From the NCBI RefSeq assembly GCF_001652725.1, contig NZ_LWHJ01000022.1, positions 682,001 through 746,000 on the forward strand: a stretch of 64,000 nt of DNA, written 5' to 3'. Source of the stretch: Pedobacter psychrophilus. GTDB lineage: Bacteria > Bacteroidota > Bacteroidia > Sphingobacteriales > Sphingobacteriaceae. The notes under the pieces are model-generated. The model saw nothing but the letters and a program-made list of their open reading frames with translations, searched no databases and had not been told where the DNA came from. Below, piece after piece: positions 1 through 64,000 of this stretch (the first letter of the stretch is position 1; each line of letters opens with the position of its first letter). A program made the translations under genes and the position numbers.

Positions 1-2927
1 GTGATTATGATTTAAAAACTTTAAAAGGTTACGCGGATGATTTGCAAGAGAGAATAGAATCATTAACAGAAATATCTGGAGTTGATATTGTTGGTGCTTT
101 AGATCCAGAAGTACAAATCAATGTTGATTTAAATAAAATGGCCGCTACGCAAATATCATTTGATGATATTGAAAGAGCTATTGGTTATGAAAACATATCG
201 GCTTCTGGTGGTACTGTGCCAATTGATGGTGTTAGACGTACGCTAAACATTAAAAAAGATTTTAAATCTGCAGAAGAGATTTCAAACGTGGTAATTAATA
301 ATCCAGTTGGAGCAGCAGTTTATTTAAGAGACATTGCAAACGTTGTAGATGGTTTTAAAGAGCAAGAATCATTTTCTACACTTTACGGTAAAAACGTAAT
401 TACTTTAAATGTTAAAAAACGTTCTGGAGAAAACTTAATTGAGGCATCTGATAAAATCAGAGAAATTATTGCCGAAATGAAAGCTAAAGAATTTCCAAAA
501 GGATTAGAGATAGTTACAACTGGAGATCAATCTGATCAAACCCGTACCACTTTACATGATTTAATCAATACCATCGTCATTGGTTTCGTTTTAGTAACCA
601 TTATTTTGATGTTTTTTATGGGCGTAACCAACGCATTTTTTGTGGCGCTATCCGTTCCACTTTCTATGTGTATTGCGTTTATGATTATGCCAAGCATTGG
701 TTTTACCATGAATATGATTGTGCTGTTTTCTTTCCTATTAGCATTAGGTATAGTAGTGGATGATGCCATTGTGGTAATTGAAAACACACACCGTATTTTT
801 GATAATGGAAAGGTACCTATAAAAAAGGCAGCTAAAATGGCAGCAGGAGAGGTGTTTCTTCCCGTATTATCAGGAACATTAACCACATTAGCGCCATTTG
901 TACCATTAGCGTTTTGGCCAGGTATTATTGGTGATTTTATGTTCTTTTTACCGATTACCTTAATCATTACCTTATTAGCTTCTTTACTAGTTGCATATAT
1001 TATCAACCCGGTTTTTGCCGTCGATTTTATGGAATCTCATGATGCTGATGAAGTATATGATCCGAAATTTGATAGAAAGGTGAAGAAGGTTTTGATGTAC
1101 ATGGGAGTTATTGCTGTTATTGCATATTTCATCAATTTCGGTTTAGGCAATTTTGTAGTTTTAGCAGCTCTATTGTATTTATTACAGCATTTCTTCTTAG
1201 AAAAAGTAATTAGAAAATTCCAAAAAAGTAGCTGGCCTAAATTTCAAGATAAGTATGGTAGATTTTTAGAGTGGGCTTTACATCGTCCTTACACAATGTT
1301 ATTAAGTACTTTGGGTTTATTAGTTTTTTCTGTCATTTTCACAATGATCAGGCAGCCAAAGTTTGTGTTTTTCCCAACAGCAGATCCTAATTTCGCTTAT
1401 GTTTATATCAATTTACCTGTAGGTACAGATCAGGCTTACACTTATGAGATAACCAAAAAGGTAGAAAAAACGGTTACTTCAGTAGTTAATAAAATTGGAG
1501 AGCAAAACGTATCATCTATTATTTCTAACGTAACAAAGGGTGTAACAGACCCACAAGATGAAGATCAAGGAGATTACCCAAATAGAGGGAAAGTAACCGT
1601 TGCTTTCGTTGAATTTGGTAAACGTAAAGACAAACCCTCAACCGTTTATTTAGAAGAGATAAGAAAAGCAGTTAAAGGTATTCCCGGAGCAGAAATTTCT
1701 GTAACTCAAGAACAAGGTGGCCCACCTACATCAAAACCAATTAGTATAGAAATTACAGGCGATGATTTAGATTCTTTAGTTTCTACATCAGAAAGGTTAA
1801 AAAGTTATCTGGTATCTAAAAAAATTGATGGTGTTGAAGAGTTAAAATCAGATTTTCAAAACAATAAGCCAGAGATTATTTTTGATATTGATAGAGAAAG
1901 AGCTAATAGAGAAGGAATTTCTAGTGGTCAGATTGCAATGTCTTTAAGGACGGCTTTATATGGTAAAGAAATTTCTAAGTTTAGAGATTTAGATGAAGAT
2001 TATGAGATCAATATTAGAGCTATTGAAAGTCAAAGAAACAGTTTAGAAGCTTTAAGAAACTTAAAAATCACCTATCGCGATATGGGAATGGGTGGTATGA
2101 TTCGTCAAGTTCCAATATCTGCTTTTGCAAAAATTGATTATGTAAATACCTACGGTGGTATTAAGCGTAAACAACAAAAAAGGATTATTATTTTATCTTC
2201 TAATGTTTTAGGCGATTATAATCCAAATGAAGTTGTAGGCAATATTCAAAATGAAATTAATCAGTTTAGTGCTCCGGATGGTGTGCAAATTAAAATGGCT
2301 GGCGAGCAAGAAGAGCAAAAGGAAACGGGGATTTTCTTGGTTACGGCTTTAATGATAGCTGGATTTTTAATGTTAATTATTTTGGTAATGCAGTTTAACT
2401 CTATTGGAAAACCATTAATTATCTTGGTAGAAGTTATATTCAGTATTATAGGGGTACTATTGGGTATCAGTATTTTTAAAATGGAAATGTCTATTGTAAT
2501 GATGGGTGTTGGTATTTTAGCTTTAGCTGGTATTATAGTAAGAAATGGGATATTATTGGTAGAGTTTGCCGATTTATTAATTGAGCAAGGTATGGAGCCA
2601 TTTGCAGCTGCATTAGAAGCAGGAAAAACCCGGATGACTCCAGTTCTGTTAACCGCTACTGCAACAATGTTGGGTTTAATTCCGTTAGCAATTGGTTTAA
2701 ATTTAGATTTCGCAACTTTGTTTACAGAAGGTAATCCTCATATTTATTTTGGAGGAGATAACGTAGCTTTCTGGGGTCCTTTATCATGGACCATGATATT
2801 CGGATTAATTTTTGGTACTTTCTTAACATTGGTTTTAGTACCTTCTATGTATTTAATTAGAGCAAAAATTAAAAATAGATTGGCAAACAGAAAAAAGAAA
2901 GAAATGCCGTTGATAGAAAACGAGTAA
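1..2927 (+). CDS. RND efflux transporter permease subunit (5' end missing)
   Basis: This is an inner-membrane proton-driven RND permease (AcrB/MexB-like), the pump subunit of a tripartite efflux system. The frame is open from base 3, so the gene begins before the window and only about 975 C-terminal residues are visible. The TM4 proton-relay motif GIVVDDAIVVIEN with its paired Asp is clear near base 750. The second half repeats the layout, with TM segments at about 2340-2600 (LALAGIIVRNGILLVEF) and 2640-2860. A hydrophobic stretch at about 1085-1200, in the linker between the two halves, looks like an extra membrane hairpin absent from E. coli AcrB. The adaptor and outer-membrane factor would be expected upstream, outside the window. 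Substrate cannot be told from sequence; the DD motif favours the hydrophobic/amphiphilic class, but a metal pump is not excluded. Confidence 0.93.
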   Translation, partial: DYDLKTLKGYADDLQERIESLTEISGVDIVGALDPEVQINVDLNKMAATQISFDDIERAIGYENISASGGTVPIDGVRRTLNIKKDFKSAEEISNVVINNPVGAAVYLRDIANVVDGFKEQESFSTLYGKNVITLNVKKRSGENLIEASDKIREIIAEMKAKEFPKGLEIVTTGDQSDQTRTTLHDLINTIVIGFVLVTIILMFFMGVTNAFFVALSVPLSMCIAFMIMPSIGFTMNMIVLFSFLLALGIVVDDAIVVIENTHRIFDNGKVPIKKAAKMAAGEVFLPVLSGTLTTLAPFVPLAFWPGIIGDFMFFLPITLIITLLASLLVAYIINPVFAVDFMESHDADEVYDPKFDRKVKKVLMYMGVIAVIAYFINFGLGNFVVLAALLYLLQHFFLEKVIRKFQKSSWPKFQDKYGRFLEWALHRPYTMLLSTLGLLVFSVIFTMIRQPKFVFFPTADPNFAYVYINLPVGTDQAYTYEITKKVEKTVTSVVNKIGEQNVSSIISNVTKGVTDPQDEDQGDYPNRGKVTVAFVEFGKRKDKPSTVYLEEIRKAVKGIPGAEISVTQEQGGPPTSKPISIEITGDDLDSLVSTSERLKSYLVSKKIDGVEELKSDFQNNKPEIIFDIDRERANREGISSGQIAMSLRTALYGKEISKFRDLDEDYEINIRAIESQRNSLEALRNLKITYRDMGMGGMIRQVPISAFAKIDYVNTYGGIKRKQQKRIIILSSNVLGDYNPNEVVGNIQNEINQFSAPDGVQIKMAGEQEEQKETGIFLVTALMIAGFLMLIILVMQFNSIGKPLIILVEVIFSIIGVLLGISIFKMEMSIVMMGVGILALAGIIVRNGILLVEFADLLIEQGMEPFAAALEAGKTRMTPVLLTATATMLGLIPLAIGLNLDFATLFTEGNPHIYFGGDNVAFWGPLSWTMIFGLIFGTFLTLVLVPSMYLIRAKIKNRLANRKKKEMPLIENE

Positions 2928-2947
2928 TTTTTTAGTAATAAATTTTT

Positions 2948-2982
2948 AAAACCCCTGTTTTGTTTAAAATCAGGGGTTTTTT
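2948..2982 (+). terminator. Rho-independent terminator after the RND gene
   Basis: A perfect 10-bp stem (AAAACCCCTG, 2948-2957, with CAGGGGTTTT, 2971-2980) encloses a 13-nt loop and runs into a T tract. It lies 20 bases past the RND stop codon, so it ends that transcript before the NlpC/P60 gene. Confidence 0.85.
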
Positions 2983-3036
2983 ATTTAGCCTAATTTTTTT
3001 AAATTAGGGAGTGTAAAAACAAATCAACCTTTCATT

Positions 3037-3573
3037 TTGAATAAAAATATCTATTATTTCTTTTTAATTATCTGTTCTTTATTGATTTTTACTTCTTGTA
3101 AATCTAAGAAGAGGGCAGTTAGACATTCAAATTATCAATTAGAAAAACCTTCTAATAAAATCGCCTCTAAATATGCGGATGAAATGGGGGTTTCTAAAGG
3201 AGCTATTAAAAACGGAAAGCTCTATGAATTTATCGACGATTGGGAAGGCACAAAATATCAATTTGGAGGATTAAGCAAGAGCGGAATAGATTGCTCTGGA
3301 TTGGTTTTTCTGATTTATCAAGATGTGTATCACAAACAAATACCCAGGATAACCAGCCAGCAAGTAGAAATTATCAAAAGAAAATACGAAAACCAGTTTA
3401 AAGAAGGAGATTTAATCTTCTTTGATTATGATGGAAAAAAGTTTAGTCATGTTGGTTTGTATCTCCAAAATGGTTATTACGTACATGCCAGCACTAAAAA
3501 AGGAGTAATGATTGAGAAGTTACAAAATCCATATACCTACAAATATTTTTCTCGAGGTGGAACTGTAGAATGA
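3037..3573 (+). CDS. NlpC/P60 family cell-wall peptidase, lipoprotein
   Basis: This is a probable peptidoglycan endopeptidase of the NlpC/P60 family (Spr/MepS-like), which cleaves D-Glu/diaminopimelate-type bonds in the stem peptide. The start is a TTG. The N-terminus is a lipoprotein signal with a lipobox ending at FTSC (Cys about residue 21), so the mature protein should be anchored in the envelope. The catalytic Cys is in DCSGLVFLIY (about residue 86) and the His in SHVGLYLQ (about residue 134), with a further His in YYVHAST. At 178 residues it is one lipoprotein signal plus one catalytic domain. It sits alone between a terminator and the thioredoxin cluster. It contrasts with the homologue at 59903, which lacks these catalytic residues. 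Confidence 0.88.
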   Translation: MNKNIYYFFLIICSLLIFTSCKSKKRAVRHSNYQLEKPSNKIASKYADEMGVSKGAIKNGKLYEFIDDWEGTKYQFGGLSKSGIDCSGLVFLIYQDVYHKQIPRITSQQVEIIKRKYENQFKEGDLIFFDYDGKKFSHVGLYLQNGYYVHASTKKGVMIEKLQNPYTYKYFSRGGTVE

Positions 3574-3617
3574 ATCTGATTAATAAAATGTATCTTCAAT
3601 TTATTCGTTAACAATCA

Positions 3618-4100
3618 ATGAAAATTAAATACATTATTTTATTTCTGTTCACTTTTACTATTTCAAAATCATTGTCTGCTCAGGTAAAATTACTTTCTAT
3701 TGATCAGTTAGAAGAAAGAATAGGCCAGGGAAAAGACACTATTTATGTGATTAATTTTTGGGCAACTTGGTGTGCGCCTTGTGTAAAAGAAATACCAAAT
3801 TTTGAAAAACTTGGAGTTACCTATCGAAATCAACCTTTAAAAGTTATTTTAATAAGTGTTGATTTTAAATCAAAATTAGATAAAGCAGTTATACCTTTTG
3901 TAAAGCGAAATAATTTAAAATCTGAAGTTTATGTAATCAATGAAGAATCTGAGCAACTATATATCGATAAAATAAGTAAGGATTGGACAGGTTCTTTACC
4001 AGCAACTTTAATCGTAAATAAGCAAAAAGGTACAAGAAAATTTTACGAACAAGAATTTACTTATCTGCAATTAGAAAAAGTATATTTAGAAAATAAATAA
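3618..4100 (+). CDS. TlpA-like periplasmic thioredoxin-fold protein
   Basis: This is an exported thiol-disulfide oxidoreductase of the TlpA/ResA type. A signal peptide covers about residues 1-21 (ending near LSAQ), followed by a thioredoxin fold with the active site NFWATWCAPCVKE, a canonical WCxPC. The cis-Pro strand SLPATLIV lies near residue 133. At 160 residues it is a single domain. It is followed after two bases by another thioredoxin-fold gene and then by a third that overlaps that one, so the three are probably co-transcribed. A role in keeping periplasmic thiols reduced, for example in cytochrome maturation or envelope protein repair, is inference from the family. Confidence 0.88.
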   Translation: MKIKYIILFLFTFTISKSLSAQVKLLSIDQLEERIGQGKDTIYVINFWATWCAPCVKEIPNFEKLGVTYRNQPLKVILISVDFKSKLDKAVIPFVKRNNLKSEVYVINEESEQLYIDKISKDWTGSLPATLIVNKQKGTRKFYEQEFTYLQLEKVYLENK

Positions 4101-4102
4101 AC

Positions 4103-4729
4103 ATGAAAATCATCGGTATAAAAATCAAAATTTTAACCATTTTGTTGGTTGGCTTTACAAGTTTAGCAAAGGCACAAAGTGGTTATCAAATAGGAGAAAT
4201 CGTAACTGATTTTTCTCTAAATAATGTTGATGGAAAAATGGTATCGTTAGCAAATTATCCAAATGCGAAAGGCTTTTTTGTTGTTTTTACTTGTAACCAT
4301 TGTCCTTATGCAAAACTATATGAACAAAGGATTATGGATTTAGATAAAAAATATGCTGCAAAAGGTTATCCAGTAATTGCCATTAACCCAAACGACCCAA
4401 AAGCTTACTCAGAAGATTCTTTTGATAATATGATAAAGCGTTCTGAAGAAAAAAAATATACTTTCCCATATTTATTTGATGAAACTCAAAACGTTGCCAA
4501 AGTATATGGAGCAAAAGCAACACCTCACGTTTATTTACTTCAGAAAACCAAGAAAGGTTTGGAGGTAGCTTATATTGGTGCAATTGATAATGATACTGAA
4601 GACGTAAATCCTGATGGAAAAATACGTTATGCGGAAAATGCCGTCGATGCTATAACGAATAACAAAACACCTAAAATTACCCAAACCAAAGCGATTGGCT
4701 GCTCAATTAAATGGAAAAATGAAAAATAA
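4103..4729 (+). CDS. Exported redoxin (AhpC/TSA-like thioredoxin family)
   Basis: This is an exported thioredoxin-fold protein of the AhpC/TSA-Redoxin class. A signal peptide (residues 1-24, ending KAQS) precedes a domain with the redox motif FTCNHCPYAKLYEQR, a CxxCP active site in place of WCxPC. The C-terminal part contains ATPHVYLL (cis-Pro) and AIDNDTED. It begins two bases after the TlpA-like gene and its end overlaps the next redoxin, which shares the layout (IDND, CxxC), suggesting tandem duplication. The family occurs widely in Bacteroidota as thioredoxin family protein; the physiological partner is unknown. Confidence 0.85.
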   Translation: MKIIGIKIKILTILLVGFTSLAKAQSGYQIGEIVTDFSLNNVDGKMVSLANYPNAKGFFVVFTCNHCPYAKLYEQRIMDLDKKYAAKGYPVIAINPNDPKAYSEDSFDNMIKRSEEKKYTFPYLFDETQNVAKVYGAKATPHVYLLQKTKKGLEVAYIGAIDNDTEDVNPDGKIRYAENAVDAITNNKTPKITQTKAIGCSIKWKNEK

Positions 4730-5330
4730 TTTTATAAGATTCCAAATATTAGTAATCTGTTTTTTAGCGATTAGTTTTTCATCTAAAGCGGGTATTTTTA
4801 ATACTGATACCTTGCATTTAGGTAGTAAAGTTACAGGTTTCAATTTACCTAATACAGTTCCTAATCAAGCTAAAATGGTTAGCCTTGATGATTATAAAAG
4901 CCAAAAAGGCGTGGTAATTATCTTCATGACTAATGGTTGCTACCATTGCATAAAATATCGTCAACGAATTAAAGATTTACATACCCAAAACTCAAAAAAT
5001 GGTTTTCCGGTAATTACCTTAAATCCAAGTAACCCAAGTTATGCTTTTGAAGAAACTACTCAAGAAATGGTTAAAAATGCGATAAAGGAAAATTACGAAT
5101 TCCCTTATTTACAAGATTCCACTCAAGAAGTTACTAAGAATTATGGTTTGCGTAGCACACCAACTGCCTATATACTGCAATTAAAGGGTAATGATTGGAT
5201 TTTAAAATACAAAGGTCCAATTGATAATGACATGGAGAACAAAAAGAAAGAAAAAATCAATTTTGTGCAAAATGTTTTAGATGCATTAGTTCATCATAAA
5301 AAGGATGTTATTTATCCCATGAGAAGTTAA
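4719..5330 (+). CDS. Exported redoxin paralogue
   Basis: This is a third exported thioredoxin-fold protein, clearly related to the preceding gene: the active-site region is FMTNGCYHCIKYRQR (CxxC without the following Pro), and later come RSTPTAYIL (cis-Pro) and GPIDNDMENK. I place the start at the ATG at 4719, which gives a clean signal peptide (MKNNFIRFQILVICFLAIS) and an 11-base overlap with the preceding gene; a TTG at 4695 is in frame but would put a polar stretch before the signal. The overlap implies translational coupling. The substrate is unknown. Confidence 0.82.
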   Translation: MKNNFIRFQILVICFLAISFSSKAGIFNTDTLHLGSKVTGFNLPNTVPNQAKMVSLDDYKSQKGVVIIFMTNGCYHCIKYRQRIKDLHTQNSKNGFPVITLNPSNPSYAFEETTQEMVKNAIKENYEFPYLQDSTQEVTKNYGLRSTPTAYILQLKGNDWILKYKGPIDNDMENKKKEKINFVQNVLDALVHHKKDVIYPMRS

Positions 5331-5495
5331 TAGGACTGCGTTTGATTATTTATGAAAAAGAGAATAATGATGTCACATTTATCATTAGCACAAAATCCTA
5401 CGCTGTTTGTAATCAATATTTCTTCAACTAAATACAATTTAGTTTTAATCCCCCTAAAAAATCCCGACCTTCATTTTCGAAGAAAACAATGCATA

Positions 5496-5618
5496 ATGAA
5501 TCAAAATAAAGATGATTATTCATTTTGGAGCAAATACAAACAATTTGCAAGTAACGAAATACTGCTTTATGTTATAATGGTGGTAGGTATTTTGCTAGGG
5601 ATTCTAATTTTTAGTTAA
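5496..5618 (+). CDS. Small single-pass membrane protein, 40 aa
   Basis: A 40-residue protein with a charged N-terminus (MNQNKDDYSFWSKYKQFAS) and one hydrophobic segment at the C-terminus (ILLYVIMVVGILLGILIF). The frame is open from an ATG at 5352, but the extra 48 residues look non-coding and the domain-like part starts at 5496. It lies 49 bases before the exonuclease gene. I do not recognise a family; short tail-anchored proteins of this kind are common in Bacteroidota. Confidence 0.5.
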   Translation: MNQNKDDYSFWSKYKQFASNEILLYVIMVVGILLGILIFS

Positions 5619-5667
5619 ATTGACAAAATAATATACATCTACAATCAAAATCTTATATCAAATTTAA

Positions 5668-6678
5668 ATGAAATTAAACCTTAAACGTCCATTGGCATTT
5701 TTTGATCTAGAAGCCACCGGAATTAACGTAGCTTCTGACAGAATTGTTGAAATTTCTATCCTTAAAGCCATGCCAAATGGAACAGAAGAAATAAAAACAA
5801 TGAAAATTAAACCAAACATCCCTATTCCGTTAGAGACCTCTTTGATACACAGTATTTACGATGAAGATGTTAAAGATGCACCCACCTTTAAAGATGTAGC
5901 ACAAGAAATTATTGCTTTTTTAGGAGACGCTGATTTGGCCGGATACAACTCTAATAAATTTGATATTCCGATGTTGGTAGAAGAATTTTTAAGAGCTGGA
6001 GTTAAATTTGATATTGATAATAGAAAGTTTGTAGATGTACAAAACATCTTCCATCAAATGGAGCAACGTACTTTAAAAGCTGCTTATAAATTTTACTGTG
6101 GTAAAGAAATTGTAAACGCACATTCTGCCGAAGCAGATATTAGAGCTACTTATGAAGTTTTACTTTCTCAATTAGATAAATATAAAGGAGTAGATTTTGA
6201 GGATAAAAAAGGTAATATCTCACAACCAGTTGTTAATGATGTTGAGGCTTTGCATCAGTTTACAAACTTAAATAAGCCTGTAGATTTTGCCGGCAGAATG
6301 GTTTTTAATGATAATGACGATCCTTGCTTCAATTTTGGAAAGCATAAAGGTAAAACGCTTTTTGATGTGTTTGATACCGAACCAAGTTATTATTCTTGGA
6401 TTATGAATGGCGATTTCCCTTTGTATACCAAAAACAGGTTAGACAAATTTTGGAAGCAACATCGTGATAAAAAAAATGAGGAAAGACAAAAACATAAGCC
6501 GGTTGAAAAGGAAATTAAAGAGGAGCAACCAATACAAAATGTGCCAACAAAACCAGCTTTTAAAAAGCCTATAAATCAAGAACAAAAGCCACATCAACAA
6601 CAAAAACCAAAAAAGGATAATGGGCCGGCAAATGAAGATATGTTAAAAATGTTGGCTGATAAATTTAAAAAAATATAA
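5668..6678 (+). CDS. 3'-5' exonuclease, DEDDh family (DnaQ-like)
   Basis: This is a DnaQ-like 3'-5' exonuclease acting on DNA or RNA ends. The DEDDh motifs are visible: ExoI FFDLEATGI (about residue 12), ExoII AGYNSNKFDIPML (about residue 92) and ExoIII HSAEADIRATYEVL (about residue 151), with the His and Asp in place. A second conserved block, FNFGKHKGKTLFDV followed by YYSWIMNGDFP (about residues 222-250), is the small C-terminal motif seen in ExoX-type and related exonucleases. The tail (about 265-325) is low-complexity, Lys/Gln/Pro-rich, and then ends in LKMLADKFKKI. The length of 336 fits a stand-alone nuclease rather than a polymerase III epsilon subunit. The next gene follows after five bases. 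Confidence 0.88.
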   Translation: MKLNLKRPLAFFDLEATGINVASDRIVEISILKAMPNGTEEIKTMKIKPNIPIPLETSLIHSIYDEDVKDAPTFKDVAQEIIAFLGDADLAGYNSNKFDIPMLVEEFLRAGVKFDIDNRKFVDVQNIFHQMEQRTLKAAYKFYCGKEIVNAHSAEADIRATYEVLLSQLDKYKGVDFEDKKGNISQPVVNDVEALHQFTNLNKPVDFAGRMVFNDNDDPCFNFGKHKGKTLFDVFDTEPSYYSWIMNGDFPLYTKNRLDKFWKQHRDKKNEERQKHKPVEKEIKEEQPIQNVPTKPAFKKPINQEQKPHQQQKPKKDNGPANEDMLKMLADKFKKI

Positions 6679-6683
6679 ATAGT

Positions 6684-7550
6684 ATGATTGTTTTAGAGAA
6701 CGAAGAATTAAAAGTCACCATTAATCCAAAAGGTGCAGAAATTATCTCTTTAATTGATAAAAACGATCATACCGAATATATTTGGAGTGGTAGTAAAGAT
6801 ATCTGGGGATTTAACGCTCCACATCTTTTTCCAATTGTTGGGGCTTTAAAAGACAATACTTTATTAGTTGATGGGGAAAAATATCATTTAAATCGTCATG
6901 GTTTTGCCCGCACTTCTACGTTTCGGAAAATTGAAGCTGCACCACAACAAGCCATTTTTGAGATTAGATACGATGAAGAATTTTTAAAGGTTTATCCTTA
7001 TAAATTTGAATTTCAAGTAGTTTACCATTTAAAAGGTCGCACTTTAGAAACGCTGTATAAAGTCATTAATATGGATGATAAAACAGTTTATTTCTCTGTT
7101 GGTGCTCATCCAGCATTTAATGTACCCTTAGTAAAAGGAGAAAATTTTGAAGATTACAGCATAAAATTTCAATACGATGAAAAACTTATTGCTCATCAAA
7201 TTAATCCCGAAGGTTTATTTAATGGAGTAACAACAGAAATTCCTACAAATAATCAAGAATTAAGTTTAACTAAATCATTGTTTGAAAACGATGCTTTAGT
7301 TTTTAAGAATATCAGATCAAGAGCTATTACTTTGAAAAGTAAATTCAGCACAAAAACAGTTAAAGTAGAATTCCCTCATTTTAACTATTTAGGTTTATGG
7401 ACTAAGGCAGATGCACCATTTATTTGCTTAGAACCCTGGTTAGGATGTTCTGATCATGATGGAGAATTAAAAGAGTTTAAGCTAAAAGAAGGAATACAAA
7501 GTGTAGAAAAAGGACATGTTTTTGAAAGTATGTTTTGTATATCAGTTTAG
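6684..7550 (+). CDS. Aldose 1-epimerase family protein (LacX-like)
   Basis: This is a cytoplasmic aldose-1-epimerase-fold protein of the LacX subgroup, expected to interconvert anomers of hexoses or a related sugar. It has no signal peptide. Recognisable elements are NPKGAEIISL near the N-terminus, HLFPIVGAL, NRHGFARTS with a conserved His (about residue 73), GAHPAFNVP with the second conserved His (about residue 146) and LEPWLGCSDHDG near the C-terminus, where the catalytic Glu of the family lies. At 288 residues the length is normal. It follows the exonuclease after five bases, which suggests an operon without an obvious functional link. Confidence 0.85.
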   Translation: MIVLENEELKVTINPKGAEIISLIDKNDHTEYIWSGSKDIWGFNAPHLFPIVGALKDNTLLVDGEKYHLNRHGFARTSTFRKIEAAPQQAIFEIRYDEEFLKVYPYKFEFQVVYHLKGRTLETLYKVINMDDKTVYFSVGAHPAFNVPLVKGENFEDYSIKFQYDEKLIAHQINPEGLFNGVTTEIPTNNQELSLTKSLFENDALVFKNIRSRAITLKSKFSTKTVKVEFPHFNYLGLWTKADAPFICLEPWLGCSDHDGELKEFKLKEGIQSVEKGHVFESMFCISV

Positions 7551-7582
7551 TAAAAATTAATTCAATCCTTTATATTTGAAAT

Positions 7583-7879
7583 ATGGTTTACGATACTCAA
7601 AAAATAATTCATCAACTATCGCAACTAAAACCATTGTTGCAACAAAAATATCCAATTTCTGAATTAGGATTATTTGGATCATTTGCGAATGGTACTTATA
7701 CTAATAAAAGTGATATTGATATTTTTGTTGATTTTAATAAACACATAGATGGGTTTGACTATATCAAATTAGCTCATGATTTGGAAGATTCATTTAAACA
7801 CAAAATTGATTTAGTATCAAGAGGTGGAGTAAAAGAGAAATATCTTCCATTTATAGAAAAAAATCTGATACATGTCTAG
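7583..7879 (+). CDS. MNT-type nucleotidyltransferase antitoxin (MntA-like)
   Basis: A 98-residue minimal nucleotidyltransferase. The signature LFGSFANGTYTNKSDIDIF carries the GSxxx...SDxD metal-binding pattern. In characterised pairs this enzyme is the antitoxin of HepT: it adds AMP units to a Tyr in the toxin active site. The stop overlaps the start of the HepT-like gene by eight bases, the usual coupling for this module. A separate small MNT gene plus HepT argues against a role as a tRNA or DNA polymerase-type nucleotidyltransferase. Confidence 0.87.
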   Translation: MVYDTQKIIHQLSQLKPLLQQKYPISELGLFGSFANGTYTNKSDIDIFVDFNKHIDGFDYIKLAHDLEDSFKHKIDLVSRGGVKEKYLPFIEKNLIHV

Positions 7880-8216
7880 TCGAGATACTCGCCTTCTTCT
7901 ACAAGACATTAACTTTTCAATTGAAAAAATTTTAGATTATACAAAAAACTTAAGTTTCGAAGATTATGAATCTGATTCTAAGACAAAGGACGCTGTAGAA
8001 AGAAATTTTGAGATTATTGGAGAAGCATCTTCTCGTATTCCTGAAGATTTCAAAAATCTTAATCAAAATATAGAATGGAGGATTCTAAAAGATTTTAGAA
8101 ATTTCATTATACACGAATATTTTGGGGTCAATAATCAAATTTTATGGGATACTATTAAATTTAGATTACCAGATTTATACCAGAATATATTAGAACTAAT
8201 TAAAACGATTAAATAG
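7872..8216 (+). CDS. HepT-like RNase toxin (DUF86)
   Basis: This is an all-helical HEPN ribonuclease of the HepT/DUF86 family, the toxin partner of the upstream MNT nucleotidyltransferase. The HEPN catalytic signature R-x4-H-x-Y is present as RNFIIHEY (about residues 76-83), and the Tyr is the residue AMPylated in known HepT proteins. The segment RNFEIIGEASSRIP matches the conserved family motif before it. Its start overlaps the mntA-like stop, so both are made from one transcript. The length of 114 residues is typical. The pair may serve plasmid/phage-type defence or stabilisation; here it sits in the chromosome without other mobile genes. Confidence 0.87.
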   Translation: MSSRDTRLLLQDINFSIEKILDYTKNLSFEDYESDSKTKDAVERNFEIIGEASSRIPEDFKNLNQNIEWRILKDFRNFIIHEYFGVNNQILWDTIKFRLPDLYQNILELIKTIK

Positions 8217-8281
8217 AAACTTCTCATAAACTAAACACTAGCTTAACATTAGCTCCTTATCTTTATAAAAAGGATAAGAAA

Positions 8282-8371
8282 ATGAAAGCATTACAATTCA
8301 TCAGAAAATCTATAAATCAAATCAAAGAATTTTTATTTTTAAACAGAATGAGGGCTTTATTCTCTCATTAA
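8282..8371 (+). CDS. Possible 29-aa small ORF
   Basis: In the gap between hepT and the GH1 gene an ATG at 8282 opens a 29-codon frame (MKALQFIRKSINQIKEFLFL, then eight residues and a stop). It has a purine-rich AAGGATAAG just upstream. That stretch can pair with CTTATC at 8256-8261, giving a small hairpin over the likely ribosome binding site. The product would be a basic amphipathic peptide. Nothing supports expression beyond this arrangement, so it may be chance. Confidence 0.25.
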   Translation: MKALQFIRKSINQIKEFLFLNRMRALFSH

Positions 8372-8428
8372 GATTTGATAAAAATTAAATTCCATGTACT
8401 TTGCAAGCTATTTAATTGCTTGCTTTAA

Positions 8429-9790
8429 ATGACTGACGCCAAACTTTCCTCATCTGTATATTTTTCAAAAGAAGAATTTGGTCCCAATTTTAAATGGGGA
8501 GTTTCTGTAGCGGCTTATCAAATTGAAGGGGCTCATGACGCAGATGGCAAAGGATTATCGATCTGGGATACTTTCACCAACAAAAAAGGAAAAATCAGGG
8601 ATAATCATAATGGCAATACCGCAACTGATTTTTACAGCCGATATCAAGAAGATATTGATTTAATCAAAAAATTAAATATCCCAAATTTTAGATTTTCTAT
8701 TGCTTGGTCTAGGATTTTACCTGATGGAACCGGAGAAATTAATCTTGCCGGGATTAACTTTTACAGAAACGTTATTGATTATTGTTTATCACAGGGTATT
8801 GAACCCTGGATAACGCTTTATCATTGGGATTTACCACATGAATTAGAGAAAAAAGGTGGTTGGACAAATAGAAATGTGATTGCCTGGTTTGAAGAATTTG
8901 TATCTGTTTGTGCCAAAAATTTTGGTGATAAAGTAAAAAATTGGATGGTAATGAATGAGCCTGTTGTTTTTACTGGAGCGGGCTATTTTTTAGGATTACA
9001 TGCACCAGGTAGGAGAGGGATGAAAAATTTTCTTCCTGCTATCCATTATACAACACTTGCAATTGCAACTGGCGCAAGAAAACTGCGAGAAATTATTCCA
9101 GAAGCAAATATAGGAACTACATTTTCTTGTTCTTATTTAGAGCCTTATCGAAATTTAGAAAGAGATAAAAAAGCCGTAAAAAGAGTAGATGCACTTTTAA
9201 ACCGTTTATATATAGAACCTTTGTTGGGTTTGGGTTATCCCGATGAGGAATTGCCAATTTTAAAAGGTATTAAGAAAATAAGCTTTCCAGAAGATGAAAA
9301 AAATATGGTTTTTGATTTCGATTTTATTGGGATTCAAAATTATACCCGTGAAATCATTAAAAACTCATGGCTCATTCCTTATGTAAAAGCATCATTGGTA
9401 AAAGCAGAAAAAAGGAATGTTACGCTTACTGAAATGAAATGGGAGGTTTATCCAGAGGCGATGTATCAAATGATCAAAAAATTTAATCAATATCCACAGA
9501 TTAAAAAATTAATGATAACTGAAAATGGCGCTGCCTTTCCGGATGAATTAATAAATGACGAGATAATTGATTTACAGAGAACAAAATATATTCAGGATAA
9601 TTTAGGTCAACTTTTAAAAGCCAAAAAAGAAGGTTATAAAATTGATGGTTACTTTGTTTGGACTTTAACTGATAATTTTGAATGGGCAGAAGGCTATCAT
9701 CCTCGTTTCGGCATAATTCATATTGATTTTGAAACGCTAAAAAGAACGGTTAAAAACTCAGGAAAATGGTATGGTGATTTTTTAAAATAA
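8429..9790 (+). CDS. GH1 beta-glucosidase
   Basis: This is a family 1 retaining glycoside hydrolase, cleaving beta-glucosides or beta-galactosides from non-reducing ends. The catalytic acid/base is Glu177 in MVMNEPVVF and the nucleophile is Glu365 in ITENGAAFP; the family signature FKWGVSVAAYQIEGA is near residue 20 and LYHWDLPHELEKKGGW near residue 130. There is no signal peptide, so it is cytoplasmic. At 453 residues it is full length. It stands alone and is followed convergently by the methyltransferase, with four bases between the stop codons. Confidence 0.95.
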   Translation: MTDAKLSSSVYFSKEEFGPNFKWGVSVAAYQIEGAHDADGKGLSIWDTFTNKKGKIRDNHNGNTATDFYSRYQEDIDLIKKLNIPNFRFSIAWSRILPDGTGEINLAGINFYRNVIDYCLSQGIEPWITLYHWDLPHELEKKGGWTNRNVIAWFEEFVSVCAKNFGDKVKNWMVMNEPVVFTGAGYFLGLHAPGRRGMKNFLPAIHYTTLAIATGARKLREIIPEANIGTTFSCSYLEPYRNLERDKKAVKRVDALLNRLYIEPLLGLGYPDEELPILKGIKKISFPEDEKNMVFDFDFIGIQNYTREIIKNSWLIPYVKASLVKAEKRNVTLTEMKWEVYPEAMYQMIKKFNQYPQIKKLMITENGAAFPDELINDEIIDLQRTKYIQDNLGQLLKAKKEGYKIDGYFVWTLTDNFEWAEGYHPRFGIIHIDFETLKRTVKNSGKWYGDFLK

Positions 9791-9794
9791 TACT

Positions 9795-10487
9795 TTAAAT
9801 TAAAGTCAGCTTTCCTAAATAAGCATTATCATCATCTCTAAACATAATTTGCAATTGATAACCGCATTCTTTTGCCAAATCTGCCATTAAGCTTTCATCG
9901 GCATAAAGCCAAGAAAACCATTCACCACTTTCTCCTTTATACTCGTACTGATAATCTATTTCACCATAATAGCTATCAGTTTCTGGTTGCTCGTCTTCAT
10001 ATAAATAGGAAACATCTGAAGAATCAAATACAATTTGACCGTTTGGTTTAAGGAGATTTTTTGCATGAAATAAAAAGTTTTTAAGCTCATCAACATATCC
10101 ACAAAAACCAATTCCGTTCATCATCATTAAAAGTGTATCGTATTTTTTTTCTTCATAATCCATCACATTAATATGGATTATTTTTTTCAATCCCCTCTGT
10201 TTCATTACTTCACATGCTCCGGCAGAAATCTCTAAAGCGGTTACATCAAAATTATTTCTTTGTAAAATTAAACTGTGAACCCCAGCTCCTGCACCAATAT
10301 CCAAAATTTCTCCTTCGCAGAGGTTTAACGCAAACACTTCAATATCGTTAAGGTCTTCATCTTCCCTAAAAAATGCATCAACAGGAAAATCTTCGGCAAT
10401 GGTATAATTATTATTTAATAGCACTTCTACATCATGATTTCCGGCTTGATAATCTCTTAAAAAATCGCCATAGATATCGTGTTTCAT
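9795..10487 (-). CDS. Class I SAM-dependent methyltransferase
   Basis: This is a soluble Rossmann-fold methyltransferase of 230 residues. The SAM-binding motif I is ILDIGAGAGVHSLIL (about residue 75), followed by VTALEISAGA (motif II) and NGIGFCGYV and PNGQIVFDSSD later. The substrate is unknown. Its start codon shares one base with the stop of the patatin gene (TAATG), so translation is probably coupled and the two proteins may work together; I see no further clue to what is methylated. Confidence 0.85.
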   Translation of the reverse strand: MKHDIYGDFLRDYQAGNHDVEVLLNNNYTIAEDFPVDAFFREDEDLNDIEVFALNLCEGEILDIGAGAGVHSLILQRNNFDVTALEISAGACEVMKQRGLKKIIHINVMDYEEKKYDTLLMMMNGIGFCGYVDELKNFLFHAKNLLKPNGQIVFDSSDVSYLYEDEQPETDSYYGEIDYQYEYKGESGEWFSWLYADESLMADLAKECGYQLQIMFRDDDNAYLGKLTLI

Positions 10488-11506
10488 TATAATTCTTTTG
10501 TTTTAAGTTTGATGAGATTATCAATTACTAAATCTATTACTTGTGTTTGCTGGCTAATCATCCTATCTGCTAATGCAATTAGTTTATTAATGTTTTTAGG
10601 AGATGCGGCATCCAATCTTTCATCAACACTTTGCAAATTTCTGGGTTCTAGCCTTAAGTAATGATCAGAAATACCCAAAAAACTAAAGATTTGTTTCATA
10701 TAAAAATGGCTGGTTTCGGTAGCTCCGCTCATCATCATATCTAATAAAGCTGGAACAACAAAAAGAGCTTTTGTATCTTTTAATTCATCACTATCATAAG
10801 ATTTTTTTGATGCTCCAGTACCTAAGGACAAAATATAGACATCAGTAGGAATTAATTCTTCCGGATTTTTTTTGATTTCTACAAAGGCACTTAATGAGGG
10901 ATTAGTTGCAAAAATACCACCATCTAATAAAGGATATCTTACACCCGCTAAAGAACGAATTTCTGCCACACTAAAATATGTTGGAGCTGCCGAAGTGGCC
11001 CTGCAAACATCTTTTACATAAAAATCACGGCTATCGCCACGTGTAGCTGCTACTTTTTGTCTAAAGAAATGGGCTTTCCTTAACTCGATGTTGTAGGCAG
11101 TAATGATACAAGGCTTTATAAGTTGACTTAATTTAACATCGCCAAAATAATCTAACAATAGTTTCTCAAATACTTTAGCGTCGTATTTTTCTGTTGTCCA
11201 GCCAATATCTGCAAAAAACCTTTTAACACCTTTACTATAAAATATTTTTGGCCCGTTTGCTACGTATAAGTTTAAAGCTTCCTGGGCAGAAAATCTAGGT
11301 TTTTTAGGATCGTCTTTTGAAGGGCAAAGTAATAAACAAGTTAAAATACCACCGGTGCTGGTGCCAGCAAAAAAATCAAAATACTCTGCAATGTAAGCTT
11401 CGGGATTTCCGGTTTTTTCTTTTAAACGCTTCTCCATCTCCACCAAAACCATTCCGGGGATTATTCCTTTTATTCCACCACCGTCAATAGATAAAATGGT
11501 ATTCAT
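10487..11506 (-). CDS. Patatin-like phospholipase
   Basis: This is a cytoplasmic patatin-family acyl hydrolase. The oxyanion-hole glycines are in SIDGGGIKG (residues 6-14), the nucleophile Ser in the elbow FAGTSTGGI (about residue 51) and the catalytic Asp in LLDGGIFATNPS (about residue 195), forming the Ser-Asp dyad. At 339 residues it is a single-domain member like plant patatin and the bacterial CBASS-type enzymes. There is no cyclic-nucleotide synthase next to it; the downstream partner is a methyltransferase overlapping by one base. Substrate is probably a phospholipid or lysophospholipid. Confidence 0.9.
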   Translation of the reverse strand: MNTILSIDGGGIKGIIPGMVLVEMEKRLKEKTGNPEAYIAEYFDFFAGTSTGGILTCLLLCPSKDDPKKPRFSAQEALNLYVANGPKIFYSKGVKRFFADIGWTTEKYDAKVFEKLLLDYFGDVKLSQLIKPCIITAYNIELRKAHFFRQKVAATRGDSRDFYVKDVCRATSAAPTYFSVAEIRSLAGVRYPLLDGGIFATNPSLSAFVEIKKNPEELIPTDVYILSLGTGASKKSYDSDELKDTKALFVVPALLDMMMSGATETSHFYMKQIFSFLGISDHYLRLEPRNLQSVDERLDAASPKNINKLIALADRMISQQTQVIDLVIDNLIKLKTKEL

Positions 11507-11553
11507 TTTTCTAAAGTAATGATAAAATATAAGTTTGTTAAACTGCGAATCTT

Positions 11554-12513
11554 TTAATTAGTAAAATTTTGAGTTACCATTACTCCATTTATGCCACCAT
11601 CCAAAATTCCTATTCCAATTTTTCTAAATTTTGGGTTAAGGATATTTTTTTTATGTCCTGGAGAATTCATTAAACCAGTATGGGCAATGTCTACGGTTTG
11701 TGCCAAAGCCAGATTTTCTCCAGCAGTTAAATATTTGATCTGATGTTGTTTAATACGATCAAAAGGTGTTTCATTTTCTAGGTTGATGTGAGAGAAATAG
11801 CCTTTTTTAAACATATCATCAGAATGTTCTCTAGCCACATTTCGTAAAGCGGTGTCTCTTTCTAAAAGAGGAACTCCAGCTTTTTTTCTTTCCTGATTAA
11901 CCAATACGTATAGATGATTTTCAAAATTCTCATTTGCTTTTGCGTTTTTTACTGTGAAATGAAGAAATATAGTATCATCTGATTCGGGTTCTATGGTAAG
12001 TTTACTGATAGATTTTTTTACCTGGTTACTAATATCAGGAGAGATATGATTGTCTAGATTTTCTATTTCCTGACTTAAGAAGTTTGCAATTTTACTATTT
12101 CTGGTTGTTGATATCAGGCTTGGCCATAGTGGCAAAAACAAAAATATTAGGGCTATTAATGCCGAATAAAAAAGACCTCTAATCATACCAGGAAAAATGC
12201 CCATTACTTTGTTTAACGGACTTTGATGTGTTTTATTGGAAATATTTTTTACGAGTTTATAGATGATAGCACCTATAATTAGCCGAGCTATAATAATTGC
12301 TATAAAAAAAGAAAGTGGAAATAGCCACCTTTCTTCAATTTGATAATGATCATCTAAGAAAGTGGCAATGTATAAATAGGTTAAAAAAGCAGCAAATATA
12401 CTCGCTACCAAAGCCAATAACTCTAATGCTCCTAAAATAAAGCCTCTTCTATAACTTTGGTAAACAGCCAATAGCAGAATTGCTATTAGAATAAAATCAA
12501 CATAATTTAACAT
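11554..12513 (-). CDS. CvpA family membrane protein fused to a CAP/SCP domain
   Basis: The N-terminal ~170 residues match the CvpA family, with four hydrophobic segments (FILIAILLLAVYQSYRRGFI, ALVASIFAAFLTYLYIATFL and two more). The C-terminal ~130 residues form a CAP/SCP (PR-1-like) domain: LVNQERKKAGVPLL, EHSDDMFKKGYFSH, TAGENLA and MNSPGHKKNILNP, including the paired His and Glu of the CAP cavity. The fusion places the CAP domain, usually extracytoplasmic, behind a four-helix membrane anchor. CvpA alone is linked to colicin V export and envelope stress. The function of this fusion is unknown. The gene lies 48 bases after a small gene of unknown function on the same strand. Confidence 0.83.
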   Translation of the reverse strand: MLNYVDFILIAILLLAVYQSYRRGFILGALELLALVASIFAAFLTYLYIATFLDDHYQIEERWLFPLSFFIAIIIARLIIGAIIYKLVKNISNKTHQSPLNKVMGIFPGMIRGLFYSALIALIFLFLPLWPSLISTTRNSKIANFLSQEIENLDNHISPDISNQVKKSISKLTIEPESDDTIFLHFTVKNAKANENFENHLYVLVNQERKKAGVPLLERDTALRNVAREHSDDMFKKGYFSHINLENETPFDRIKQHQIKYLTAGENLALAQTVDIAHTGLMNSPGHKKNILNPKFRKIGIGILDGGINGVMVTQNFTN

Positions 12514-12561
12514 GCTGGATGCTTTACAAAAAACAATCCAAATAATGGTTTAACTTAAGGA

Positions 12562-12891
12562 TTATAGATTTTTGGAGGGATTTATTTTATACAGATTACG
12601 ATAATATAACTTCTCTTTTTGCCTTTGAATAACTAATCTTGCTAAAGTTTCACCTGCTGTTTCTTTTTCTGAGTTCTTTGATAGTTCAGAAACTGCTTTT
12701 TCTTGAGAAATATCAATGCGATATAATATAGAAAAAAGTAGATTCAAATCTTGCACCACAAGATTATCGAGATAATCTGCCAGAACTTTTTCTAAATTAA
12801 TAGCATCACCTTCTTCCTCTGGATTGATACCAATAATCTGATAACTCCAAATTATAGCTTCTCTATCTGCTACCTTATTATGGTCTATCAT
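12562..12891 (-). CDS. Protein of unknown function, 109 aa
   Basis: A soluble, mostly helical acidic-to-basic protein with no signal peptide or membrane segment and no motif I recognise. Its first four bases overlap the end of the phosphoglycerate mutase gene (ATGA-type junction), so it is translationally coupled to that enzyme. Conservation next to gpmA would have to be checked to see whether it has a metabolic role. Confidence 0.65.
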   Translation of the reverse strand: MIDHNKVADREAIIWSYQIIGINPEEEGDAINLEKVLADYLDNLVVQDLNLLFSILYRIDISQEKAVSELSKNSEKETAGETLARLVIQRQKEKLYYRNLYKINPSKNL

Positions 12892-13481
12892 TTATTCACA
12901 ATCTTTATTGGCCAATTATAAATTAAAGGAACCCCGGTTGCAATTTCTCTTTCCATAATTTCTTCTTTAGAGATATTTTCTAAATACATTATTAAAGCCC
13001 TTAAACTATTGCCATGTGCTACAATCAATATATTTAAGCCTTTATCTAAATCTTTTTTTATATGAGAATTAAAATAAGGAACAACTCTATCATAAGTATC
13101 TTTTAAACTTTCTCCATTAGGCGGCCGAACATCAAAAGAGCGACGCCAAATTTGAACTTGCTCAATTCCAAACTCTTTTATAGTATCAAATTTGTTTAAA
13201 CCTTCTAAATCACCGTATTTTCTTTCGTTTAGAGCCTTGTTTTCTACAACAGGGATTTTTTCTAAACCACTAATCTTTTTAATAATTTCATATGTATGCT
13301 TTGCTCTAATTAATGTTGATGTATATACCTTATCAATACAAGTAGATTTTAATAGTTCTCCTGCGTCTTTTGCCTCTTCTTCTCCTTTAGGACTTAACTC
13401 CACATCTTTTTGACCTGTAAATTTATTTTCGAGGTTCCAAACAGACTGTCCATGGCGAACTAAAATCAATTTATTATCCAT
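12888..13481 (-). CDS. gpmA: 2,3-bisphosphoglycerate-dependent phosphoglycerate mutase
   Basis: This is a histidine phosphatase superfamily enzyme interconverting 3- and 2-phosphoglycerate in glycolysis. The phospho-His is in LVRHGQSVWN (residues 7-16), followed by FTGQKDVELSPKGEEEA, the conserved NERKYGDLEGLNK (Glu/Tyr of the active site) and the second His in VAHGNSLRAL (about residue 155). At 197 residues it is shorter than the 228-250 of enterobacterial GpmA, a length also consistent with other mutase-branch phosphatases, but FTGQKD and NERKYGDL favour a real dPGM. It is co-transcribed with the overlapping downstream gene. Confidence 0.88.
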   Translation of the reverse strand: MDNKLILVRHGQSVWNLENKFTGQKDVELSPKGEEEAKDAGELLKSTCIDKVYTSTLIRAKHTYEIIKKISGLEKIPVVENKALNERKYGDLEGLNKFDTIKEFGIEQVQIWRRSFDVRPPNGESLKDTYDRVVPYFNSHIKKDLDKGLNILIVAHGNSLRALIMYLENISKEEIMEREIATGVPLIYNWPIKIVNK

Positions 13482-13540
13482 TAAATTTTTTTGAAAACTA
13501 TGAAATTAAAAATTATAATAAATGAATCTAGACATTGTAT

Positions 13541-14227
13541 TTAAGTGATCAATTTTGCAATTCCAAAAGCAGCGCCAGCTGCCAAAGCACCAATTAAAAC
13601 AGTTTTTAAAGCTCCCTCTAATGGTTTTTGTCCGGTTAGTTTTGTTTTTATATAACCAAATATAAATAATGCAATAATGGTTATTACTGCAGAAATCATT
13701 AAGCCTTCTTCTGGCGTATCAGTAAAAAAATAAGCTAAAAGCGGAATAAATCCACCTAATACATAAGAGATCCCTATGTTTAAAGCACTTTGTTTAGCTC
13801 GTTTAGGATTTGGTTTTTCCATACCTAATTCAAAACGCATCATAAACTCTACCCAAAGTTTTTTATTTAAGCTTAGTTGTTCTGCAATTTCAGTTTGTAA
13901 AGATTCACTTAATCCATAAGTTGCAAAAACTTCTTTAACCTCTTCTTTTTCCTGGTCTGGAATTCTTTCTACCTCCGCATATTCCCTATCTAATTCTGTT
14001 TGATAATGTTCCAATTCAGTTTTTGCAGATAAAAAACCACCTAATCCCATAGCTATAGAACCTGCAACAATTTCTGCAATACCTGCAGTGATAATAAAAC
14101 TATTTGAATGTAAAACTCCGCTTAAGCCAGCAGTAAGCGCAAACGGGACTGTTAAGCCATCAGACATTCCGATAATTACATCACGAACTATTTCTGAAGC
14201 TGTAAAATGTTTTTCTGGGTGTAACAT
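13541..14227 (-). CDS. VIT1/CCC1 transporter family protein
   Basis: This is a five-helix membrane protein of the VIT1/CCC1 family, which in plants and yeast loads iron or manganese into vacuoles. The N-terminal signature GMSDGLTVPFALTAGLSG is clear (about residues 20-38), followed by AGSIAMGLGGFLSAKTE (TM2). The hydrophilic middle (about 75-140) is the Glu-rich metal-binding segment, and three further membrane helices follow to the C-terminus. Length 228 is typical. The likely role is Fe/Mn export or detoxification at the inner membrane, by family analogy. It stands alone, transcribed away from the gene at 14386. Confidence 0.9.
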   Translation of the reverse strand: MLHPEKHFTASEIVRDVIIGMSDGLTVPFALTAGLSGVLHSNSFIITAGIAEIVAGSIAMGLGGFLSAKTELEHYQTELDREYAEVERIPDQEKEEVKEVFATYGLSESLQTEIAEQLSLNKKLWVEFMMRFELGMEKPNPKRAKQSALNIGISYVLGGFIPLLAYFFTDTPEEGLMISAVITIIALFIFGYIKTKLTGQKPLEGALKTVLIGALAAGAAFGIAKLIT

Positions 14228-14385
14228 TGTTTAAAACTGAACATTAAAAACTATAAATCAAATAGTATAATGAAATTCATATTTAGTATGATTAAAAGCT
14301 TATAAAGTTTGCATAAAATTTTAAAATTGAAGTTTTTTCTAATTCAAAACAATTGTATCATTGCAATTAAATATTATGAAATCTC

Positions 14386-15486
14386 ATGAAAAAATTAATT
14401 AAAGGAGTTATAATTTTTGTTTGTTTACTTAACATCAAAATTGTTTCAAAAGCCCAGACTATAGATTTTGCCCCTTTAGATGCCTATTGGAAATTAATTG
14501 AGCCTCTTAAAAGCGGTGATTCTCTTTCTTTAATAACCTGGAAAAATTTTTTAGATATAGAACCAAATAAAATTTATGTACAAAACCAAGGTTTTGATAA
14601 TGATTATCTAGAACGATTAAGAAAAACCATACAGTTGGTTTATATGTCTAAAAATGAAAATATTTTGGCTAAAAGAGTGGTAGCAATTGATAAAGATCCA
14701 TCTTCATATTGGCTCACCTACAAGGTTTATGTTTATAAAAAATATGAGAAAGAATTAAAAGCTTTTCAAAATCAACTAATTAACCCTTCTTATATTCCTT
14801 TAATTTATAAAAATTCTTTTGAGTGGCTACCCAAAAAATTGCAAAATAAGGATGGCAAAATAGATATTCACTTTTTAGGGATAGAAAATGATGCCATTGC
14901 AGGCGATGGAATTGTTATAACAACGTTATGGACTTTATATAATCAAGATAAATTAAAAATGGGAGGGCTTTTAGGGCATGAGATGCATCATGTATTAAGA
15001 AAGCCTATCACATTCCCTAAAATAGATGAGCAAGATTTAGGCATTATATATTTTATAAATGCAACTTTAAACGAGGGAACTGCTGATATGATTGATAAGG
15101 TAGTAAATATTGAATACCAGGGTGAATTGCCAATGGGAATGAGTTATAAAGATTTTGAGCTTTTTCAGGCAGATAGTATAGTTGCACAAGTGGATATCAA
15201 CTTGATAGAGATGCAAAAATCAGAAGGCAAAATATTTAAAACCGAAAAGGATTATAGAAATTTAGTGAGGTGGACTAGCGGGCATTGCCCCGGTTATTAT
15301 ATGACTGATATTGTAGTTAGGCAAGGTTATAAAAAGAGATTAATGCAAAATATCCAAAATCCATTTGAGTTTATTTACCTATACAATAAAGCCGCTAAAA
15401 AAGATAAGGAAAAGCCACATGTTTTTAGCGATGAAGCGATTGCTTACATAAAATTGATGGAAAATAAATATTGGAAATATAAATAG
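14386..15486 (+). CDS. Exported putative zinc metallopeptidase (DUF5700-like)
   Basis: An exported protein of 366 residues with a signal peptide ending near SKAQT (about residue 24). The middle contains LLGHEMHHVLRKP (about residue 200), an HExxH zinc-binding motif, followed about 30 residues later by NEGTADMID, whose Glu is well placed as third ligand of a gluzincin-type metallopeptidase. The overall layout resembles the DUF5700 putative Zn-dependent peptidase family. The substrate is unknown. It stands alone and converges with the AraC-type regulator, with ten bases between the stops. Confidence 0.72.
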   Translation: MKKLIKGVIIFVCLLNIKIVSKAQTIDFAPLDAYWKLIEPLKSGDSLSLITWKNFLDIEPNKIYVQNQGFDNDYLERLRKTIQLVYMSKNENILAKRVVAIDKDPSSYWLTYKVYVYKKYEKELKAFQNQLINPSYIPLIYKNSFEWLPKKLQNKDGKIDIHFLGIENDAIAGDGIVITTLWTLYNQDKLKMGGLLGHEMHHVLRKPITFPKIDEQDLGIIYFINATLNEGTADMIDKVVNIEYQGELPMGMSYKDFELFQADSIVAQVDINLIEMQKSEGKIFKTEKDYRNLVRWTSGHCPGYYMTDIVVRQGYKKRLMQNIQNPFEFIYLYNKAAKKDKEKPHVFSDEAIAYIKLMENKYWKYK

Positions 15487-15496
15487 ATCAAAAATA

Positions 15497-16492
15497 TTAA
15501 TTAACCATTTCTGTAACTGCTATTTCTAGCTTGTTATACTTATTTCTATACTCAATTGGTGTTAAGCCTGTTATCTTCTTAAAAAGTGATCTAAAAGTTT
15601 TTGTATCGGTATAGCCAACATCAAACATTACTTCACTTATATTTTTTCTGCTGTTCTCAAAACTTTGTTTAGCGGCTTCAATTTTAACTCTCTGTATATA
15701 TTCTAAAACAGAATTATTTGTAGCCAATTTAAACCTTCTTTCTAAACTTCTTCTGCCCAAAGCAGCTCCATTTGCTAAATCCTCAACATTTAGTTTGTCT
15801 TCAATATTTTGTTCAATATACTGTTGCACTTTTTTTATTTCTTCATCTTTATGATTTTTTTGTCCTTTAAACATCGCGAAAGCATTTTGACTTTCTCTGT
15901 CAATATCTATCGCAAAATATTTTGAAGCCAGAATTGCAGTTTCACGGTTTGTATATTTCTCTACCAAATGCAGTAATAATTGCCAGTAAGAGTTTGCCCC
16001 TCCACTAGAGTAAATGCGATTTTCTTCGGTGATGATACTTCCATCTACTAGCTTAACATCAGGAAACATTGTTCTAAATTCGTTTGCAGAATTCCAATGG
16101 GTAGAGCATTTTTTACCTTTTAGCAAACCTGTGGAAGCTAAAATAAAAGCTCCCACGCACAATGAAGCTACTTCTGCACCTTGCTCATGTTGCTTCACAA
16201 TCCACGGTAATAATTCTTTGTTTAATTCAATTGCAGATGAAATATCGCCACTTATTGCAGGGATAATTATTAAATCTGTTGACATTACATCTTTTAATAA
16301 TTGATTAATATGGACAGTAAAAAGGCTACCATTCAATTTAACCTCTTTTTCTAATGCAACTAAATTAATCTCAAATAAAGGTTCCTTTCCAGAAATCTTT
16401 AAAAACTGATTAACAGCATTAAACATATAATGTGGGTCGGCAACAGCTTCTATTATTGCTGTTTGAGGAACAAGTATACTGACTCTTTTCAT
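15497..16492 (-). CDS. AraC family regulator with DJ-1/PfpI domain
   Basis: A 331-residue transcription regulator of the FtrA/CdhR type. Residues 1-200 form a class I glutamine-amidotransferase-like DJ-1/PfpI domain with the nucleophile elbow VASLCVGAFILA (Cys about residue 117). Residues about 215-320 form the AraC DNA-binding domain with two helix-turn-helix units (VEDLANGAALGRRSLERRFK and ISEVMFDVGYTDTKTFRSLF). The DJ-1 domain is a ligand sensor in this group, usually not catalytic. It is divergent from the SRPBCC/VOC/DoxX cluster beginning at 16598, which it probably regulates through the 105-base gap. Confidence 0.88.
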   Translation of the reverse strand: MKRVSILVPQTAIIEAVADPHYMFNAVNQFLKISGKEPLFEINLVALEKEVKLNGSLFTVHINQLLKDVMSTDLIIIPAISGDISSAIELNKELLPWIVKQHEQGAEVASLCVGAFILASTGLLKGKKCSTHWNSANEFRTMFPDVKLVDGSIITEENRIYSSGGANSYWQLLLHLVEKYTNRETAILASKYFAIDIDRESQNAFAMFKGQKNHKDEEIKKVQQYIEQNIEDKLNVEDLANGAALGRRSLERRFKLATNNSVLEYIQRVKIEAAKQSFENSRKNISEVMFDVGYTDTKTFRSLFKKITGLTPIEYRNKYNKLEIAVTEMVN

Positions 16493-16597
16493 AAATTAAA
16501 GATACAAAAACTTGTCGCAATACGCCCTTCTATTGTCGTTTTTTCACAGAGATAAAATTAATTTATCCTTATACATTTGAATGCTATATAGAATAAA

Positions 16598-17020
16598 ATG
16601 GAAACAACAAAAATAACTATAGGAAATATTATTGATTTACCAATAGAAAAGGTTTGGGAATTATGGACAAATCCTAAGCACATAATTAATTGGAATTTCG
16701 CTTCTGAGGATTGGCATACTCCATCTGCAGAAAATGATTTGATTGTTGGGGGAAAATTTTCTTCAAGGATGGAGGCAAAAGACGGTAGTTTCGGGTTTGA
16801 CTTTTGCGGAATTTATGATGAAGTTGAAGAGTTTAAGAAAATTGCATACACACTTGGTGATGAAAGAAAAGTAGAAATACTTTTTGAAGGTAATGGAAAT
16901 AGCACTCAAATTACTGAAATTTTTGATGCTGAGAATGAAAATTCTATTGAGATGCAACAGATCGGCTGGCAAACTATTTTAAATAATTTTAAAAGTTACG
17001 CAGAAAAATCATTTATTTAA
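16598..17020 (+). CDS. SRPBCC (AHSA1/START-like) domain protein
   Basis: A single-domain SRPBCC protein of 140 residues, the AHSA1-type hydrophobic-ligand-binding fold. Typical features are the N-terminal DLPIEKVWELWTNPKHIINWN, then WHTPSAENDLIVGGKF, KDGSFGFDFCGIYDEV and the C-terminal GWQTILNNFKSYAEK helix. Small proteins of this class often accompany AraC- or ArsR-type regulators in Bacteroidota. Ligand and function are unknown. It is divergent from the DJ-1/AraC regulator and followed by a second SRPBCC gene. Confidence 0.85.
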   Translation: METTKITIGNIIDLPIEKVWELWTNPKHIINWNFASEDWHTPSAENDLIVGGKFSSRMEAKDGSFGFDFCGIYDEVEEFKKIAYTLGDERKVEILFEGNGNSTQITEIFDAENENSIEMQQIGWQTILNNFKSYAEKSFI

Positions 17021-17096
17021 ATAAATGAAAATCAACAATTTGTATTTGATTTTGCGAAACACAAAGTTTTAATGTTAAATCATAAATTTAATCAGA

Positions 17097-17519
17097 ATGA
17101 AAAAGTTAGAATTTAAAATCAGCATAAATGCTGATAGAGAAAAAGTTTGGGATGCGTTGTGGGCAGATGCAAACTACCGCAGGTGGACAAGTATTTTTTC
17201 TGAAACTTCACACGCAAAAAGTGATTGGAAAGAAGGAAGTGAGATTTTGTTTTTAGATAAAGATGAAAACGGCATGTATAGTTTAATTGAAAAATTGGAC
17301 AAGCCTTCTGAAATGAAGTTTAAACATTTGGGAGAGCTTAAAAAAGGGGAAAAGTTAAAAGGTGATTGGAGTGAAGCAATTGAGCAATATCAACTTTTTG
17401 ATGAAGATGGTAAAACAGATTTATTAATTTCAGTAGATTCTAATGAGGAATTTGCCGATTTTTTTGAAAAAACGTTCCCTAACTCATTACAAATAGTAAA
17501 AGAAATATCAGAATCTTAA
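17097..17519 (+). CDS. SRPBCC domain protein, second copy
   Basis: A second 140-residue SRPBCC-fold protein, distinct in sequence from the first (start MKKLEFKISINADREKVWDA, then YRRWTSIFSETSHAKSDWKE and LSEMKFKHLGE-like strands). Its stop is one base before the VOC gene start, so the two are coupled. Function unknown; probably hydrophobic-ligand binding, as for the neighbouring copy. Confidence 0.83.
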   Translation: MKKLEFKISINADREKVWDALWADANYRRWTSIFSETSHAKSDWKEGSEILFLDKDENGMYSLIEKLDKPSEMKFKHLGELKKGEKLKGDWSEAIEQYQLFDEDGKTDLLISVDSNEEFADFFEKTFPNSLQIVKEISES

Positions 17520-17520
17520 T

Positions 17521-17925
17521 ATGGAAATAAATACCTATCTCACATTTAATGGAAACTGTAAAGAAGCAATGTGTTTTTATCAGGAATGTTTGGGTGGTAA
17601 TTTAGAGTTCCAAACCATTGGAGAATCGCCGTTAGCTGAGCAAATGCCTAAAGAGATGAAAAATGCTATTTTACATAGTAGTCTGATTGCAGGAAATCTT
17701 AAAATAATGGCGTCTGATATGGTGAATGAAAACGGATTAAATAATGGTAACAATGTTTCCCTACTATTAAATTGTGAATTTGAGTATCAGGTACATGAAA
17801 TGTATCATAAACTTTCGGAAAAAGGTTTAAAAGATCACCCATTAGAGAAAACTTTTTGGGGCGCCACTTTTGGAGATTTAACGGATCAATATGGCAATAG
17901 GTGGCTTTTGCACTATCAGGGATAA
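17521..17925 (+). CDS. VOC family protein (PhnB-like)
   Basis: A 134-residue protein of the glyoxalase/bleomycin-resistance (VOC) superfamily, PhnB/3-demethylubiquinone-methyltransferase-like subgroup. The beginning YLTFNGNCKEAMCFYQECLG and the end WGATFGDLTDQYGNRWLLHY are characteristic. Such proteins are often annotated as methyltransferases, but the fold does not bind SAM; a metal-dependent or binding role is more likely. It directly follows the SRPBCC gene. Confidence 0.87.
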   Translation: MEINTYLTFNGNCKEAMCFYQECLGGNLEFQTIGESPLAEQMPKEMKNAILHSSLIAGNLKIMASDMVNENGLNNGNNVSLLLNCEFEYQVHEMYHKLSEKGLKDHPLEKTFWGATFGDLTDQYGNRWLLHYQG

Positions 17926-17978
17926 TTTAAATAGTGAGTTTAAATATCAGCTAAAAATCAGAACTAAGTTTTAAAATT

Positions 17979-18359
17979 ATGAAAAAAGAAAAAATTATTT
18001 ATTGGGTTACCACAACCATCATCTTTTTATTTGAGGGCGTAATGCCGGCTTTAACAGCAAATACAGAATTGGCAAAAGAAGGAATTAAACATTTGGGATA
18101 TCCAGCTTATTTTGGCATAGCACTTATAGTTTTTAAGGTTTGTGGAACATTGATTTTAATAATTCCAGCGTTTAAAGCGAGAATTAAAGAGTGGGCTTAT
18201 GCCGGTTTTACCTTTGATTTTATTTTCGCATCTATCTCTCATGCTGCTGTTGATGGAATTACTAACACTCAAACATTTTTCCCTTTAATTTTCGTGGTTA
18301 TTTTAGCAATCTCTTATATTTATTATCACAAGTTAAACCCATATCCTGTATCAATATAA
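17979..18359 (+). CDS. DoxX-like membrane protein
   Basis: A four-helix inner-membrane protein of the DoxX-like family (126 residues). Visible elements are IIYWVTTTIIFLFEGVMPAL, LGYPAYFGIALIVFKVCGTL, a basic loop (FKARIKEWAYAGFTFDFIFA) and SHAAVDG followed by the last helix. DoxX-like proteins commonly sit with SRPBCC and VOC genes in Bacteroidota; their role is not well defined. It is part of the run of small genes opposite the DJ-1/AraC regulator. Confidence 0.86.
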   Translation: MKKEKIIYWVTTTIIFLFEGVMPALTANTELAKEGIKHLGYPAYFGIALIVFKVCGTLILIIPAFKARIKEWAYAGFTFDFIFASISHAAVDGITNTQTFFPLIFVVILAISYIYYHKLNPYPVSI

Positions 18360-18375
18360 TTGAGGAAATAAGAAT

Positions 18376-18591
18376 ATGAAGGTTGAGGTTTTTAAAACAA
18401 ATATTGTGGATTCATTAATAGCAAACAGTTTCGTATTTGAGTTGATGCTATTATTTCCTTCAGCTCAAATCAACTTTGATCTGGATGATTGTGATAAAAT
18501 TCTTAGGATTAAAACAGAATCAATTTGTGTGAAAACCATTCAAAGATTATTTTCAGAAAAAGGGAAGTGGTGTGAGTTATTGGATGATTAG
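18376..18591 (+). CDS. Small protein, possible HMA-like ferredoxin fold
   Basis: A 71-residue soluble protein beginning MKVEVFKTNIVDS. The alternation of strands and helices (two beta-alpha-beta halves with INFDLDDCDKILRIKTES in the middle) suggests the ferredoxin-like fold of heavy-metal-associated domains, but the usual CxxC metal motif is absent; only single Cys residues remain. It follows the DoxX gene after 16 bases. Function unknown. Confidence 0.6.
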   Translation: MKVEVFKTNIVDSLIANSFVFELMLLFPSAQINFDLDDCDKILRIKTESICVKTIQRLFSEKGKWCELLDD

Positions 18592-18901
18592 GGATTTAAG
18601 TTGTTTGAGTTTGTCATACGATTTTAGCTTAAATGTTGGTCAATATTTGAGGTAAAAATTAATTGTTGATTTTTTTTATATCATAGTTAAAAAAGCTTGA
18701 CCTTAAATAATTTTTAATTTAAATACAGCAGCATCATTTTTAAAAAGAATAGTTAGGATATTAAAAATCTAGCTTAGGTTTTTAATTAAAATAGTAAAGG
18801 CAAATGACTTATTGAGTTTTAAAATCTTCTATTTCATAGAATATTAATGCTGATTTTTTTAAAAAAATATATTTAAGTTTAAAAAAATATAATAACCAAT
18901 T
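18592..18901. other. AT-rich intergenic region before the HTCS gene
   Basis: This 310-base gap is extremely AT-rich with several A and T runs. I see no ORF of convincing length, no clear hairpin terminator and no strong promoter match. It should hold the promoter of the sensor-regulator gene. Confidence 0.6.
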
Positions 18902-21900
18902 TTGTTTTTACCAAAATCAAATACAATCTTTATCTTATTGATATTACTTTCAGCAAAAATTCTATTTGCTGGTGATATAAAATTTAAGCACCTCACTATT
19001 GATAATGGTCTTTCGCAAAATACAGTAACTACTATTTTTCAAGATCATAAAGGTTTAATATGGATAGGCACTTGGGATGGATTGAATAAATATGATGGCT
19101 ATAATTTTGAGATTTATAGAAATGATGGAAGAAATCCAAAAAGTTTAAGCGATAATAAAGTAAACGCAATTTTTGAGGATAAAAAACAAAAACTTTGGGT
19201 TGGGACTACTTCGGGCTTAAATTTATTTGATAGAGATTTAGAAGAATTTAAGTCGTTCCCAAATGAAAGAAATAAATCTTATGCTGTCTCAAGTATTGTA
19301 GAAGATACAAACGGAATTATCTGGTTAGGGACTGATGAAGGTGTTAAATATTTAGATCCTTCAATTGGTAAAATTAAAGATTTAGCTTTTAAAAATTCCC
19401 AAAACGGAGATTCGCGAGTACAATCTCTTTACATAGATAAAGGCAATCTATTATGGATTGGCAAATTTGCTGGTTTATTATTTTATGATATCAGTAAAAG
19501 AAAGTTAGTTTCTCCATATCCAAATTTACAACAAGCTGTTAAAAATTCTTGGATAAGAACTGTAAAATATCAAAAAGATGGTTCTTTTTGGTTAGCTACT
19601 GAAGCAGATGGGGTTTTACATTATAAGAGTAACAAAGAAATTGATTATTATTCAGTAAAAAATGGATTACTGTCTAATACAATAAGAGACATTTTAATTG
19701 TTAATGAACGAGAAATATGGATTGGGACTAAATTTGGATTAAGCATCCTTAATCCTTTTAGTAATGGCATAAAAAATTATACTTATAAAAAAGATGAAGA
19801 TTCACAAATCTCATTAAGTCAAGCTTCCATCCGATCTTTGTTTAAAGATAAAAAAGGAAATATATGGCTAGGTACCTATTCAGGTGGTATTAATCTGGTT
19901 TATAATTTCCAGGAGAATTTTTCTTACAAAGGACATGCAAAAGAAGACGTTTCAAAATTATCAAATAAGGAGGTAAATAGCATATTTGAAGAACCAGATA
20001 AGAATGTTTGGTTGGCAACTGATGGCGGAGGTTTAAATTATTGGAATAGAAAATTAAACACCATTGCAGTCTATAAATACGGAAAAGATCATAGTATTTT
20101 TAATACTGTAAAAACTATTCATCAAGATGCAGAAGATAGGAATATACTGTGGTTAAGTACAGGGGGTGGAGTATTAAAATTTAATAAAAATAGCCACTTA
20201 TTTGAGCCGTTTAATTTTATCAATAATTTTAACCTACCCGCTTTTATACATCAATATGTATTTGAAGATAGTAATTATGGGTTATGGATAGGTACAAATT
20301 TTGGAGGGTTATACTTATTTAAGAATGGGCAAAAAATAAAATTTTATAATAATCAAACTAATAAGAAAGATTATTTAAACTCAAATATAATAACTGCTTT
20401 AAAGAGTGATAAAAATGGTTTATGGATAGGAAATAGGGGAGCAGGATTGAATTATCTTGACTACAAAACAGGTAAAATAACTAGTTATGTTTATAACAAG
20501 AAAAACCCAAGTAGCTTAAGTAGTAATAATATTCTTTGTTTATACAAAGATAGTAAAGGGAGATTATGGATAGGTACTGATGGTGGAGGGCTTAATTATT
20601 ACGACTCAGTATCGAAACAATTTTTAACCTTAAATAAAAGTAATGGATTGTTTAACAATACCATTAACGCAATAATAGAAGATCAATCAGGAGCTTTATG
20701 GTTAAGTACAAATGGTGGGCTTTTTAAAGTAAAAACTAAAATAACCCCTAATCCTTTAAAATTTGAGGACTTAAAAATTGTTAATTATACTGTAGAAGAT
20801 GGTTTACAAAGTAACCAGTTTTTGTCTAATTCTGTATTTCGTGGATTAGGGAACGAACTTTTTTTTGGAGGTATTAATGGTTTAAGTACGTTTTTCCCAA
20901 ATCAACTTTCTGTTAACAATAATAAGCCAAACATTATATTTACTGAGCTTTCAATATTAGGGAGGTCTGTAACCATTGGAGAAAATAATATTCTAGAAAA
21001 ATCTATTGATGAGACTGAAGAAATAGTTTTACCATACGACAAAGCCTCTTTTACTATTAAATTTTCTTTATTAAATTATGTACATCCCGATAAGAATAAA
21101 TATGCTTTTATACTTGAAGGTTTTGCTAATGATACCTGGCATTATGTAAATGACCAACGCCAGGCAACCTATACCAACCTAAATCCCGGAACTTATACAT
21201 TTAAAGTAAAAGCAGCCAACAATAGTGGTGTCTGGACAGAAAAATCAAGGACATTAATTATTAAGGTTCTTCCGCCATGGTATAAAACTTGGTGGGCTTA
21301 CACCATTTATGCAGTCATTTTCTTACTTCTCTTATACTTATTTTATTCTTACACAAAATATAAAGAACGCCTAAAAAGTAAAATAACTTATGAACAATAC
21401 GTTGCCAAGCAAGAGCGAGAGTTAGCCGAGCAAAAATTAAGCTTCTTTATAAAAATCTCTCATGAGATTAAAACACCTATTACCATGATATTAGCTCCCT
21501 TACAAAAGCTTTTATCAGCACATGAAAATAACCCAGTTTGGTATGATCACTTAAATATTATGAATAAAAGTGGACAGAGATTACTCAATCTGATTGATCA
21601 ATTATTAGATGTTAGAGGCTTTGATGCAGCCCAAACTAATCTTAAAGCAGCAAAAGGTAACATGGTAAGATTTCTGAAAGAAATTGTAGTAATTTCTTCT
21701 AATCTTTCAAAAGAAAAAAATATCGATTTATCTTTTTCCTCTTCTGAAGAAAGTGTAGAAACATGGTTTGATAGGGATAAAATGGAGAAGGTAATTTATA
21801 ATATACTTTCTAATGCTATAAAATATACTCCAGAGTATGGTGAAATAAACGTAAAAGTTGAGAAATTACATTTAGAGCAAACAGTATTAATAAGTATTAC

Positions 21901-23018
21901 TGATAATGGTAGCGGTATTTCTTCAGAAAGGATACCAACCATCTTTACAGCTTTAAAACATGAAGATAGTATGCTTAATAATATATCTGGTACTGGTATA
22001 GGATTAGCTTTTGCTAAAGAGTTAGTAGATCTTCATCATGGCGAAATTAGTGTAGAAAGTACTCCATCTTCTAACGGTGTTAATGGCTTCACTTGTTTTA
22101 AGGTTAAACTTCCATTAGGGAATAGCCACCTACAAAAATCTGAAATTGCCGATAATTATCTTCAAACAGAAAATATTAATAATTATAAAGACTATAAATT
22201 AAATAGGCAAAGAAATTTTGAAGATTTACAAAATAAGATAAAATCAAATCATGGCGTAGAGAAGTTGTCAATGTTGATAGTAGAAGATAATATTGACGTT
22301 CGCAATTTTTTGGTAAATCATTTTAAATCTGAGTTTGAAGTTTACATTGCAGAAAATGGTAGAATTGGATATGAAGAAGCTTTAAAAAATATTCCAGAAG
22401 TTATTATTAGCGATGTAATGATGCCTGAAATGGATGGAGTTGAGTTATGTAAACTTTTAAAAGAAAATATAAATACCAGTCATATCCCTATTGTTTTATT
22501 AACTGCAAGAAGTCCGCTTTTATTTAAACTTCAAGGTTTAGAAAACGGAGCCGATGAATACATATCAAAGCCTTTTAATTTAGACCTATTAGAGGTTAAG
22601 GTATGGAGCCTGATATTGAATCGGCAAAAAATGCAATCAAGGTTTCAAAAACAAGTTTTGTTAGAACCTACAAATACTCTTATTTCTAGTTTTGATGATG
22701 TTTTTATAGAGCGTATAATTAAATACATAGAAGAATATAGCCTTAGAAACTCTTAGTGTGGAGGATATAAGTACCTATGTTGGGATGACTAGGGGGAATC
22801 TTTATAAAAAACTAAAAGCTTTAACAGCAAAAAGTCCGGTAGAGTTTATCAGATACATTCGTTTACAAAGAGCTTCGCAATTGTTACAACAGAAAAAAAT
22901 GTATATTAATGAAGTAGCATATATGGTAGGTTTTCAAGATGTAAATTATTTTAGAAAATGTTTTAAGGAAGAGTTTGGCTTTAACCCAACAGAGTTTGCG
23001 AAACAATTTAATAACTAG
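18902..23018 (+). pseudogene. Hybrid two-component system (HTCS) sensor-regulator, frameshifted before its AraC domain
   Basis: This is a one-protein two-component regulator of the PUL. From a TTG start it has a signal peptide (about 1-23), about 14 Reg_prop beta-propeller repeats (IWIGTWDGL type, to about 670), a Y_Y_Y domain (about 700-790), one TM helix (about 797-820), HisKA with phospho-His854 in SHEIKTPIT, an HATPase (DNGSGIS, GTGIGLAFAKEL) and a receiver domain with Asp1171 in SDVMMPEMDG. This frame stops at 22754-22756, just after the receiver. The missing AraC helix-turn-helix (VEDISTYVGMTRGNLYKKL to EEFGFNPTEFAKQF) continues in the +1 frame, 22731-23018. The ideal joint is IEEN-IALETLSVED, which would need two extra bases in the A-run near 22731-22736. 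So it is a decayed gene, a recoded gene or a sequencing error. If real, sensing and DNA binding are uncoupled. Confidence 0.85.
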
Positions 23019-23150
23019 TAAGCTGGTTATAATTCTTTAATACAAATGACACCATAAAATGATACAATTAACAAGACTGTAAACTCAAAGTCTGGTTAAA
23101 TTTGATAGATTTTAAATCTCCTAATTTTTAATTTACCAATTATTAAACAT

Positions 23151-24035
23151 ATGCGTAATTTACAGAGTTCACTGTTTTTATTTTTTTTTACTTTCCTATT
23201 TTTTAAAGTTACAGCACAAGAAATTACCAAAAATACTTATGTGCCACCTGTTCAAAAACAAAAAAATATTGATAAAATAACCTTAATTCAAGATATTAGG
23301 TACGGTACCATTCCTGCAATTGCTCTTGATTCTACCAGTGATAGAATTCTTGATTTATATTTACCACAAAATGATGCAAGCAAAACATCACTACCTGTTT
23401 TTATTTTTATACATGGTGGCGGATTTACCGGAGGTGATAAAGGATTAACAGATTTTTGTTCTAAAATTACTAAACAAGGCTTTGCAGTAGTTTCTATTAA
23501 TTATCGTTTAACTTTAAAATATAAAAAAGTAAGTGGTGCATCCTGTTCGGGCAATATGTCTAAGGGTTTACCCGCTAACGGATCATTTCACCCAGTATTA
23601 AACGAAGCCATTAATAACGCATCCGAAGATGCCATTTTTGCCTTACAATGGATAAAAGATAATGCCAAAATGTTTGGTTTTAATACAGATAAAATAGCAA
23701 TTAGTGGTGGTTCAGCTGGCGCAATGACAGCCTTGCATGTAGCTTATGTTTCTAAACAAAAAGTATTACCTATAAAGGCAGTTGTAAGCTTATGGGGCGG
23801 TTTAGAAGATGCAAAGGTAATTTCAAAAAATGCACCTCCAATTTTAATTTATCATGGCGATATTGATAATACTATAAATGTAGCTTATGCTTATGCATTA
23901 AAAGAAAGAATGGCTGCGATTGGATCTAAAGACACTCAATTACAGATTTTAAAAGACAAAGGGCATGCACAGTATAATTTAATTGCCAAAGAAAAAATTA
24001 GTGAGATTGTTTTGTTTTTGAACAATGTTTTATAA
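23151..24035 (+). CDS. Exported alpha/beta-hydrolase (carboxylesterase type)
   Basis: This is a secreted serine esterase of 294 residues. A signal peptide (about 1-22, ending VTAQE) is followed by the oxyanion motif FIHGGGFTGGDKG (about residue 86) and the nucleophile in ISGGSAGAMTALH (GxSxG, about residue 186). The acid is probably Asp in YHGDIDNTINV and the His in DKGHAQYNL. The family includes acetyl-xylan and feruloyl esterases; in this PUL it may deacylate the polysaccharide before or after lyase action. It is the first gene after the HTCS, with 132 bases between, and its end overlaps the PL6 gene. Confidence 0.86.
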   Translation: MRNLQSSLFLFFFTFLFFKVTAQEITKNTYVPPVQKQKNIDKITLIQDIRYGTIPAIALDSTSDRILDLYLPQNDASKTSLPVFIFIHGGGFTGGDKGLTDFCSKITKQGFAVVSINYRLTLKYKKVSGASCSGNMSKGLPANGSFHPVLNEAINNASEDAIFALQWIKDNAKMFGFNTDKIAISGGSAGAMTALHVAYVSKQKVLPIKAVVSLWGGLEDAKVISKNAPPILIYHGDIDNTINVAYAYALKERMAAIGSKDTQLQILKDKGHAQYNLIAKEKISEIVLFLNNVL

Positions 24036-25530
24036 TAATACTATGATATTTTTTAAGACTTGCGGCTCTATAGCTCATTGTAAAAGAAATACATTTATTA
24101 AAGGTGTTTTAATTTCTTTCTTACTGTTCAATTCTCAAATTATTTTAGCTAAAGATTATTATGTAGCTAACCTGCCTCAGTTTAATAAAGCAGTAACAAG
24201 TGTAAAAGCTGGCGATCAGATAATTATGGCAGAAGGCCGCTGGGAAAATGTAAAATTGATATTTAAAGCAAACGGAGATAAAAACCAGTTAATACAATTG
24301 AGGGCAGCAATACCAAGTAAAACTATTATTTGTGGCAAATCTTCTCTACAATTATCAGGTAGCTACTTAAAAGTTTCAGACTTGCTTTTTACTTCTGGTG
24401 AGCCAATTGGTAAAAATGCCATAGAGTTTAAAGATGATGGTGGAAATTATGCCTCATATTCGGTTTTAAGCAACTGTGCTATTGTTGATTTTAATAATCC
24501 AGATAAAAAAATAAGGAAACAATGGGTTGATTTATATGGTAGATATAATACGGTTGAATATTGTTATTTTGAAGGGAAAACAGATTTAGGAGTAGTTTTA
24601 AGCGTGGAAATTGATGCCGATAAAGGAGATAAAAATTTCCATAGTATAAACCACAATTACTTCGCAAAAAGACTGCCTTATAATGATAACGGCGGTGAAA
24701 TTATTCGAATTGCCCGTGGAGAAGTGCAAATGTTGAGTTCTAATACTCTAGTTGAAGACAATTATTTTGAGCATTGCGACGGAGAAAATGAAATTATTTC
24801 AGTTAAGTCGAGTGATAATATTATAAGAGGTAATAATTTTTATGAATGTGCTGGTGGTGTTTCTTTAAGGCATGGGGAAAGAAATATAGTTTATGGAAAT
24901 TATTTTCTTGCAAACAATAAAGAAGAATCAAGTGGAGTAAAAATTCATTTTATTGGACATAAAGTTTACAACAATCTTTTTTATAAAGTAGCTGGTAATA
25001 CAGCTTATACAGCTTCAATTGCTTTAATTGCAGGGCATTTAAACCCAACACTTTTACAAAATGAGCCAGTAAAAGATGTGGAAATTGCTAATAATACATT
25101 TGTAAATTGTGCTCTACCCTTCAATTTTGGGACTATTCAAGCTGATAAAGCGCTTGTTGTATTACCAAAACAAATCAATGTATGTAATAATTTAATCTAT
25201 TCTCCAAAGAGTGAAGAATGGAGTACACCGCCTCAGGATATAAGTAAGTTATTTATAATTAATAATCTTGTTGTACTAGAAAGTAAAATATTATTCAATG
25301 ATAAAATAATTTTAAATCCAGTTTTTAATAAGTCTAATGGTTTGTTTAATTTGCCTTATAGCAGGCTTATTGGAAAACTTCCTACATATGTAGAAAAAGA
25401 TATTCTTCAAATACCAAGAAAGCAAGGTTTAATAGGTGCCTTTGAATATCCTGAAAAAATAGAGGAGGTGAAATTGCCAAATGCTGATAATTGCGGTCCT
25501 CAATGGTATAAGCCAAAAACCACTAACTAG
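24025..25530 (+). CDS. Polysaccharide lyase family 6 (chondroitinase B / alginate lyase type)
   Basis: This is a right-handed beta-helix lyase cleaving uronic-acid glycosidic bonds by beta-elimination. Lys261 in ISVKSSDN and Arg282 in SLRHGERN match the catalytic Lys and Arg of Pedobacter heparinus chondroitinase B, with the same 21-residue spacing. HCDGENEIIS, a Ca-binding region in the family, is adjacent. An N-terminal hydrophobic segment ends near ILAKD, so it is exported. The start at 24025 overlaps the esterase stop by 11 bases; ATG 24043 is an alternative that shortens the N-terminus. PL6 includes alginate lyases and dermatan-sulfate lyases; sequence alone does not decide here, and the absence of sulfatases argues against a sulfated substrate. 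Confidence 0.88.
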   Translation: MFYNNTMIFFKTCGSIAHCKRNTFIKGVLISFLLFNSQIILAKDYYVANLPQFNKAVTSVKAGDQIIMAEGRWENVKLIFKANGDKNQLIQLRAAIPSKTIICGKSSLQLSGSYLKVSDLLFTSGEPIGKNAIEFKDDGGNYASYSVLSNCAIVDFNNPDKKIRKQWVDLYGRYNTVEYCYFEGKTDLGVVLSVEIDADKGDKNFHSINHNYFAKRLPYNDNGGEIIRIARGEVQMLSSNTLVEDNYFEHCDGENEIISVKSSDNIIRGNNFYECAGGVSLRHGERNIVYGNYFLANNKEESSGVKIHFIGHKVYNNLFYKVAGNTAYTASIALIAGHLNPTLLQNEPVKDVEIANNTFVNCALPFNFGTIQADKALVVLPKQINVCNNLIYSPKSEEWSTPPQDISKLFIINNLVVLESKILFNDKIILNPVFNKSNGLFNLPYSRLIGKLPTYVEKDILQIPRKQGLIGAFEYPEKIEEVKLPNADNCGPQWYKPKTTN

Positions 25531-25584
25531 CCTAAAATAAATTTGAATCCTAATAAGATAAGTTTCTTATAAATTAAAAATGAA

Positions 25585-27306
25585 ATGAAGAATTATATAT
25601 TTAAACTCTTTGCTCTATTAGCTTTCACATGGCCTGCCTTTGCACAAGCACAAAAAAGTATTTTATTTATAGATAACAAAACAGATAAACTGGTTTATCA
25701 GCCCTATACAAAAAAAGGAGATATTATTCCTGATTTTTCATACAGCGGTTATATGGGTGGAGGTGTTAAAATCAACTTCCCTAAAGTTGTTAAAATCTTA
25801 AGCCCTTTACCTGGTGATAATACCATTAACATACAAACTGCATTAGACAGTATAGGGAAACTTAAAGCTGATGAAAATGGAATAAGGGGTGCTCTCTTGT
25901 TAAGGGCAGGTAAATATAATTTATCTGAAAGTCTCGTGATTAAGAACTCTGGTGTGGCTTTAATAGGCGAAAAAGGAGAAGCTAGAAATACCATTTTAAT
26001 TGCTACCACCGCTAAACAATATACCCTTATAAAAATAGGAGAACAAGAAAGCGCCAAAATGGATAATAAAACCAAGAGGCAAGTTGTTGCAGATTATGTG
26101 CCATCTGGTACAAATAAATTATTGCTTAATGATGCATCCTGCTTTAAAGTGGGTGACGCTATAATAGTTGAAAGACCAAGTACAGCTGAGTGGATATCTT
26201 TTATTGGTATGGATAAACTAGAAGACAACTGGCGACCAATAAGTGAATTAAGTGCAGATCAAGTAGCAGATTATCAAAAAAATGGTAAAGTAAGTGACGA
26301 TAAAAAAAGATATAACACAACAGTTCAATGGGAGCCGGGATCAAAGAATCTGAAATTTGAACGTAAAATTACAGGCATTGATAAAAATGTAATAACTGTT
26401 GATATTCCACTTACTAACGCTTTGCAAAAAGAATTTGGAGGGGGTTTAGTTTATAAATACAAATACAATAAAAGATTAGCTCAGGTTGGCATTGCAAATT
26501 TATCTTTAACCTCTGTATTTAATGTAAATGTTGTAGAAAAAGACAAGGATTTAAATACCTATTTTGCTGATGAAGAACATGGCTGGACTGGTTTAGAATT
26601 TATAAACGCAGAAAATAGCTGGGTTGATAATGTAAAAACGAAGGTATTCTCTTTTGGATTTGTATGCGGTGCTAAAAGTAGGCTTATTACTATACAAAAT
26701 TGTAGTTTTTTAGATCCGGTAAGTATAATAACTGGAGGAAGGCGTTATGCCTATACAATCAGCGGACAACAATGTTTAGTTTATAATTGTTACGCCAGAA
26801 ACGGAAGACATGATTTTGTGATGGGTGCTCAAGTTGCTGGTCCAAATGCTTTTGTAAATAACAAAGCAGAATTATGCCATGCTAATTCAGAACCCCACCA
26901 AAGATGGGCTACAGGAACCCTTTTTGATAATTGCTCACTTTCTGGACCAGATGCAGGTTTTAGCTTATCTAACAGAGGGGCTTTTGGATCAGGACATGGT
27001 TGGGCTGGTGCACAAATGGTTTTATGGAATTGCATTACACCACTTGCTGTTGTAATGAAACCACCTACAGCACAAAATTTTTCTTTTGGTACAGTTGCGT
27101 TAAAAGATAAATGGAGTACTAATTCATCTATTGAAGAACGAGTGATGAAACTGAATAAAATATCTAATAGCAATTTTAAATATAACAGTTTACCAACTGT
27201 TGGAGATGGATTTATTTTTAGTGATGAGAAACATATGGTTCCTAAATCTTTGTATTTACAACAATTAAATGAAAGACTAAAAAGTAATGAGCTGGTAAAA
27301 GACTAA
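25585..27306 (+). CDS. Exported right-handed beta-helix protein, putative lyase
   Basis: A 573-residue exported protein (signal peptide to about FAQAQ, residue 22) whose sequence reads as stacked short strands: GALLLRAGKYNL, VALIGEKGEARNTILIA, IQNCSFLDPVS, LVYNCYARNGRHDFV and NKAELCHANSEPHQRWATG. This is the right-handed parallel beta-helix pattern of pectate-lyase-like enzymes. Its position between PL6 and PL8 genes suggests it also acts on the uronate polysaccharide. I cannot name the family or point to the catalytic residues with confidence; Arg/His in GRHDF and EPHQRW are candidates. Neighbours are on the same strand with a 54-base gap before it. Confidence 0.72.
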   Translation: MKNYIFKLFALLAFTWPAFAQAQKSILFIDNKTDKLVYQPYTKKGDIIPDFSYSGYMGGGVKINFPKVVKILSPLPGDNTINIQTALDSIGKLKADENGIRGALLLRAGKYNLSESLVIKNSGVALIGEKGEARNTILIATTAKQYTLIKIGEQESAKMDNKTKRQVVADYVPSGTNKLLLNDASCFKVGDAIIVERPSTAEWISFIGMDKLEDNWRPISELSADQVADYQKNGKVSDDKKRYNTTVQWEPGSKNLKFERKITGIDKNVITVDIPLTNALQKEFGGGLVYKYKYNKRLAQVGIANLSLTSVFNVNVVEKDKDLNTYFADEEHGWTGLEFINAENSWVDNVKTKVFSFGFVCGAKSRLITIQNCSFLDPVSIITGGRRYAYTISGQQCLVYNCYARNGRHDFVMGAQVAGPNAFVNNKAELCHANSEPHQRWATGTLFDNCSLSGPDAGFSLSNRGAFGSGHGWAGAQMVLWNCITPLAVVMKPPTAQNFSFGTVALKDKWSTNSSIEERVMKLNKISNSNFKYNSLPTVGDGFIFSDEKHMVPKSLYLQQLNERLKSNELVKD

Positions 27307-27474
27307 TTATTTAAAGATTTGTTGTAAAATTATTAATTAACACATTAGACCCTTTTTTGTGATACAATCATCATGATGTTTTGATTTTATGTTTTAGTAA
27401 AATTGGATAATGATTTAAGCTTTTCCCAAAGCTTAAATCATTTAAAAAACCAATTAAACCAAAATTAAATTAAA
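27307..27474. promoter_or_regulatory. Intergenic region upstream of the PL8 gene, with 12-bp perfect hairpin
   Basis: The gap contains a perfect inverted repeat AATGATTTAAGC (27409-27420) / GCTTAAATCATT (27431-27442) with a 10-nt loop, ending 32 bases before the PL8 ATG. It lacks a T tract on either side, so it looks more like a 5'-UTR structure or operator than a terminator. Earlier in the gap, at 27360-27368, lies TGATACAAT, also present at 23060-23068 upstream of the esterase, a possible shared regulatory site. Confidence 0.45.
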
Positions 27475-30400
27475 ATGAAGAAAGCATTACTTTTTCTAAT
27501 GTTACTTTGTAGTACGCGGTATTTAAAAGCTCAAATCACTTTTGATGGCATAACTGTAGTACCAAGTAATTGGACAACTACATCGGGTACAGGGAATTTG
27601 GCGCTAAGTACTACACGCTTTAAGAGCGGTACAAATGCTTTAAAATGGACACCTACAAGCAATCAAACATTAACTGCTAGTAATTTAGGTATAACTACAT
27701 CACAAACTGGTAATGCTAGTACTAGTGGTACTCATTTTTATATTTACACAAACACCAATAGTGCTTCAGATACATTAATAGTGCAATTTTTAGACGGCTC
27801 TGGTGCTGTAAAAAGGACTGGAAATATCGTGTTAAATTTTGTGGGTTGGCGAGAATACCATCGAAACCTGGTTACCGATTATGGCGGTGGAAATGCTTTA
27901 CCTGGCTTTGACCTATCTACAGTTAAATTTATATTTAAGAAAAAGTCTGGCACTACAGGAAGCAGGCAAATTTGGTTAGATCAAATTGATTGGGTGGGCG
28001 ATACGGACAGCCGTTATCCCGGTACTCACATGTTATTAGATAATTCACAATTTCAAATAACATCTTCTTTGGCAGGGGGGCAACCTTTAAGTAGCTGGTT
28101 AAATACACCTGATATTGCACTAATAACCCCAAATTCTACTGAATTATCAGGTATCAATACAATTAAAGGAAGATACAATACTACGTTAACAAATGTTACG
28201 GCAATAGAATTATCGGAAGCAAGAGCCTATTACAAATATTGTGGACCTAGTTTAAGTAGTGGTACACTATATTACACAAGAGGATTATTAAGTGATAGCG
28301 ATCAGGACAGCTTGGTTAAATTTTCTAAATATTGCAACATTTTTGCAAGAAAATACTTTTACAGCAATGCTCAAAGCGATTTAGACACACTAACCTTGTT
28401 TACAAAATACTTAATTGATCAGGGAGTTGCTGAAGGAGGTAGAAACGTAATGGTTACTAATAGCTACACTAATGTAAGGTCATTTAATGATAATTTCCTG
28501 GGAGTAGTGCCTTTGATTACAGATGCTACTGTAAAAGGAGATTTAATTAAAATGTTAAAGTGGTCTAACGAATATAACAAGATATATCGCAATCAGTATC
28601 TAGTTAGAAATAACATGGATTTTATACATCTTAAGTTGGAATATATTATTAAACTGACTTTATTAAGTAATGATAATACAGAAATTGCAAGAGATTTAAA
28701 ATGTATAGACCGATTTATGACACAGGTGATTGAACCTGGAGATGGTGGAAGAGATGGTTTAAAGCCTGATGGTTTAGGTTTTCATCATCAATCTAAGTAT
28801 TTCCACTATATGTATTCTTATGCAACATGGATTGAACATGCGTACAACTTAAGAGCTACACCTTTTAAAATTTCTTTAGAAGCCTACAATTACATGTTAA
28901 AAGCAGTTAAAGTAATGTTTTTGGAACTGAACAAAGGGTTAGTTAGAGCAAATTCTACCTCTGGGAGATTTCCTTTCAACCAATCGTCTGTGGTAAAAGT
29001 TTCTGATTTTAGAAATTTAGTTATAGTTGGTGGGGATATCATAAATCAATCTATTGAACCAGAGGCAGCGTCTCTTTACAACTATTTTTACAAAACAACA
29101 TAGTATACCGGGGTGCCAGTGGTTAATTTAGATGGTTTTCATCAGTTTAATTATGGGCAGTTGGGCATAAAGCGAAGTAAAAACTGGGTTGCCATAGCCA
29201 AAGGTTTAACAAACAAAATGTTTGGGACAGAAATTTATGCAAATGCCAATCGTTACGGAAGATACCAGGGCTATGGAGCACTAGATATACTTTATGAAAC
29301 TTCGGACGCAACAGGCTATATATCTGGTGGAGATGGTTGGGATTGGAATGTAATGCCAGGAACTACTTCTGTGCATCTTTCAGATTATGCCAACTTACGT
29401 CCACCTTCAAATAGTACAAAAGAGGAATATCAAGGTTTAAGTTTTGCAGGAGCATTATCAGCAGGTAAAGATGGTATTTTTGCTATGGATTTTGTTCAGG
29501 ATGCTGGTGGTAGATATACCTCTAATAACTTAACATTTAGAAAATCTATTTTTGCTTTCGATTCTATTTTTGTTTGTTTAGGAAGTAAAATAAATGGTAG
29601 TGGTGGTAATGTGGCTACAAATCTCTTCCAATCTATCCATTCATCAACAAACCCAAGTTTATATAAATAATTCAAATCCGGTTACTTCAAATGGTAACAC
29701 CAATTTACCTACATCAGGTTCTAATTGGATTGTTAACGGACAAACAACAGGCTTTTTTATCCCAACAGGGAATAATCAAGTTCAATTATTTAGAGGTTTA
29801 CAAGCTACGCCAATTAATACCAGTAATACACCAACAAATACCGCATCTGCAAATGCCAGTAAAGCATGGATAAACCATGGCTCAAATCCTAATAATGCAA
29901 CTTATCAATACGTAGTTGTACCAGCTACAACACCCGCTAAAATGCAAGCTTTAGCAGATTCTGTTAATCAAGGTAAAGTTTATGAGGTATTAGCTAATAA
30001 CCTTAAATATCATGCAGTAATATATAAACCTAGTAATACTTCAGCTTATTCTTTTTTTGAAGGCGATTCTGTAATTAAGATTGGATACATAGAAAAAGTA
30101 ACAAAGCCATGCTTAATAATTACCAAAGAGGTAAAAGACACCTTAATTGTTAGAATTACAAATCCTGATTTGAATACTGTTAATGTCTCTGAACCATCGG
30201 TAGATTGGAACGCTGCGCCATCAAATGTGAGTGTAACATTAACCAAAGGATTACGCTTTTTAGAAAGCTCGTCTCCGTTTAGTGGAAATACGGTAAGCTA
30301 TAATAATACTGTAGAAGGTTATAAATTAGACTTTGTTTTAAACCAAGGAAATTATACCCAAGTTAAATTGATTAAAGATATTGTACTATCTGATTTAAAT

Positions 30401-30649
30401 CCAAAAGCTTTACCAAATCTTGAAATTTATCCAAACCCAGCATCAGAACAAGTTATTGTGAATTATTATTCGCCAAAATCTAAAACTGTAGATATTACTT
30501 TGGTTAATTCAATTGGTCAAATTTCTTTAAAATTAAGTCAATTGGCTAAGGTAGGGACCAATCAAATGGTGATAGATACAAAATCATTAAAACCTGGTTT
30601 CTACATTTTAAATGTTGATAATCAAAAAGCAAAACTGATTATTGAATAA
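27475..30649 (+). pseudogene. Polysaccharide lyase family 8 (chondroitin/hyaluronan lyase type) with T9SS tail; nonsense and frameshift
   Basis: This was one ~1,057-codon gene, now in three pieces. The N-terminal ~165 residues after the signal peptide (ends LKAQ) resemble the lyase N-terminal jelly-roll of chondroitin ABC lyases. The alpha/alpha-toroid catalytic domain follows, with His438 and Tyr447 in FHHQSKYFHYMYSY (spacing of nine, as in known PL8 enzymes) and Arg in STSGRFPFN. Then come the beta-sandwich domains (VVNLDGFHQFNYG onward) and a type IX secretion sorting domain (LEIYPNPASEQ to the end). A TAG at 29101-29103 interrupts the frame, which continues in the same phase to a stop at 29668-29670; the rest runs in the +1 frame from about 29640 (joint near NPS-VYINNSNPV) to 30649. 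The intact enzyme would have been a secreted endolyase of this PUL. Confidence 0.85.
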
Positions 30650-30909
30650 TGTTGATAATCATTAAAATGGGGGCTAAATATAAGGGAGAGACATATTTTA
30701 ATACATTAAGCATGTAAATATAATACATTTCTCCCTTACATCCCATATGTAATTCCTCTAATTTTATTGCAACCAATTATATTAATAAGTGTGTAAGTTG
30801 GGCGTTATGCCTCCCCTCAAGTTTAATATAATAATGTAGTAGCCATTCTATAAAAGCGATTGTTGCCACATAAATCTTGTAACCAATTATTTAATTTAAA
30901 AATCATATT
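30650..30909. terminator. Long hairpin after PL8, possible terminator, in a 260-base gap
   Basis: AAGGGAGA (30682-30689) pairs with TCTCCCTT (30730-30737) across a 40-nt AT-rich loop which has weaker internal pairing. It may end the PL8 transcript, though the following sequence is only mildly T-rich. The remainder of the gap, up to the ATG at 30910, presumably holds the promoter of the next gene; no clear box is seen. Confidence 0.4.
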
Positions 30910-32388
30910 ATGAAACAGATTTTACTAAGCACCCTTTTATTTTTTTGTGTTTTTGCCGTATCTGGGCAACAAGCTACCTGGACTATCACAACCGGTAGTA
31001 ATTATAATTGGGTCTATAATTTTGGTACTGAAACAGGAAATGCTGGTAATACTTTTTCTGGTTCTTCTGTATCTTCAATTTCTTCAACATCTACCGCAGG
31101 CTTTTTACCTAAACCCATATCAGGAAATGCAAGGGTTAGTACTGGTTCTACAGGAACTCCAAGTTTTACATTATTAAACAACAGCAAATCAGATAGTCTC
31201 CAATTTAAAGCCTCCAGTGCAGGTACAGTAGGGAAATTTTCTTTGTATAATGCAACAGGAGCTACTGCATTAACAACTATTTTCACAACTGTAAATTTTG
31301 AAAATAATGTAGCAACAAGGGCAGATTGGACTTTAGCATCTGGTTATTCTACTACAACTACTTCTCTTTTTAATAACGGTACTGGAATTGGTGCTTCGGG
31401 TACTACCTCATCACCAGAACTTTTTGCTGTTCTTAAGTTTACCATTAATGCTACCGATGCAACAAAAATGGACCTATCATATAGGATAAAGCCAGATGCA
31501 GGATCTACAATAGCTTATAGTAGTGCTCTTTCTACTCAGTTTAATAGAAGTGCTAATTACGCATTAGAATTAATGTGTAATAATACTTCAACTAGCCAAA
31601 CTTATAAAAGAGGAGGCGTAGATTATACAGTACCTACTCGTAACTATCATTTGTGGGCTAATGGAGTACGTGTAGAAAAAGCCACAGGCGATTTTAATTT
31701 CCCAGCAAATGAACTAGCTATAAGCACTGCAATTAATTCTATGGTAGTTACAGGTAATAATAGTCAAACTAGTTCTGTTGCAAGTAACGATGGCACTCTA
31801 ACATTAAGTAAAATTAGTATGCAATTAGCGATGTCTACTTTACCTGTATCATTAACTGCTTTTAATGCTACAACAGAAAATGGTAATGCACTTATAAAAT
31901 GGCAAACCTTATCAGAACAAAATAATTCTCATTTTGATATTTTAAGATTTACAGATGATCAGCCTCTGGCTGTTAAGATAGGTGAAGTAAAAGGAAATGG
32001 GAATTCTAATGGTGTAATAAACTATAATTTTATAGATAAAAACCCACAAACCGGAGTTAATTATTACCAATTACGCCAAGTAGATTTTGATGGTAAGTCT
32101 TCATTGTCAGAAATTAAAACAGTGAAAATGAGTCTAAAAGATGATGAGTTTGTCCTTTATCAAAATAACGATAAATTTTTAATGGCTAATGTTAATATCA
32201 CTAACTCATCTAATGTTTCATTTACTTTAACTGATATATTGGGGAGAACGATTGATCAATTTAATAAAAAGTTAGAAAGCGGTAATAACACTTTTCAAAT
32301 TGCTAACAATGCTTTAAATAAGGGAGTTTACATTGGTAAATTAGTTGTAAATGGAACCCAACTTGTTAAAAAAATCACAATAAACTAA
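30910..32388 (+). CDS. Secreted protein with type IX secretion sorting domain, unknown function
   Basis: A 492-residue exported protein (signal peptide to VSGQQ, about 20). Residues about 20-310 are Ser/Thr/Asn-rich, low-complexity beta-strand material without a family I recognise. From about 312 the segment LPVSLTAFNATTENGNALI through WQTLSEQNNSHFDIL is the module frequently placed before C-terminal sorting domains in Bacteroidota. The last ~85 residues (SLKDDEFVLYQ to LVKKITIN) look like a type IX (Por) secretion sorting domain. It is probably surface-exposed or released and may bind or cleave the PUL polysaccharide. It precedes the DUF5017-like gene by 12 bases. Confidence 0.7.
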   Translation: MKQILLSTLLFFCVFAVSGQQATWTITTGSNYNWVYNFGTETGNAGNTFSGSSVSSISSTSTAGFLPKPISGNARVSTGSTGTPSFTLLNNSKSDSLQFKASSAGTVGKFSLYNATGATALTTIFTTVNFENNVATRADWTLASGYSTTTTSLFNNGTGIGASGTTSSPELFAVLKFTINATDATKMDLSYRIKPDAGSTIAYSSALSTQFNRSANYALELMCNNTSTSQTYKRGGVDYTVPTRNYHLWANGVRVEKATGDFNFPANELAISTAINSMVVTGNNSQTSSVASNDGTLTLSKISMQLAMSTLPVSLTAFNATTENGNALIKWQTLSEQNNSHFDILRFTDDQPLAVKIGEVKGNGNSNGVINYNFIDKNPQTGVNYYQLRQVDFDGKSSLSEIKTVKMSLKDDEFVLYQNNDKFLMANVNITNSSNVSFTLTDILGRTIDQFNKKLESGNNTFQIANNALNKGVYIGKLVVNGTQLVKKITIN

Positions 32389-32400
32389 AAATTTTAAAAC

Positions 32401-32975
32401 ATGAAATTAGTTGTAATCTTATCAGCTGTCCTGGCTATTGGCTATTTATCTCCTCAAAAAAGAGAAATTAATAACACGCATAATTCTGGAAAAATTAAAA
32501 TTTACCAACAAGACGGTAAACATGAACTCTCTTTTTCATCGAGTGTAAAATATGGAAAGCAAAAAAATCAGATGAGCGTATTAATCTCAAGTGATTTTGA
32601 TGGCAACTATAACGAAGAAAACGTTAGGAAGGCAACTTGGGAAAATGTAGCACCAAAAGTTAAACTATCATCTAATGATATATTTGAAAATTCAGGGCCT
32701 ATAGATGTTTCTGGTTTAGTTAAAAAAGGAAAGCCATTTTATATTGCTTTTAAATATGATGGTGCGGCTCATGAAGATAATCCACAAAGAACCTGGTTTA
32801 TTAAGGATGTAAAAATAGGGGACATGGATATTCAGAAATTAAATTGGTTAACAGTTCCACAAATAATAGTGGAACAGGTTGGTTTGCATCTGCAGTTGGA
32901 GGAGTGGTATTTAGACCCAATGCCAGTAAAATTAAATCTGAAGGATGGGCAATTACCCAAGCCTTAAATTTCTAA
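32401..32975 (+). pseudogene. DUF5017-like PUL protein, C-terminal frameshift
   Basis: A small exported protein whose core (SSDFDGNYNEENVRKATWEN, then GLVKKGKPFYIAFKYDG and NPQRTWFIKDVKI) resembles the DUF5017 family found in Sus-type loci, probably a carbohydrate-binding beta-sandwich. As read, the frame ends at 32967 with an unfamiliar tail (TVPQIIVEQVGLHLQLEEWY). In the -1 frame from about 32862 the sequence reads NNSGTGWFASAVGGVVFRPN and then ends KSEGWAITQALNF at a TAA at 32973-32975, which is the kind of C-terminus expected. One missing A in the run CAAATAAT at about 32860-32866 explains it. The lost tail is about 36 residues, so the fold is probably damaged unless this is a sequencing error. 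Confidence 0.72.
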
Positions 32976-33014
32976 CAATAACAAATTTTAAATAAAAGTT
33001 ATAATCTAATATAA

Positions 33015-34265
33015 ATGATCTCTGGATATAAATATTTTATTATCAGTTTTTTAGTTGTGATTTTACTTTCATTCTCAAATAATGAAAAGGAAATTAATCC
33101 ACCCATTGATCATGTTTTTGATACTGCAGCCATTCAATATAAAGGGATGCTGGAATCATCCAAAAATTTAGCTTTTTATCCCCGAACAACAGATATAGAT
33201 GGCAAACTTAAGTTTGTTCCTATAAGTGATTGGACAGGGGGCTTTTGGCCAGGGAGCTTATGGTATATGTATGAATATACACAAGATAGTTTTTGGAAAA
33301 AAAGCGCAATGAAATGGACAAAGTCTTTAGAAAAAAACCAATTTAATAATACACATCATGATTTAGGTTTTATGATGTATAACAGTTATGGTAATGCCTT
33401 TAAACTTACTAATGACTCTACGCTTATCCCTGTTTTAATTCAGTCTGCAAAATCATTAATTAGCAGATACTCTCCTAAAGTTGAATCTATTAAATCATGG
33501 AAGGAAAGAACCTCTCCAGATGGCAAACAGACTTGGAAATTTCCTGTCATTATTGATAATATGATGAATTTGGAATTATTATTTTTTGCTTCTAAACAAA
33601 CAAAAAATCCTATTTACAGAAACATTGCAATTAAGCATTCCGAAACCGCCATGCGCAATCATGTTAGGCCAGATTATAGTTCGTACCACATGGTAAATTA
33701 TGATGAAAATACGGGTCGGGTTTTAGATCGAAAAACGGTACAAGGGTTTTCTGATAACTCGCTTTGGGCCAGAGGACAGGCTTGGGCAGTTTATGGTTTT
33801 ACTACTGTTTATCGCGAAACTAAGGACCAAAGGTTTTTAGTTACCGCACAAAAAATGGCAAACTTTTATCTTAATAGCCCTAATTTACCAGAAGATAAAA
33901 TTCCATATTGGGATTTTAATGTTGGCCAAGCAGGTTATAAACCCGAATGGAATTTTGACGTTTTAAAATACCAGCCAGTACCCCGTGACGCTTCTGCAGC
34001 TGCAATTATGGCGTCTGCCTTATTAGAATTGAGCACCTATAGTGATGCTAAACTTAAAACTAAATATGTAACCGAAGCAGCAGGCATGTTAGTTAGCTTA
34101 TCTAGTGACAATTATTTAGCTAATCCTGGCACAAATAATCATTTTTTATTAAAGCATAGTGTTGGGAATATGCAAAAGGATTCTGAAGTAAATGTTCCAC
34201 TCATTTATGCAGATTATTATTTTTTAGAAGCAATGTTAAGGTACAATAAAATCACAAAGTTTTAA
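33015..34265 (+). CDS. GH88 unsaturated glucuronyl hydrolase
   Basis: This is an alpha/alpha-barrel hydrolase that removes the 4,5-unsaturated uronic acid left at the non-reducing end by polysaccharide lyases. Family features are WTGGFWPGSLWYMYEY (about 75-90), HHDLGFMMYNSYGNAF with the first catalytic Asp (about 116), PVIIDNMMNLELLFFA with the second Asp (about 178), and SLWARGQAWAVYGF (about 250). At 416 residues it is full length. An N-terminal hydrophobic segment (KYFIISFLVVILLSFS) suggests export to the periplasm. It directly links the PL6 and PL8 genes to degradation of glycosaminoglycan-like or other uronate oligomers. It lies 28 bases before susC. Confidence 0.93.
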   Translation: MISGYKYFIISFLVVILLSFSNNEKEINPPIDHVFDTAAIQYKGMLESSKNLAFYPRTTDIDGKLKFVPISDWTGGFWPGSLWYMYEYTQDSFWKKSAMKWTKSLEKNQFNNTHHDLGFMMYNSYGNAFKLTNDSTLIPVLIQSAKSLISRYSPKVESIKSWKERTSPDGKQTWKFPVIIDNMMNLELLFFASKQTKNPIYRNIAIKHSETAMRNHVRPDYSSYHMVNYDENTGRVLDRKTVQGFSDNSLWARGQAWAVYGFTTVYRETKDQRFLVTAQKMANFYLNSPNLPEDKIPYWDFNVGQAGYKPEWNFDVLKYQPVPRDASAAAIMASALLELSTYSDAKLKTKYVTEAAGMLVSLSSDNYLANPGTNNHFLLKHSVGNMQKDSEVNVPLIYADYYFLEAMLRYNKITKF

Positions 34266-34293
34266 ACCAAAATATAAACCAAAATTATAAATC

Positions 34294-37200
34294 ATGATAA
34301 AACAAAAATTTAGAAATTTAGATTTTAAAATAAGACAATCCATTTTTACTTTATTAATGATGATGGTCTTTTCTATCCCCAACTTTAAAGCTTTTGCAAT
34401 AGACGTTTTAAATATTGAGAGAACATCTAAAATGGCTGATAGAGTAATTACAGGGAAAGTTGTTGATAGTGAAGGGGAGACTTTGCCAGGAGTAAGTATT
34501 GTTTTGCTTGGAACAAAAATTAGCACAACAACTAACGTAAACGGAGAGTACGGGTTAACCATACCCTCAGGCGAAAAAGCAAATATTTTGGAATTTAGCT
34601 TTTTGGGTTTTCAAAAAAAGCAGGTTACCCTAACTAAAAGTATTGTTGTTAATGTGACCTTACAGAGTGAATCAAAATCCTTAAATGAGGTAGTAGTAAT
34701 TGGTTACGGTACTGTACAGAGAAAAGACTTAACAGGTTCGGTGGGGTCTGTAGATGTTAGTGAACTTAACAAAGCACCTGTTAAATCTTTTGATGATGCT
34801 TTAGCAGGTAGGATTGCTGGTGTAGAAGTAACTTCTCCAAGTGGGCAACCAGGCGAAGCACCAAACATCGTTATTAGAGGAGGTAACTCCGTTACTCAAG
34901 ATAATTCGCCATTATATGTAATTGATGGTTTCCCTATAGAAAATTATAATAATAACTCTTTAAACCCTGCAGATATAGAGTCTATTGAAGTTTTAAAAGA
35001 TGCTTCGTCAACTGCAATTTATGGTTCTAGAGGTGCAAATGGGGTAATTATTGTAACTACAAAAAAAGGTAAAGTTGGTGCGCCTGTGGTAGCTTATGAT
35101 GGTTATTATGGTATTCAAAATAATACCTCTAACATTAAGGTAATGGATGGTTATGAATACGTAAAGTATCAGTTCGAGATTAATCCTACATTAGCAACTA
35201 CTGCCTTTTTATCTAATGGTAAAACAATAGAAGACTATCGTAATGAACCAAGTATTGATTGGCAAAAAGAACTTTTTCGTGGGGCTCCTATGCAAAACCA
35301 CAACCTATCTGTACGTGGTGGAAATAACGAAACTAAATATTCTATATCAGGTAATATTTTAAATCAACAAGGTACTATCATTAATTCAGATTTTAAGCGC
35401 TATCAAGGTAGAATTGTACTCGATCAAAACTTAGGGAAACAATTTAAAGTTGGTATAAATACTAATTATAGCAATCTTTCTACAAATGGAACTCAAGTTA
35501 GTGGGGGTGGTAATACAGCATTTAATTTATTAGTAAGAGCCTGGACTTACAGACCATTGGCAAGTGGGTCCCAATCTTTAGATGATTTACTTACTGATGC
35601 TCAAGATCTTGATGTTGTAAGCAATACTAACTACCAATGGAATCCAATATTATCTGCAAATAATGAACTTAACACTAGAAAAAATAGTCAACTAACTGCT
35701 AATACTTATTTACAATATAGTTTCCTTAAAGGTTTTACTCTTAAAATTACAGGTGGTTTAAATAGCAGTAGGAATGAAAGTGCAAGATTTAACAATTCTC
35801 AAACAGTTACAGGTAACATTAAAAGTCCATTAGGTTCTAGAGGGGTAAATGGTAGTTTAACTAATACCAGTTTAGATAATTATGTAAACGAAAATACACT
35901 AACCTTTAAGAAAAAGCTAAAATCTGGTCATAATTTTGATGCCTTATTAGGTTTTACTGCTCAAAGTAATACTTCTTTTGTTTATGGCGCATCTGCTAAC
36001 TTTATTCCTAATGAATCACTAGGTATAAGTGGCTTAGATGAAGGAACGCCTAATCTTATTACTTCTGCGGACTCTCGTAATAATTTATTGTCTTATTTAA
36101 GCAGATTCAATTATAACTATAAATCAAAATATTTATTTACAGCAAATTTTAGAGCGGATGGATCTTCTAAATTCTCTTCCAATAACAGATGGGGATATTT
36201 CCCTTCTGGAGCTTTTGCTTGGCATATCAGCGAAGAAAAATTAATAAAAAATATTAAACCTTTATCTGATGCTAAAATTAGAATTAGTTACGGAAATATT
36301 GGAAATAATAGAGTTTCTGATTTTGCTTATTTTTCTGCTTTGCAACAAACAATAGAGGATTATTACAGTCCTGGTGGGGTGGTTACAGGTGGTGCTTATC
36401 CATCGGATTTAGGTAATGCTAATCTAAAGTGGGAAACAACTACCGAAACAGATTTAGGTTTAGATGTGGGTTTTCTTAATCAACGCATAACTTTAACTGC
36501 AGATTTGTATATTAAGAAAACAAGAGATCTTTTATTGAATGCACTTTTACCAGCTACAACAGGTTATTCAAAAGCATTTAAAAACATAGGAAGTATAGAA
36601 AATAAAGGTTTAGAGCTTACTTTAGGTACTATTAACATTGATAAAGATAACTTCAAATGGAACACAAATTTCAACATCAGCTTTAATCGCAATAAGATTT
36701 TGGGATTAACTAATGGTCAAAACGAGTTACAAAGTACAACCAGATTTAATACCGGATTCGCTACTGCAAGTACACCTTCATTTATAGCTATTGTTGGCCA
36801 ACCGGTTGCCCAATTCTATGGATTTATTCATGATGGAAATTATCAATATAGCGATTTTGACGAAACTTCTCCCGGCGTATATGTTCTAAAAGCAGAGGTT
36901 CCAAATAATGGGGCTACACGTTCAACTATAAAACCAGGAGATATAAAGTATAAAGATATAACAGGAAATGGTATAGTTGATAATGACGATAGAACAATTC
37001 TAGGTACACCTTTGCCTAAGTTTAGTGGTGGATTTTCTAATAGCGTAAGTTTTAAAAATTTCGATATTAATGTTTTTCTACAATATTCTTATGGGGGTAA
37101 ACTATTAAATGTAAATCGTTTATTATTGGAAGGTGGATCAACTGGCAGTTCAAATCAATATGCTAGTTACGAAAATCGGTGGACACCTACCAATCCGAAT

Positions 37201-37506
37201 AATGAATATTTTAGAGCTGGAGGACAAGGTCCATCTGTTTACTCAGACAGAATTATTGAAGATGGTTCATTTATTCGGTTTAAAACACTAAATATGGGAT
37301 ATACATTACCAAGTAAATTTGTTAAATATGCTCAACTAAAGAGCTTAAGGGTTTATTTTTCTGCGCAAAACTTATTTACAATTACTAATTATTCAGGTAA
37401 TGATCCAGAAGTTTCTGTTTATAATTCAGCATTAACTCCTGGAGTTGATTATTCGGCTTACCCACGGGCCAAGGTTTATACTTTTGGACTAAATCTTTCC
37501 TTATAA
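34294..37506 (+). CDS. SusC/RagA family TonB-dependent outer-membrane transporter
   Basis: This is the outer-membrane barrel that imports oligosaccharides with its SusD partner. After a signal segment (to about residue 45) there is a carboxypeptidase-regulatory-like domain (ITGKVVDSEGETLPGVSIVL, about 50-130), the SusC motif LNEVVVIGYGTVQRKDLTG (about 132-150), the plug (DALAGRIAGVEV, VIRGGNSVTQDNSPLYVIDG, DASSTAIYGSRGANGVI) and a long barrel ending VYTFGLNLSL, the usual terminal aromatic/hydrophobic strand. At 1,070 residues it is intact. It is followed after 15 bases by susD. Substrate specificity is inferred from the lyases nearby. Confidence 0.96.
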   Translation: MIKQKFRNLDFKIRQSIFTLLMMMVFSIPNFKAFAIDVLNIERTSKMADRVITGKVVDSEGETLPGVSIVLLGTKISTTTNVNGEYGLTIPSGEKANILEFSFLGFQKKQVTLTKSIVVNVTLQSESKSLNEVVVIGYGTVQRKDLTGSVGSVDVSELNKAPVKSFDDALAGRIAGVEVTSPSGQPGEAPNIVIRGGNSVTQDNSPLYVIDGFPIENYNNNSLNPADIESIEVLKDASSTAIYGSRGANGVIIVTTKKGKVGAPVVAYDGYYGIQNNTSNIKVMDGYEYVKYQFEINPTLATTAFLSNGKTIEDYRNEPSIDWQKELFRGAPMQNHNLSVRGGNNETKYSISGNILNQQGTIINSDFKRYQGRIVLDQNLGKQFKVGINTNYSNLSTNGTQVSGGGNTAFNLLVRAWTYRPLASGSQSLDDLLTDAQDLDVVSNTNYQWNPILSANNELNTRKNSQLTANTYLQYSFLKGFTLKITGGLNSSRNESARFNNSQTVTGNIKSPLGSRGVNGSLTNTSLDNYVNENTLTFKKKLKSGHNFDALLGFTAQSNTSFVYGASANFIPNESLGISGLDEGTPNLITSADSRNNLLSYLSRFNYNYKSKYLFTANFRADGSSKFSSNNRWGYFPSGAFAWHISEEKLIKNIKPLSDAKIRISYGNIGNNRVSDFAYFSALQQTIEDYYSPGGVVTGGAYPSDLGNANLKWETTTETDLGLDVGFLNQRITLTADLYIKKTRDLLLNALLPATTGYSKAFKNIGSIENKGLELTLGTINIDKDNFKWNTNFNISFNRNKILGLTNGQNELQSTTRFNTGFATASTPSFIAIVGQPVAQFYGFIHDGNYQYSDFDETSPGVYVLKAEVPNNGATRSTIKPGDIKYKDITGNGIVDNDDRTILGTPLPKFSGGFSNSVSFKNFDINVFLQYSYGGKLLNVNRLLLEGGSTGSSNQYASYENRWTPTNPNNEYFRAGGQGPSVYSDRIIEDGSFIRFKTLNMGYTLPSKFVKYAQLKSLRVYFSAQNLFTITNYSGNDPEVSVYNSALTPGVDYSAYPRAKVYTFGLNLSL

Positions 37507-37521
37507 CTAAAAAATACAATT

Positions 37522-39369
37522 ATGAAAAGATATATTTTTATTGCCATATTTGCTATCGTCACATTAGCAACATCTTGTGAAAAATTTTTAGATACAGCCC
37601 CAACTGATTTTTTAGCTCCAGAAACTTATTATACCAACGAAACTCAGCTTACTACTGCACTTATGGCAGTATATTCTGAAATGGGTAATATTAATGAGCA
37701 TACTTATTCCCGATTTTTATCAATAGAAGCTCCTGGATCAAACGATGAAGAGTGGTACAGGTCTTCAACCGCAATAACGACACCTTTATATAATACTGAT
37801 GCGGCTTATAGTAGATATATAGGTTGTTGGCAAACCATATATAGTGGCATTGGCAGAGCAAATGCTTTATTAGAGAATATAGATAAAGCCGAAGGTTCAG
37901 TAGTAGTGAAAAATGCAATAAAAGGTGAAGCAATGTTTATGAGAGCCTATTATTACTTTGTTTTAGTGAGTTATTGGGGTGATGTCCCACTTGTATTAAA
38001 TACAACAAAATCACCTGAAAATACAGATGTAGAACGTACTCCACAGGCTGATATTTATAAATTTATAATTAAAGATATGACTACTGCGGAAGGTTTAGTG
38101 TATGATGTTACTACTTTAGGTAATCCAGGTAGAGTATCAAAAACTACTGCTGAAGGTATATTAGCTAGGGTTTGTTTATATGCCGCTGGAAGATTAAATG
38201 ACGCCACTTATTATCCTCAAGCTAGAGATTGGGCATTAAAATGTATGAAGTCAAATAAGCACTCATTAAATCCAGATTATCGTCAGATTTTTATTAACCA
38301 CAGTGCTGATAGATACGATTTAAACGAAAGCATGTGGGAAGTTGAATTTTTTGGAACTAATACTGGTACATCAAGAGAGTATGAGAGATTTGGATCTACA
38401 ATTGGAGTTATAAATAATGCAACTGATGCTACAGATAATGTAGGTTTTATGCAAGGTACTTACGCATCAACAGGTACTTTGTTTAATTCTTTTAATAGTA
38501 GCGATTTGAGAAGAGATTGGGCGATTGGACCATTTTCTTATACAGCGTCACAAGGGGCAAGGCCAATTATTCCGTATGCTAATACCTTTGTTTGGGGTAG
38601 GCCTATTGCTAAATGGCGTAGAGATTATCAACCTAAACCTCAGGTTAAAAATTTCGGTAATACAAATTGGCCATTATTACGCTATGCAGATGTACTCTTA
38701 ATGTTTGCCGAAGCAGAAAACCAAGTGAACGGTAGTCCAACAACTGATGCCTATGATGCTATAAATATGGTGAGACGAAGAGCTTTAGGTACCGGAAATA
38801 AGGTAGCCACTATAGCTATTACCAACGGAGGTTCTGGATATACTACAGTACCATTAGTGAAAATTTCTTCAGGTTCACTACCTGGGGGAATAAATAATTC
38901 TGCTACTGCATACGCTACTGTATCAGGTGGTAAAGTTACTACCATAACTATTTCTTCTCCAGGTGCATTTTATGGAGCTGTTCCTACAATCACTTTTGAA
39001 GGAACAACAGGAACCGGTGCTACAGCAACAGCTACAATTATTGCAATTAATCCTTCAGATGCAAACCTTACACCTAGTTTAGATAAATTTGCTTTTTTTA
39101 ATGCATTAAAAGACGAAAGATCTAGAGAGTTATGTTTTGAAGGTTTCAGAAAATTGGACTTAGTACGTTGGGGCATTTTCCTTGAAACAATGAAAAATAT
39201 GGAAATTACTGTTAATACATTAGCGCCCGTTGCCGCTATTGGAACCTATCAAGGGCGTGTAGCTACTTCTTTGGCCTATAAAAATGCAACCAGTCGTGAT
39301 GTGCTCTTCCCAATTCCAGCATTAGAATTTACGTTAAATTCTAAACTAACTCAAAATACTGATTGGTAA
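37522..39369 (+). CDS. SusD/RagB family lipoprotein with inserted domain
   Basis: This is the surface lipoprotein lid of the SusC transporter, which captures oligosaccharides. The lipobox ends at ATSC (about residue 19), followed by EKFLDTAPTDFLAPETYYTN and the TPR-containing helical core (AEAENQVNG, DAINMVRRRALG) and the C-terminal RELCFEGFRKLDLVRWG. Between DAINMVRRRALG and FFNALKDERSREL (about residues 423-513) lies an extra segment of two beta-strand repeats (GGSGYTTVPLVKISSG; SPGAFYGAVPTITFEGTTG), which canonical SusD proteins lack. It raises the length to 615. The gene is intact and followed by a strong terminator. Confidence 0.94.
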   Translation: MKRYIFIAIFAIVTLATSCEKFLDTAPTDFLAPETYYTNETQLTTALMAVYSEMGNINEHTYSRFLSIEAPGSNDEEWYRSSTAITTPLYNTDAAYSRYIGCWQTIYSGIGRANALLENIDKAEGSVVVKNAIKGEAMFMRAYYYFVLVSYWGDVPLVLNTTKSPENTDVERTPQADIYKFIIKDMTTAEGLVYDVTTLGNPGRVSKTTAEGILARVCLYAAGRLNDATYYPQARDWALKCMKSNKHSLNPDYRQIFINHSADRYDLNESMWEVEFFGTNTGTSREYERFGSTIGVINNATDATDNVGFMQGTYASTGTLFNSFNSSDLRRDWAIGPFSYTASQGARPIIPYANTFVWGRPIAKWRRDYQPKPQVKNFGNTNWPLLRYADVLLMFAEAENQVNGSPTTDAYDAINMVRRRALGTGNKVATIAITNGGSGYTTVPLVKISSGSLPGGINNSATAYATVSGGKVTTITISSPGAFYGAVPTITFEGTTGTGATATATIIAINPSDANLTPSLDKFAFFNALKDERSRELCFEGFRKLDLVRWGIFLETMKNMEITVNTLAPVAAIGTYQGRVATSLAYKNATSRDVLFPIPALEFTLNSKLTQNTDW

Positions 39370-39410
39370 TATTAGAGGTATCACAAATCAAATAATATTT
39401 TAAACATTTT

Positions 39411-39450
39411 AAATAATAGGAAGCATAATTAATACTTCCTATTATTTTTT
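39411..39450 (+). terminator. Rho-independent terminator after susD
   Basis: A perfect 13-bp stem (AAATAATAGGAAG at 39411-39423 with CTTCCTATTATTT at 39435-39447) has an 11-nt loop and runs into T residues. It lies 41 bases past the susD stop and separates the main PUL transcript from the lyase gene at 39509. Confidence 0.85.
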
Positions 39451-39508
39451 AAATCAATCTATAATCCAAACTAATAAAATCAGGCATTAATAATAAAAAA
39501 TTAAAATT

Positions 39509-40672
39509 ATGAAACAATCAAAAAAAGCGATTCGGTTAATAATCACCGTACTATTGCCAGCTCTTTGTGTAATTGGTTGCATAAAAAGCAGTGATAAATC
39601 AATTAATAACGCTAATCCACAAAACGCTGATAAAAGTTTATCAATAGCATCTTCTGGCGCATTTGTTCATCCCGGAATATTAAATACAAAGGAGTCATTA
39701 GATTTTATCCGAACAGAAGCAAATAATCCTAATAGTGACAGATTTAGTTGGTATAGTAGCACTTTAGTCGCTTACGTAGATAATAGTAGTATGCCGACTA
39801 GCTTTCCTAGTATAGTTTATGCTAAGGCGGCTGGTACAACCCCTACAGAAATTCAAATAAGAGAAAATGCAATTTTAGCTTATGCTTATGCCTTACGTTG
39901 GGCAAAAACAGGTAGCAGTCAATATGCTACCAATGCGAAGTTTATATTAGATGGCTGGGCAAGTAATTTCCAAAAATATCTTCCAGCATCCGGAACTAGT
40001 GTTAGCCAAGCGTATTTAGAAGCTTCATGGGTGGCGCCAAGCTTTGCCGCAGCTGCCGAAATTATAAAGCATTATACAGTTAATGGAAATACGGCGAACT
40101 GGCCAACAGCCAATCAAGCTCAATTTGTATCATTTTTAAACATTTTGAAAAATAATTATATAAATAAGGTGGTTGGTTCTGGTCATCAACAAAATTGGGC
40201 AATTTCTGCTGGATACGCAAAAATGGCAATTGGAGTGTATTTCGATAACAGAAGTGTTTATGACAGCGGAGTACAAATCATTCAAGACAGTATAGTATCT
40301 GTGATTGATTCTAACGGAAATATGCCTGAACTCTGTTCAAGAGGTGATTGTGGCCATTTTCAATTCTCGCTTACAGGTTTAACTTATGCCGCAGAAATTG
40401 ATAGGATACAGGGAAATAATGAAGTTTTTACCAATAGGACAGAAAGATTAATGAAAGGTTTTACTTTTATGCAACAGGCATTCAAAGATCAAAATCCTTG
40501 TGATAGTTGTAGCAAAGAAAGGGTTTATCCCAGCGTTGAATTAGCTCATCGTTATTATGCCAATGCTACTACTGGGTATTTAAGAGGCTTACAGGATCCT
40601 TATGGCGCAACTATTGACAATACGTTCCTTGGTTTTACAACTTATACACATCGTCTCGTTCCTCTTCAGTAA
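39509..40672 (+). CDS. Alginate-lyase family lipoprotein
   Basis: A 387-residue lipoprotein (lipobox VIGC, Cys24) whose mature part has the helical toroid pattern of the alginate lyase family (Pfam alginate_lyase, PL5/PL38-like): AFVHPGILNTKESLDFIRTE, NAILAYAYALRWAKTG, ASWVAPSFAAAAEIIKHY and HQQNWAISAGYAKMAIGVYF, with Asn/His/Tyr in these blocks as likely active-site residues. The first block is common to many bacterial polysaccharide lyases. It is the last gene of the PUL, after a terminator, and could have its own promoter in the 139-base gap. Substrate may be alginate, hyaluronan-like or another uronate polymer. Confidence 0.8.
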   Translation: MKQSKKAIRLIITVLLPALCVIGCIKSSDKSINNANPQNADKSLSIASSGAFVHPGILNTKESLDFIRTEANNPNSDRFSWYSSTLVAYVDNSSMPTSFPSIVYAKAAGTTPTEIQIRENAILAYAYALRWAKTGSSQYATNAKFILDGWASNFQKYLPASGTSVSQAYLEASWVAPSFAAAAEIIKHYTVNGNTANWPTANQAQFVSFLNILKNNYINKVVGSGHQQNWAISAGYAKMAIGVYFDNRSVYDSGVQIIQDSIVSVIDSNGNMPELCSRGDCGHFQFSLTGLTYAAEIDRIQGNNEVFTNRTERLMKGFTFMQQAFKDQNPCDSCSKERVYPSVELAHRYYANATTGYLRGLQDPYGATIDNTFLGFTTYTHRLVPLQ

Positions 40673-40685
40673 ATCCTAGTTTCAG

Positions 40686-40726
40686 AGTGAAACATTAATC
40701 TTGTAAATGATTTCTGTTTCACTTTT
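40686..40726 (+). terminator. Hairpin terminator after the last PUL gene
   Basis: AGTGAAACA (40686-40694) pairs with TGTTTCACT (40715-40723), then TTTT. It begins 13 bases after the lyase stop codon and probably ends the PUL. Confidence 0.6.
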
Positions 40727-40768
40727 TAATGTTTTTTTGAAAATAATAATTGAATAGTAGCACCTTTC

Positions 40769-41043
40769 TTAAACTTTTTCCGCTAATAATTTTTGCGACC
40801 ATAAAACAGCATAATTATTCATCCTATCCTTAATTTTTTTTATGCAGTGTTCCGATTCATTTCTAGAAATAACCATCGCTTTTTTCCAATATTGAACAAC
40901 TGGCATTTCCGCAAAACTGTTTAATTTTTTAATTGCCTGATTGAAATTATGACTTTATAAGATTGAGTTCTTAGCGAAGTAAAATCAGTTTTTCCATTAA
41001 CTTGTCCAGCGACTGGTTTCTGTAAATAATTTAAGTGGTTTAC
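40769..41043 (-). pseudogene. Remnant of an unidentified gene, frameshifted
   Basis: On the minus strand two open stretches in different frames read as ordinary protein. From 41043 the first frame gives VNHLNYLQKPVAGQVNGKTD and continues FTSLRTQSYKVIIS. The second, ending with TAA at 40769-40771, gives AIKKLNSFAEMPVVQYWKKA, then MVISRNESEHCIKKIKDRM and NNYAVLWSQKLLAEKV. Both are preceded by in-frame stops and neither has a proper start, so this is a decayed gene fragment of about 90 codons with a frameshift near 40945-40955. I do not recognise the family. It fills most of the ~480-base gap between the PUL and tRNA-Ser. Confidence 0.5.
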
Positions 41044-41090
41044 CTAATAACCTGAGTTAGAATATTTGCATATTTTACACAAGCTTCCAA

Positions 41091-41131
41091 AACAAAAAGC
41101 CTGCAATCATTTGATTTGCAGGCTTTTGTTG
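41091..41131 (-). terminator. Terminator downstream of tRNA-Ser
   Basis: AAAAGCCTGCAA (41095-41106) pairs with TTGCAGGCTTTT (41116-41127 approximately), flanked by A and T runs, so it could work in both directions. On the minus strand it lies just past the tRNA-Ser 3' end. Confidence 0.75.
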
Positions 41132-41151
41132 TGTTTTGATAATCATATCAG

Positions 41152-41238
41152 CGGAGAGAGAGGGATTCGAACCCTCGGTACCGTTGCCAGTACGACAGTT
41201 TAGCAAACTGTTCCTTTCGGCCACTCAGGCATCTCTCC
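41152..41238 (-). tRNA. tRNA-Ser(GCT)
   Basis: Read on the minus strand, the acceptor GGAGAGA (41238-41232) pairs with TCTCTCC, with G as discriminator at 41152. The D arm, a seven-base anticodon loop TTGCTAA with anticodon GCT (flanked by ACAGT/ACTGT), a long variable arm and the T arm GGGTTCGAATCCC are all present. The ~87-nt length with long variable arm fits class II tRNA-Ser, decoding AGC/AGT. CCA is not encoded. Confidence 0.95.
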
Positions 41239-41326
41239 AATATCTTAAAAATATGCTGTTTTATAAAAGCTATGTCTTTAAGAGGTTGCAAATATAGCAT
41301 TCCGCTTATATCTACAAAAAGAAATT

Positions 41327-43408
41327 TTAATTCTGTTTCAAGTAATCTATCCTTACATGATAAATACCCATCAGCATTGTCTTAAATATCAGCTTGATAG
41401 TCTCAATTTCTTTCAGTGTAATATTGCTATCATTTAATTGGTTTTGCTCTAATTTATATTCAATAATACGTTCTACCAAAGTATTTATGCTTTCTGCATC
41501 CGGTTCTTTTAAACTTCTAGATGCTGCTTCAACAGAATCTGCCAGCATCAATACCGCTGTTTCTTTGGTAAAAGGAATAGGACCGGGATATCGAAAAGTA
41601 TTTTCATCTACTATCTTCTCAGGGAAATTTTTCAAAAACGATTGATAAAAATAATCAACCCGTGTATTACCATGATGTGTTCTGATAAAATCTACTATTA
41701 CTTCTGGCAAATTATGTCTTCTTGCCATTTCAATCCCATTTAAAACATGTTTAATAATAATTTGGGCACTTTCTTCATAAGGTAATTTATCATGCGGATT
41801 TAACCCTTTATTCTGATTTTCTATAAAAAACTGAGGATTATCCATTTTACCAATATCGTGATATAAAGCTCCGGCTCTAACCAATAAGCCGTTACCACCA
41901 ATTTTAAAAATTGCTGCTTCTGCTAAATTGGCAACTTGTAAAGAATGCTGAAATGTGCCTGGAGCTTTAAAAGCCAATTCTCTTAATATGCTAGAATTGG
42001 TATTTGTTAATTCTATCAGTGTAATATCAGATGTAATTCCAAAAAGCTTCTCAAACAAATAAATTAGAGGATAGGCTAAAAGCGATAATAGCACACTAAA
42101 TAAAAAAGGCAAAAACTTTATCCATTCTATAGCATCAATTGTTCCTTCTCTAATCAAAGAAATCCCCAGATAGGTAACAAAATAATTGAGCAAAATCATC
42201 AAGGCAGAAAGAAGGAATTGCTCTCTTCTCACCAGGTTTTTAATACTGTAAATGGCAACCATCCCAGCTGTAATCTGTAAAAAAGCAAACTCAAAACTAT
42301 TAGGTAAAAAGAAACTCGCAATGAGCACCACCAACAAATGGATGTTCATGGCTAATCTGGTATCAAATAAAATTCTAATAATTATAGGAACAATACAATA
42401 CGGAATGTAATAAAGACTAGGGAGTTTAAATTTTATACATAAAGATAAAAAAACCAACATTCCTGTAAAAACAATCAGGATTAAAGAAATTTGTCGGTTA
42501 TCCGCAAAAATATCCTTTCTAAATAAAAACAAGAACGACATTAACAATGATAGTATAGTTGATACCAATAAAAACTGGCCAACTAATGTTAATTTTCTAT
42601 CGTTTGGTCTTGTGGCACTATCTTCATAAGAGAGTCTTAACGACTCTAATTTCTGGTAAGTATCTTCGTCAATACTTGCATCTTTAGCAACAATTAGTTC
42701 GCCTTTTTGCACCATTCCCCTTGTAGAGGATAGATTTTCTATAGCTTGTTGTTCAATTTTGTCTGTTAAACGTTCGTTATAAATAACATTAGGAGATATC
42801 CTGTCTTTAATAATTCCTAAAATAATATCGGCTTCAATATTTCTTTTATTGATTAATTCCTGTCCAGCCTCTAAAGTTGCAGATGCTTGTGTATATAAAC
42901 TTGCAGTACTAACTTGAGTTTCATAATTATTCTTTAAAAGCGAAATAACATATTGGGCGCCATCTCTCTGATATTTTTTGTTTAAACCGATGACTCCTTT
43001 TTGATAAATATTTTGGAGGATTTGAAAACCAGTATCAAAATTTAATACTTTGTTTGCATCATCTTTTAATCCTGCATTTTTCCATTTTGCCTCAAAATCA
43101 GCCCTGTATTGATCTGCCTGATTTTGTAAAACTTGGTTATCAATTTCATAAACAGGTAAAATAGATTTTAAAATACTTTCTTTATCATCCTTAATCTCTT
43201 CAATAGTTTTTCTAATTGGATAATTGTAAGGAGAAACTAAATCATCATGTAACCAAACATTTCCTTTTTCAAATTCATATTTAAATTTGGTTTGTTTTGG
43301 TAAAACAGCAGTGATGATGATGATACTCAAAGCCATCAAAACATACTTTATTACAGATGTATATTTTCTGTAGATAATCTTATGGGAATTTTTATTGATG
43401 TTGGCCAA
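41327..43408 (-). CDS. 7TM-HD family phosphohydrolase (PgpH-like)
   Basis: This is an inner-membrane protein of the 7TMR-HDED/PgpH class, members of which hydrolyse cyclic di-AMP in Firmicutes. After an N-terminal TM (about 15-40) there is a large extracytoplasmic region (about 45-270), then seven TM helices (about 275-470) and a cytosolic HD domain: HDIGKMDNPQFFIENQ carries the HD pair, with HVLNGIEMARRHN, THHGNTRVDYFYQ and ADSVEAASRS further on. At 693 residues it is typical for Bacteroidota members. The cyclic-dinucleotide substrate is inferred from the family. It is transcribed away from the thiolase gene. Confidence 0.9.
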   Translation of the reverse strand: MANINKNSHKIIYRKYTSVIKYVLMALSIIIITAVLPKQTKFKYEFEKGNVWLHDDLVSPYNYPIRKTIEEIKDDKESILKSILPVYEIDNQVLQNQADQYRADFEAKWKNAGLKDDANKVLNFDTGFQILQNIYQKGVIGLNKKYQRDGAQYVISLLKNNYETQVSTASLYTQASATLEAGQELINKRNIEADIILGIIKDRISPNVIYNERLTDKIEQQAIENLSSTRGMVQKGELIVAKDASIDEDTYQKLESLRLSYEDSATRPNDRKLTLVGQFLLVSTILSLLMSFLFLFRKDIFADNRQISLILIVFTGMLVFLSLCIKFKLPSLYYIPYCIVPIIIRILFDTRLAMNIHLLVVLIASFFLPNSFEFAFLQITAGMVAIYSIKNLVRREQFLLSALMILLNYFVTYLGISLIREGTIDAIEWIKFLPFLFSVLLSLLAYPLIYLFEKLFGITSDITLIELTNTNSSILRELAFKAPGTFQHSLQVANLAEAAIFKIGGNGLLVRAGALYHDIGKMDNPQFFIENQNKGLNPHDKLPYEESAQIIIKHVLNGIEMARRHNLPEVIVDFIRTHHGNTRVDYFYQSFLKNFPEKIVDENTFRYPGPIPFTKETAVLMLADSVEAASRSLKEPDAESINTLVERIIEYKLEQNQLNDSNITLKEIETIKLIFKTMLMGIYHVRIDYLKQN

Positions 43409-43617
43409 GCTGTTTTATTTTGTTCAAATTTAAAACAATTTATTTAATGATATACAGGTGGTTTCATTCAGATATTATTTTACGATTATCAATTATTAGT
43501 TCATAGCATTATGCTATTTAGCAAAATTTTCAATGATAAAAACATTCTATTGACCAATCACTTGTCAAAAATGATTATTTTGCAAATCCAGTTAATAAAC
43601 ATTTTTACAAAAACTTT

Positions 43618-44796
43618 ATGAAAGAAGTATATATAGTAGCAGCAGTAAGAACTCCTATTGGCAGTTTCGGTGGAAGTTTAGCCTCATTTACAGCAACACA
43701 ATTAGGCGGATTTGCTATAAAAGCTGCGGTTGAAAAAGCAGGAATTAAACCTGCTGATGTGCAAGAAGTTTTAATGGGAAACGTACTGTCTGCTAATTTA
43801 GGTCAAGCTCCGGCAACACAAGCGGCTAAATTTGCAGGTTTGCCTGATGTTCCAAATACAACAATTAATAAGGTTTGTGCAAGCGGAATGAAAGCCGTGA
43901 TGTTGGCTGCTCAAAGTATTGCCATAGGCGATAAAGATATTATTGTTGCTGGTGGGATGGAAAGTATGAGCAATGTCCCTTATTATTTAGATAAAGCCAG
44001 AAACGGATATAAACTAGGTCACGGACAATTGACCGATGGTTTAATTAAAGATGGTTTATGGGATGTTTATAACGATTATCACATGGGTTCTGCTGCAGAA
44101 CTTTGTGCTACTGATTGCCACATATCTCGTGAAGAACAGGATGCCTACGCTATTGAATCTTATAAACGTTCTCAAAAAGCAATAACAGAAGGAAAATTTA
44201 AAGAAGAGATTGTTGCTTTAGAATTGAAAGATAAAAAAGGTAACATCACACAAATTACTGAAGATGAAGAGCCAGCTAATGTTAAATTTGATAAGATAGT
44301 GAGTTTACGTCCTGTTTTTAAAAAGGATGGAACAGTTACCGCCGCCAATGCATCCAGTTTAAATGATGGTGCAGCGGCTTTGGTTTTAATGAGTAAAGAA
44401 AAAGCAGAAGAATTAGGAATAAAACCTTTAGCTAAAATTTTGGCTTTCGCCGATGCTCAGCAAGCGCCTGAATGGTTTACCACAGCACCATCAAAAGCAA
44501 TTCCATTAGCTTTAAATAAAGCACAATTGAAATCAGACCAAATAGATTTTTATGAAATAAACGAAGCTTTTTCGGTGGTTTCTTTAGCAAATAATAAAGA
44601 ACTAAATTTAAGTGTTGATAGGGTAAACGTAAATGGTGGTGCGGTTTCTTTGGGACATCCTCTTGGTGCTTCTGGCGCAAGAATCATCGTAACTTTAATA
44701 AACGTTTTAAACCAAAATAATGCTAAATTAGGCGTTGCTGGCATCTGTAATGGAGGCGGTGGTGCAAGTGCAATTGTAATAGAAAATATGCGTTAA
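43618..44796 (+). CDS. Acetyl-CoA C-acetyltransferase (thiolase)
   Basis: This is a thiolase II-type enzyme that condenses two acetyl-CoA to acetoacetyl-CoA or runs the reverse in fatty-acid oxidation. The acyl-accepting Cys is in NKVCASGMKAVML (about residue 88), the His in GAVSLGHPLGASGARI (about 348) and the second Cys in GICNGGGGASAIV (about 378), completing the Cys-His-Cys site. At 392 residues it is full length and starts MKEVYIVAAVRTPIGSFGG. No hydroxyacyl-CoA dehydrogenase is adjacent, so biosynthetic or storage-related use is as likely as beta-oxidation. The next gene starts eight bases after the stop. Confidence 0.95.
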   Translation: MKEVYIVAAVRTPIGSFGGSLASFTATQLGGFAIKAAVEKAGIKPADVQEVLMGNVLSANLGQAPATQAAKFAGLPDVPNTTINKVCASGMKAVMLAAQSIAIGDKDIIVAGGMESMSNVPYYLDKARNGYKLGHGQLTDGLIKDGLWDVYNDYHMGSAAELCATDCHISREEQDAYAIESYKRSQKAITEGKFKEEIVALELKDKKGNITQITEDEEPANVKFDKIVSLRPVFKKDGTVTAANASSLNDGAAALVLMSKEKAEELGIKPLAKILAFADAQQAPEWFTTAPSKAIPLALNKAQLKSDQIDFYEINEAFSVVSLANNKELNLSVDRVNVNGGAVSLGHPLGASGARIIVTLINVLNQNNAKLGVAGICNGGGGASAIVIENMR

Positions 44797-44804
44797 TACA
44801 TTTT

Positions 44805-45716
44805 ATGAAGCAATTTTTATTGTTGGTTTTTCTTACAGCTCAATCTTTTTTCTGCTTTTCGCAGAATAAAATTTCTTTGGCAGAAGATTCATTAAAAATA
44901 TTAGGAACCCAATTTACAAGTGATTCTATAGAAACAAACAGAATCAGGGCGAACTATGATTTCATAAGAATGTTTGTGAATTCCTTAAAAGAAAAGAACT
45001 CATTTTCAAATCCATATAATCAGCTTTCTAGTTTCATATCAATCAAAAAATCTGACGATAATAAGTTTAGGATTTTCTCGTGGTTTACTCAATTAGATAA
45101 TGGCGATTATCGTTATTATGGTGCAATACAAGTTAATAATCCTCAAAAATTAGAGCTTTATCCTTTGGTAGACAACACTCAAAATTTAAAATTAACCACA
45201 AACATTGCCGATACTACTTTACAAACAAACCAGTGGTACGGTTCTGTGTATTATCAAATTTTGCCGGTTTTAGGAATCAAAAATCCGTATTATATTTTAT
45301 TTGGATGGAAAGGGAAAACGCTGCAATCTAATGCAAAAGTTTTAGAAACTTTATCATTTAATAGTGGAACTCCTTTATTCGGAAATCATGTATTAGAAGA
45401 CACTAAAAAACCAAACGATTTTCATGCTAGGGTAATTTTCGATTATACAAAAGATGCAGATATGATGCTTAAATATGTTAAAAATGATAAACTGATTGTT
45501 TTTGATCATTTAGTAGCACCATCAGACCAATTAAAAGGGATGACAGATTTATATGCTCCAGATGCTTCATATGATGGCTATAAATTTAAATCTGGCAAAT
45601 GGGTTTATCAAGAAAATTTAAAGCTTAAAAATCAACCTGAAATAAGCGATGAACTTTTTATTGATCCTGCAAAGGATAGTCAGAATACAATGCCAGTTAT
45701 AAAAGAAAAACAGTAA
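44805..45716 (+). CDS. Exported protein of unknown function
   Basis: A 303-residue protein with a signal peptide (to about CFSQN, residue 20). The rest is soluble, with mixed strands and blocks such as FSNPYNQLSSFISIKKSDDN, IFSWFTQLDNGDYRYYGAIQ and YYILFGWKGKTLQSNAKVLE. I know of no functional assignment; proteins of this layout appear in Bacteroidota as conserved exported proteins. It follows the thiolase closely but has no evident metabolic link. It converges with the next gene with no base between the stops. Confidence 0.7.
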   Translation: MKQFLLLVFLTAQSFFCFSQNKISLAEDSLKILGTQFTSDSIETNRIRANYDFIRMFVNSLKEKNSFSNPYNQLSSFISIKKSDDNKFRIFSWFTQLDNGDYRYYGAIQVNNPQKLELYPLVDNTQNLKLTTNIADTTLQTNQWYGSVYYQILPVLGIKNPYYILFGWKGKTLQSNAKVLETLSFNSGTPLFGNHVLEDTKKPNDFHARVIFDYTKDADMMLKYVKNDKLIVFDHLVAPSDQLKGMTDLYAPDASYDGYKFKSGKWVYQENLKLKNQPEISDELFIDPAKDSQNTMPVIKEKQ

Positions 45717-46079
45717 TTAATCTTTTACTGCACTGGTAAAATTATTTACAGCGCTTTTAGATGCTGATATCAACTTAGAGATATCCTCTGTTTTACCACT
45801 GATTTTGTAATTGAATTTAATCACTTTCGAGCTAGATTTTGAGACGTTATCTTTATTAGCATAAGAAACAGAAAGCGTAATGCTATCTGTTTTGTAATTT
45901 GTCTTAAACATTTCAGGAATCATTTCCCAATTAAAATTTTTAAGTTCATCCATATTTTTAGCTTCTATTCTAAATTCTTTAACTAAAATTTCTGAAGTCT
46001 TAGCAGGTTTTTCAACTTGTGCAAAAGATAGAAACGGAATAAAAAATAAGATAGAAAGTAATGTTTTTTTGAAACTCAT
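45717..46079 (-). CDS. Small exported protein of unknown function
   Basis: A 120-residue protein with an N-terminal signal peptide (LSILFFIPFLSFAQVEK). The mature part is about 100 residues with a helix-rich, Lys/Ser-rich composition and no recognised motif. Its stop directly abuts that of the preceding + strand gene. Confidence 0.62.
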   Translation of the reverse strand: MSFKKTLLSILFFIPFLSFAQVEKPAKTSEILVKEFRIEAKNMDELKNFNWEMIPEMFKTNYKTDSITLSVSYANKDNVSKSSSKVIKFNYKISGKTEDISKLISASKSAVNNFTSAVKD

Positions 46080-46236
46080 GGTAAAGGCTTAGATGATAAC
46101 TTTTAACTATCTTTTTTTACAAATGTTGCATATCAAATTTTTTATGTTAAAAACATCCCTCAAACGTTATCTTTTAAAAAATTTAATTATACTTGAATTT
46201 AATCCCAAATAAAAATCATATACATTAAATAATCAT

Positions 46237-47616
46237 ATGGAAAATCGAAAAGAGCTTTTTGGCCATCCCGTAGGTCTTTACATCCTGTTTTTTACAGAGT
46301 TATGGGAAAGATTTAGTTATTATGGCATGAGAGCCTTGTTAGTCTTGTTTTTAGTAGCCTCTACAACAGATATAAATCCAGGTTTTGGGTGGACAAAAGT
46401 AGAAGCTTTAAGTCTATATGGAATTTATACTGCATTGGTTTACATAGCTTCTATTCCGGGTGGTATTTTAGCAGATAAACTATTAGGACAAAAGAAAACA
46501 GTGATGCTAGGAGGTTGGCTTTTAGTAGCTGGCCATGGTATTTTAGCAGTACAAGCAGAATGGGCATTTTATTTAGGTATTGCATTAATTATTGCCGGTG
46601 TTGGATGTTTAAAGCCAAATATCTCTACAATGGTAGGTGGTTTATATGCAGCTGGCGATGATAGACGAGATAAGGGATTTACGATTTTTTACATTGGAAT
46701 TAATGTTGGGGCTTTAATAGCAGGGGTTTTAGTAGGCTCGGTAGGTGTTAATTACGGATGGCATTTTGGTTTTGGTTTAGCCGGAATTGGAATGGCAATT
46801 GGTCAACTGGTGTTTTTATACGGACAAAAATATTTAGTTGGGATAGGAGAAGCAACAAAGCAATTACCAGAAGCAGAACGTTTAGCAGTAAATAAACCGT
46901 TAACCAAAATAGAAAAAGACAGGATGATTGTGATGTTTTTATCTTTTGTAATGATAATCGTTTTTTGGGGAGCGTTTGAACAAGCCGGCGGTTTAATGAA
47001 TTTATATGCGAGTGAAAAAACCGATCGAGTTTTAGATTTTATTCATTTCGAGGTTCCTGCTCCTTGGTTTCAATCGGTTAACTCATTTTTCATTATTACA
47101 TTAGGCACAACCATAGCTGCTTTTTGGTACAACAGAAAGAAAAAAGGAAAAGAAGCTTCATCAATTCTAAAAATGTCTATTGGTATCATCATAATGGGAT
47201 GGGGATTTTTATTCATGACCGCTGCATCCATGCAATATCAAGAAAATGGTTCTTCTGCAATGTATTGGTTAATTCTAGCTTATTTATTTCATACCGTTGG
47301 CGAGCTTTGTGCTTCTCCAGTTGCGCTTTCTTATGTTACCAAACTAGCACCTTTAAAATATGCTTCCTTAATGATGGGAGCTTATTTTGCAGCAACCGGA
47401 ATGGGTAATTATGTAGCAGGTTGGGTTGGCGAATGGTCTCAAACAGCAGGCGAATTGGAGATATTTACAGGCATCGCTATTTTTTGTACCATCTTCGGGA
47501 TTTTGGTTTTATTATTTTTAAAACCACTAAAAAGACTCGCTCATGGGGCGGAGGATTTTAGTGAAGAAACTATGAAAAATCCATTAAAAAATACAGAACA
47601 AATAGAAGTTCAATAA
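46237..47616 (+). CDS. POT/PTR2 family peptide transporter, copy 1
   Basis: This is a proton-coupled oligopeptide symporter of the major facilitator superfamily. The family signature FTELWERFSYYGMRALLVLF (the ExxER motif used in proton coupling) is in TM1, followed by GGILADKLLGQKKTVMLGG and the PTR2 block FTIFYIGINVGALIAGVLVG (about 150-170). Later come FWGAFEQAGGLMNLY and HTVGELCASPVALSYVTKLA. At 459 residues with 12 TM helices predicted by eye it is complete. It is followed 12 bases later by a paralogue. It imports di- and tripeptides by family analogy. Confidence 0.95.
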   Translation: MENRKELFGHPVGLYILFFTELWERFSYYGMRALLVLFLVASTTDINPGFGWTKVEALSLYGIYTALVYIASIPGGILADKLLGQKKTVMLGGWLLVAGHGILAVQAEWAFYLGIALIIAGVGCLKPNISTMVGGLYAAGDDRRDKGFTIFYIGINVGALIAGVLVGSVGVNYGWHFGFGLAGIGMAIGQLVFLYGQKYLVGIGEATKQLPEAERLAVNKPLTKIEKDRMIVMFLSFVMIIVFWGAFEQAGGLMNLYASEKTDRVLDFIHFEVPAPWFQSVNSFFIITLGTTIAAFWYNRKKKGKEASSILKMSIGIIIMGWGFLFMTAASMQYQENGSSAMYWLILAYLFHTVGELCASPVALSYVTKLAPLKYASLMMGAYFAATGMGNYVAGWVGEWSQTAGELEIFTGIAIFCTIFGILVLLFLKPLKRLAHGAEDFSEETMKNPLKNTEQIEVQ

Positions 47617-47628
47617 AATTTATTATCT

Positions 47629-49188
47629 ATGGATATAGCAATGTACACCCTAATTATAGGGTGGATTTTTGTATTAATTTGGGTTCCTATAGTTATTCTT
47701 ACAAATAAAAAAACGCATCCTAAAGCGTTATTTGTGCTTTTCTTTGCAGAAATGTGGGAGCGCTTCAGCTATTATGGCATGAGAGCTTTGCTTACCCTTT
47801 ATATGGTAAATGTGCTTTTTAAAGGAATGCAAGGTGCTGATGTAAAAGCTTTAAGCATTTATGGTTCTTATACTGCTATGGTTTATCTTTTTCCTGTAAT
47901 TGGAGGGCTTATTGCCGATAAGATTTTCGGATTTAAAAAAGCAATTGTTTTTGGTGGGATATTGATGATGCTAGGACATTTTATGCTAGCATTTGAAGGG
48001 AGCAACCTTTTGTTTTTTGCATCATTAGCTTTAATTATAGTTGGTAACGCTTATTTTAAACCTAATATTTCTAGCTATTTAGGTACTTTTTATGAAATGA
48101 ATGATCCACGTAAGGATGGTGCTTTTACCATTTTTTATATGGGTGTAAACATTGGTTCTTTCTTAGCTACTTTAACTTGTGGATACGTTGGTCAGCAAAT
48201 TAACTGGCACTATGGTTTTGGCTTAGCAGGTATTGGGATGGCTTTAGGTGTTGCAGTCTTTTTACTAAGCGGTAAAATTCTGGGGAAAGATACTGGCTTA
48301 AAGCCTGATGTTATTGAGTTTAAAACTAAAAAGCCATTGGGTTTAAGTTGGGATGCTGTGGTTTTCATCGGAACATTGATCATGATTCCTATCTGTGCAT
48401 TTTTATTGGATCAAAACGAATTGATGAGTACTTTGATGTTGATAATCAGTATCATCATTATTGGATATCTACTTTATGAGGCATTAAGAAACCCAGATAA
48501 AGTTGCTGGCCACCGTTTGTTAGTGGTAATTGTATTGTTTTTTTTCCACGCCATATTTTGGGCTTTATTTGAACAAGCGGGTGGTTCTTTAACACTTTTT
48601 GCAGATAGAAATATTGATAGGATAATTAGCGGCAGTGAAATTCCTTCTTCGTTATTCACAAGTTTTAATCCTTTCTTTATCATGGTTTTAGCACCCTTAT
48701 TTTCCTGGATTTGGATTACCTTAAATAAAAAAGGAAAAGAACCTCGTACGCCAATGAAGTTTTTCTTGGGCTTATTTTTCCTGGCAGCAGGATTCTTAGT
48801 GATAGTTTTAGGAGGAAAGTTTTTTGCAAATGCTCAAGGTTTGGTTCCAATGGCTTTTTTAGCAGTACTTTATTTCTTGGTAACCGTGGGCGAGTTGTGT
48901 TTATCTCCAGTCGGATTATCAATGATTACAAAACTTTCTCCTGCTAAAATAGTTGGTTTTGTAATGGGCGCCTGGTTTTTATCCATTTCTTTGGGAAATA
49001 AATTAGCTGGCGTTATAGGTACATTAACCGCATCAAAAGGAGGTTCGCAGACTTTATCACCACAACAAACTTTAGTTAATTATACCAACACTTATTTAAT
49101 TTGGGGAGTGTTTGTAGTTGGCGGTTTTGCGATATTACTTTTATTACTTACTCCAAAATTAAACAAGTGGATGCATGGTATTCATTAA
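47629..49188 (+). CDS. POT/PTR2 family peptide transporter, copy 2
   Basis: A paralogue of the previous transporter, 519 residues. It carries FFAEMWERFSYYGMRALLTL (ExxER motif) after an extra N-terminal TM segment (MYTLIIGWIFVLIWVPIVIL), FTIFYMGVNIGSFLATLTCG and FWALFEQAGGSLTLFADRNI. The extra helix at the start and additional helices in the middle (two near 260-285) make it longer than copy 1. The tandem pair probably results from duplication with divergence in peptide preference. Confidence 0.94.
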   Translation: MDIAMYTLIIGWIFVLIWVPIVILTNKKTHPKALFVLFFAEMWERFSYYGMRALLTLYMVNVLFKGMQGADVKALSIYGSYTAMVYLFPVIGGLIADKIFGFKKAIVFGGILMMLGHFMLAFEGSNLLFFASLALIIVGNAYFKPNISSYLGTFYEMNDPRKDGAFTIFYMGVNIGSFLATLTCGYVGQQINWHYGFGLAGIGMALGVAVFLLSGKILGKDTGLKPDVIEFKTKKPLGLSWDAVVFIGTLIMIPICAFLLDQNELMSTLMLIISIIIIGYLLYEALRNPDKVAGHRLLVVIVLFFFHAIFWALFEQAGGSLTLFADRNIDRIISGSEIPSSLFTSFNPFFIMVLAPLFSWIWITLNKKGKEPRTPMKFFLGLFFLAAGFLVIVLGGKFFANAQGLVPMAFLAVLYFLVTVGELCLSPVGLSMITKLSPAKIVGFVMGAWFLSISLGNKLAGVIGTLTASKGGSQTLSPQQTLVNYTNTYLIWGVFVVGGFAILLLLLTPKLNKWMHGIH

Positions 49189-49221
49189 TAATTGTAATTT
49201 TGGCTAATAAAAATCACCATT

Positions 49222-49947
49222 TTGCCCGATAGCTTAGTCATCATCCCCACTTACAACGAAAAAGAAAACATCGAAAAAATCATTCGTAAGGTTTTTTCTT
49301 TGCCCCATCTTTTCCATATTTTAATAATTGATGATGGTTCGCCCGATGGAACTGCGCAAATAGTGAAACAATTGCAGGGGGAATATAACGGCCATTTATT
49401 TATTGAAGAAAGAAAGGGAAAATTAGGTTTAGGTACTGCTTACATCCATGGTTTTAAATGGGCTTTAGCCCATGATTATGATTACATTTTTGAGATGGAT
49501 GCCGATTTTTCTCATAATCCAGAAGATTTAATTCGTCTAAGAAGTGCATGTGTAGAAGGTGCAGATGTTTCCATAGGTTCTAGATATATTAAAGGAGTAA
49601 ATGTTGTAAACTGGCCAATGGGCAGAGTTTTAATGTCGTATTTTGCTTCTGTTTATGTACGCTTTATTACAGGAATTGACATTCAAGATGCAACCGCAGG
49701 ATTTAAATGCTACAAAAAAAGAGTGTTAGAAACCATAAATTTTGATAAAGTTAAATTTGTAGGTTACGCTTTTCAGATAGAAATGAAATTTACTGCTATT
49801 AAACATGGTTTTAAAGTAGTAGAAGTCCCCATTATTTTTACAGATCGTACCGAAGGAACCTCTAAAATGAGTTCCGGTATTTTTAAAGAAGCTTTTTTAG
49901 GGGTAATACAACTTAAAATAAATAGCTGGTTTAGAAATTATAAGTAG
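49222..49947 (+). CDS. Polyprenol phosphate mannosyl/glucosyltransferase (DPM1-like, GT2)
   Basis: A 241-residue family 2 glycosyltransferase that moves a sugar from an NDP-sugar to a polyprenyl phosphate. The start is a TTG. Motifs are VIIPTYNEKENIEKIIRKV (N-terminal nucleotide-binding), LIIDDGSPDGTA (first Asp pair), FEMDADFSHNPEDLIRL (DxD-type metal site) and AGFKCYKKRVLETI. There is no C-terminal membrane segment, as in the soluble DPM1 subgroup. The product lipid-linked sugar could feed protein O-glycosylation, known in Bacteroidota. Confidence 0.9.
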   Translation: MPDSLVIIPTYNEKENIEKIIRKVFSLPHLFHILIIDDGSPDGTAQIVKQLQGEYNGHLFIEERKGKLGLGTAYIHGFKWALAHDYDYIFEMDADFSHNPEDLIRLRSACVEGADVSIGSRYIKGVNVVNWPMGRVLMSYFASVYVRFITGIDIQDATAGFKCYKKRVLETINFDKVKFVGYAFQIEMKFTAIKHGFKVVEVPIIFTDRTEGTSKMSSGIFKEAFLGVIQLKINSWFRNYK

Positions 49948-50040
49948 GGGAGGGAGTGATTTTTTAAATCTGATTTTGTGATTTTAGTGTTAATAATCAG
50001 TTATTAAACCCCCGATATATACAAGTTAGCTGTAATTTTT

Positions 50041-50442
50041 ATGGAACTGCCAGAAGACACAATAATTTCCGAAAATGGAAAAATTCATATAAAAGGAATT
50101 GACCTCGAAGATAGTTGGCTTTTAGGAATTGAATATTTTGAAAATAAATCTCTATTAATAATCGACTTGGAATTTAGTATTTGGCCAGAAAGCAAATATT
50201 ACAGTAAACCGAAAGAAAATGAATGGACTTGTTACAAAAAAGGACAAATAAAATTTAAAGAAGTCGAACAATTGAACGGAATTATTAGTTTGAAGGACTT
50301 TAAACCTTCAATTGACTCTGAAAGCGAAAAAGATTGGGGAAATATTTATGGTTTAAGAATTGAAGAAAACAAATTTAAGTTTGAAACTAACGACTCAAAA
50401 ATTTCTTTATTTGCAAATCAATTAGAGTTAAGCATTAAATAA
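50041..50442 (+). CDS. Cassette-borne protein of unknown function (cassette 1)
   Basis: A 133-residue soluble protein starting ten bases after the cassette boundary box. It has no signal peptide or membrane segment, is acidic and strand-rich (ISENGKIHIKGIDLEDSWLL, SLLIIDLEFSIWPES, LFANQLELSIK), and resembles nothing I can name. The stop is six bases before the AGCTAAC box of the attC-like repeat, leaving almost no intergenic space, as in integron cassettes. Confidence 0.75.
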   Translation: MELPEDTIISENGKIHIKGIDLEDSWLLGIEYFENKSLLIIDLEFSIWPESKYYSKPKENEWTCYKKGQIKFKEVEQLNGIISLKDFKPSIDSESEKDWGNIYGLRIEENKFKFETNDSKISLFANQLELSIK

Positions 50443-50448
50443 AACTAC

Positions 50449-50583
50449 AGCTAACAGCAAATTTGCACAAAAATGGCTGACAGTGGTTTACGTTAATTCA
50501 TCAGTTATTTACTTAATTTAGTGCAATGCGACAATGGTTTTGCAAGCAATGCCATTTCTGCGCAAATTAGCAAAACGTTAGCT
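50449..50583 (+). repeat. attC-like imperfect inverted repeat 1
   Basis: Bounded by AGCTAAC (50449-50455) and its exact complement GTTAGCT (50577-50583). Arms 50457-50477 and 50551-50571 are complementary at 18 of 21 positions, and unequal spacers between arm and end box leave unpaired bases, as in attC sites. Total 135 bp, within the size range of known attC sites. Confidence 0.65.
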
Positions 50584-50613
50584 GTAAGTTTAACCCAACT
50601 AAATCTCTTTACA

Positions 50614-51012
50614 ATGAACGATAAAGATGTTGACGAATTATTAAAAAAAATTTCTTCTTCCAATGAATATATTATGCCTGAGGAAAAAAGGAGTTCAATA
50701 ATATATTTAATGACTGAACTTAAGTTAATATACAAACCATACGACAACTCTTTAATTTTTGCTCCGACCAAATTTGGTAATGAAGTTATTAATGAAGGCG
50801 GATGGATTAAACATTTAGAAATCGAAAAAGAAAGTCTAAAATTAAAATCTGAAAGAGAAATCTTAGACTTTGAAAAATCAAAAACCGACCTTGAATTAGC
50901 AAAAAAACTATTAAAAGAATATCCATATACTAAATGGTTTGCAAGAATAAGTTTATTCATTGGAATTGGTTTAGGACTTTTAGAATTAATAAAATACATA
51001 AAACAATCATAG
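50614..51012 (+). CDS. Cassette-borne coiled-coil, tail-anchored protein (cassette 2)
   Basis: A 132-residue protein. The frame is open further upstream, but that part is the attC-like repeat, so ATG 50614 (MNDKDVDELLKKISSSNEYI) is the likely start. Residues 1-65 form a globular domain with a possible winged-helix pattern (LMTELKLIYKP...FAPTKFGNEVI). Residues about 70-105 are a charged heptad-like coiled coil (LEIEKESLKLKSEREILDFE), and a single TM segment (ISLFIGIGLGLLELIKYI) ends the protein. Function unknown; a membrane-tethered regulator or toxin component is conceivable. Confidence 0.75.
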   Translation: MNDKDVDELLKKISSSNEYIMPEEKRSSIIYLMTELKLIYKPYDNSLIFAPTKFGNEVINEGGWIKHLEIEKESLKLKSEREILDFEKSKTDLELAKKLLKEYPYTKWFARISLFIGIGLGLLELIKYIKQS

Positions 51013-51101
51013 TTGCTACGTTGTAAAATTTAATTTCTTCTATATCACTTTTAAATTTCAACATATTTAATTTACTTTTTAATCGACTAATAAAAACCTA
51101 C

Positions 51102-51234
51102 AGCTAACAACAGGTTTAAAAAATTGCGGGGCGACTGCTTTAAATTTCTTCACCTCTTTTTACTATCTTCATCTCAGGTTGACAAAGGTTCTGCAAGTAA
51201 TTCCGCAAATTCTTAAACCTGCAAACCGTTAAAC
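51102..51234 (+). repeat. attC-like imperfect inverted repeat 2
   Basis: Bounded by AGCTAAC (51102-51108) and GTTAAAC (51228-51234). Arms 51111-51131 and 51201-51221 are complementary at 17 of 21 positions. It follows the cassette 2 gene after 89 bases and ends 23 bases before the trmN6-like start. The end box differs from that of repeat 1, as expected for the last site of an array. Confidence 0.62.
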
Positions 51235-51257
51235 ACAAATCCTTCAAAAAAAATCCA

Positions 51258-51971
51258 ATGTCCCTCTTCCATTTCAAACAATTTGTAATAGATCAAGAAA
51301 ACTGCCCGATGAAAATTAATACGGATGGCGTTTTATTGGGTGCATCTGCAAATTTAGAAAATGTGAAATCGGTTTTGGATATAGGCACTGGCACAGGTGT
51401 TATCGCTTTAATGTTGGCGCAACGTTCTCATGATATTCTAATTGATGCCATAGATATTGATCATTTAGCTTTTGAGAAAGCAAATCAGAATTTCGAAAAT
51501 TCTTTATTTCATCAACAATTAAAAGCTCATCATCATAGTTTTTTAGAATATTTCGATCTAAATCCATCAAAAAAATATGATTTAATTGTTTCTAATCCGC
51601 CTTATTTTTTAAACGCATTAAAATCGCCGAAGGCAAATAATAATATTTCTAAACACACCAACGAGCAATTTTTTATCGATTTAATATCAAAAGCAAAAAA
51701 CCATTTAAACCCTTCTGGGAATTTGACTTTAATTGTACCTATAGATATTTCTTTGATGCTTCAAAATTTAGCTCCTTCTTATCATCTATTTCCTATCAAT
51801 TGCATCAAGATAAAATCATATCCAGATAAGGCCCACATTAGGCATATCATCAGCTTTAGTGATGAAAAACCTTTAGAATTAATTTTCGAGGATTTTTGTA
51901 TCTACTCTTCTCAAAGCGTATATTCATTACAATATCAAGCGTTACTCAAAAACTTTTTTACCATATTTTAA
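51258..51971 (+). CDS. trmN6: tRNA1(Val) (adenine(37)-N6)-methyltransferase
   Basis: A 237-residue class I methyltransferase of the YfiC/TrmN6 type, which makes m6A at position 37 of tRNA-Val. The substrate-side N-terminal MKINTDGVLLGASANL is characteristic, followed by motif I VLDIGTGTGVIALMLA (about 50) and the amino-methylating motif IVSNPPYFLNAL (about 112). Its stop shares one base with the next ATG (TAATG). The start follows the cassette array by 23 bases, so its native promoter may have been displaced or replaced by the array. Confidence 0.88.
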   Translation: MSLFHFKQFVIDQENCPMKINTDGVLLGASANLENVKSVLDIGTGTGVIALMLAQRSHDILIDAIDIDHLAFEKANQNFENSLFHQQLKAHHHSFLEYFDLNPSKKYDLIVSNPPYFLNALKSPKANNNISKHTNEQFFIDLISKAKNHLNPSGNLTLIVPIDISLMLQNLAPSYHLFPINCIKIKSYPDKAHIRHIISFSDEKPLELIFEDFCIYSSQSVYSLQYQALLKNFFTIF

Positions 51972-52465
51972 TGAAAAAAATAGGTTTAATATCTGATACT
52001 CATAGTTATTTAGACGATGCAGTTTTTAAATATTTTGATGATAGTGATGAGATTTGGCATGCTGGCGATTTCGGGACTTTAGAACTTGCCGATAAATTAG
52101 CTGCTTTTAAACCGCTTAAAGGCGTTTATGGAAATATTGATGGAGCTGATATCAGACAAGTTTACCCAGAAAATTTAAGATTTAATTGTGAAGATGTTGA
52201 TGTTTGGATAACTCATATTGGTGGTTACCCAGATAAATACGCCCCAAAAGTTAAAGCAGAAATCTACACTAAGCCACCACAACTTTTTATATCCGGGCAT
52301 TCGCATATTTTAAAAGTAATTTATGATAAGAAAATACAATGTTTGCATATAAACCCCGGTGCAGCGGGAAAACATGGCTGGCATAAAACAAGAACATTGA
52401 TAAGATTTTGCATATCCGAAAAAAAAATACATACATTAGAGGCCATAGAATTAGCTGATAGATAG
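51971..52465 (+). CDS. Metallophosphoesterase (YfcE/MJ0936 family)
   Basis: A 164-residue calcineurin-like phosphoesterase. The metal-binding blocks are GLISDTHSYLDD (N-terminal DxH), EIWHAGDFG (GD), KGVYGNIDGAD (GNxD-like) and FISGHSHIL (GHxH). I choose ATG 51971, which overlaps the trmN6 stop by one base; an upstream in-frame start would add 25 residues lying within trmN6. It is likely a phosphodiesterase acting on small phosphate esters. Confidence 0.9.
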   Translation: MKKIGLISDTHSYLDDAVFKYFDDSDEIWHAGDFGTLELADKLAAFKPLKGVYGNIDGADIRQVYPENLRFNCEDVDVWITHIGGYPDKYAPKVKAEIYTKPPQLFISGHSHILKVIYDKKIQCLHINPGAAGKHGWHKTRTLIRFCISEKKIHTLEAIELADR

Positions 52466-52492
52466 CGTATTAATTACACTAAGTAAAATCAT

Positions 52493-53512
52493 TTGAAAAC
52501 ATTAGGACAATTTATTATTGAGAAACAAGCGGATTTTCCGTATGCCAAAGGCGAATTATCAAGACTTTTACGAGACATAGGTATCGCCGCCAAGGTGGTA
52601 AATAGAGAAATAAATAAAGCTGGCTTAACCGATAAATTAGGTGAGGTTGGGAGTATAAATGTACAAGGAGAAGCACAAAAGATTTTGGATGTTTATGCAA
52701 ATGAGCAATTTATATCAGCACTAAGTTCTGGTGGCGAATGCTGTTTGGTAGCTTCCGAAGAAAATGAGGAAGTGGTTTTATTAAACCAAACGGTTTCTAA
52801 AAATGCTAAATATGCAGTTGCAATTGATCCTTTAGATGGTTCATCAAATATTGATGTTAACGTTGCCGTAGGAACAACTTTTTCTATTTATAGGAGAAAA
52901 TCTAAAGAAGGTCCTGGTCAGTTAGAAGATATTTTACAGAAAGGAACAGAGCAAGTTGCGGCTGGATATATTGTTTATGGTTCATCAACTATGTTGGTTT
53001 ATACAACGGGTAAAGGTGTAAACGGATTTACTTTAGACCCATCTATTGGCGAATTTTGTTTGTCGCATCCTGAAATAAAAGTTCCAAAAAGCGGAATTAT
53101 TTACAGTATGAATGAAGGGAATTATGTTCATTTCCCTGAAGGAGTAAAAAAATATATTAAATATTGCCAGGTAGAAGATGATGCAACATTACGCCCTTAC
53201 ACTTCCAGATATATTGGTTCTATGGTAGCAGATTTGCACCGTAATTTAATAAAAGGTGGTATTTATATTTATCCAACTACGGCAAGCGCACCACATGGAA
53301 AGTTAAGATTGGTTTACGAGTGTAACCCTCTAGCTTTTATTATTGAACAAGCAGGAGGTAGGGCTACAAATGGTTATGATCGGATTTTAGATATAGAAGT
53401 CACAGAAATACACCAAAGAGAATCTATTTTTATAGGATCGGAAGATATGGTGTTAAAAGCCGAAGAATTTATGGCAGAATATTCGCCAAGAGAGATTTCT
53501 AAAACTGTTTAA
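52493..53512 (+). CDS. fbp: Class 1 fructose-1,6-bisphosphatase
   Basis: This is the gluconeogenic phosphatase removing the 1-phosphate from fructose 1,6-bisphosphate. The start is a TTG ([15 protein letters not shown]). The Mg-binding signature [17 protein letters not shown] (about residue 112) and the C-terminal [20 protein letters not shown] (about 265) are unmistakable. At 339 residues it is full length. Its end overlaps the convergent rnhA stop by four bases. Confidence 0.96.
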
Positions 53513-53979
53513 AGCAATTTTTGAGATTTATTTTCCATTTCAAAAACACTATCGATATTTAAATTTTTCCCTTTAGATGCGATGACCGCAAGTTCATCGC
53601 ATCTTTCGTTTTCTGGATGGCCAGCATGACCTTTAACCCAAACAAATTTTACTTGATGTATTTTATGGGATTGCAAATATCTTAACCAAAGGTCCTTATT
53701 TTTTTTGCCAGCAAAACCTTTTTTTACCCAACCAAAAACCCATTTTTTTTCAATAGAATCGATAACATATTTAGAATCAGAGAAAACGGTAATTTCTTGA
53801 TTGATTTTTTTTATGCTTTCCAGTCCAACACAAACAGCCATCAATTCCATTCTATTATTGGTGGTATGCCTAAATCCTTCGGATATTTCTTTATAATGAT
53901 CTCCCGATTTTAAAATCACACCATAACCTCCAGGTCCTGGGTTACCACTTGCTGCACCATCCGTAAAAATTGAAATCAT
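53509..53979 (-). CDS. rnhA: Ribonuclease HI
   Basis: This enzyme cleaves the RNA strand of RNA-DNA hybrids. The catalytic carboxylates are in [17 protein letters not shown] (Asp7), [13 protein letters not shown] (Glu, about 45), [10 protein letters not shown] (Asp, about 67) and the final Asp in NERCDELA (about 130), with the His in [10 protein letters not shown]. At 156 residues it is a standard single-domain RNase HI without a hybrid-binding domain. It converges with fbp, overlapping its stop by four bases. Confidence 0.95.
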
Positions 53980-54128
53980 TTACGAATATAAAAATTTAGG
54001 CAATTTTGGGAACTATTAATTTGTATTGCTCATGAAATCAAATAAATACGATTATGAGCAATAAAAAAGAAATTAAAAGTTTGCATAGTTTGATTAATAA
54101 CTTATTTTTGCACTCCACTAAAACAAAT

Positions 54129-54203
54129 GGCGGTCGTAGCTCAGTTGGTTAGAGCACTGGTTTGTGGTGCCGGGGGTCGTGGGTTCGAGCCCCATCGTCC
54201 GCC
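54129..54203 (+). tRNA. tRNA-His(GTG)
   Basis: A complete tRNA with the extra G at position -1 (54129) opposite the C73 discriminator, D arm GCTCAGTTGGTTAGAGC, anticodon loop TTGTGGT with anticodon GTG, and T arm GTGGGTTCGAGCCCCAT. The acceptor stem GCGGTCG/CGTCCGC has one U-U mismatch (position 5:68). Confidence 0.95.
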
Positions 54204-54214
54204 CTTTAAATTTT

Positions 54215-54248
54215 AAAAGCCTTTCTAAATTTTTAGAAAGGCTTTTTT
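54215..54248 (+). terminator. Terminator after tRNA-His
   Basis: AAAAGCCTTTCTAAA (54215-54229) pairs with TTTAGAAAGGCTTTT (about 54232-54246), followed by more T residues; it sits 11 bases after the tRNA. Confidence 0.85.
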
Positions 54249-54303
54249 TATGCTTAAATTTTAAATCCATCTAAAACTTACTATAATTTATAACTAAAAA
54301 TTT

Positions 54304-54323
54304 TATAAACAAATTTGTTTATA
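54304..54323. promoter_or_regulatory. 20-bp perfect palindrome, probable autoregulatory operator
   Basis: TATAAACAAATTTGTTTATA is a perfect 20-bp palindrome that ends seven bases before the antitoxin ATG. It overlaps a TATATTTG stretch (54320-54327) that matches the Bacteroidota -7 consensus TAnnTTTG. As toxin-antitoxin operons are often repressed by their own helix-turn-helix antitoxin, this is the likely operator. Confidence 0.6.
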
Positions 54324-54330
54324 TTTGATA

Positions 54331-54834
54331 ATGGAAACTCTGATAGAAAAATATAAAGGAATTCACCCAGGAATTATTTTAGAAAGAGAACTCAAAAAAA
54401 GAAAGTTAAGAAAAGCTCCATTTGCTCTTATTTTGGAAGAATATCCGCAAACTTTAAACGAAATAACTAAAGGAAGGCGTGGTATTACTTCGGGTCTATC
54501 CCTTAAAATTGATAAAGCATTGAATCTTTCAGAAGGGACAATGTTTGTTTTGCAAGCTTATTATGAGATACAAAAGGAAAAGCTAAAAATAGAAAACTTA
54601 AATTCTCCAAATCTTTCATTATTTAGAAAAGCTCTATTTTGGGATACTGATTTTGATAAAATAAATTGGGATAAACAGTTTAAAACAATAATAAAAAGAG
54701 TTTTTGAACGAGGAAACGAAATTGAAAAAGCCGAAATCATAAAATTTTATGGATTGAAAAAAGTTAAAGAAACTATTGGATTTGATACCATAGAAAAATC
54801 TTTAAAAGTCCTTCAACATCTTAATATAAGTTAA
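54331..54834 (+). CDS. Antitoxin with HTH and DUF6922-like domain
   Basis: A 167-residue protein beginning METLIEKYKGIHPGIILERE. The N-terminal ~70 residues are a HigA/XRE-type helix-turn-helix (LKKRKLRKAPFALILEEYPQ, then TLNEITKGRRGITSGLSLKI). The C-terminal half contains LFRKALFWDTDFDKINWDKQ and IIKRVFERGNEIEKAEIIKF, a DUF6922-type segment often found with AbiEii-type toxins. The toxin gene starts one base after its stop. It probably neutralises the toxin and represses the operon through the palindrome at 54304-54323. Confidence 0.8.
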   Translation: METLIEKYKGIHPGIILERELKKRKLRKAPFALILEEYPQTLNEITKGRRGITSGLSLKIDKALNLSEGTMFVLQAYYEIQKEKLKIENLNSPNLSLFRKALFWDTDFDKINWDKQFKTIIKRVFERGNEIEKAEIIKFYGLKKVKETIGFDTIEKSLKVLQHLNIS

Positions 54835-54835
54835 A

Positions 54836-55486
54836 ATGTTTTATTGGAATACAGTAGAAACACTTTTGAGAGATACGCTGGTTTCTTTAATGAAAGCGGA
54901 GGAACTAAATGAATTTAGGTTAGTGGGTGGAACAGGGATGAGTTTACATCTTGGGCATAGAATGTCCGTTGACATAGATCTTTTTACAGATGCTAATTAT
55001 GGCTCAATAAATTTTGATAAAATTGATGCAATGCTAAAAAAAAGATTTTCTTATGTATTTGGTGACTTTGGAGGAAATCCAGGACTTGGCAAATCTTATC
55101 TTGTTGGCAAATCTGCGAATGAGGTAGTAAAACTTGATATTTATTATTCAATGGATCCGTTTTTTCAAAATTCAATTGAAGATGACGGATTAAGAATAGC
55201 AAGTTTAGAGGAAATTATAGCTATGAAAGTAGATATCATACAAAGAGGGGGAAGGAAGAAAGATTTTTGGGATTTACATGAGGTTTTATCTAAATACGAT
55301 ATTGATAAAATGATTGAATTACATCGTCAAAGATTTGAATGGACTCATGATAAAGATTTGATTAGAAAAAATTTTACAAATTTTAATGAAGCCGAGAATG
55401 ATTTAACTCCCATCTGTTTAAAAAATAAAGAATGGATATTTATTAAAGAAGATTTTGAAGAAGCAGTAAAACTTTCTATTTCTTAA
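54836..55486 (+). CDS. AbiEii/AbiGii-type nucleotidyltransferase toxin
   Basis: A 216-residue nucleotidyltransferase-fold toxin. The AbiEii signature FRLVGGTGMSLHLGHRMSVD followed by IDLFTD carries the GG(S/T) and DxD-type metal-binding residues (about 25-50), and EIIAMKVDIIQRGGRKKDFW (about 122) is the second conserved block. In AbiE systems the toxin modifies nucleotides or tRNA and confers abortive phage defence; the antitoxin is the preceding gene, one base away. Its last 11 bases overlap the convergent rsmB-like gene. Confidence 0.86.
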   Translation: MFYWNTVETLLRDTLVSLMKAEELNEFRLVGGTGMSLHLGHRMSVDIDLFTDANYGSINFDKIDAMLKKRFSYVFGDFGGNPGLGKSYLVGKSANEVVKLDIYYSMDPFFQNSIEDDGLRIASLEEIIAMKVDIIQRGGRKKDFWDLHEVLSKYDIDKMIELHRQRFEWTHDKDLIRKNFTNFNEAENDLTPICLKNKEWIFIKEDFEEAVKLSIS

Positions 55487-56639
55487 TTAACCTTGCTACA
55501 AAAAGTGTATCCGCTTTAATATGGTAACCTTTTATCAATTTCTCACTTTCTATTTCTAAGTCAAATTCTTTACAAAGTTTGGCAACTTTTTCCTCATTCT
55601 CTTCTTTAAAAACAGAGCAGGTAATGTAAATTAAAGGTTTACCAACTTTAAGATATGGTATCACATTGGCAGCAATTTTAAATTGTAATTCGCTATAAAA
55701 TTTGATTTTATATTCTGCAAATTGAGCGATCATTTCTGGAGTACGCCCCCAAGTGCCAGAACCACTGCAAGGAGCGTCTAAAATGATTCCATCAAACGCA
55801 TAATCATGTAGAACCTGATTATTGTTTTGTGTTAAATCCAAAACTTTTCGTTGATATCCTCTAATTCCTGCTAGCGCAAAACGATGTTGTAAATTTTCTA
55901 AAATGGATTCCCTGTTATCACTAACAAGCAATTTAATATCAGGTTGCTGATCATGAAGCATTAAAGATTTACCACCAGATGCTGCACAGCAATCCCACCA
56001 TTTATCCCATTTATCGGGCATAAAATATTCGCCAACTTTTTGTGATGATAAATCCTGTATTTCGTAATTTCCCTTATCGGGGAGAATTTCCTCTAGTTTT
56101 GTACCGTTGAGGAAAGCTATCGTTTGTTGATCTATTAAAGTGTAATTAACATCGGCGGAAGCCAAAACCTTTTGAATTTGCTTTTCTTCTCCTTTTTTAA
56201 TACGGATAAATAAATCTGGCTGGATAAAAGAAGATAGATAAAATTCTTCCTGATCAACTTCTGGTGATAAATGCTGATGGAATGGAAAAACATCAGCTAA
56301 GTTAAAACCTGGATATTCAGTTTTTATAATTTCAACTTTCTCTTTTAAAGGCAATTCAGTTTTTGCATTCCATTCAGAATTAAAATGTGCTAAAAAAGAA
56401 TTGGGAATAGAATTGCATAAAAATTCTGCAATGGTTAAACGATCTTCTTTTGGCAAATCTGAAAGTATATTGCCCAATCTAAAATAATTGTAAACTAGTC
56501 GGCTTGCAATTTTTCTATCGCGAGAACCCATTTGTTTATTTTGTTTGTAATAAACAGCTAAAAAACGATTTAAAGGTTCTTCTTGAGGATATTGAGAAAG
56601 GATGTTTTGGAAAGTTGATAGTTGATGGATTGCCTTCAT
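55476..56639 (-). CDS. RsmB/NOP family RNA 5-methylcytosine methyltransferase
   Basis: A 387-residue RNA m5C methyltransferase. The SAM-binding region is WWDCCAASGGKSLMLHDQQ, followed by VSDNRESILENL and the catalytic motifs IILDAPCSGSGTWGRTPEM (motif IV Cys) and YITCSVFKEENEEKV (motif VI Cys). The N-terminal ~180 residues (including RDRKIASRLVYNYFRLGNIL) are the NusB-like region of RsmB-type enzymes. The exact target rRNA cytosine is not evident. It is followed by the PBP1-like lipoprotein gene two bases upstream of its start. Confidence 0.9.
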   Translation of the reverse strand: MKAIHQLSTFQNILSQYPQEEPLNRFLAVYYKQNKQMGSRDRKIASRLVYNYFRLGNILSDLPKEDRLTIAEFLCNSIPNSFLAHFNSEWNAKTELPLKEKVEIIKTEYPGFNLADVFPFHQHLSPEVDQEEFYLSSFIQPDLFIRIKKGEEKQIQKVLASADVNYTLIDQQTIAFLNGTKLEEILPDKGNYEIQDLSSQKVGEYFMPDKWDKWWDCCAASGGKSLMLHDQQPDIKLLVSDNRESILENLQHRFALAGIRGYQRKVLDLTQNNNQVLHDYAFDGIILDAPCSGSGTWGRTPEMIAQFAEYKIKFYSELQFKIAANVIPYLKVGKPLIYITCSVFKEENEEKVAKLCKEFDLEIESEKLIKGYHIKADTLFVARLIKK

Positions 56640-56641
56640 GT

Positions 56642-57892
56642 CTAATCTACTTTCTCTAGTTTTCCAAACTGATATTTCATCACCATTAAGCTTATATTAG
56701 AGTAGCCGTATTTTGCATTCTTAACAAAATGGAAATCATTATGAATACCATCGAAAGTGTTTTTAGTTAGATTTTCCATAAAATTTTTACCTTGTCTATC
56801 CATCAATTTTCCAAAATAATAACCAATATCAAAACCTTTATAAGCATATTCACTAGGGTTTAATTGAAATTTAGAACGGTAATATTTGATGAAATTTTCA
56901 CTTCTGGATGAGTTTTTTTCTATTTGGTAAGAAGAGGTGATATAAGTATTTAGTCGCTCTAATAAATCTGCATCTAAAAATGTGGCTTTCTCCCATCCGG
57001 GATGTCCAACAATTGCTATTTGAAAGTTTGAAGTCAGTTTATCTAATTCATTTAGTAACGTAATTAGAAAAACCCGATCCGTTGACGGCAACACAATAAC
57101 GTTTAATCCAACAGGGTTAAGCGATTTATATACATTAGGGTAGCCAACTGCTTTGATCCCAATTTCGGAAACTTGTATGCCTTTCCCTAAACTGTCCATT
57201 CCTTTTTTAAAAGGAACTACATATTTATATTCGTCTGCCTGTCCGCTTCTAATAATCAAAACTTTTTTAGGATTTAATTCTTTTTTGATGAAAGCAGCGG
57301 CTGTAAAAGCATGTTGATCTAAGGAATTATTAACGGAAATTAAATAAGGATTATTGAAAATTATCGGATCACTTGCTGCTAAAGGAGATACCATTGGCTT
57401 CTTCATGTTTTTACTATAAACAGAAAAAGCTTTAATCCCACTTGGAAATACAGGACCAATAATTAAATCTGAGTTTTTTATAGTTGCCCTTGAAGCTAAA
57501 GCTCCTAAAGAGGTGGGATCATCCTTAGAATCAAAAATCTGAAGTTTAAAATTGATATTCCCATTATTTTTTGCAACAGAATCAATCCCCATTTTAAATC
57601 CTTGAAAGATATCGATAGCAATCTCTGCTTTATCTAAATCATTTAAACTAGCTGTTTTATAATTGAAGTTATACAAATCGAAAGGTAAAATCATAGAAAT
57701 AACCATTTCTGGTTTTTCTTCTTTAATGATTTTTGGTTTTTCTTCTATAGGTTTTTCTGTTTTAGGATTTTCTTGTCGAGGAATATCGGGAGTTTCTGAA
57801 GGTATTGGTTTTTTTTGAACAGGCGTTGTTTTTGGCGAACAAGCACCCAAAAACATTCCTATTGCTAATATAATTACGATTCTAAATTTCAT
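56642..57892 (-). CDS. Lipoprotein with PBP1-type periplasmic binding domain (LpoA/YraM-like)
   Basis: A 416-residue lipoprotein. ATG 57892 gives a clean signal (MKFRIVIILAIGMFLGAC); upstream codons add nine residues. After the lipobox (FLGAC) there is a Pro/Lys/Glu linker (about 20-65) and a type I periplasmic binding fold: ISMILPFDLYNFN, DIFQGFKMGIDSVAKNNGNI, FDSKDDPTSLGALASRATIK, DLIIGPVFPSGIKAFSVYSK. This fold is shared by ABC-transporter binding proteins and by LpoA-like activators of penicillin-binding proteins; the absence of permease genes favours a non-transport role. Confidence 0.78.
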   Translation of the reverse strand: MKFRIVIILAIGMFLGACSPKTTPVQKKPIPSETPDIPRQENPKTEKPIEEKPKIIKEEKPEMVISMILPFDLYNFNYKTASLNDLDKAEIAIDIFQGFKMGIDSVAKNNGNINFKLQIFDSKDDPTSLGALASRATIKNSDLIIGPVFPSGIKAFSVYSKNMKKPMVSPLAASDPIIFNNPYLISVNNSLDQHAFTAAAFIKKELNPKKVLIIRSGQADEYKYVVPFKKGMDSLGKGIQVSEIGIKAVGYPNVYKSLNPVGLNVIVLPSTDRVFLITLLNELDKLTSNFQIAIVGHPGWEKATFLDADLLERLNTYITSSYQIEKNSSRSENFIKYYRSKFQLNPSEYAYKGFDIGYYFGKLMDRQGKNFMENLTKNTFDGIHNDFHFVKNAKYGYSNISLMVMKYQFGKLEKVD

Positions 57893-57983
57893 TTTAACAA
57901 ATAAATATATCGTAACCAAAAATTACGCCTTATTTTGAGGATTATGTTTTTTGTACTAACGATTATCTAAAAAGGAAACATCA

Positions 57984-58039
57984 TTTGTCAGTTAGAATGA
58001 AACCTTAATGAGATTTCTCCTAACGTCGACATGACGGGA
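57984..58039. repeat. Degenerate intergenic repeat-like sequence
   Basis: TTTGTCAGTTAGAATGAAAC at the left and AGATTTCTCCTAACGTCGAC with ATGACGGGAT at the right look like a worn copy of the short palindromic intergenic repeats common in Sphingobacteriaceae genomes (GTCA ... TGAC ends). Only one copy is in the window. Confidence 0.3.
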
Positions 58040-58051
58040 TTAAAACTATTT

Positions 58052-59584
58052 TTATTCCCACTCAATAGTCGCTGGTGGTTTTGAGCTTATGTCATAAACT
58101 ACTCTGTTGATTCCTTTTATATTATTAATGATTTCGTTAGAAATTTTGGCTAATAAATCGTATGGTAAATGGCTCCAATCTGCCGTCATGCCATCAACAG
58201 AGCTTACCGCCCTAAGCGCAACCACGTTTTCGTAAGTACGTTCATCGCCCATTACCCCAACTGATTGTATGGGTAAATAAATCGCTCCGGCTTGCCAAAC
58301 TTTATCATACCAGCCAGAATCTTTTAAATTCTTCACATAAATATAATCGGCTTGTTGTAAGATATCTACTTTTTCTGGGGTAACATCTCCTAAAATCCTG
58401 ATGGCCAAACCCGGACCAGGGAAAGGATGACGACCTAAAATATCATCGGGTAAACCTAAAGCTTTTCCAACCCTGCGTACCTCATCTTTAAACAAAGATT
58501 TTAATGGTTCTACAATTTTGAGCTTCATATAATCGGGCAAACCCCCAACATTATGGTGCGATTTTATAGTTGCCGAAGGTCCACCATTTACAGAAACAGA
58601 CTCAATTACATCCGGATAAATAGTCCCTTGTGCCAACCACTTTACATCAGAAATCTGATGAGCCTCATCATCAAATACTTCTATAAAAACCCTTCCAATG
58701 GCTTTCCTTTTTAGTTCTGGGTCAGATAATCCTGCTAAAGCATCATAAAATCTTTGCTTGGCATCTACACCTTTAACATTTAAACCTAGATCTTTATAAG
58801 AACTTAAAACGGATGCAAACTCATCTTTTCGTAATAAACCATTATCCACAAAAATGCAATGCAAATTTTTCCCAACAGCCTGGTGTAAAAGTAAGGCTGC
58901 CACAGAAGAATCTACGCCTCCAGACAATCCTAAAACCACTTTATCATCCTTTAACTGCTCTTTTAAAGCATCTATAGATTCTTCGGCGAAAGCAAAAGGA
59001 GTCCAATCTTGTACACAACCGCAAATATCTATCAAAAAGTTTTGCAACAACTGCTTGCCATCTGTAGAATGGGTAACTTCTAGATGAAACTGGATGCCAT
59101 AAGTCTGGCTATTTTTTATCTGGAATGCTGCAACTTTTACGCTATCCGTACTGGCAATAATCTCAAAATCTGCCGGAATATCTTTAATTGTATCTCCATG
59201 CGACATCCAAACCTGAGAGCGAGTTGGCAACTCTTTCATTAAAGGATTATTGGTGTGGATATATTCTAGATTTGCCCTTCCGTATTCTCTAATTTCTGAA
59301 GGGGCAACGTTGCCGCCAGAGTGTTGTGCTATATATTGTGCTCCGTAACAAACGCCCAATAAGGGTAGTTTGCCATGAAATTGTTTAAAATCTATTTGTG
59401 GTGCGCCTTCCATTCTTACAGATGAAGGACTTCCAGATAAAATTACTCCCTTGGTTAATTCATCAATTTCTGGAACTTTATTATAGGGATGGATTTCACA
59501 ATAAACATTTAGCTCACGTACCCTTCTTGCAATCAATTGGGTATATTGCGAACCAAAATCTAGGATCAGGATTTTCTCTTGCAT
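58052..59584 (-). CDS. guaA: GMP synthase (glutamine-hydrolysing)
   Basis: This enzyme converts XMP to GMP with ATP and glutamine. The N-terminal glutaminase carries the catalytic Cys in [14 protein letters not shown] (about residue 79) and His/Glu in [11 protein letters not shown] (about 167). The ATP-pyrophosphatase P-loop [17 protein letters not shown] is near 218, and the C-terminal dimer domain ends [14 protein letters not shown]. At 510 residues from ATG 59584 it is full length; the frame extends two codons upstream to a TTG. No guanine riboswitch is evident upstream. Confidence 0.97.
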
Positions 59585-59693
59585 TTGCAAAGATAAAAAT
59601 TTACCAAAGGGCTGGAGATAAATTTAGAAATAAGATAAAAATTGTTTTATAGCTTTAAATTAGTTGATAACAAAAGGTTTTTATATTATTTAG

Positions 59694-59784
59694 GCGTTTT
59701 AACACGCTATCCGCTGTATCTTTTTTTGCAATTTGCATGATATTTTAAAAAGCAAAAAAAGGATGCCGCTACTATCGTTAACGC
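59694..59784. repeat. 91-bp imperfect inverted repeat in the guaA upstream region
   Basis: The left arm (59694-59729, GCGTTTTAACACGCTATCCG and on to TTTTTTTGC) and right arm (59752-59784, GCAAAAAAAGGATGCCGC and on to GTTAACGC) pair imperfectly around a 22-nt spacer, best at the inner 14-15 positions. It looks like a REP/MITE-type element of the kind seen repeatedly between genes in this family. The rest of the 318-base gap between guaA and the NlpC-like gene shows only a G-rich stretch at about 59832-59850. Confidence 0.45.
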
Positions 59785-59902
59785 AAAAAATAAAGTAATA
59801 ATTATTATAACACTAATATAGATGTAACCCGATGGCGGGGGTTGGGGGTGGATTATCATCAAATAATTTATAACTATTTTAAAATATTAGATATATCATT
59901 TA

Positions 59903-60580
59903 ATGAAATTTTACAAAACCAAATTCAATTTTATAATTGTTGTATGCGTTTCCATTTCAGCTTGCAATCCATCTAATCACAGAAAAAATAAAATTGCTGC
60001 AAAACAGAGTATTGTAGACACAGCAAAAAGATTTATCCTTATTAAAAAAGATACCACAGCAAAAACTATTGATAGTCTAAAACCAGATTCTACTTTAATT
60101 GCTGTCAAAAAAGACTCTTTAATTAGCAATACTGCAATAGTTAAAAAAGATTCTTTAGTTTCTAAACCTTTAATTAAACCTACAATCAATCAACAAAAAG
60201 TAGTTGATTTTGCCAAAAACTTAATTGGCAAACCTTATGTAACAGGTTCTAAAGATCCATCTAAAGGTTTCGATAATTCGGGATTTGTAAATTATGTTTT
60301 TGATAATTTTAAGATCATAACACCAAGATATAGCGCCGCTTACATTGCTGTTGGTACAAATGTGGCTTTCGCCGATGTTGCAGAAGGTGATATCATCTTG
60401 TTTTCTAAAACTGATTCCGTTAAAAAGGTAGTAAGTAATTTAGGAATTGTTATTTCTGGAAAAGGGCAACCTATTGAGTTTATCCATTGTACCTCAGGAA
60501 AAGTTAAAGGTGTTACAATCACAAAAATGAACAGCTACTATCAAAAAAGACTGATTGGATTTAGAAGAGTAATTAATTGA
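59903..60580 (+). CDS. NlpC/P60-like lipoprotein lacking catalytic Cys and His
   Basis: A 225-residue lipoprotein (lipobox SISAC, Cys about 21) with a Lys/Ser/Thr/Asp-rich linker made of imperfect KKDSL repeats (about 40-85) and a C-terminal NlpC/P60 fold (about 95-225). In active family members the domain begins DCSGFV, but here it reads FDNSGFVNYVF: Asn replaces the catalytic Cys. The expected G-H-V-G-I-V around the catalytic His reads SNLGIVIS: Asn replaces His. The later EFIHCTSGKVKGV is kept. It is therefore probably a non-catalytic cell-wall-binding or regulatory pseudoenzyme. The frame is intact, so these are substitutions and not decay. Confidence 0.82.
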   Translation: MKFYKTKFNFIIVVCVSISACNPSNHRKNKIAAKQSIVDTAKRFILIKKDTTAKTIDSLKPDSTLIAVKKDSLISNTAIVKKDSLVSKPLIKPTINQQKVVDFAKNLIGKPYVTGSKDPSKGFDNSGFVNYVFDNFKIITPRYSAAYIAVGTNVAFADVAEGDIILFSKTDSVKKVVSNLGIVISGKGQPIEFIHCTSGKVKGVTITKMNSYYQKRLIGFRRVIN

Positions 60581-60603
60581 TTATTAAATAAAAAAAACGA
60601 AAT

Positions 60604-60969
60604 ATGTTAGGATTAAGAACTGCCATTTATAAAGTTGGAGATATCAATAAAGCAAAAGATTGGTATTCAAAAGCATTTGAAACAACTCCATATTTTGATG
60701 AACCATATTATGTTGGATTTGATATCAGGGGTTACGAATTAGGATTACAGCCAGAAGAAAACCCAACGACTGATAAAGCGGAAAGTGTAGTTGCTTACTG
60801 GGGAGTTGATAAAATTCAAGAAACTTACGACCATTTGATTGAATTGGGAGCAACAGAAAATGAAAAACCTTACAATGTTGGCGGCGAATTAATGACTGCA
60901 ACTGTGAAAGACCCTTTTGGAAATGTTATCGGACTAATTTATAATCCCCACTTCAAACTAAAAACATAA
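60604..60969 (+). CDS. VOC family protein (glyoxalase-like)
   Basis: A 121-residue VOC-superfamily protein, one beta-alpha-beta-beta-beta pair. The start LRTAIYKVGDINKAKDWYSK and the end TATVKDPFGNVIGLIYNPHF are characteristic of glyoxalase/dioxygenase-fold small proteins, with a Glu/His metal site not fully conserved. It starts 23 bases after the NlpC-like gene. Function unknown. Confidence 0.87.
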   Translation: MLGLRTAIYKVGDINKAKDWYSKAFETTPYFDEPYYVGFDIRGYELGLQPEENPTTDKAESVVAYWGVDKIQETYDHLIELGATENEKPYNVGGELMTATVKDPFGNVIGLIYNPHFKLKT

Positions 60970-61014
60970 TTAAAAATTACATTATCAATTAAATTATAAC
61001 CTCAATAATATATC

Positions 61015-63048
61015 ATGAAAAAAATCCTCGTCTATAGTTTATTGCTTTTCACAACTCCAATTTTTGCTCAAAAAAACCTAACTCCAGAAATGCTTTGGAA
61101 ATTAGGTAGAGTAAGTGGCGAAACTATATCAGCTGATAAAAAATCTGTGATTTACGGCGTTTCAAACTTTGAATTAGCAAGCAATAAATCTGAAAGAAAT
61201 CTTTATTCTATTCCGCTTTTAGGTGGTGCTTCTAAACAAATCACCAATTCTTTAGGTAGCGAATCTGTGGTAAAAGTGGATGAAAAAACCGGAAGAGCCA
61301 CTTACTCTTATAAAGGTCAACTTTGGGAAATGAATGCCGATGGAACTGGTGCAAAACAGTTGACAAACTTTAAAGATGGTCTAGAAAATGTGCGAATATC
61401 GCCGGATGGCAAATATATTTTATACACTAAAGATGTTGCTATCGTAAAAAATATAGCGAGTGATAAATACAAAGATTTGCCAAAATCTGATGCTTACGTT
61501 TATGAAGATTTAAATTATCGCCATTGGGATACTTGGGAAGATGGAAAATTCTCTCATGTTTTTTTTGCAGCTTATGAAAATGGCAAAATAGGTACAGAAA
61601 CTGATATTATGAAAGATGAACCTTATGATTGTCCGCAAAAGCCATCAGGTGGCTTGGAAGACGTGATTTGGTCGCCGGATAGTAAGAGCATTGTTTATGT
61701 AACCAAGAAAAAATACGGTAAGGATTATGCCCAAAGTACCAATACAGATATTTTTCGATATGAAATTGGGCATCAGATTACCGTAAATCTAACTGACGGA
61801 ATGGTAGGTTATGATACACAACCTGCTTACAATTATGATGGTTCTCGTTTAGCTTGGACAAGTATGGCTGAAGATGGTTATGAAACCGATAAAAACGACA
61901 TCAGGATTTATGATTATAAACTAAACCAATGCTATAATTTAACCAAAGATTGGGATGAAACTGTAAACAGTTTCGTTTGGAGTGCAGATAAATCTAAAAT
62001 CTATTTTTTAGCAGTAAAAGACGGAACCGAACAGATTTTTGAGATTAGTTTAGGTAATGATTTAAGCCAAACTACTGGAAAAAATATAAAGATGTTAACT
62101 AGCGGAAGATGGGATATTAACGGTATCGTTGGTCAAGTTGGCAATACTATGGTAGTTTCTAGAACCGATATGAATCATTCGGCAGAGTTATTTAAAGTAG
62201 ATTTAAAAACAGGAACTTTAACAGAACTCACAACAGTTAATAAAGCAGCTTACGCCGATATTGCAATGAGCGAAGTTGAAGCGAAAACCATTAAAACCAC
62301 AGATGGCAAAGATATGTTGACTTGGGTAATTTATCCTCCGGGATTTGACCCGGCAAAAAAATATCCAACGCTCTTATATTGCCAGGGAGGTCCGCAATCT
62401 GCACTTTCCCAATTTTATTCGGTAAGATGGAATTTCCAATTGATGGCTGCACAAGGTTATATTGTTGTTGCACCAAATAGAAGAGGAATGCCGGGACATG
62501 GAGTAGAATGGAACAAGGAAATTAGCGGAGATTGGGGCGGACAAGCCATAAAAGATTACCTTTCTGCAATTGATGCATTGGCCAAAGAACCTTACGTAGA
62601 TAAAGATAGATTGGGTTGTGTAGGTGCAAGTTATGGAGGTTATTCGGTTTATATGCTAGCCGGAATTCATGAAAATAGGTTTAAGACCTTTATAGCACAT
62701 GATGGTTTGTTTGATTTAAGAAGTTGGTATGGCACAACCGAAGAATTATTTTTTGCCAATCATGATATTGGTGGTCCGTTTTGGGCTGCTAATGCACCTA
62801 AATCTTATCAAGATTTTAATCCTGTGAATTTTGTCAATAAATGGAATACGCCAATAATGATAGTGCAGGGTGGCAGAGATTATAGAGTTCCAGTAGAACA
62901 AGGTTTAGAAGCTTTCCAAGCAGCACAATTGCAGGGAATTAAAAGCAAATTGCTTTACCTTACAGAAGAAAATCATTGGGTTTTATCTGGACAAAACGGA
63001 ATTGTTTGGCAAAGGGAATTTTTTAGCTGGTTAAAAGAGACTTTGTAG
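61015..63048 (+). CDS. S9 family prolyl oligopeptidase-type peptidase
   Basis: An exported serine peptidase of 677 residues. Signal peptide (MKKILVYSLLLFTTPIFAQ), then a seven-bladed WD40-like propeller (about 30-410; e.g. NVRISPDGKYILYTKD, DVIWSPDSKSIVYVTKK) and an alpha/beta-hydrolase domain. The catalytic Ser is in GCVGASYGGYSVYMLA (about 542), the Asp in VQGGRDYRVPVEQG (about 623) and the His in TEENHWVLSG (about 655). The family includes dipeptidyl peptidases IV and acylaminoacyl peptidases; it probably degrades peptides in the periplasm or on the surface, feeding the POT transporters. Confidence 0.95.
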   Translation: MKKILVYSLLLFTTPIFAQKNLTPEMLWKLGRVSGETISADKKSVIYGVSNFELASNKSERNLYSIPLLGGASKQITNSLGSESVVKVDEKTGRATYSYKGQLWEMNADGTGAKQLTNFKDGLENVRISPDGKYILYTKDVAIVKNIASDKYKDLPKSDAYVYEDLNYRHWDTWEDGKFSHVFFAAYENGKIGTETDIMKDEPYDCPQKPSGGLEDVIWSPDSKSIVYVTKKKYGKDYAQSTNTDIFRYEIGHQITVNLTDGMVGYDTQPAYNYDGSRLAWTSMAEDGYETDKNDIRIYDYKLNQCYNLTKDWDETVNSFVWSADKSKIYFLAVKDGTEQIFEISLGNDLSQTTGKNIKMLTSGRWDINGIVGQVGNTMVVSRTDMNHSAELFKVDLKTGTLTELTTVNKAAYADIAMSEVEAKTIKTTDGKDMLTWVIYPPGFDPAKKYPTLLYCQGGPQSALSQFYSVRWNFQLMAAQGYIVVAPNRRGMPGHGVEWNKEISGDWGGQAIKDYLSAIDALAKEPYVDKDRLGCVGASYGGYSVYMLAGIHENRFKTFIAHDGLFDLRSWYGTTEELFFANHDIGGPFWAANAPKSYQDFNPVNFVNKWNTPIMIVQGGRDYRVPVEQGLEAFQAAQLQGIKSKLLYLTEENHWVLSGQNGIVWQREFFSWLKETL

Positions 63049-63076
63049 AAAAATTTCTAAATTGTTTATATTGAAG

Positions 63077-63109
63077 AAGGATGATATTTTTAGCGTATCA
63101 TCCTTTTTT
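63077..63109 (+). terminator. Terminator after the S9 peptidase
   Basis: AAGGATGATA (63077-63086) pairs with TATCATCCTT (63096-63105) around a 9-nt loop, followed by T residues. Confidence 0.85.
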
Positions 63110-63205
63110 ATTATGATAATTTCTATTCTTTAAGCTACACCAAAATTTTCCCAATTCGCTCAATTAAAACCTTAAAATTTCACTAAAATTTCCATTACAA
63201 ATCCG

Positions 63206-63213
63206 TAAATTTG
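63206..63213 (+). promoter_or_regulatory. Possible Bacteroidota -7 box upstream of ileS
   Basis: TAAATTTG matches the TAnnTTTG consensus and lies 29 bases before the ileS ATG, which would give a short leader. A second identical box occurs at 63220-63227. No clear -33 TTG is seen at the usual spacing. Confidence 0.35.
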
Positions 63214-63241
63214 CAACCTTAAATTTGAGAGAGAACAGCTG

Positions 63242-64000
63242 ATGTATAAAGAATATAAGCAATTAAATTTATCGCAAATAGGTAAAGACGTTTTAGCGGA
63301 TTGGAAAAAAGATCAAATATTTGAGAAAAGTATCCAAAACCGTCCGTCTAATAAGCCATATACATTTTATGAAGGTCCGCCATCTGCTAACGGGATGCCG
63401 GGGATTCATCATGTGATGGCTCGTACCATTAAAGATATTTTTTGTCGCTATAAAACCTTAAAAGGCTTTCAGGTTAAACGTAAAGGCGGTTGGGATACTC
63501 ACGGTTTACCTATCGAACTGGCTGTAGAAAAATCTTTGGGCATCACTAAAGAAGACATCGGTAAAAAGATTTCTGTACATGAATATAACGATGCTTGCCG
63601 TAAAGAGGTGATGCGTTATACAGATGTTTGGAACGATTTAACTGAAAAAATGGGTTATTGGGTAGATTTGGAAGACCCATACATTACCTATAAAAATGAA
63701 TATATAGAATCGCTTTGGTGGATTTTAAAGCAACTTTACCAAAAAGGATTTTTATACAAAGGTTATACCGTTCAACCTTATTCTCCCGCAGCCGGTACAG
63801 GTTTAAGTTCTCATGAATTAAATCAACCTGGAACTTACCGCGATGTGAAGGATACTTCCATTGTAGCTCAATTTAAAATAAGTCCAGAGCAATTGCATCC
63901 GTTAATGCCTTTGCTTTTTGATGCTCCAGAAGAAAATACGAGTATCATCGCATGGACAACAACTCCCTGGACTTTACCTTCTAATTGTGCTTTGGCAGTT
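63242..64000 (+). CDS. ileS: Isoleucyl-tRNA synthetase (3' end outside window)
   Basis: The first 253 codons of a class I aminoacyl-tRNA synthetase. The start is MYKEYKQLNLSQIGKDVLAD and the first part of the catalytic core is clear: YTFYEGPPSANGMPGIHHVM (the HIGH motif region, here GIHH), RYKTLKGFQVKRKGGWDTHG, VWNDLTEKMGYWVDLEDPY and the onset of the editing domain IIAWTTTPWTLPSNCALAV, which is typical of IleS. The frame runs open to the window end. Confidence 0.96.
   Translation, partial: MYKEYKQLNLSQIGKDVLADWKKDQIFEKSIQNRPSNKPYTFYEGPPSANGMPGIHHVMARTIKDIFCRYKTLKGFQVKRKGGWDTHGLPIELAVEKSLGITKEDIGKKISVHEYNDACRKEVMRYTDVWNDLTEKMGYWVDLEDPYITYKNEYIESLWWILKQLYQKGFLYKGYTVQPYSPAAGTGLSSHELNQPGTYRDVKDTSIVAQFKISPEQLHPLMPLLFDAPEENTSIIAWTTTPWTLPSNCALAV

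Follow-up and report, generated by a model that had tools for sequence, protein, structure and literature searches.

Pedobacter psychrophilus very probably carries a polysaccharide utilisation locus (PUL) for an acidic, uronate-containing glycan in an early stage of genuine decay, as judged from the DNA sequence. Within the stretch of 64,000 nucleotides analysed here (the window), four small mutations, three frameshifts and one change of Tyr to TAG, fall in three genes of the PUL: the HTCS regulator, the PL8 lyase and a DUF5017 gene. These lesions are best read as genuine pseudogenisation, fairly recent in date, of a locus that the bacterium can do without, and they are probably real biology of an ordinary kind. 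We infer that the lesions are carried by the DNA itself, beyond the assembly, and relaxed selection would be the cause of the decay.

Four lesions in an HTCS-controlled PUL

An HTCS-controlled PUL is recognised by adjoining SusC and SusD genes, CAZymes and an HTCS gene, and the window has all of these, with the HTCS gene broken (Table 1). The kinship of the PL8 lyase to the chondroitin-ABC-type PL8 family is clear by sequence. The top solved-structure matches of the PL6-type lyase were alginate lyases (E 1.1e-65), with chondroitinase B behind (E 2.9e-22), and the alginate-lyase-family protein had no PDB sequence match at E 0.01. The protein with the weak T9SS-tail match is related to an extra module of the PL8 of Pedobacter glucosidilyticus (29% identity, 256 aa).

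Table 1. Genes and gene pieces of the P. psychrophilus PUL, in window coordinates.
Feature	Position	Strand	Match
HTCS, propeller to receiver domain	18902..22756	+	Pfam Reg_prop, Y_Y_Y, HisKA, HATPase_c, Response_reg
AraC-type HTH of HTCS, stranded in other frame	22758..23019	+	PF12833, E 1.2e-19
Alpha/beta-hydrolase, BD-FAE-type esterase, intact	23151..24035	+	PF20434
PL6-type lyase, intact	24025..25530	+	PF14592
Protein without Pfam or PDB match, intact	25585..27306	+	74% identity to same-place gene, P. glucosidilyticus
PL8 lyase, N-terminal and catalytic helical domains, ends at TAG 29101-29103	27475..29103	+	PF09092, PF09093
PL8 middle part, Lyase_8 positions 4-158, closes at second frame break ~29660	29104..29670	+	PF02278
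PL8 C-terminal part in other frame: remaining Lyase_8, Lyase_8_C, T9SS tail	29594..30649	+	PF02278 161-253, PF02884, PF18962
Protein with weak T9SS-tail match, intact	30910..32388	+	PF18962, 25.0 bits, under cut-off 27
DUF5017 protein with frame break ~32844-32850	32401..32967	+	PF16409
GH88 unsaturated glucuronyl hydrolase, intact	33015..34265	+	PF07470; PDB 3wiw, E 6e-98
SusC, intact, 1070 aa	34294..37506	+	TIGR04056 positions 2-981
SusD, intact	37522..39369	+	–
Alginate-lyase-family protein, intact	39509..40672	+	PF05426

A preliminary description of this DNA had claimed lesions in the HTCS, in PL8 (twice) and in the DUF5017-like gene, and all four were found in the sequence, with the alignments of relatives' proteins interrupted there. 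The first HTCS open reading frame closes in a foreign frame, and relatives' proteins switch frame at 22733-22746 in tblastn, with none of seven queries running through. The break precedes the DNA-binding domain; the HTCS domain set is complete, yet does not form one chain. In PL8, none of four queries ran through the in-frame TAG, where P. glucosidilyticus has Tyr, and none of three ran through the second frame change, across which P. glucosidilyticus is open. The PL8 domains Lyase_N, Lyase_catalyt, Lyase_8 and Lyase_8_C were all found, but spread over three open stretches rather than in one chain. The DUF5017 frame change, seen with one query, lies slightly upstream of 32860-32866, where it had been placed; the lesion itself stands, and the two halves of the gene match successive parts of a single intact 202-aa homologue. 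In all three genes the frame is interrupted relative to intact homologues, one of the criteria for a pseudogene.

SusC, SusD, GH88 and PL6 were open, as the same description had stated, and no lesion was accepted elsewhere in the window, in agreement with its claim of undamaged flanking genes. Codon-model scans also gave candidates at 8210, 18938, 52462 and 56695, which by eye look like ordinary gene boundaries. Around SusC, the tblastn scan added further stop sites in the window; the one at 34288 had no query through and looks like an overrun of a query N-terminal extension.

An HTCS without its HTH domain would no longer switch the locus on. A PL8 without its second half would miss the beta-domains and the type IX secretion tail, and is therefore predicted to fail in both folding and export. 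The genes that are still intact (SusC, SusD, GH88, PL6 and the esterase) would be remnants, probably uninduced. Induction of the locus and growth on its glycan would thereby be lost, and loss of the use of this glycan is plausible. The preliminary description further proposed that the degradation started from the regulator and the secreted endolyase, which is conjectural.

Comparison with relatives and rates of change

All four lesion places are uninterrupted in P. glucosidilyticus. The closest HTCS is an intact 1375-aa protein of that species (74% identity), and the stranded HTH is 89% identical to its matching part. The HTCS-PL8 region of P. glucosidilyticus DSM 23534 (L017, L018) resembles the window locus in its HTCS (74% identical), its PL8 (79%) and the unchanged order of the esterase genes and of the gene that corresponds to the 573-aa gene; two homologues of the BD-FAE-type esterase adjoin the HTCS there. 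It differs in that its genes are whole, whereas the P. psychrophilus HTCS and PL8 are interrupted; in that it has two PL8 copies and an extra module in PL8; and in that no PL6-sized open reading frame occurs in that stretch, and the contigs end inside the region.

Among 201 genomes of the family, a PL8 search gave a match at E 1e-60 in 12. Outside P. psychrophilus, 14 of 14 chondroitin-ABC-type PL8 homologues in 11 other genomes were uninterrupted as far as the contigs reach (12 with frames of at least 1052 aa, 2 running to contig ends), while both ABC-type PL8 genes of the P. psychrophilus genome are interrupted (0 of 2 whole). Orthologues with the same breaks, which the preliminary description had named as evidence against decay, were thus not seen for PL8, nor in the closest HTCS, which is whole. 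On these homologues, a conserved split gene is rejected for PL8.

It is very improbable that programmed recoding, phase variation or retained split proteins leave the pieces functional. The pieces keep a coding-type composition, and upstream of the TAG the PL8 part has no higher rate of change than its counterpart in the relative, but no common motif or slippery run is evident by eye at the four sites, the PL8 gene is unsplit in relatives and the truncated PL8 product would lack its T9SS tail.

For relative rates, we counted changes peculiar to P. psychrophilus against changes peculiar to P. glucosidilyticus. PL8 gave 23:7 after the stop and 10:14 before it (Fisher p 0.012), an asymmetry that depends on the outgroup: after the shift the count was 24:8 with one outgroup and 6:10 when the second PL8 of this genome served as outgroup. 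Single-outgroup counts for PL8 were 34:41 and 19:31 before the stop and 5:1 from the stop to the shift, and the intact esterase as a single-outgroup control gave 26:25. With several outgroups, the HTCS gave 32:27 before the break and 1:1 after it, without excess on either side; its single-outgroup counts were 75:69 before the break and 6:2 for the HTH. The HTH and the PL8 middle part pooled gave 11:3 (p 0.057). Because neither side of the HTCS break has a rate excess and the HTH is so well conserved, at least this break is either recent or false.

In a narrower form of genuine decay, the breaks would exist in the DNA but be peculiar to this isolate or to its history in the laboratory rather than species-wide. 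Each species is represented by one genome in the set and the HTCS has no sign of long relaxed selection, both consistent with such an origin. Nevertheless, one analysis found excess change in the second half of PL8, and three breaks occur in another SusC of this genome, which suggests decay longer than the time in culture, and we regard private breaks as unlikely, though with an appreciable chance of being right.

Broken genes across the genome

The genome sample comprised 66 stretches (the window and 65 of 20 kb), or 1.364 Mb, 34% of the genome. Thirteen of the 17 accepted broken sites lay within 10 kb of SusC/SusD hits and 4 elsewhere, with 340 kb of coding sequence near SusC/D (28% of coding bases) against 884 kb of other coding sequence (binomial p 4e-5); SusC/D hits just past the edge of a stretch fall outside this count. 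The density was 38 per Mb near SusC/D and 4.5 per Mb elsewhere, about 8 to 9 times lower, which bears out the earlier claim that lesions cluster. With the window excluded, 10 of 13 sites (p 3e-4), or 8 of 11 genes (p 0.0025), were near SusC/D.

We selected sites by eye among the codon-model candidates: 12 of 32 outside the window (the L078 site on a second look only) and 1 of 2 in five added stretches, with L086 2419 left out of the count. The counts are lower bounds, since the tight codon-model filter caught 2 of the 4 window lesions. A looser list of 113 candidates gave no further confirmable site, and L076 10304 and L099 3407-3503 were not counted. Three of the 13 shift or stop sites with no query through in the tblastn scan of this genome (L062 5160, L099 6248 and window 34288) were dropped.

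Decay had been described for the window locus, but it is not confined there: breaks also affect another PL8, two SusC genes, a PL14-like gene and a GH88-like gene, so pseudogenisation extends beyond this locus. In a second PUL the HTCS, the GH88 and a PL8 of another subtype are all intact, although its SusC and one of its two PL14-like genes are broken. Four broken genes are non-glycan by content (a CobW-like GTPase, an M28 peptidase, a CNNM and a metallopeptidase-like gene), and two of them were counted as near SusC/D.

These counts also bear on the reading that the draft merely contains small indels from sequencing or assembly and that the organism itself has unbroken genes. The draft is in 33 contigs, broken genes of non-glycan kinds occur too and the HTCS is conserved on both sides of its break. 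On the other hand, random errors would not prefer coding sequence near SusC/D about 8-fold, and two genes have two or three breaks each (the window PL8, and the SusC on stretch L099 with three). Two of the shifts had been said to lie at A-runs, but A/T runs within about 60 bases of the shifts reach five at most. Runs of at least six number 254 in the window, none near its frameshifts, and none was found near 15 broken sites or the L078 site. Since long runs are absent nearby and one lesion is a substitution, homopolymer error is unlikely, and we consider errors in the draft improbable as the explanation.

Genuine decay of the window locus could also be part of a wider loss, step by step, of PULs for uronates and glycosaminoglycans, with genes at differing depths of decay, in which the truncated PL8, constrained up to its stop, may keep a role such as binding while its second half drifts; we hold this fuller scenario to be doubtful.

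Known loci and other genomes

A canonical HTCS-controlled SusC/SusD PUL comprises an HTCS, SusC, SusD, lyases, a GH88 and a T9SS-tailed enzyme. The P. psychrophilus locus has the same parts, but its HTCS and PL8 are interrupted. PULs are commonly compared as present or absent. A full-text search of part of the literature for pseudogene or frameshift with PUL gave no paper treating decaying PULs, as judged by title and opening lines.

In the parts of the reports considered here, lineage-specific loss has been inferred for glycosaminoglycan PULs of Bacteroides (PMC9745678) and for alginate loci of Flagellimonas (PMC12323373), with relatives retaining the loci; likewise here, a glycan locus is probably being lost in one lineage and kept in a relative. 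Those cases, as far as these parts go, are of gene absence, whereas the P. psychrophilus genes are still present with small lesions, and the loss is therefore visible part-way. The case is well documented though ordinary in kind, that of a bacterium which is probably losing a food source. Counts of PULs from domain hits would overstate what such a strain can eat. With mappable lesions in several related PULs and the genes unbroken in a relative, it becomes possible to test in what sequence regulator, transporter and enzymes fail.

In the tblastn scan, frameshift sites with no query through numbered 8 in the P. psychrophilus genome (homologue cover 307 kb), 2 in comparator G005 (232 kb, 19 stretches), 7 in G001 (139 kb, 9 stretches; one on a 33% match) and 0 in G007 (165 kb, 11 stretches). 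These rates compare PUL genes, because SusC hits determined which comparator stretches were used and such genes are favoured in the cover by homologues. Stop sites that no query crossed (2 in G005, 1 in G001 and 5 in G007) were taken as overruns of query N-terminal extensions, and codon-model candidates, judged by eye only, numbered 3, 6 and 2, respectively. Breaks thus occur in the comparators, for example in the PULs of G001, and P. psychrophilus is not alone in PUL decay.

Lesions in the polysaccharide utilisation locus

The window (C22:682001-746000) that holds the polysaccharide utilisation locus (PUL) belongs to a draft genome of 4.0 Mb in 33 contigs. The genus group of this genome also includes Pedobacter glucosidilyticus DSM 23534 and Pelobium manganitolerans. 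By sequence, its PL8 is of the chondroitin-ABC type, its GH88 is an unsaturated glucuronyl hydrolase, and its PL6 resembles alginate lyases more than chondroitinase B. No sulfatase was found among the PUL genes, and the 573-aa protein had no match in Pfam or PDB. From these kinships and the lack of a sulfatase, the predicted substrate is some acidic, uronate-containing glycan.

The preliminary description reported four reading-frame lesions in this PUL. When proteins of relatives were aligned with the window by tblastn, they broke at each of the four lesions (Table), and no query ran uninterrupted across any of them. In P. glucosidilyticus, the residue opposite the PL8 TAG is Tyr, PL8 is open at the second break (start of stretch L018), and HTCS is intact (1375 aa); residues 52-159 and 162-201 of the DUF5017 homologue match the first half (51%) and the second half (55%) of the window gene, respectively. 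The Pfam analysis placed the HTH domain outside the HTCS frame, in agreement with the frame change, divided the Lyase_8 domain of PL8 into 4-158 and 161-253, and assigned the T9SS tail to the last piece. The gene at 30910-32388, downstream of PL8, shares, across 256 aa, 29% identity with an additional module of the P. glucosidilyticus PL8 (L018 3-2021), which appears to reflect gene fusion or fission.

Table. PUL genes, lesions in the window, and accepted broken genes in sampled stretches (L) of the same genome (C, contig)
Feature	Location	Stretch	Remark
HTCS regulator, BD-FAE-type esterase, PL6-type lyase, 573-aa protein, PL8 lyase	window, PUL 18902-40672, +		gene order, first part
Weak T9SS-tail-match protein, DUF5017 protein, GH88, SusC, SusD, PF05426 lyase-family protein	same PUL, +		gene order, continued
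HTCS, frame change	window 22733-22746		7 queries
PL8, stop	window 29101		4 queries
PL8, frame change	window ~29660		3 queries
DUF5017, frame change	window 32844		1 query
PL14-like gene and SusC, both broken (at C22:117-119 kb)	C22:117-121 kb	L049 16487-20000, L112 1-1032	one PUL
Second ABC-type PL8, broken in Lyase_8	C31:302-306 kb	L050 13099-16568	break ~C31:304 kb
Metallopeptidase-like gene	C28:239 kb	L055 2648-3833	no Pfam match, by reading only
GH88-like gene	C22:144 kb	L074 3465-4768	Pfam match just below cut-off; 8 relatives' proteins break there
SusC, three breaks	C28:41-48 kb	in L099 1-9400 (C28:40-49 kb)	
SusD-like gene, one break	C28:41-48 kb	L099	Pfam match below cut-off
TonB-receptor-like gene, one break	C28:41-48 kb	L099	no Pfam match
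M28 peptidase	C31:180 kb	L107 1-766	
CNNM/CorC-type protein	C30:59 kb	L152 3147-4486	
CobW-like GTPase	C22:455 kb	L078 14325-15304	

Origin and distribution of the breaks

Three indirect lines (context, kinship and distribution) favour real mutation as the source of the breaks. Two of the shifts had been placed at A-runs, but no A/T run of six or more lies within about 60 bases of any frameshift, despite 254 such runs in the window; one of the four lesions is a substitution. A search of 201 family genomes returned 16 PL8 matches in 12 genomes, and only two, both from this genome (544 and 753 aa), had a frame stopping early within the contig. Among the other 14, frames reach 1052 aa or more in 12 and run to contig ends in two; PL8 is thus not a conserved split gene in any of the 14 homologues outside this genome, as far as the contigs reach.

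For the distribution, 65 stretches of 20 kb from the same genome (16 chosen at PUL-type hits or between them, 9 from other places, and 40 along large contigs, one or two continuing earlier ones) were scanned with a codon model, and candidates were checked by reading, Pfam and tblastn. Thirteen broken sites were accepted, making 17 with those in the window. Thirteen of the 17 fall no further than 10 kb from SusC/D hits. This zone contains 340 of the 1224 kb of coding sequence, so that sites occur at 38 per Mb inside it and 4.5 per Mb beyond (p 4e-5; distance alone, computed on 16 sites with the CobW site added by hand). Without the window, the fraction was 10/13 (p 3e-4), or 8/11 when counted by gene (p 0.0025). 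The CobW-like GTPase, M28 peptidase, CNNM and metallopeptidase-like genes are non-glycan by content, the last two being 'near', whereas the window HTCS and the second PL8 are PUL genes yet 'far'. With five sites in three genes, the PUL at C28:40-49 kb is apparently in more advanced decay. The second PL8 adjoins two sulfatase genes, and the GH88-like gene adjoins a sulfatase and an intact SusC.

Decay in relatives

With homologues covering 307 kb of this genome, the same tblastn scan found eight frame changes that no query bridged. It found two in P. glucosidilyticus (232 kb covered), seven in the relative G001 (139 kb, with one resting on a weak match) and none in the relative G007 (165 kb), indicating that PUL genes decay in relatives also, though unevenly. 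In another species of the genus (L136, G001:C1:1354001-1374000), one PUL has frame breaks in its SusC, SusD-like and kinase-like genes, which were named by reading. Lineage-specific loss of glycan loci is already described in two published accounts (PMC9745678, PMC12323373).

Age and consequences of the breaks

Changes peculiar to this genome were counted against those peculiar to P. glucosidilyticus with several outgroups. Before the breaks there was no acceleration (PL8 10:14, HTCS 32:27). After the PL8 stop, this genome had an excess (4:1 and 19:6, together 23:7, p 0.005; after versus before, Fisher p 0.012). Since single outgroups disagree after the PL8 shift (24:8 and 6:10), the excess is suggestive only. 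The short HTH part of HTCS had no excess (1:1), and the HTCS break, if real, must be recent; the PL8 stop may be older.

HTCS without its HTH domain should fail to activate transcription, and PL8 cut after residue 542 would lack the beta-domains and the export tail. We infer that the locus is silent and hypothesise, as first proposed, that use of its glycan is lost. At least 14 SusC genes are full-length and intact in this genome, so it has not lost its PULs wholesale. A third PL8, belonging to the Lyase_8_N subtype, sits in another PUL at C22:100-125 kb together with intact HTCS, GH88 and SusD genes and a further intact SusC/SusD-type pair, but the first SusC of that PUL is broken, as is one of its two PL14-like genes. 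Thus, related loci are hit too, and some glycan capacity may remain.
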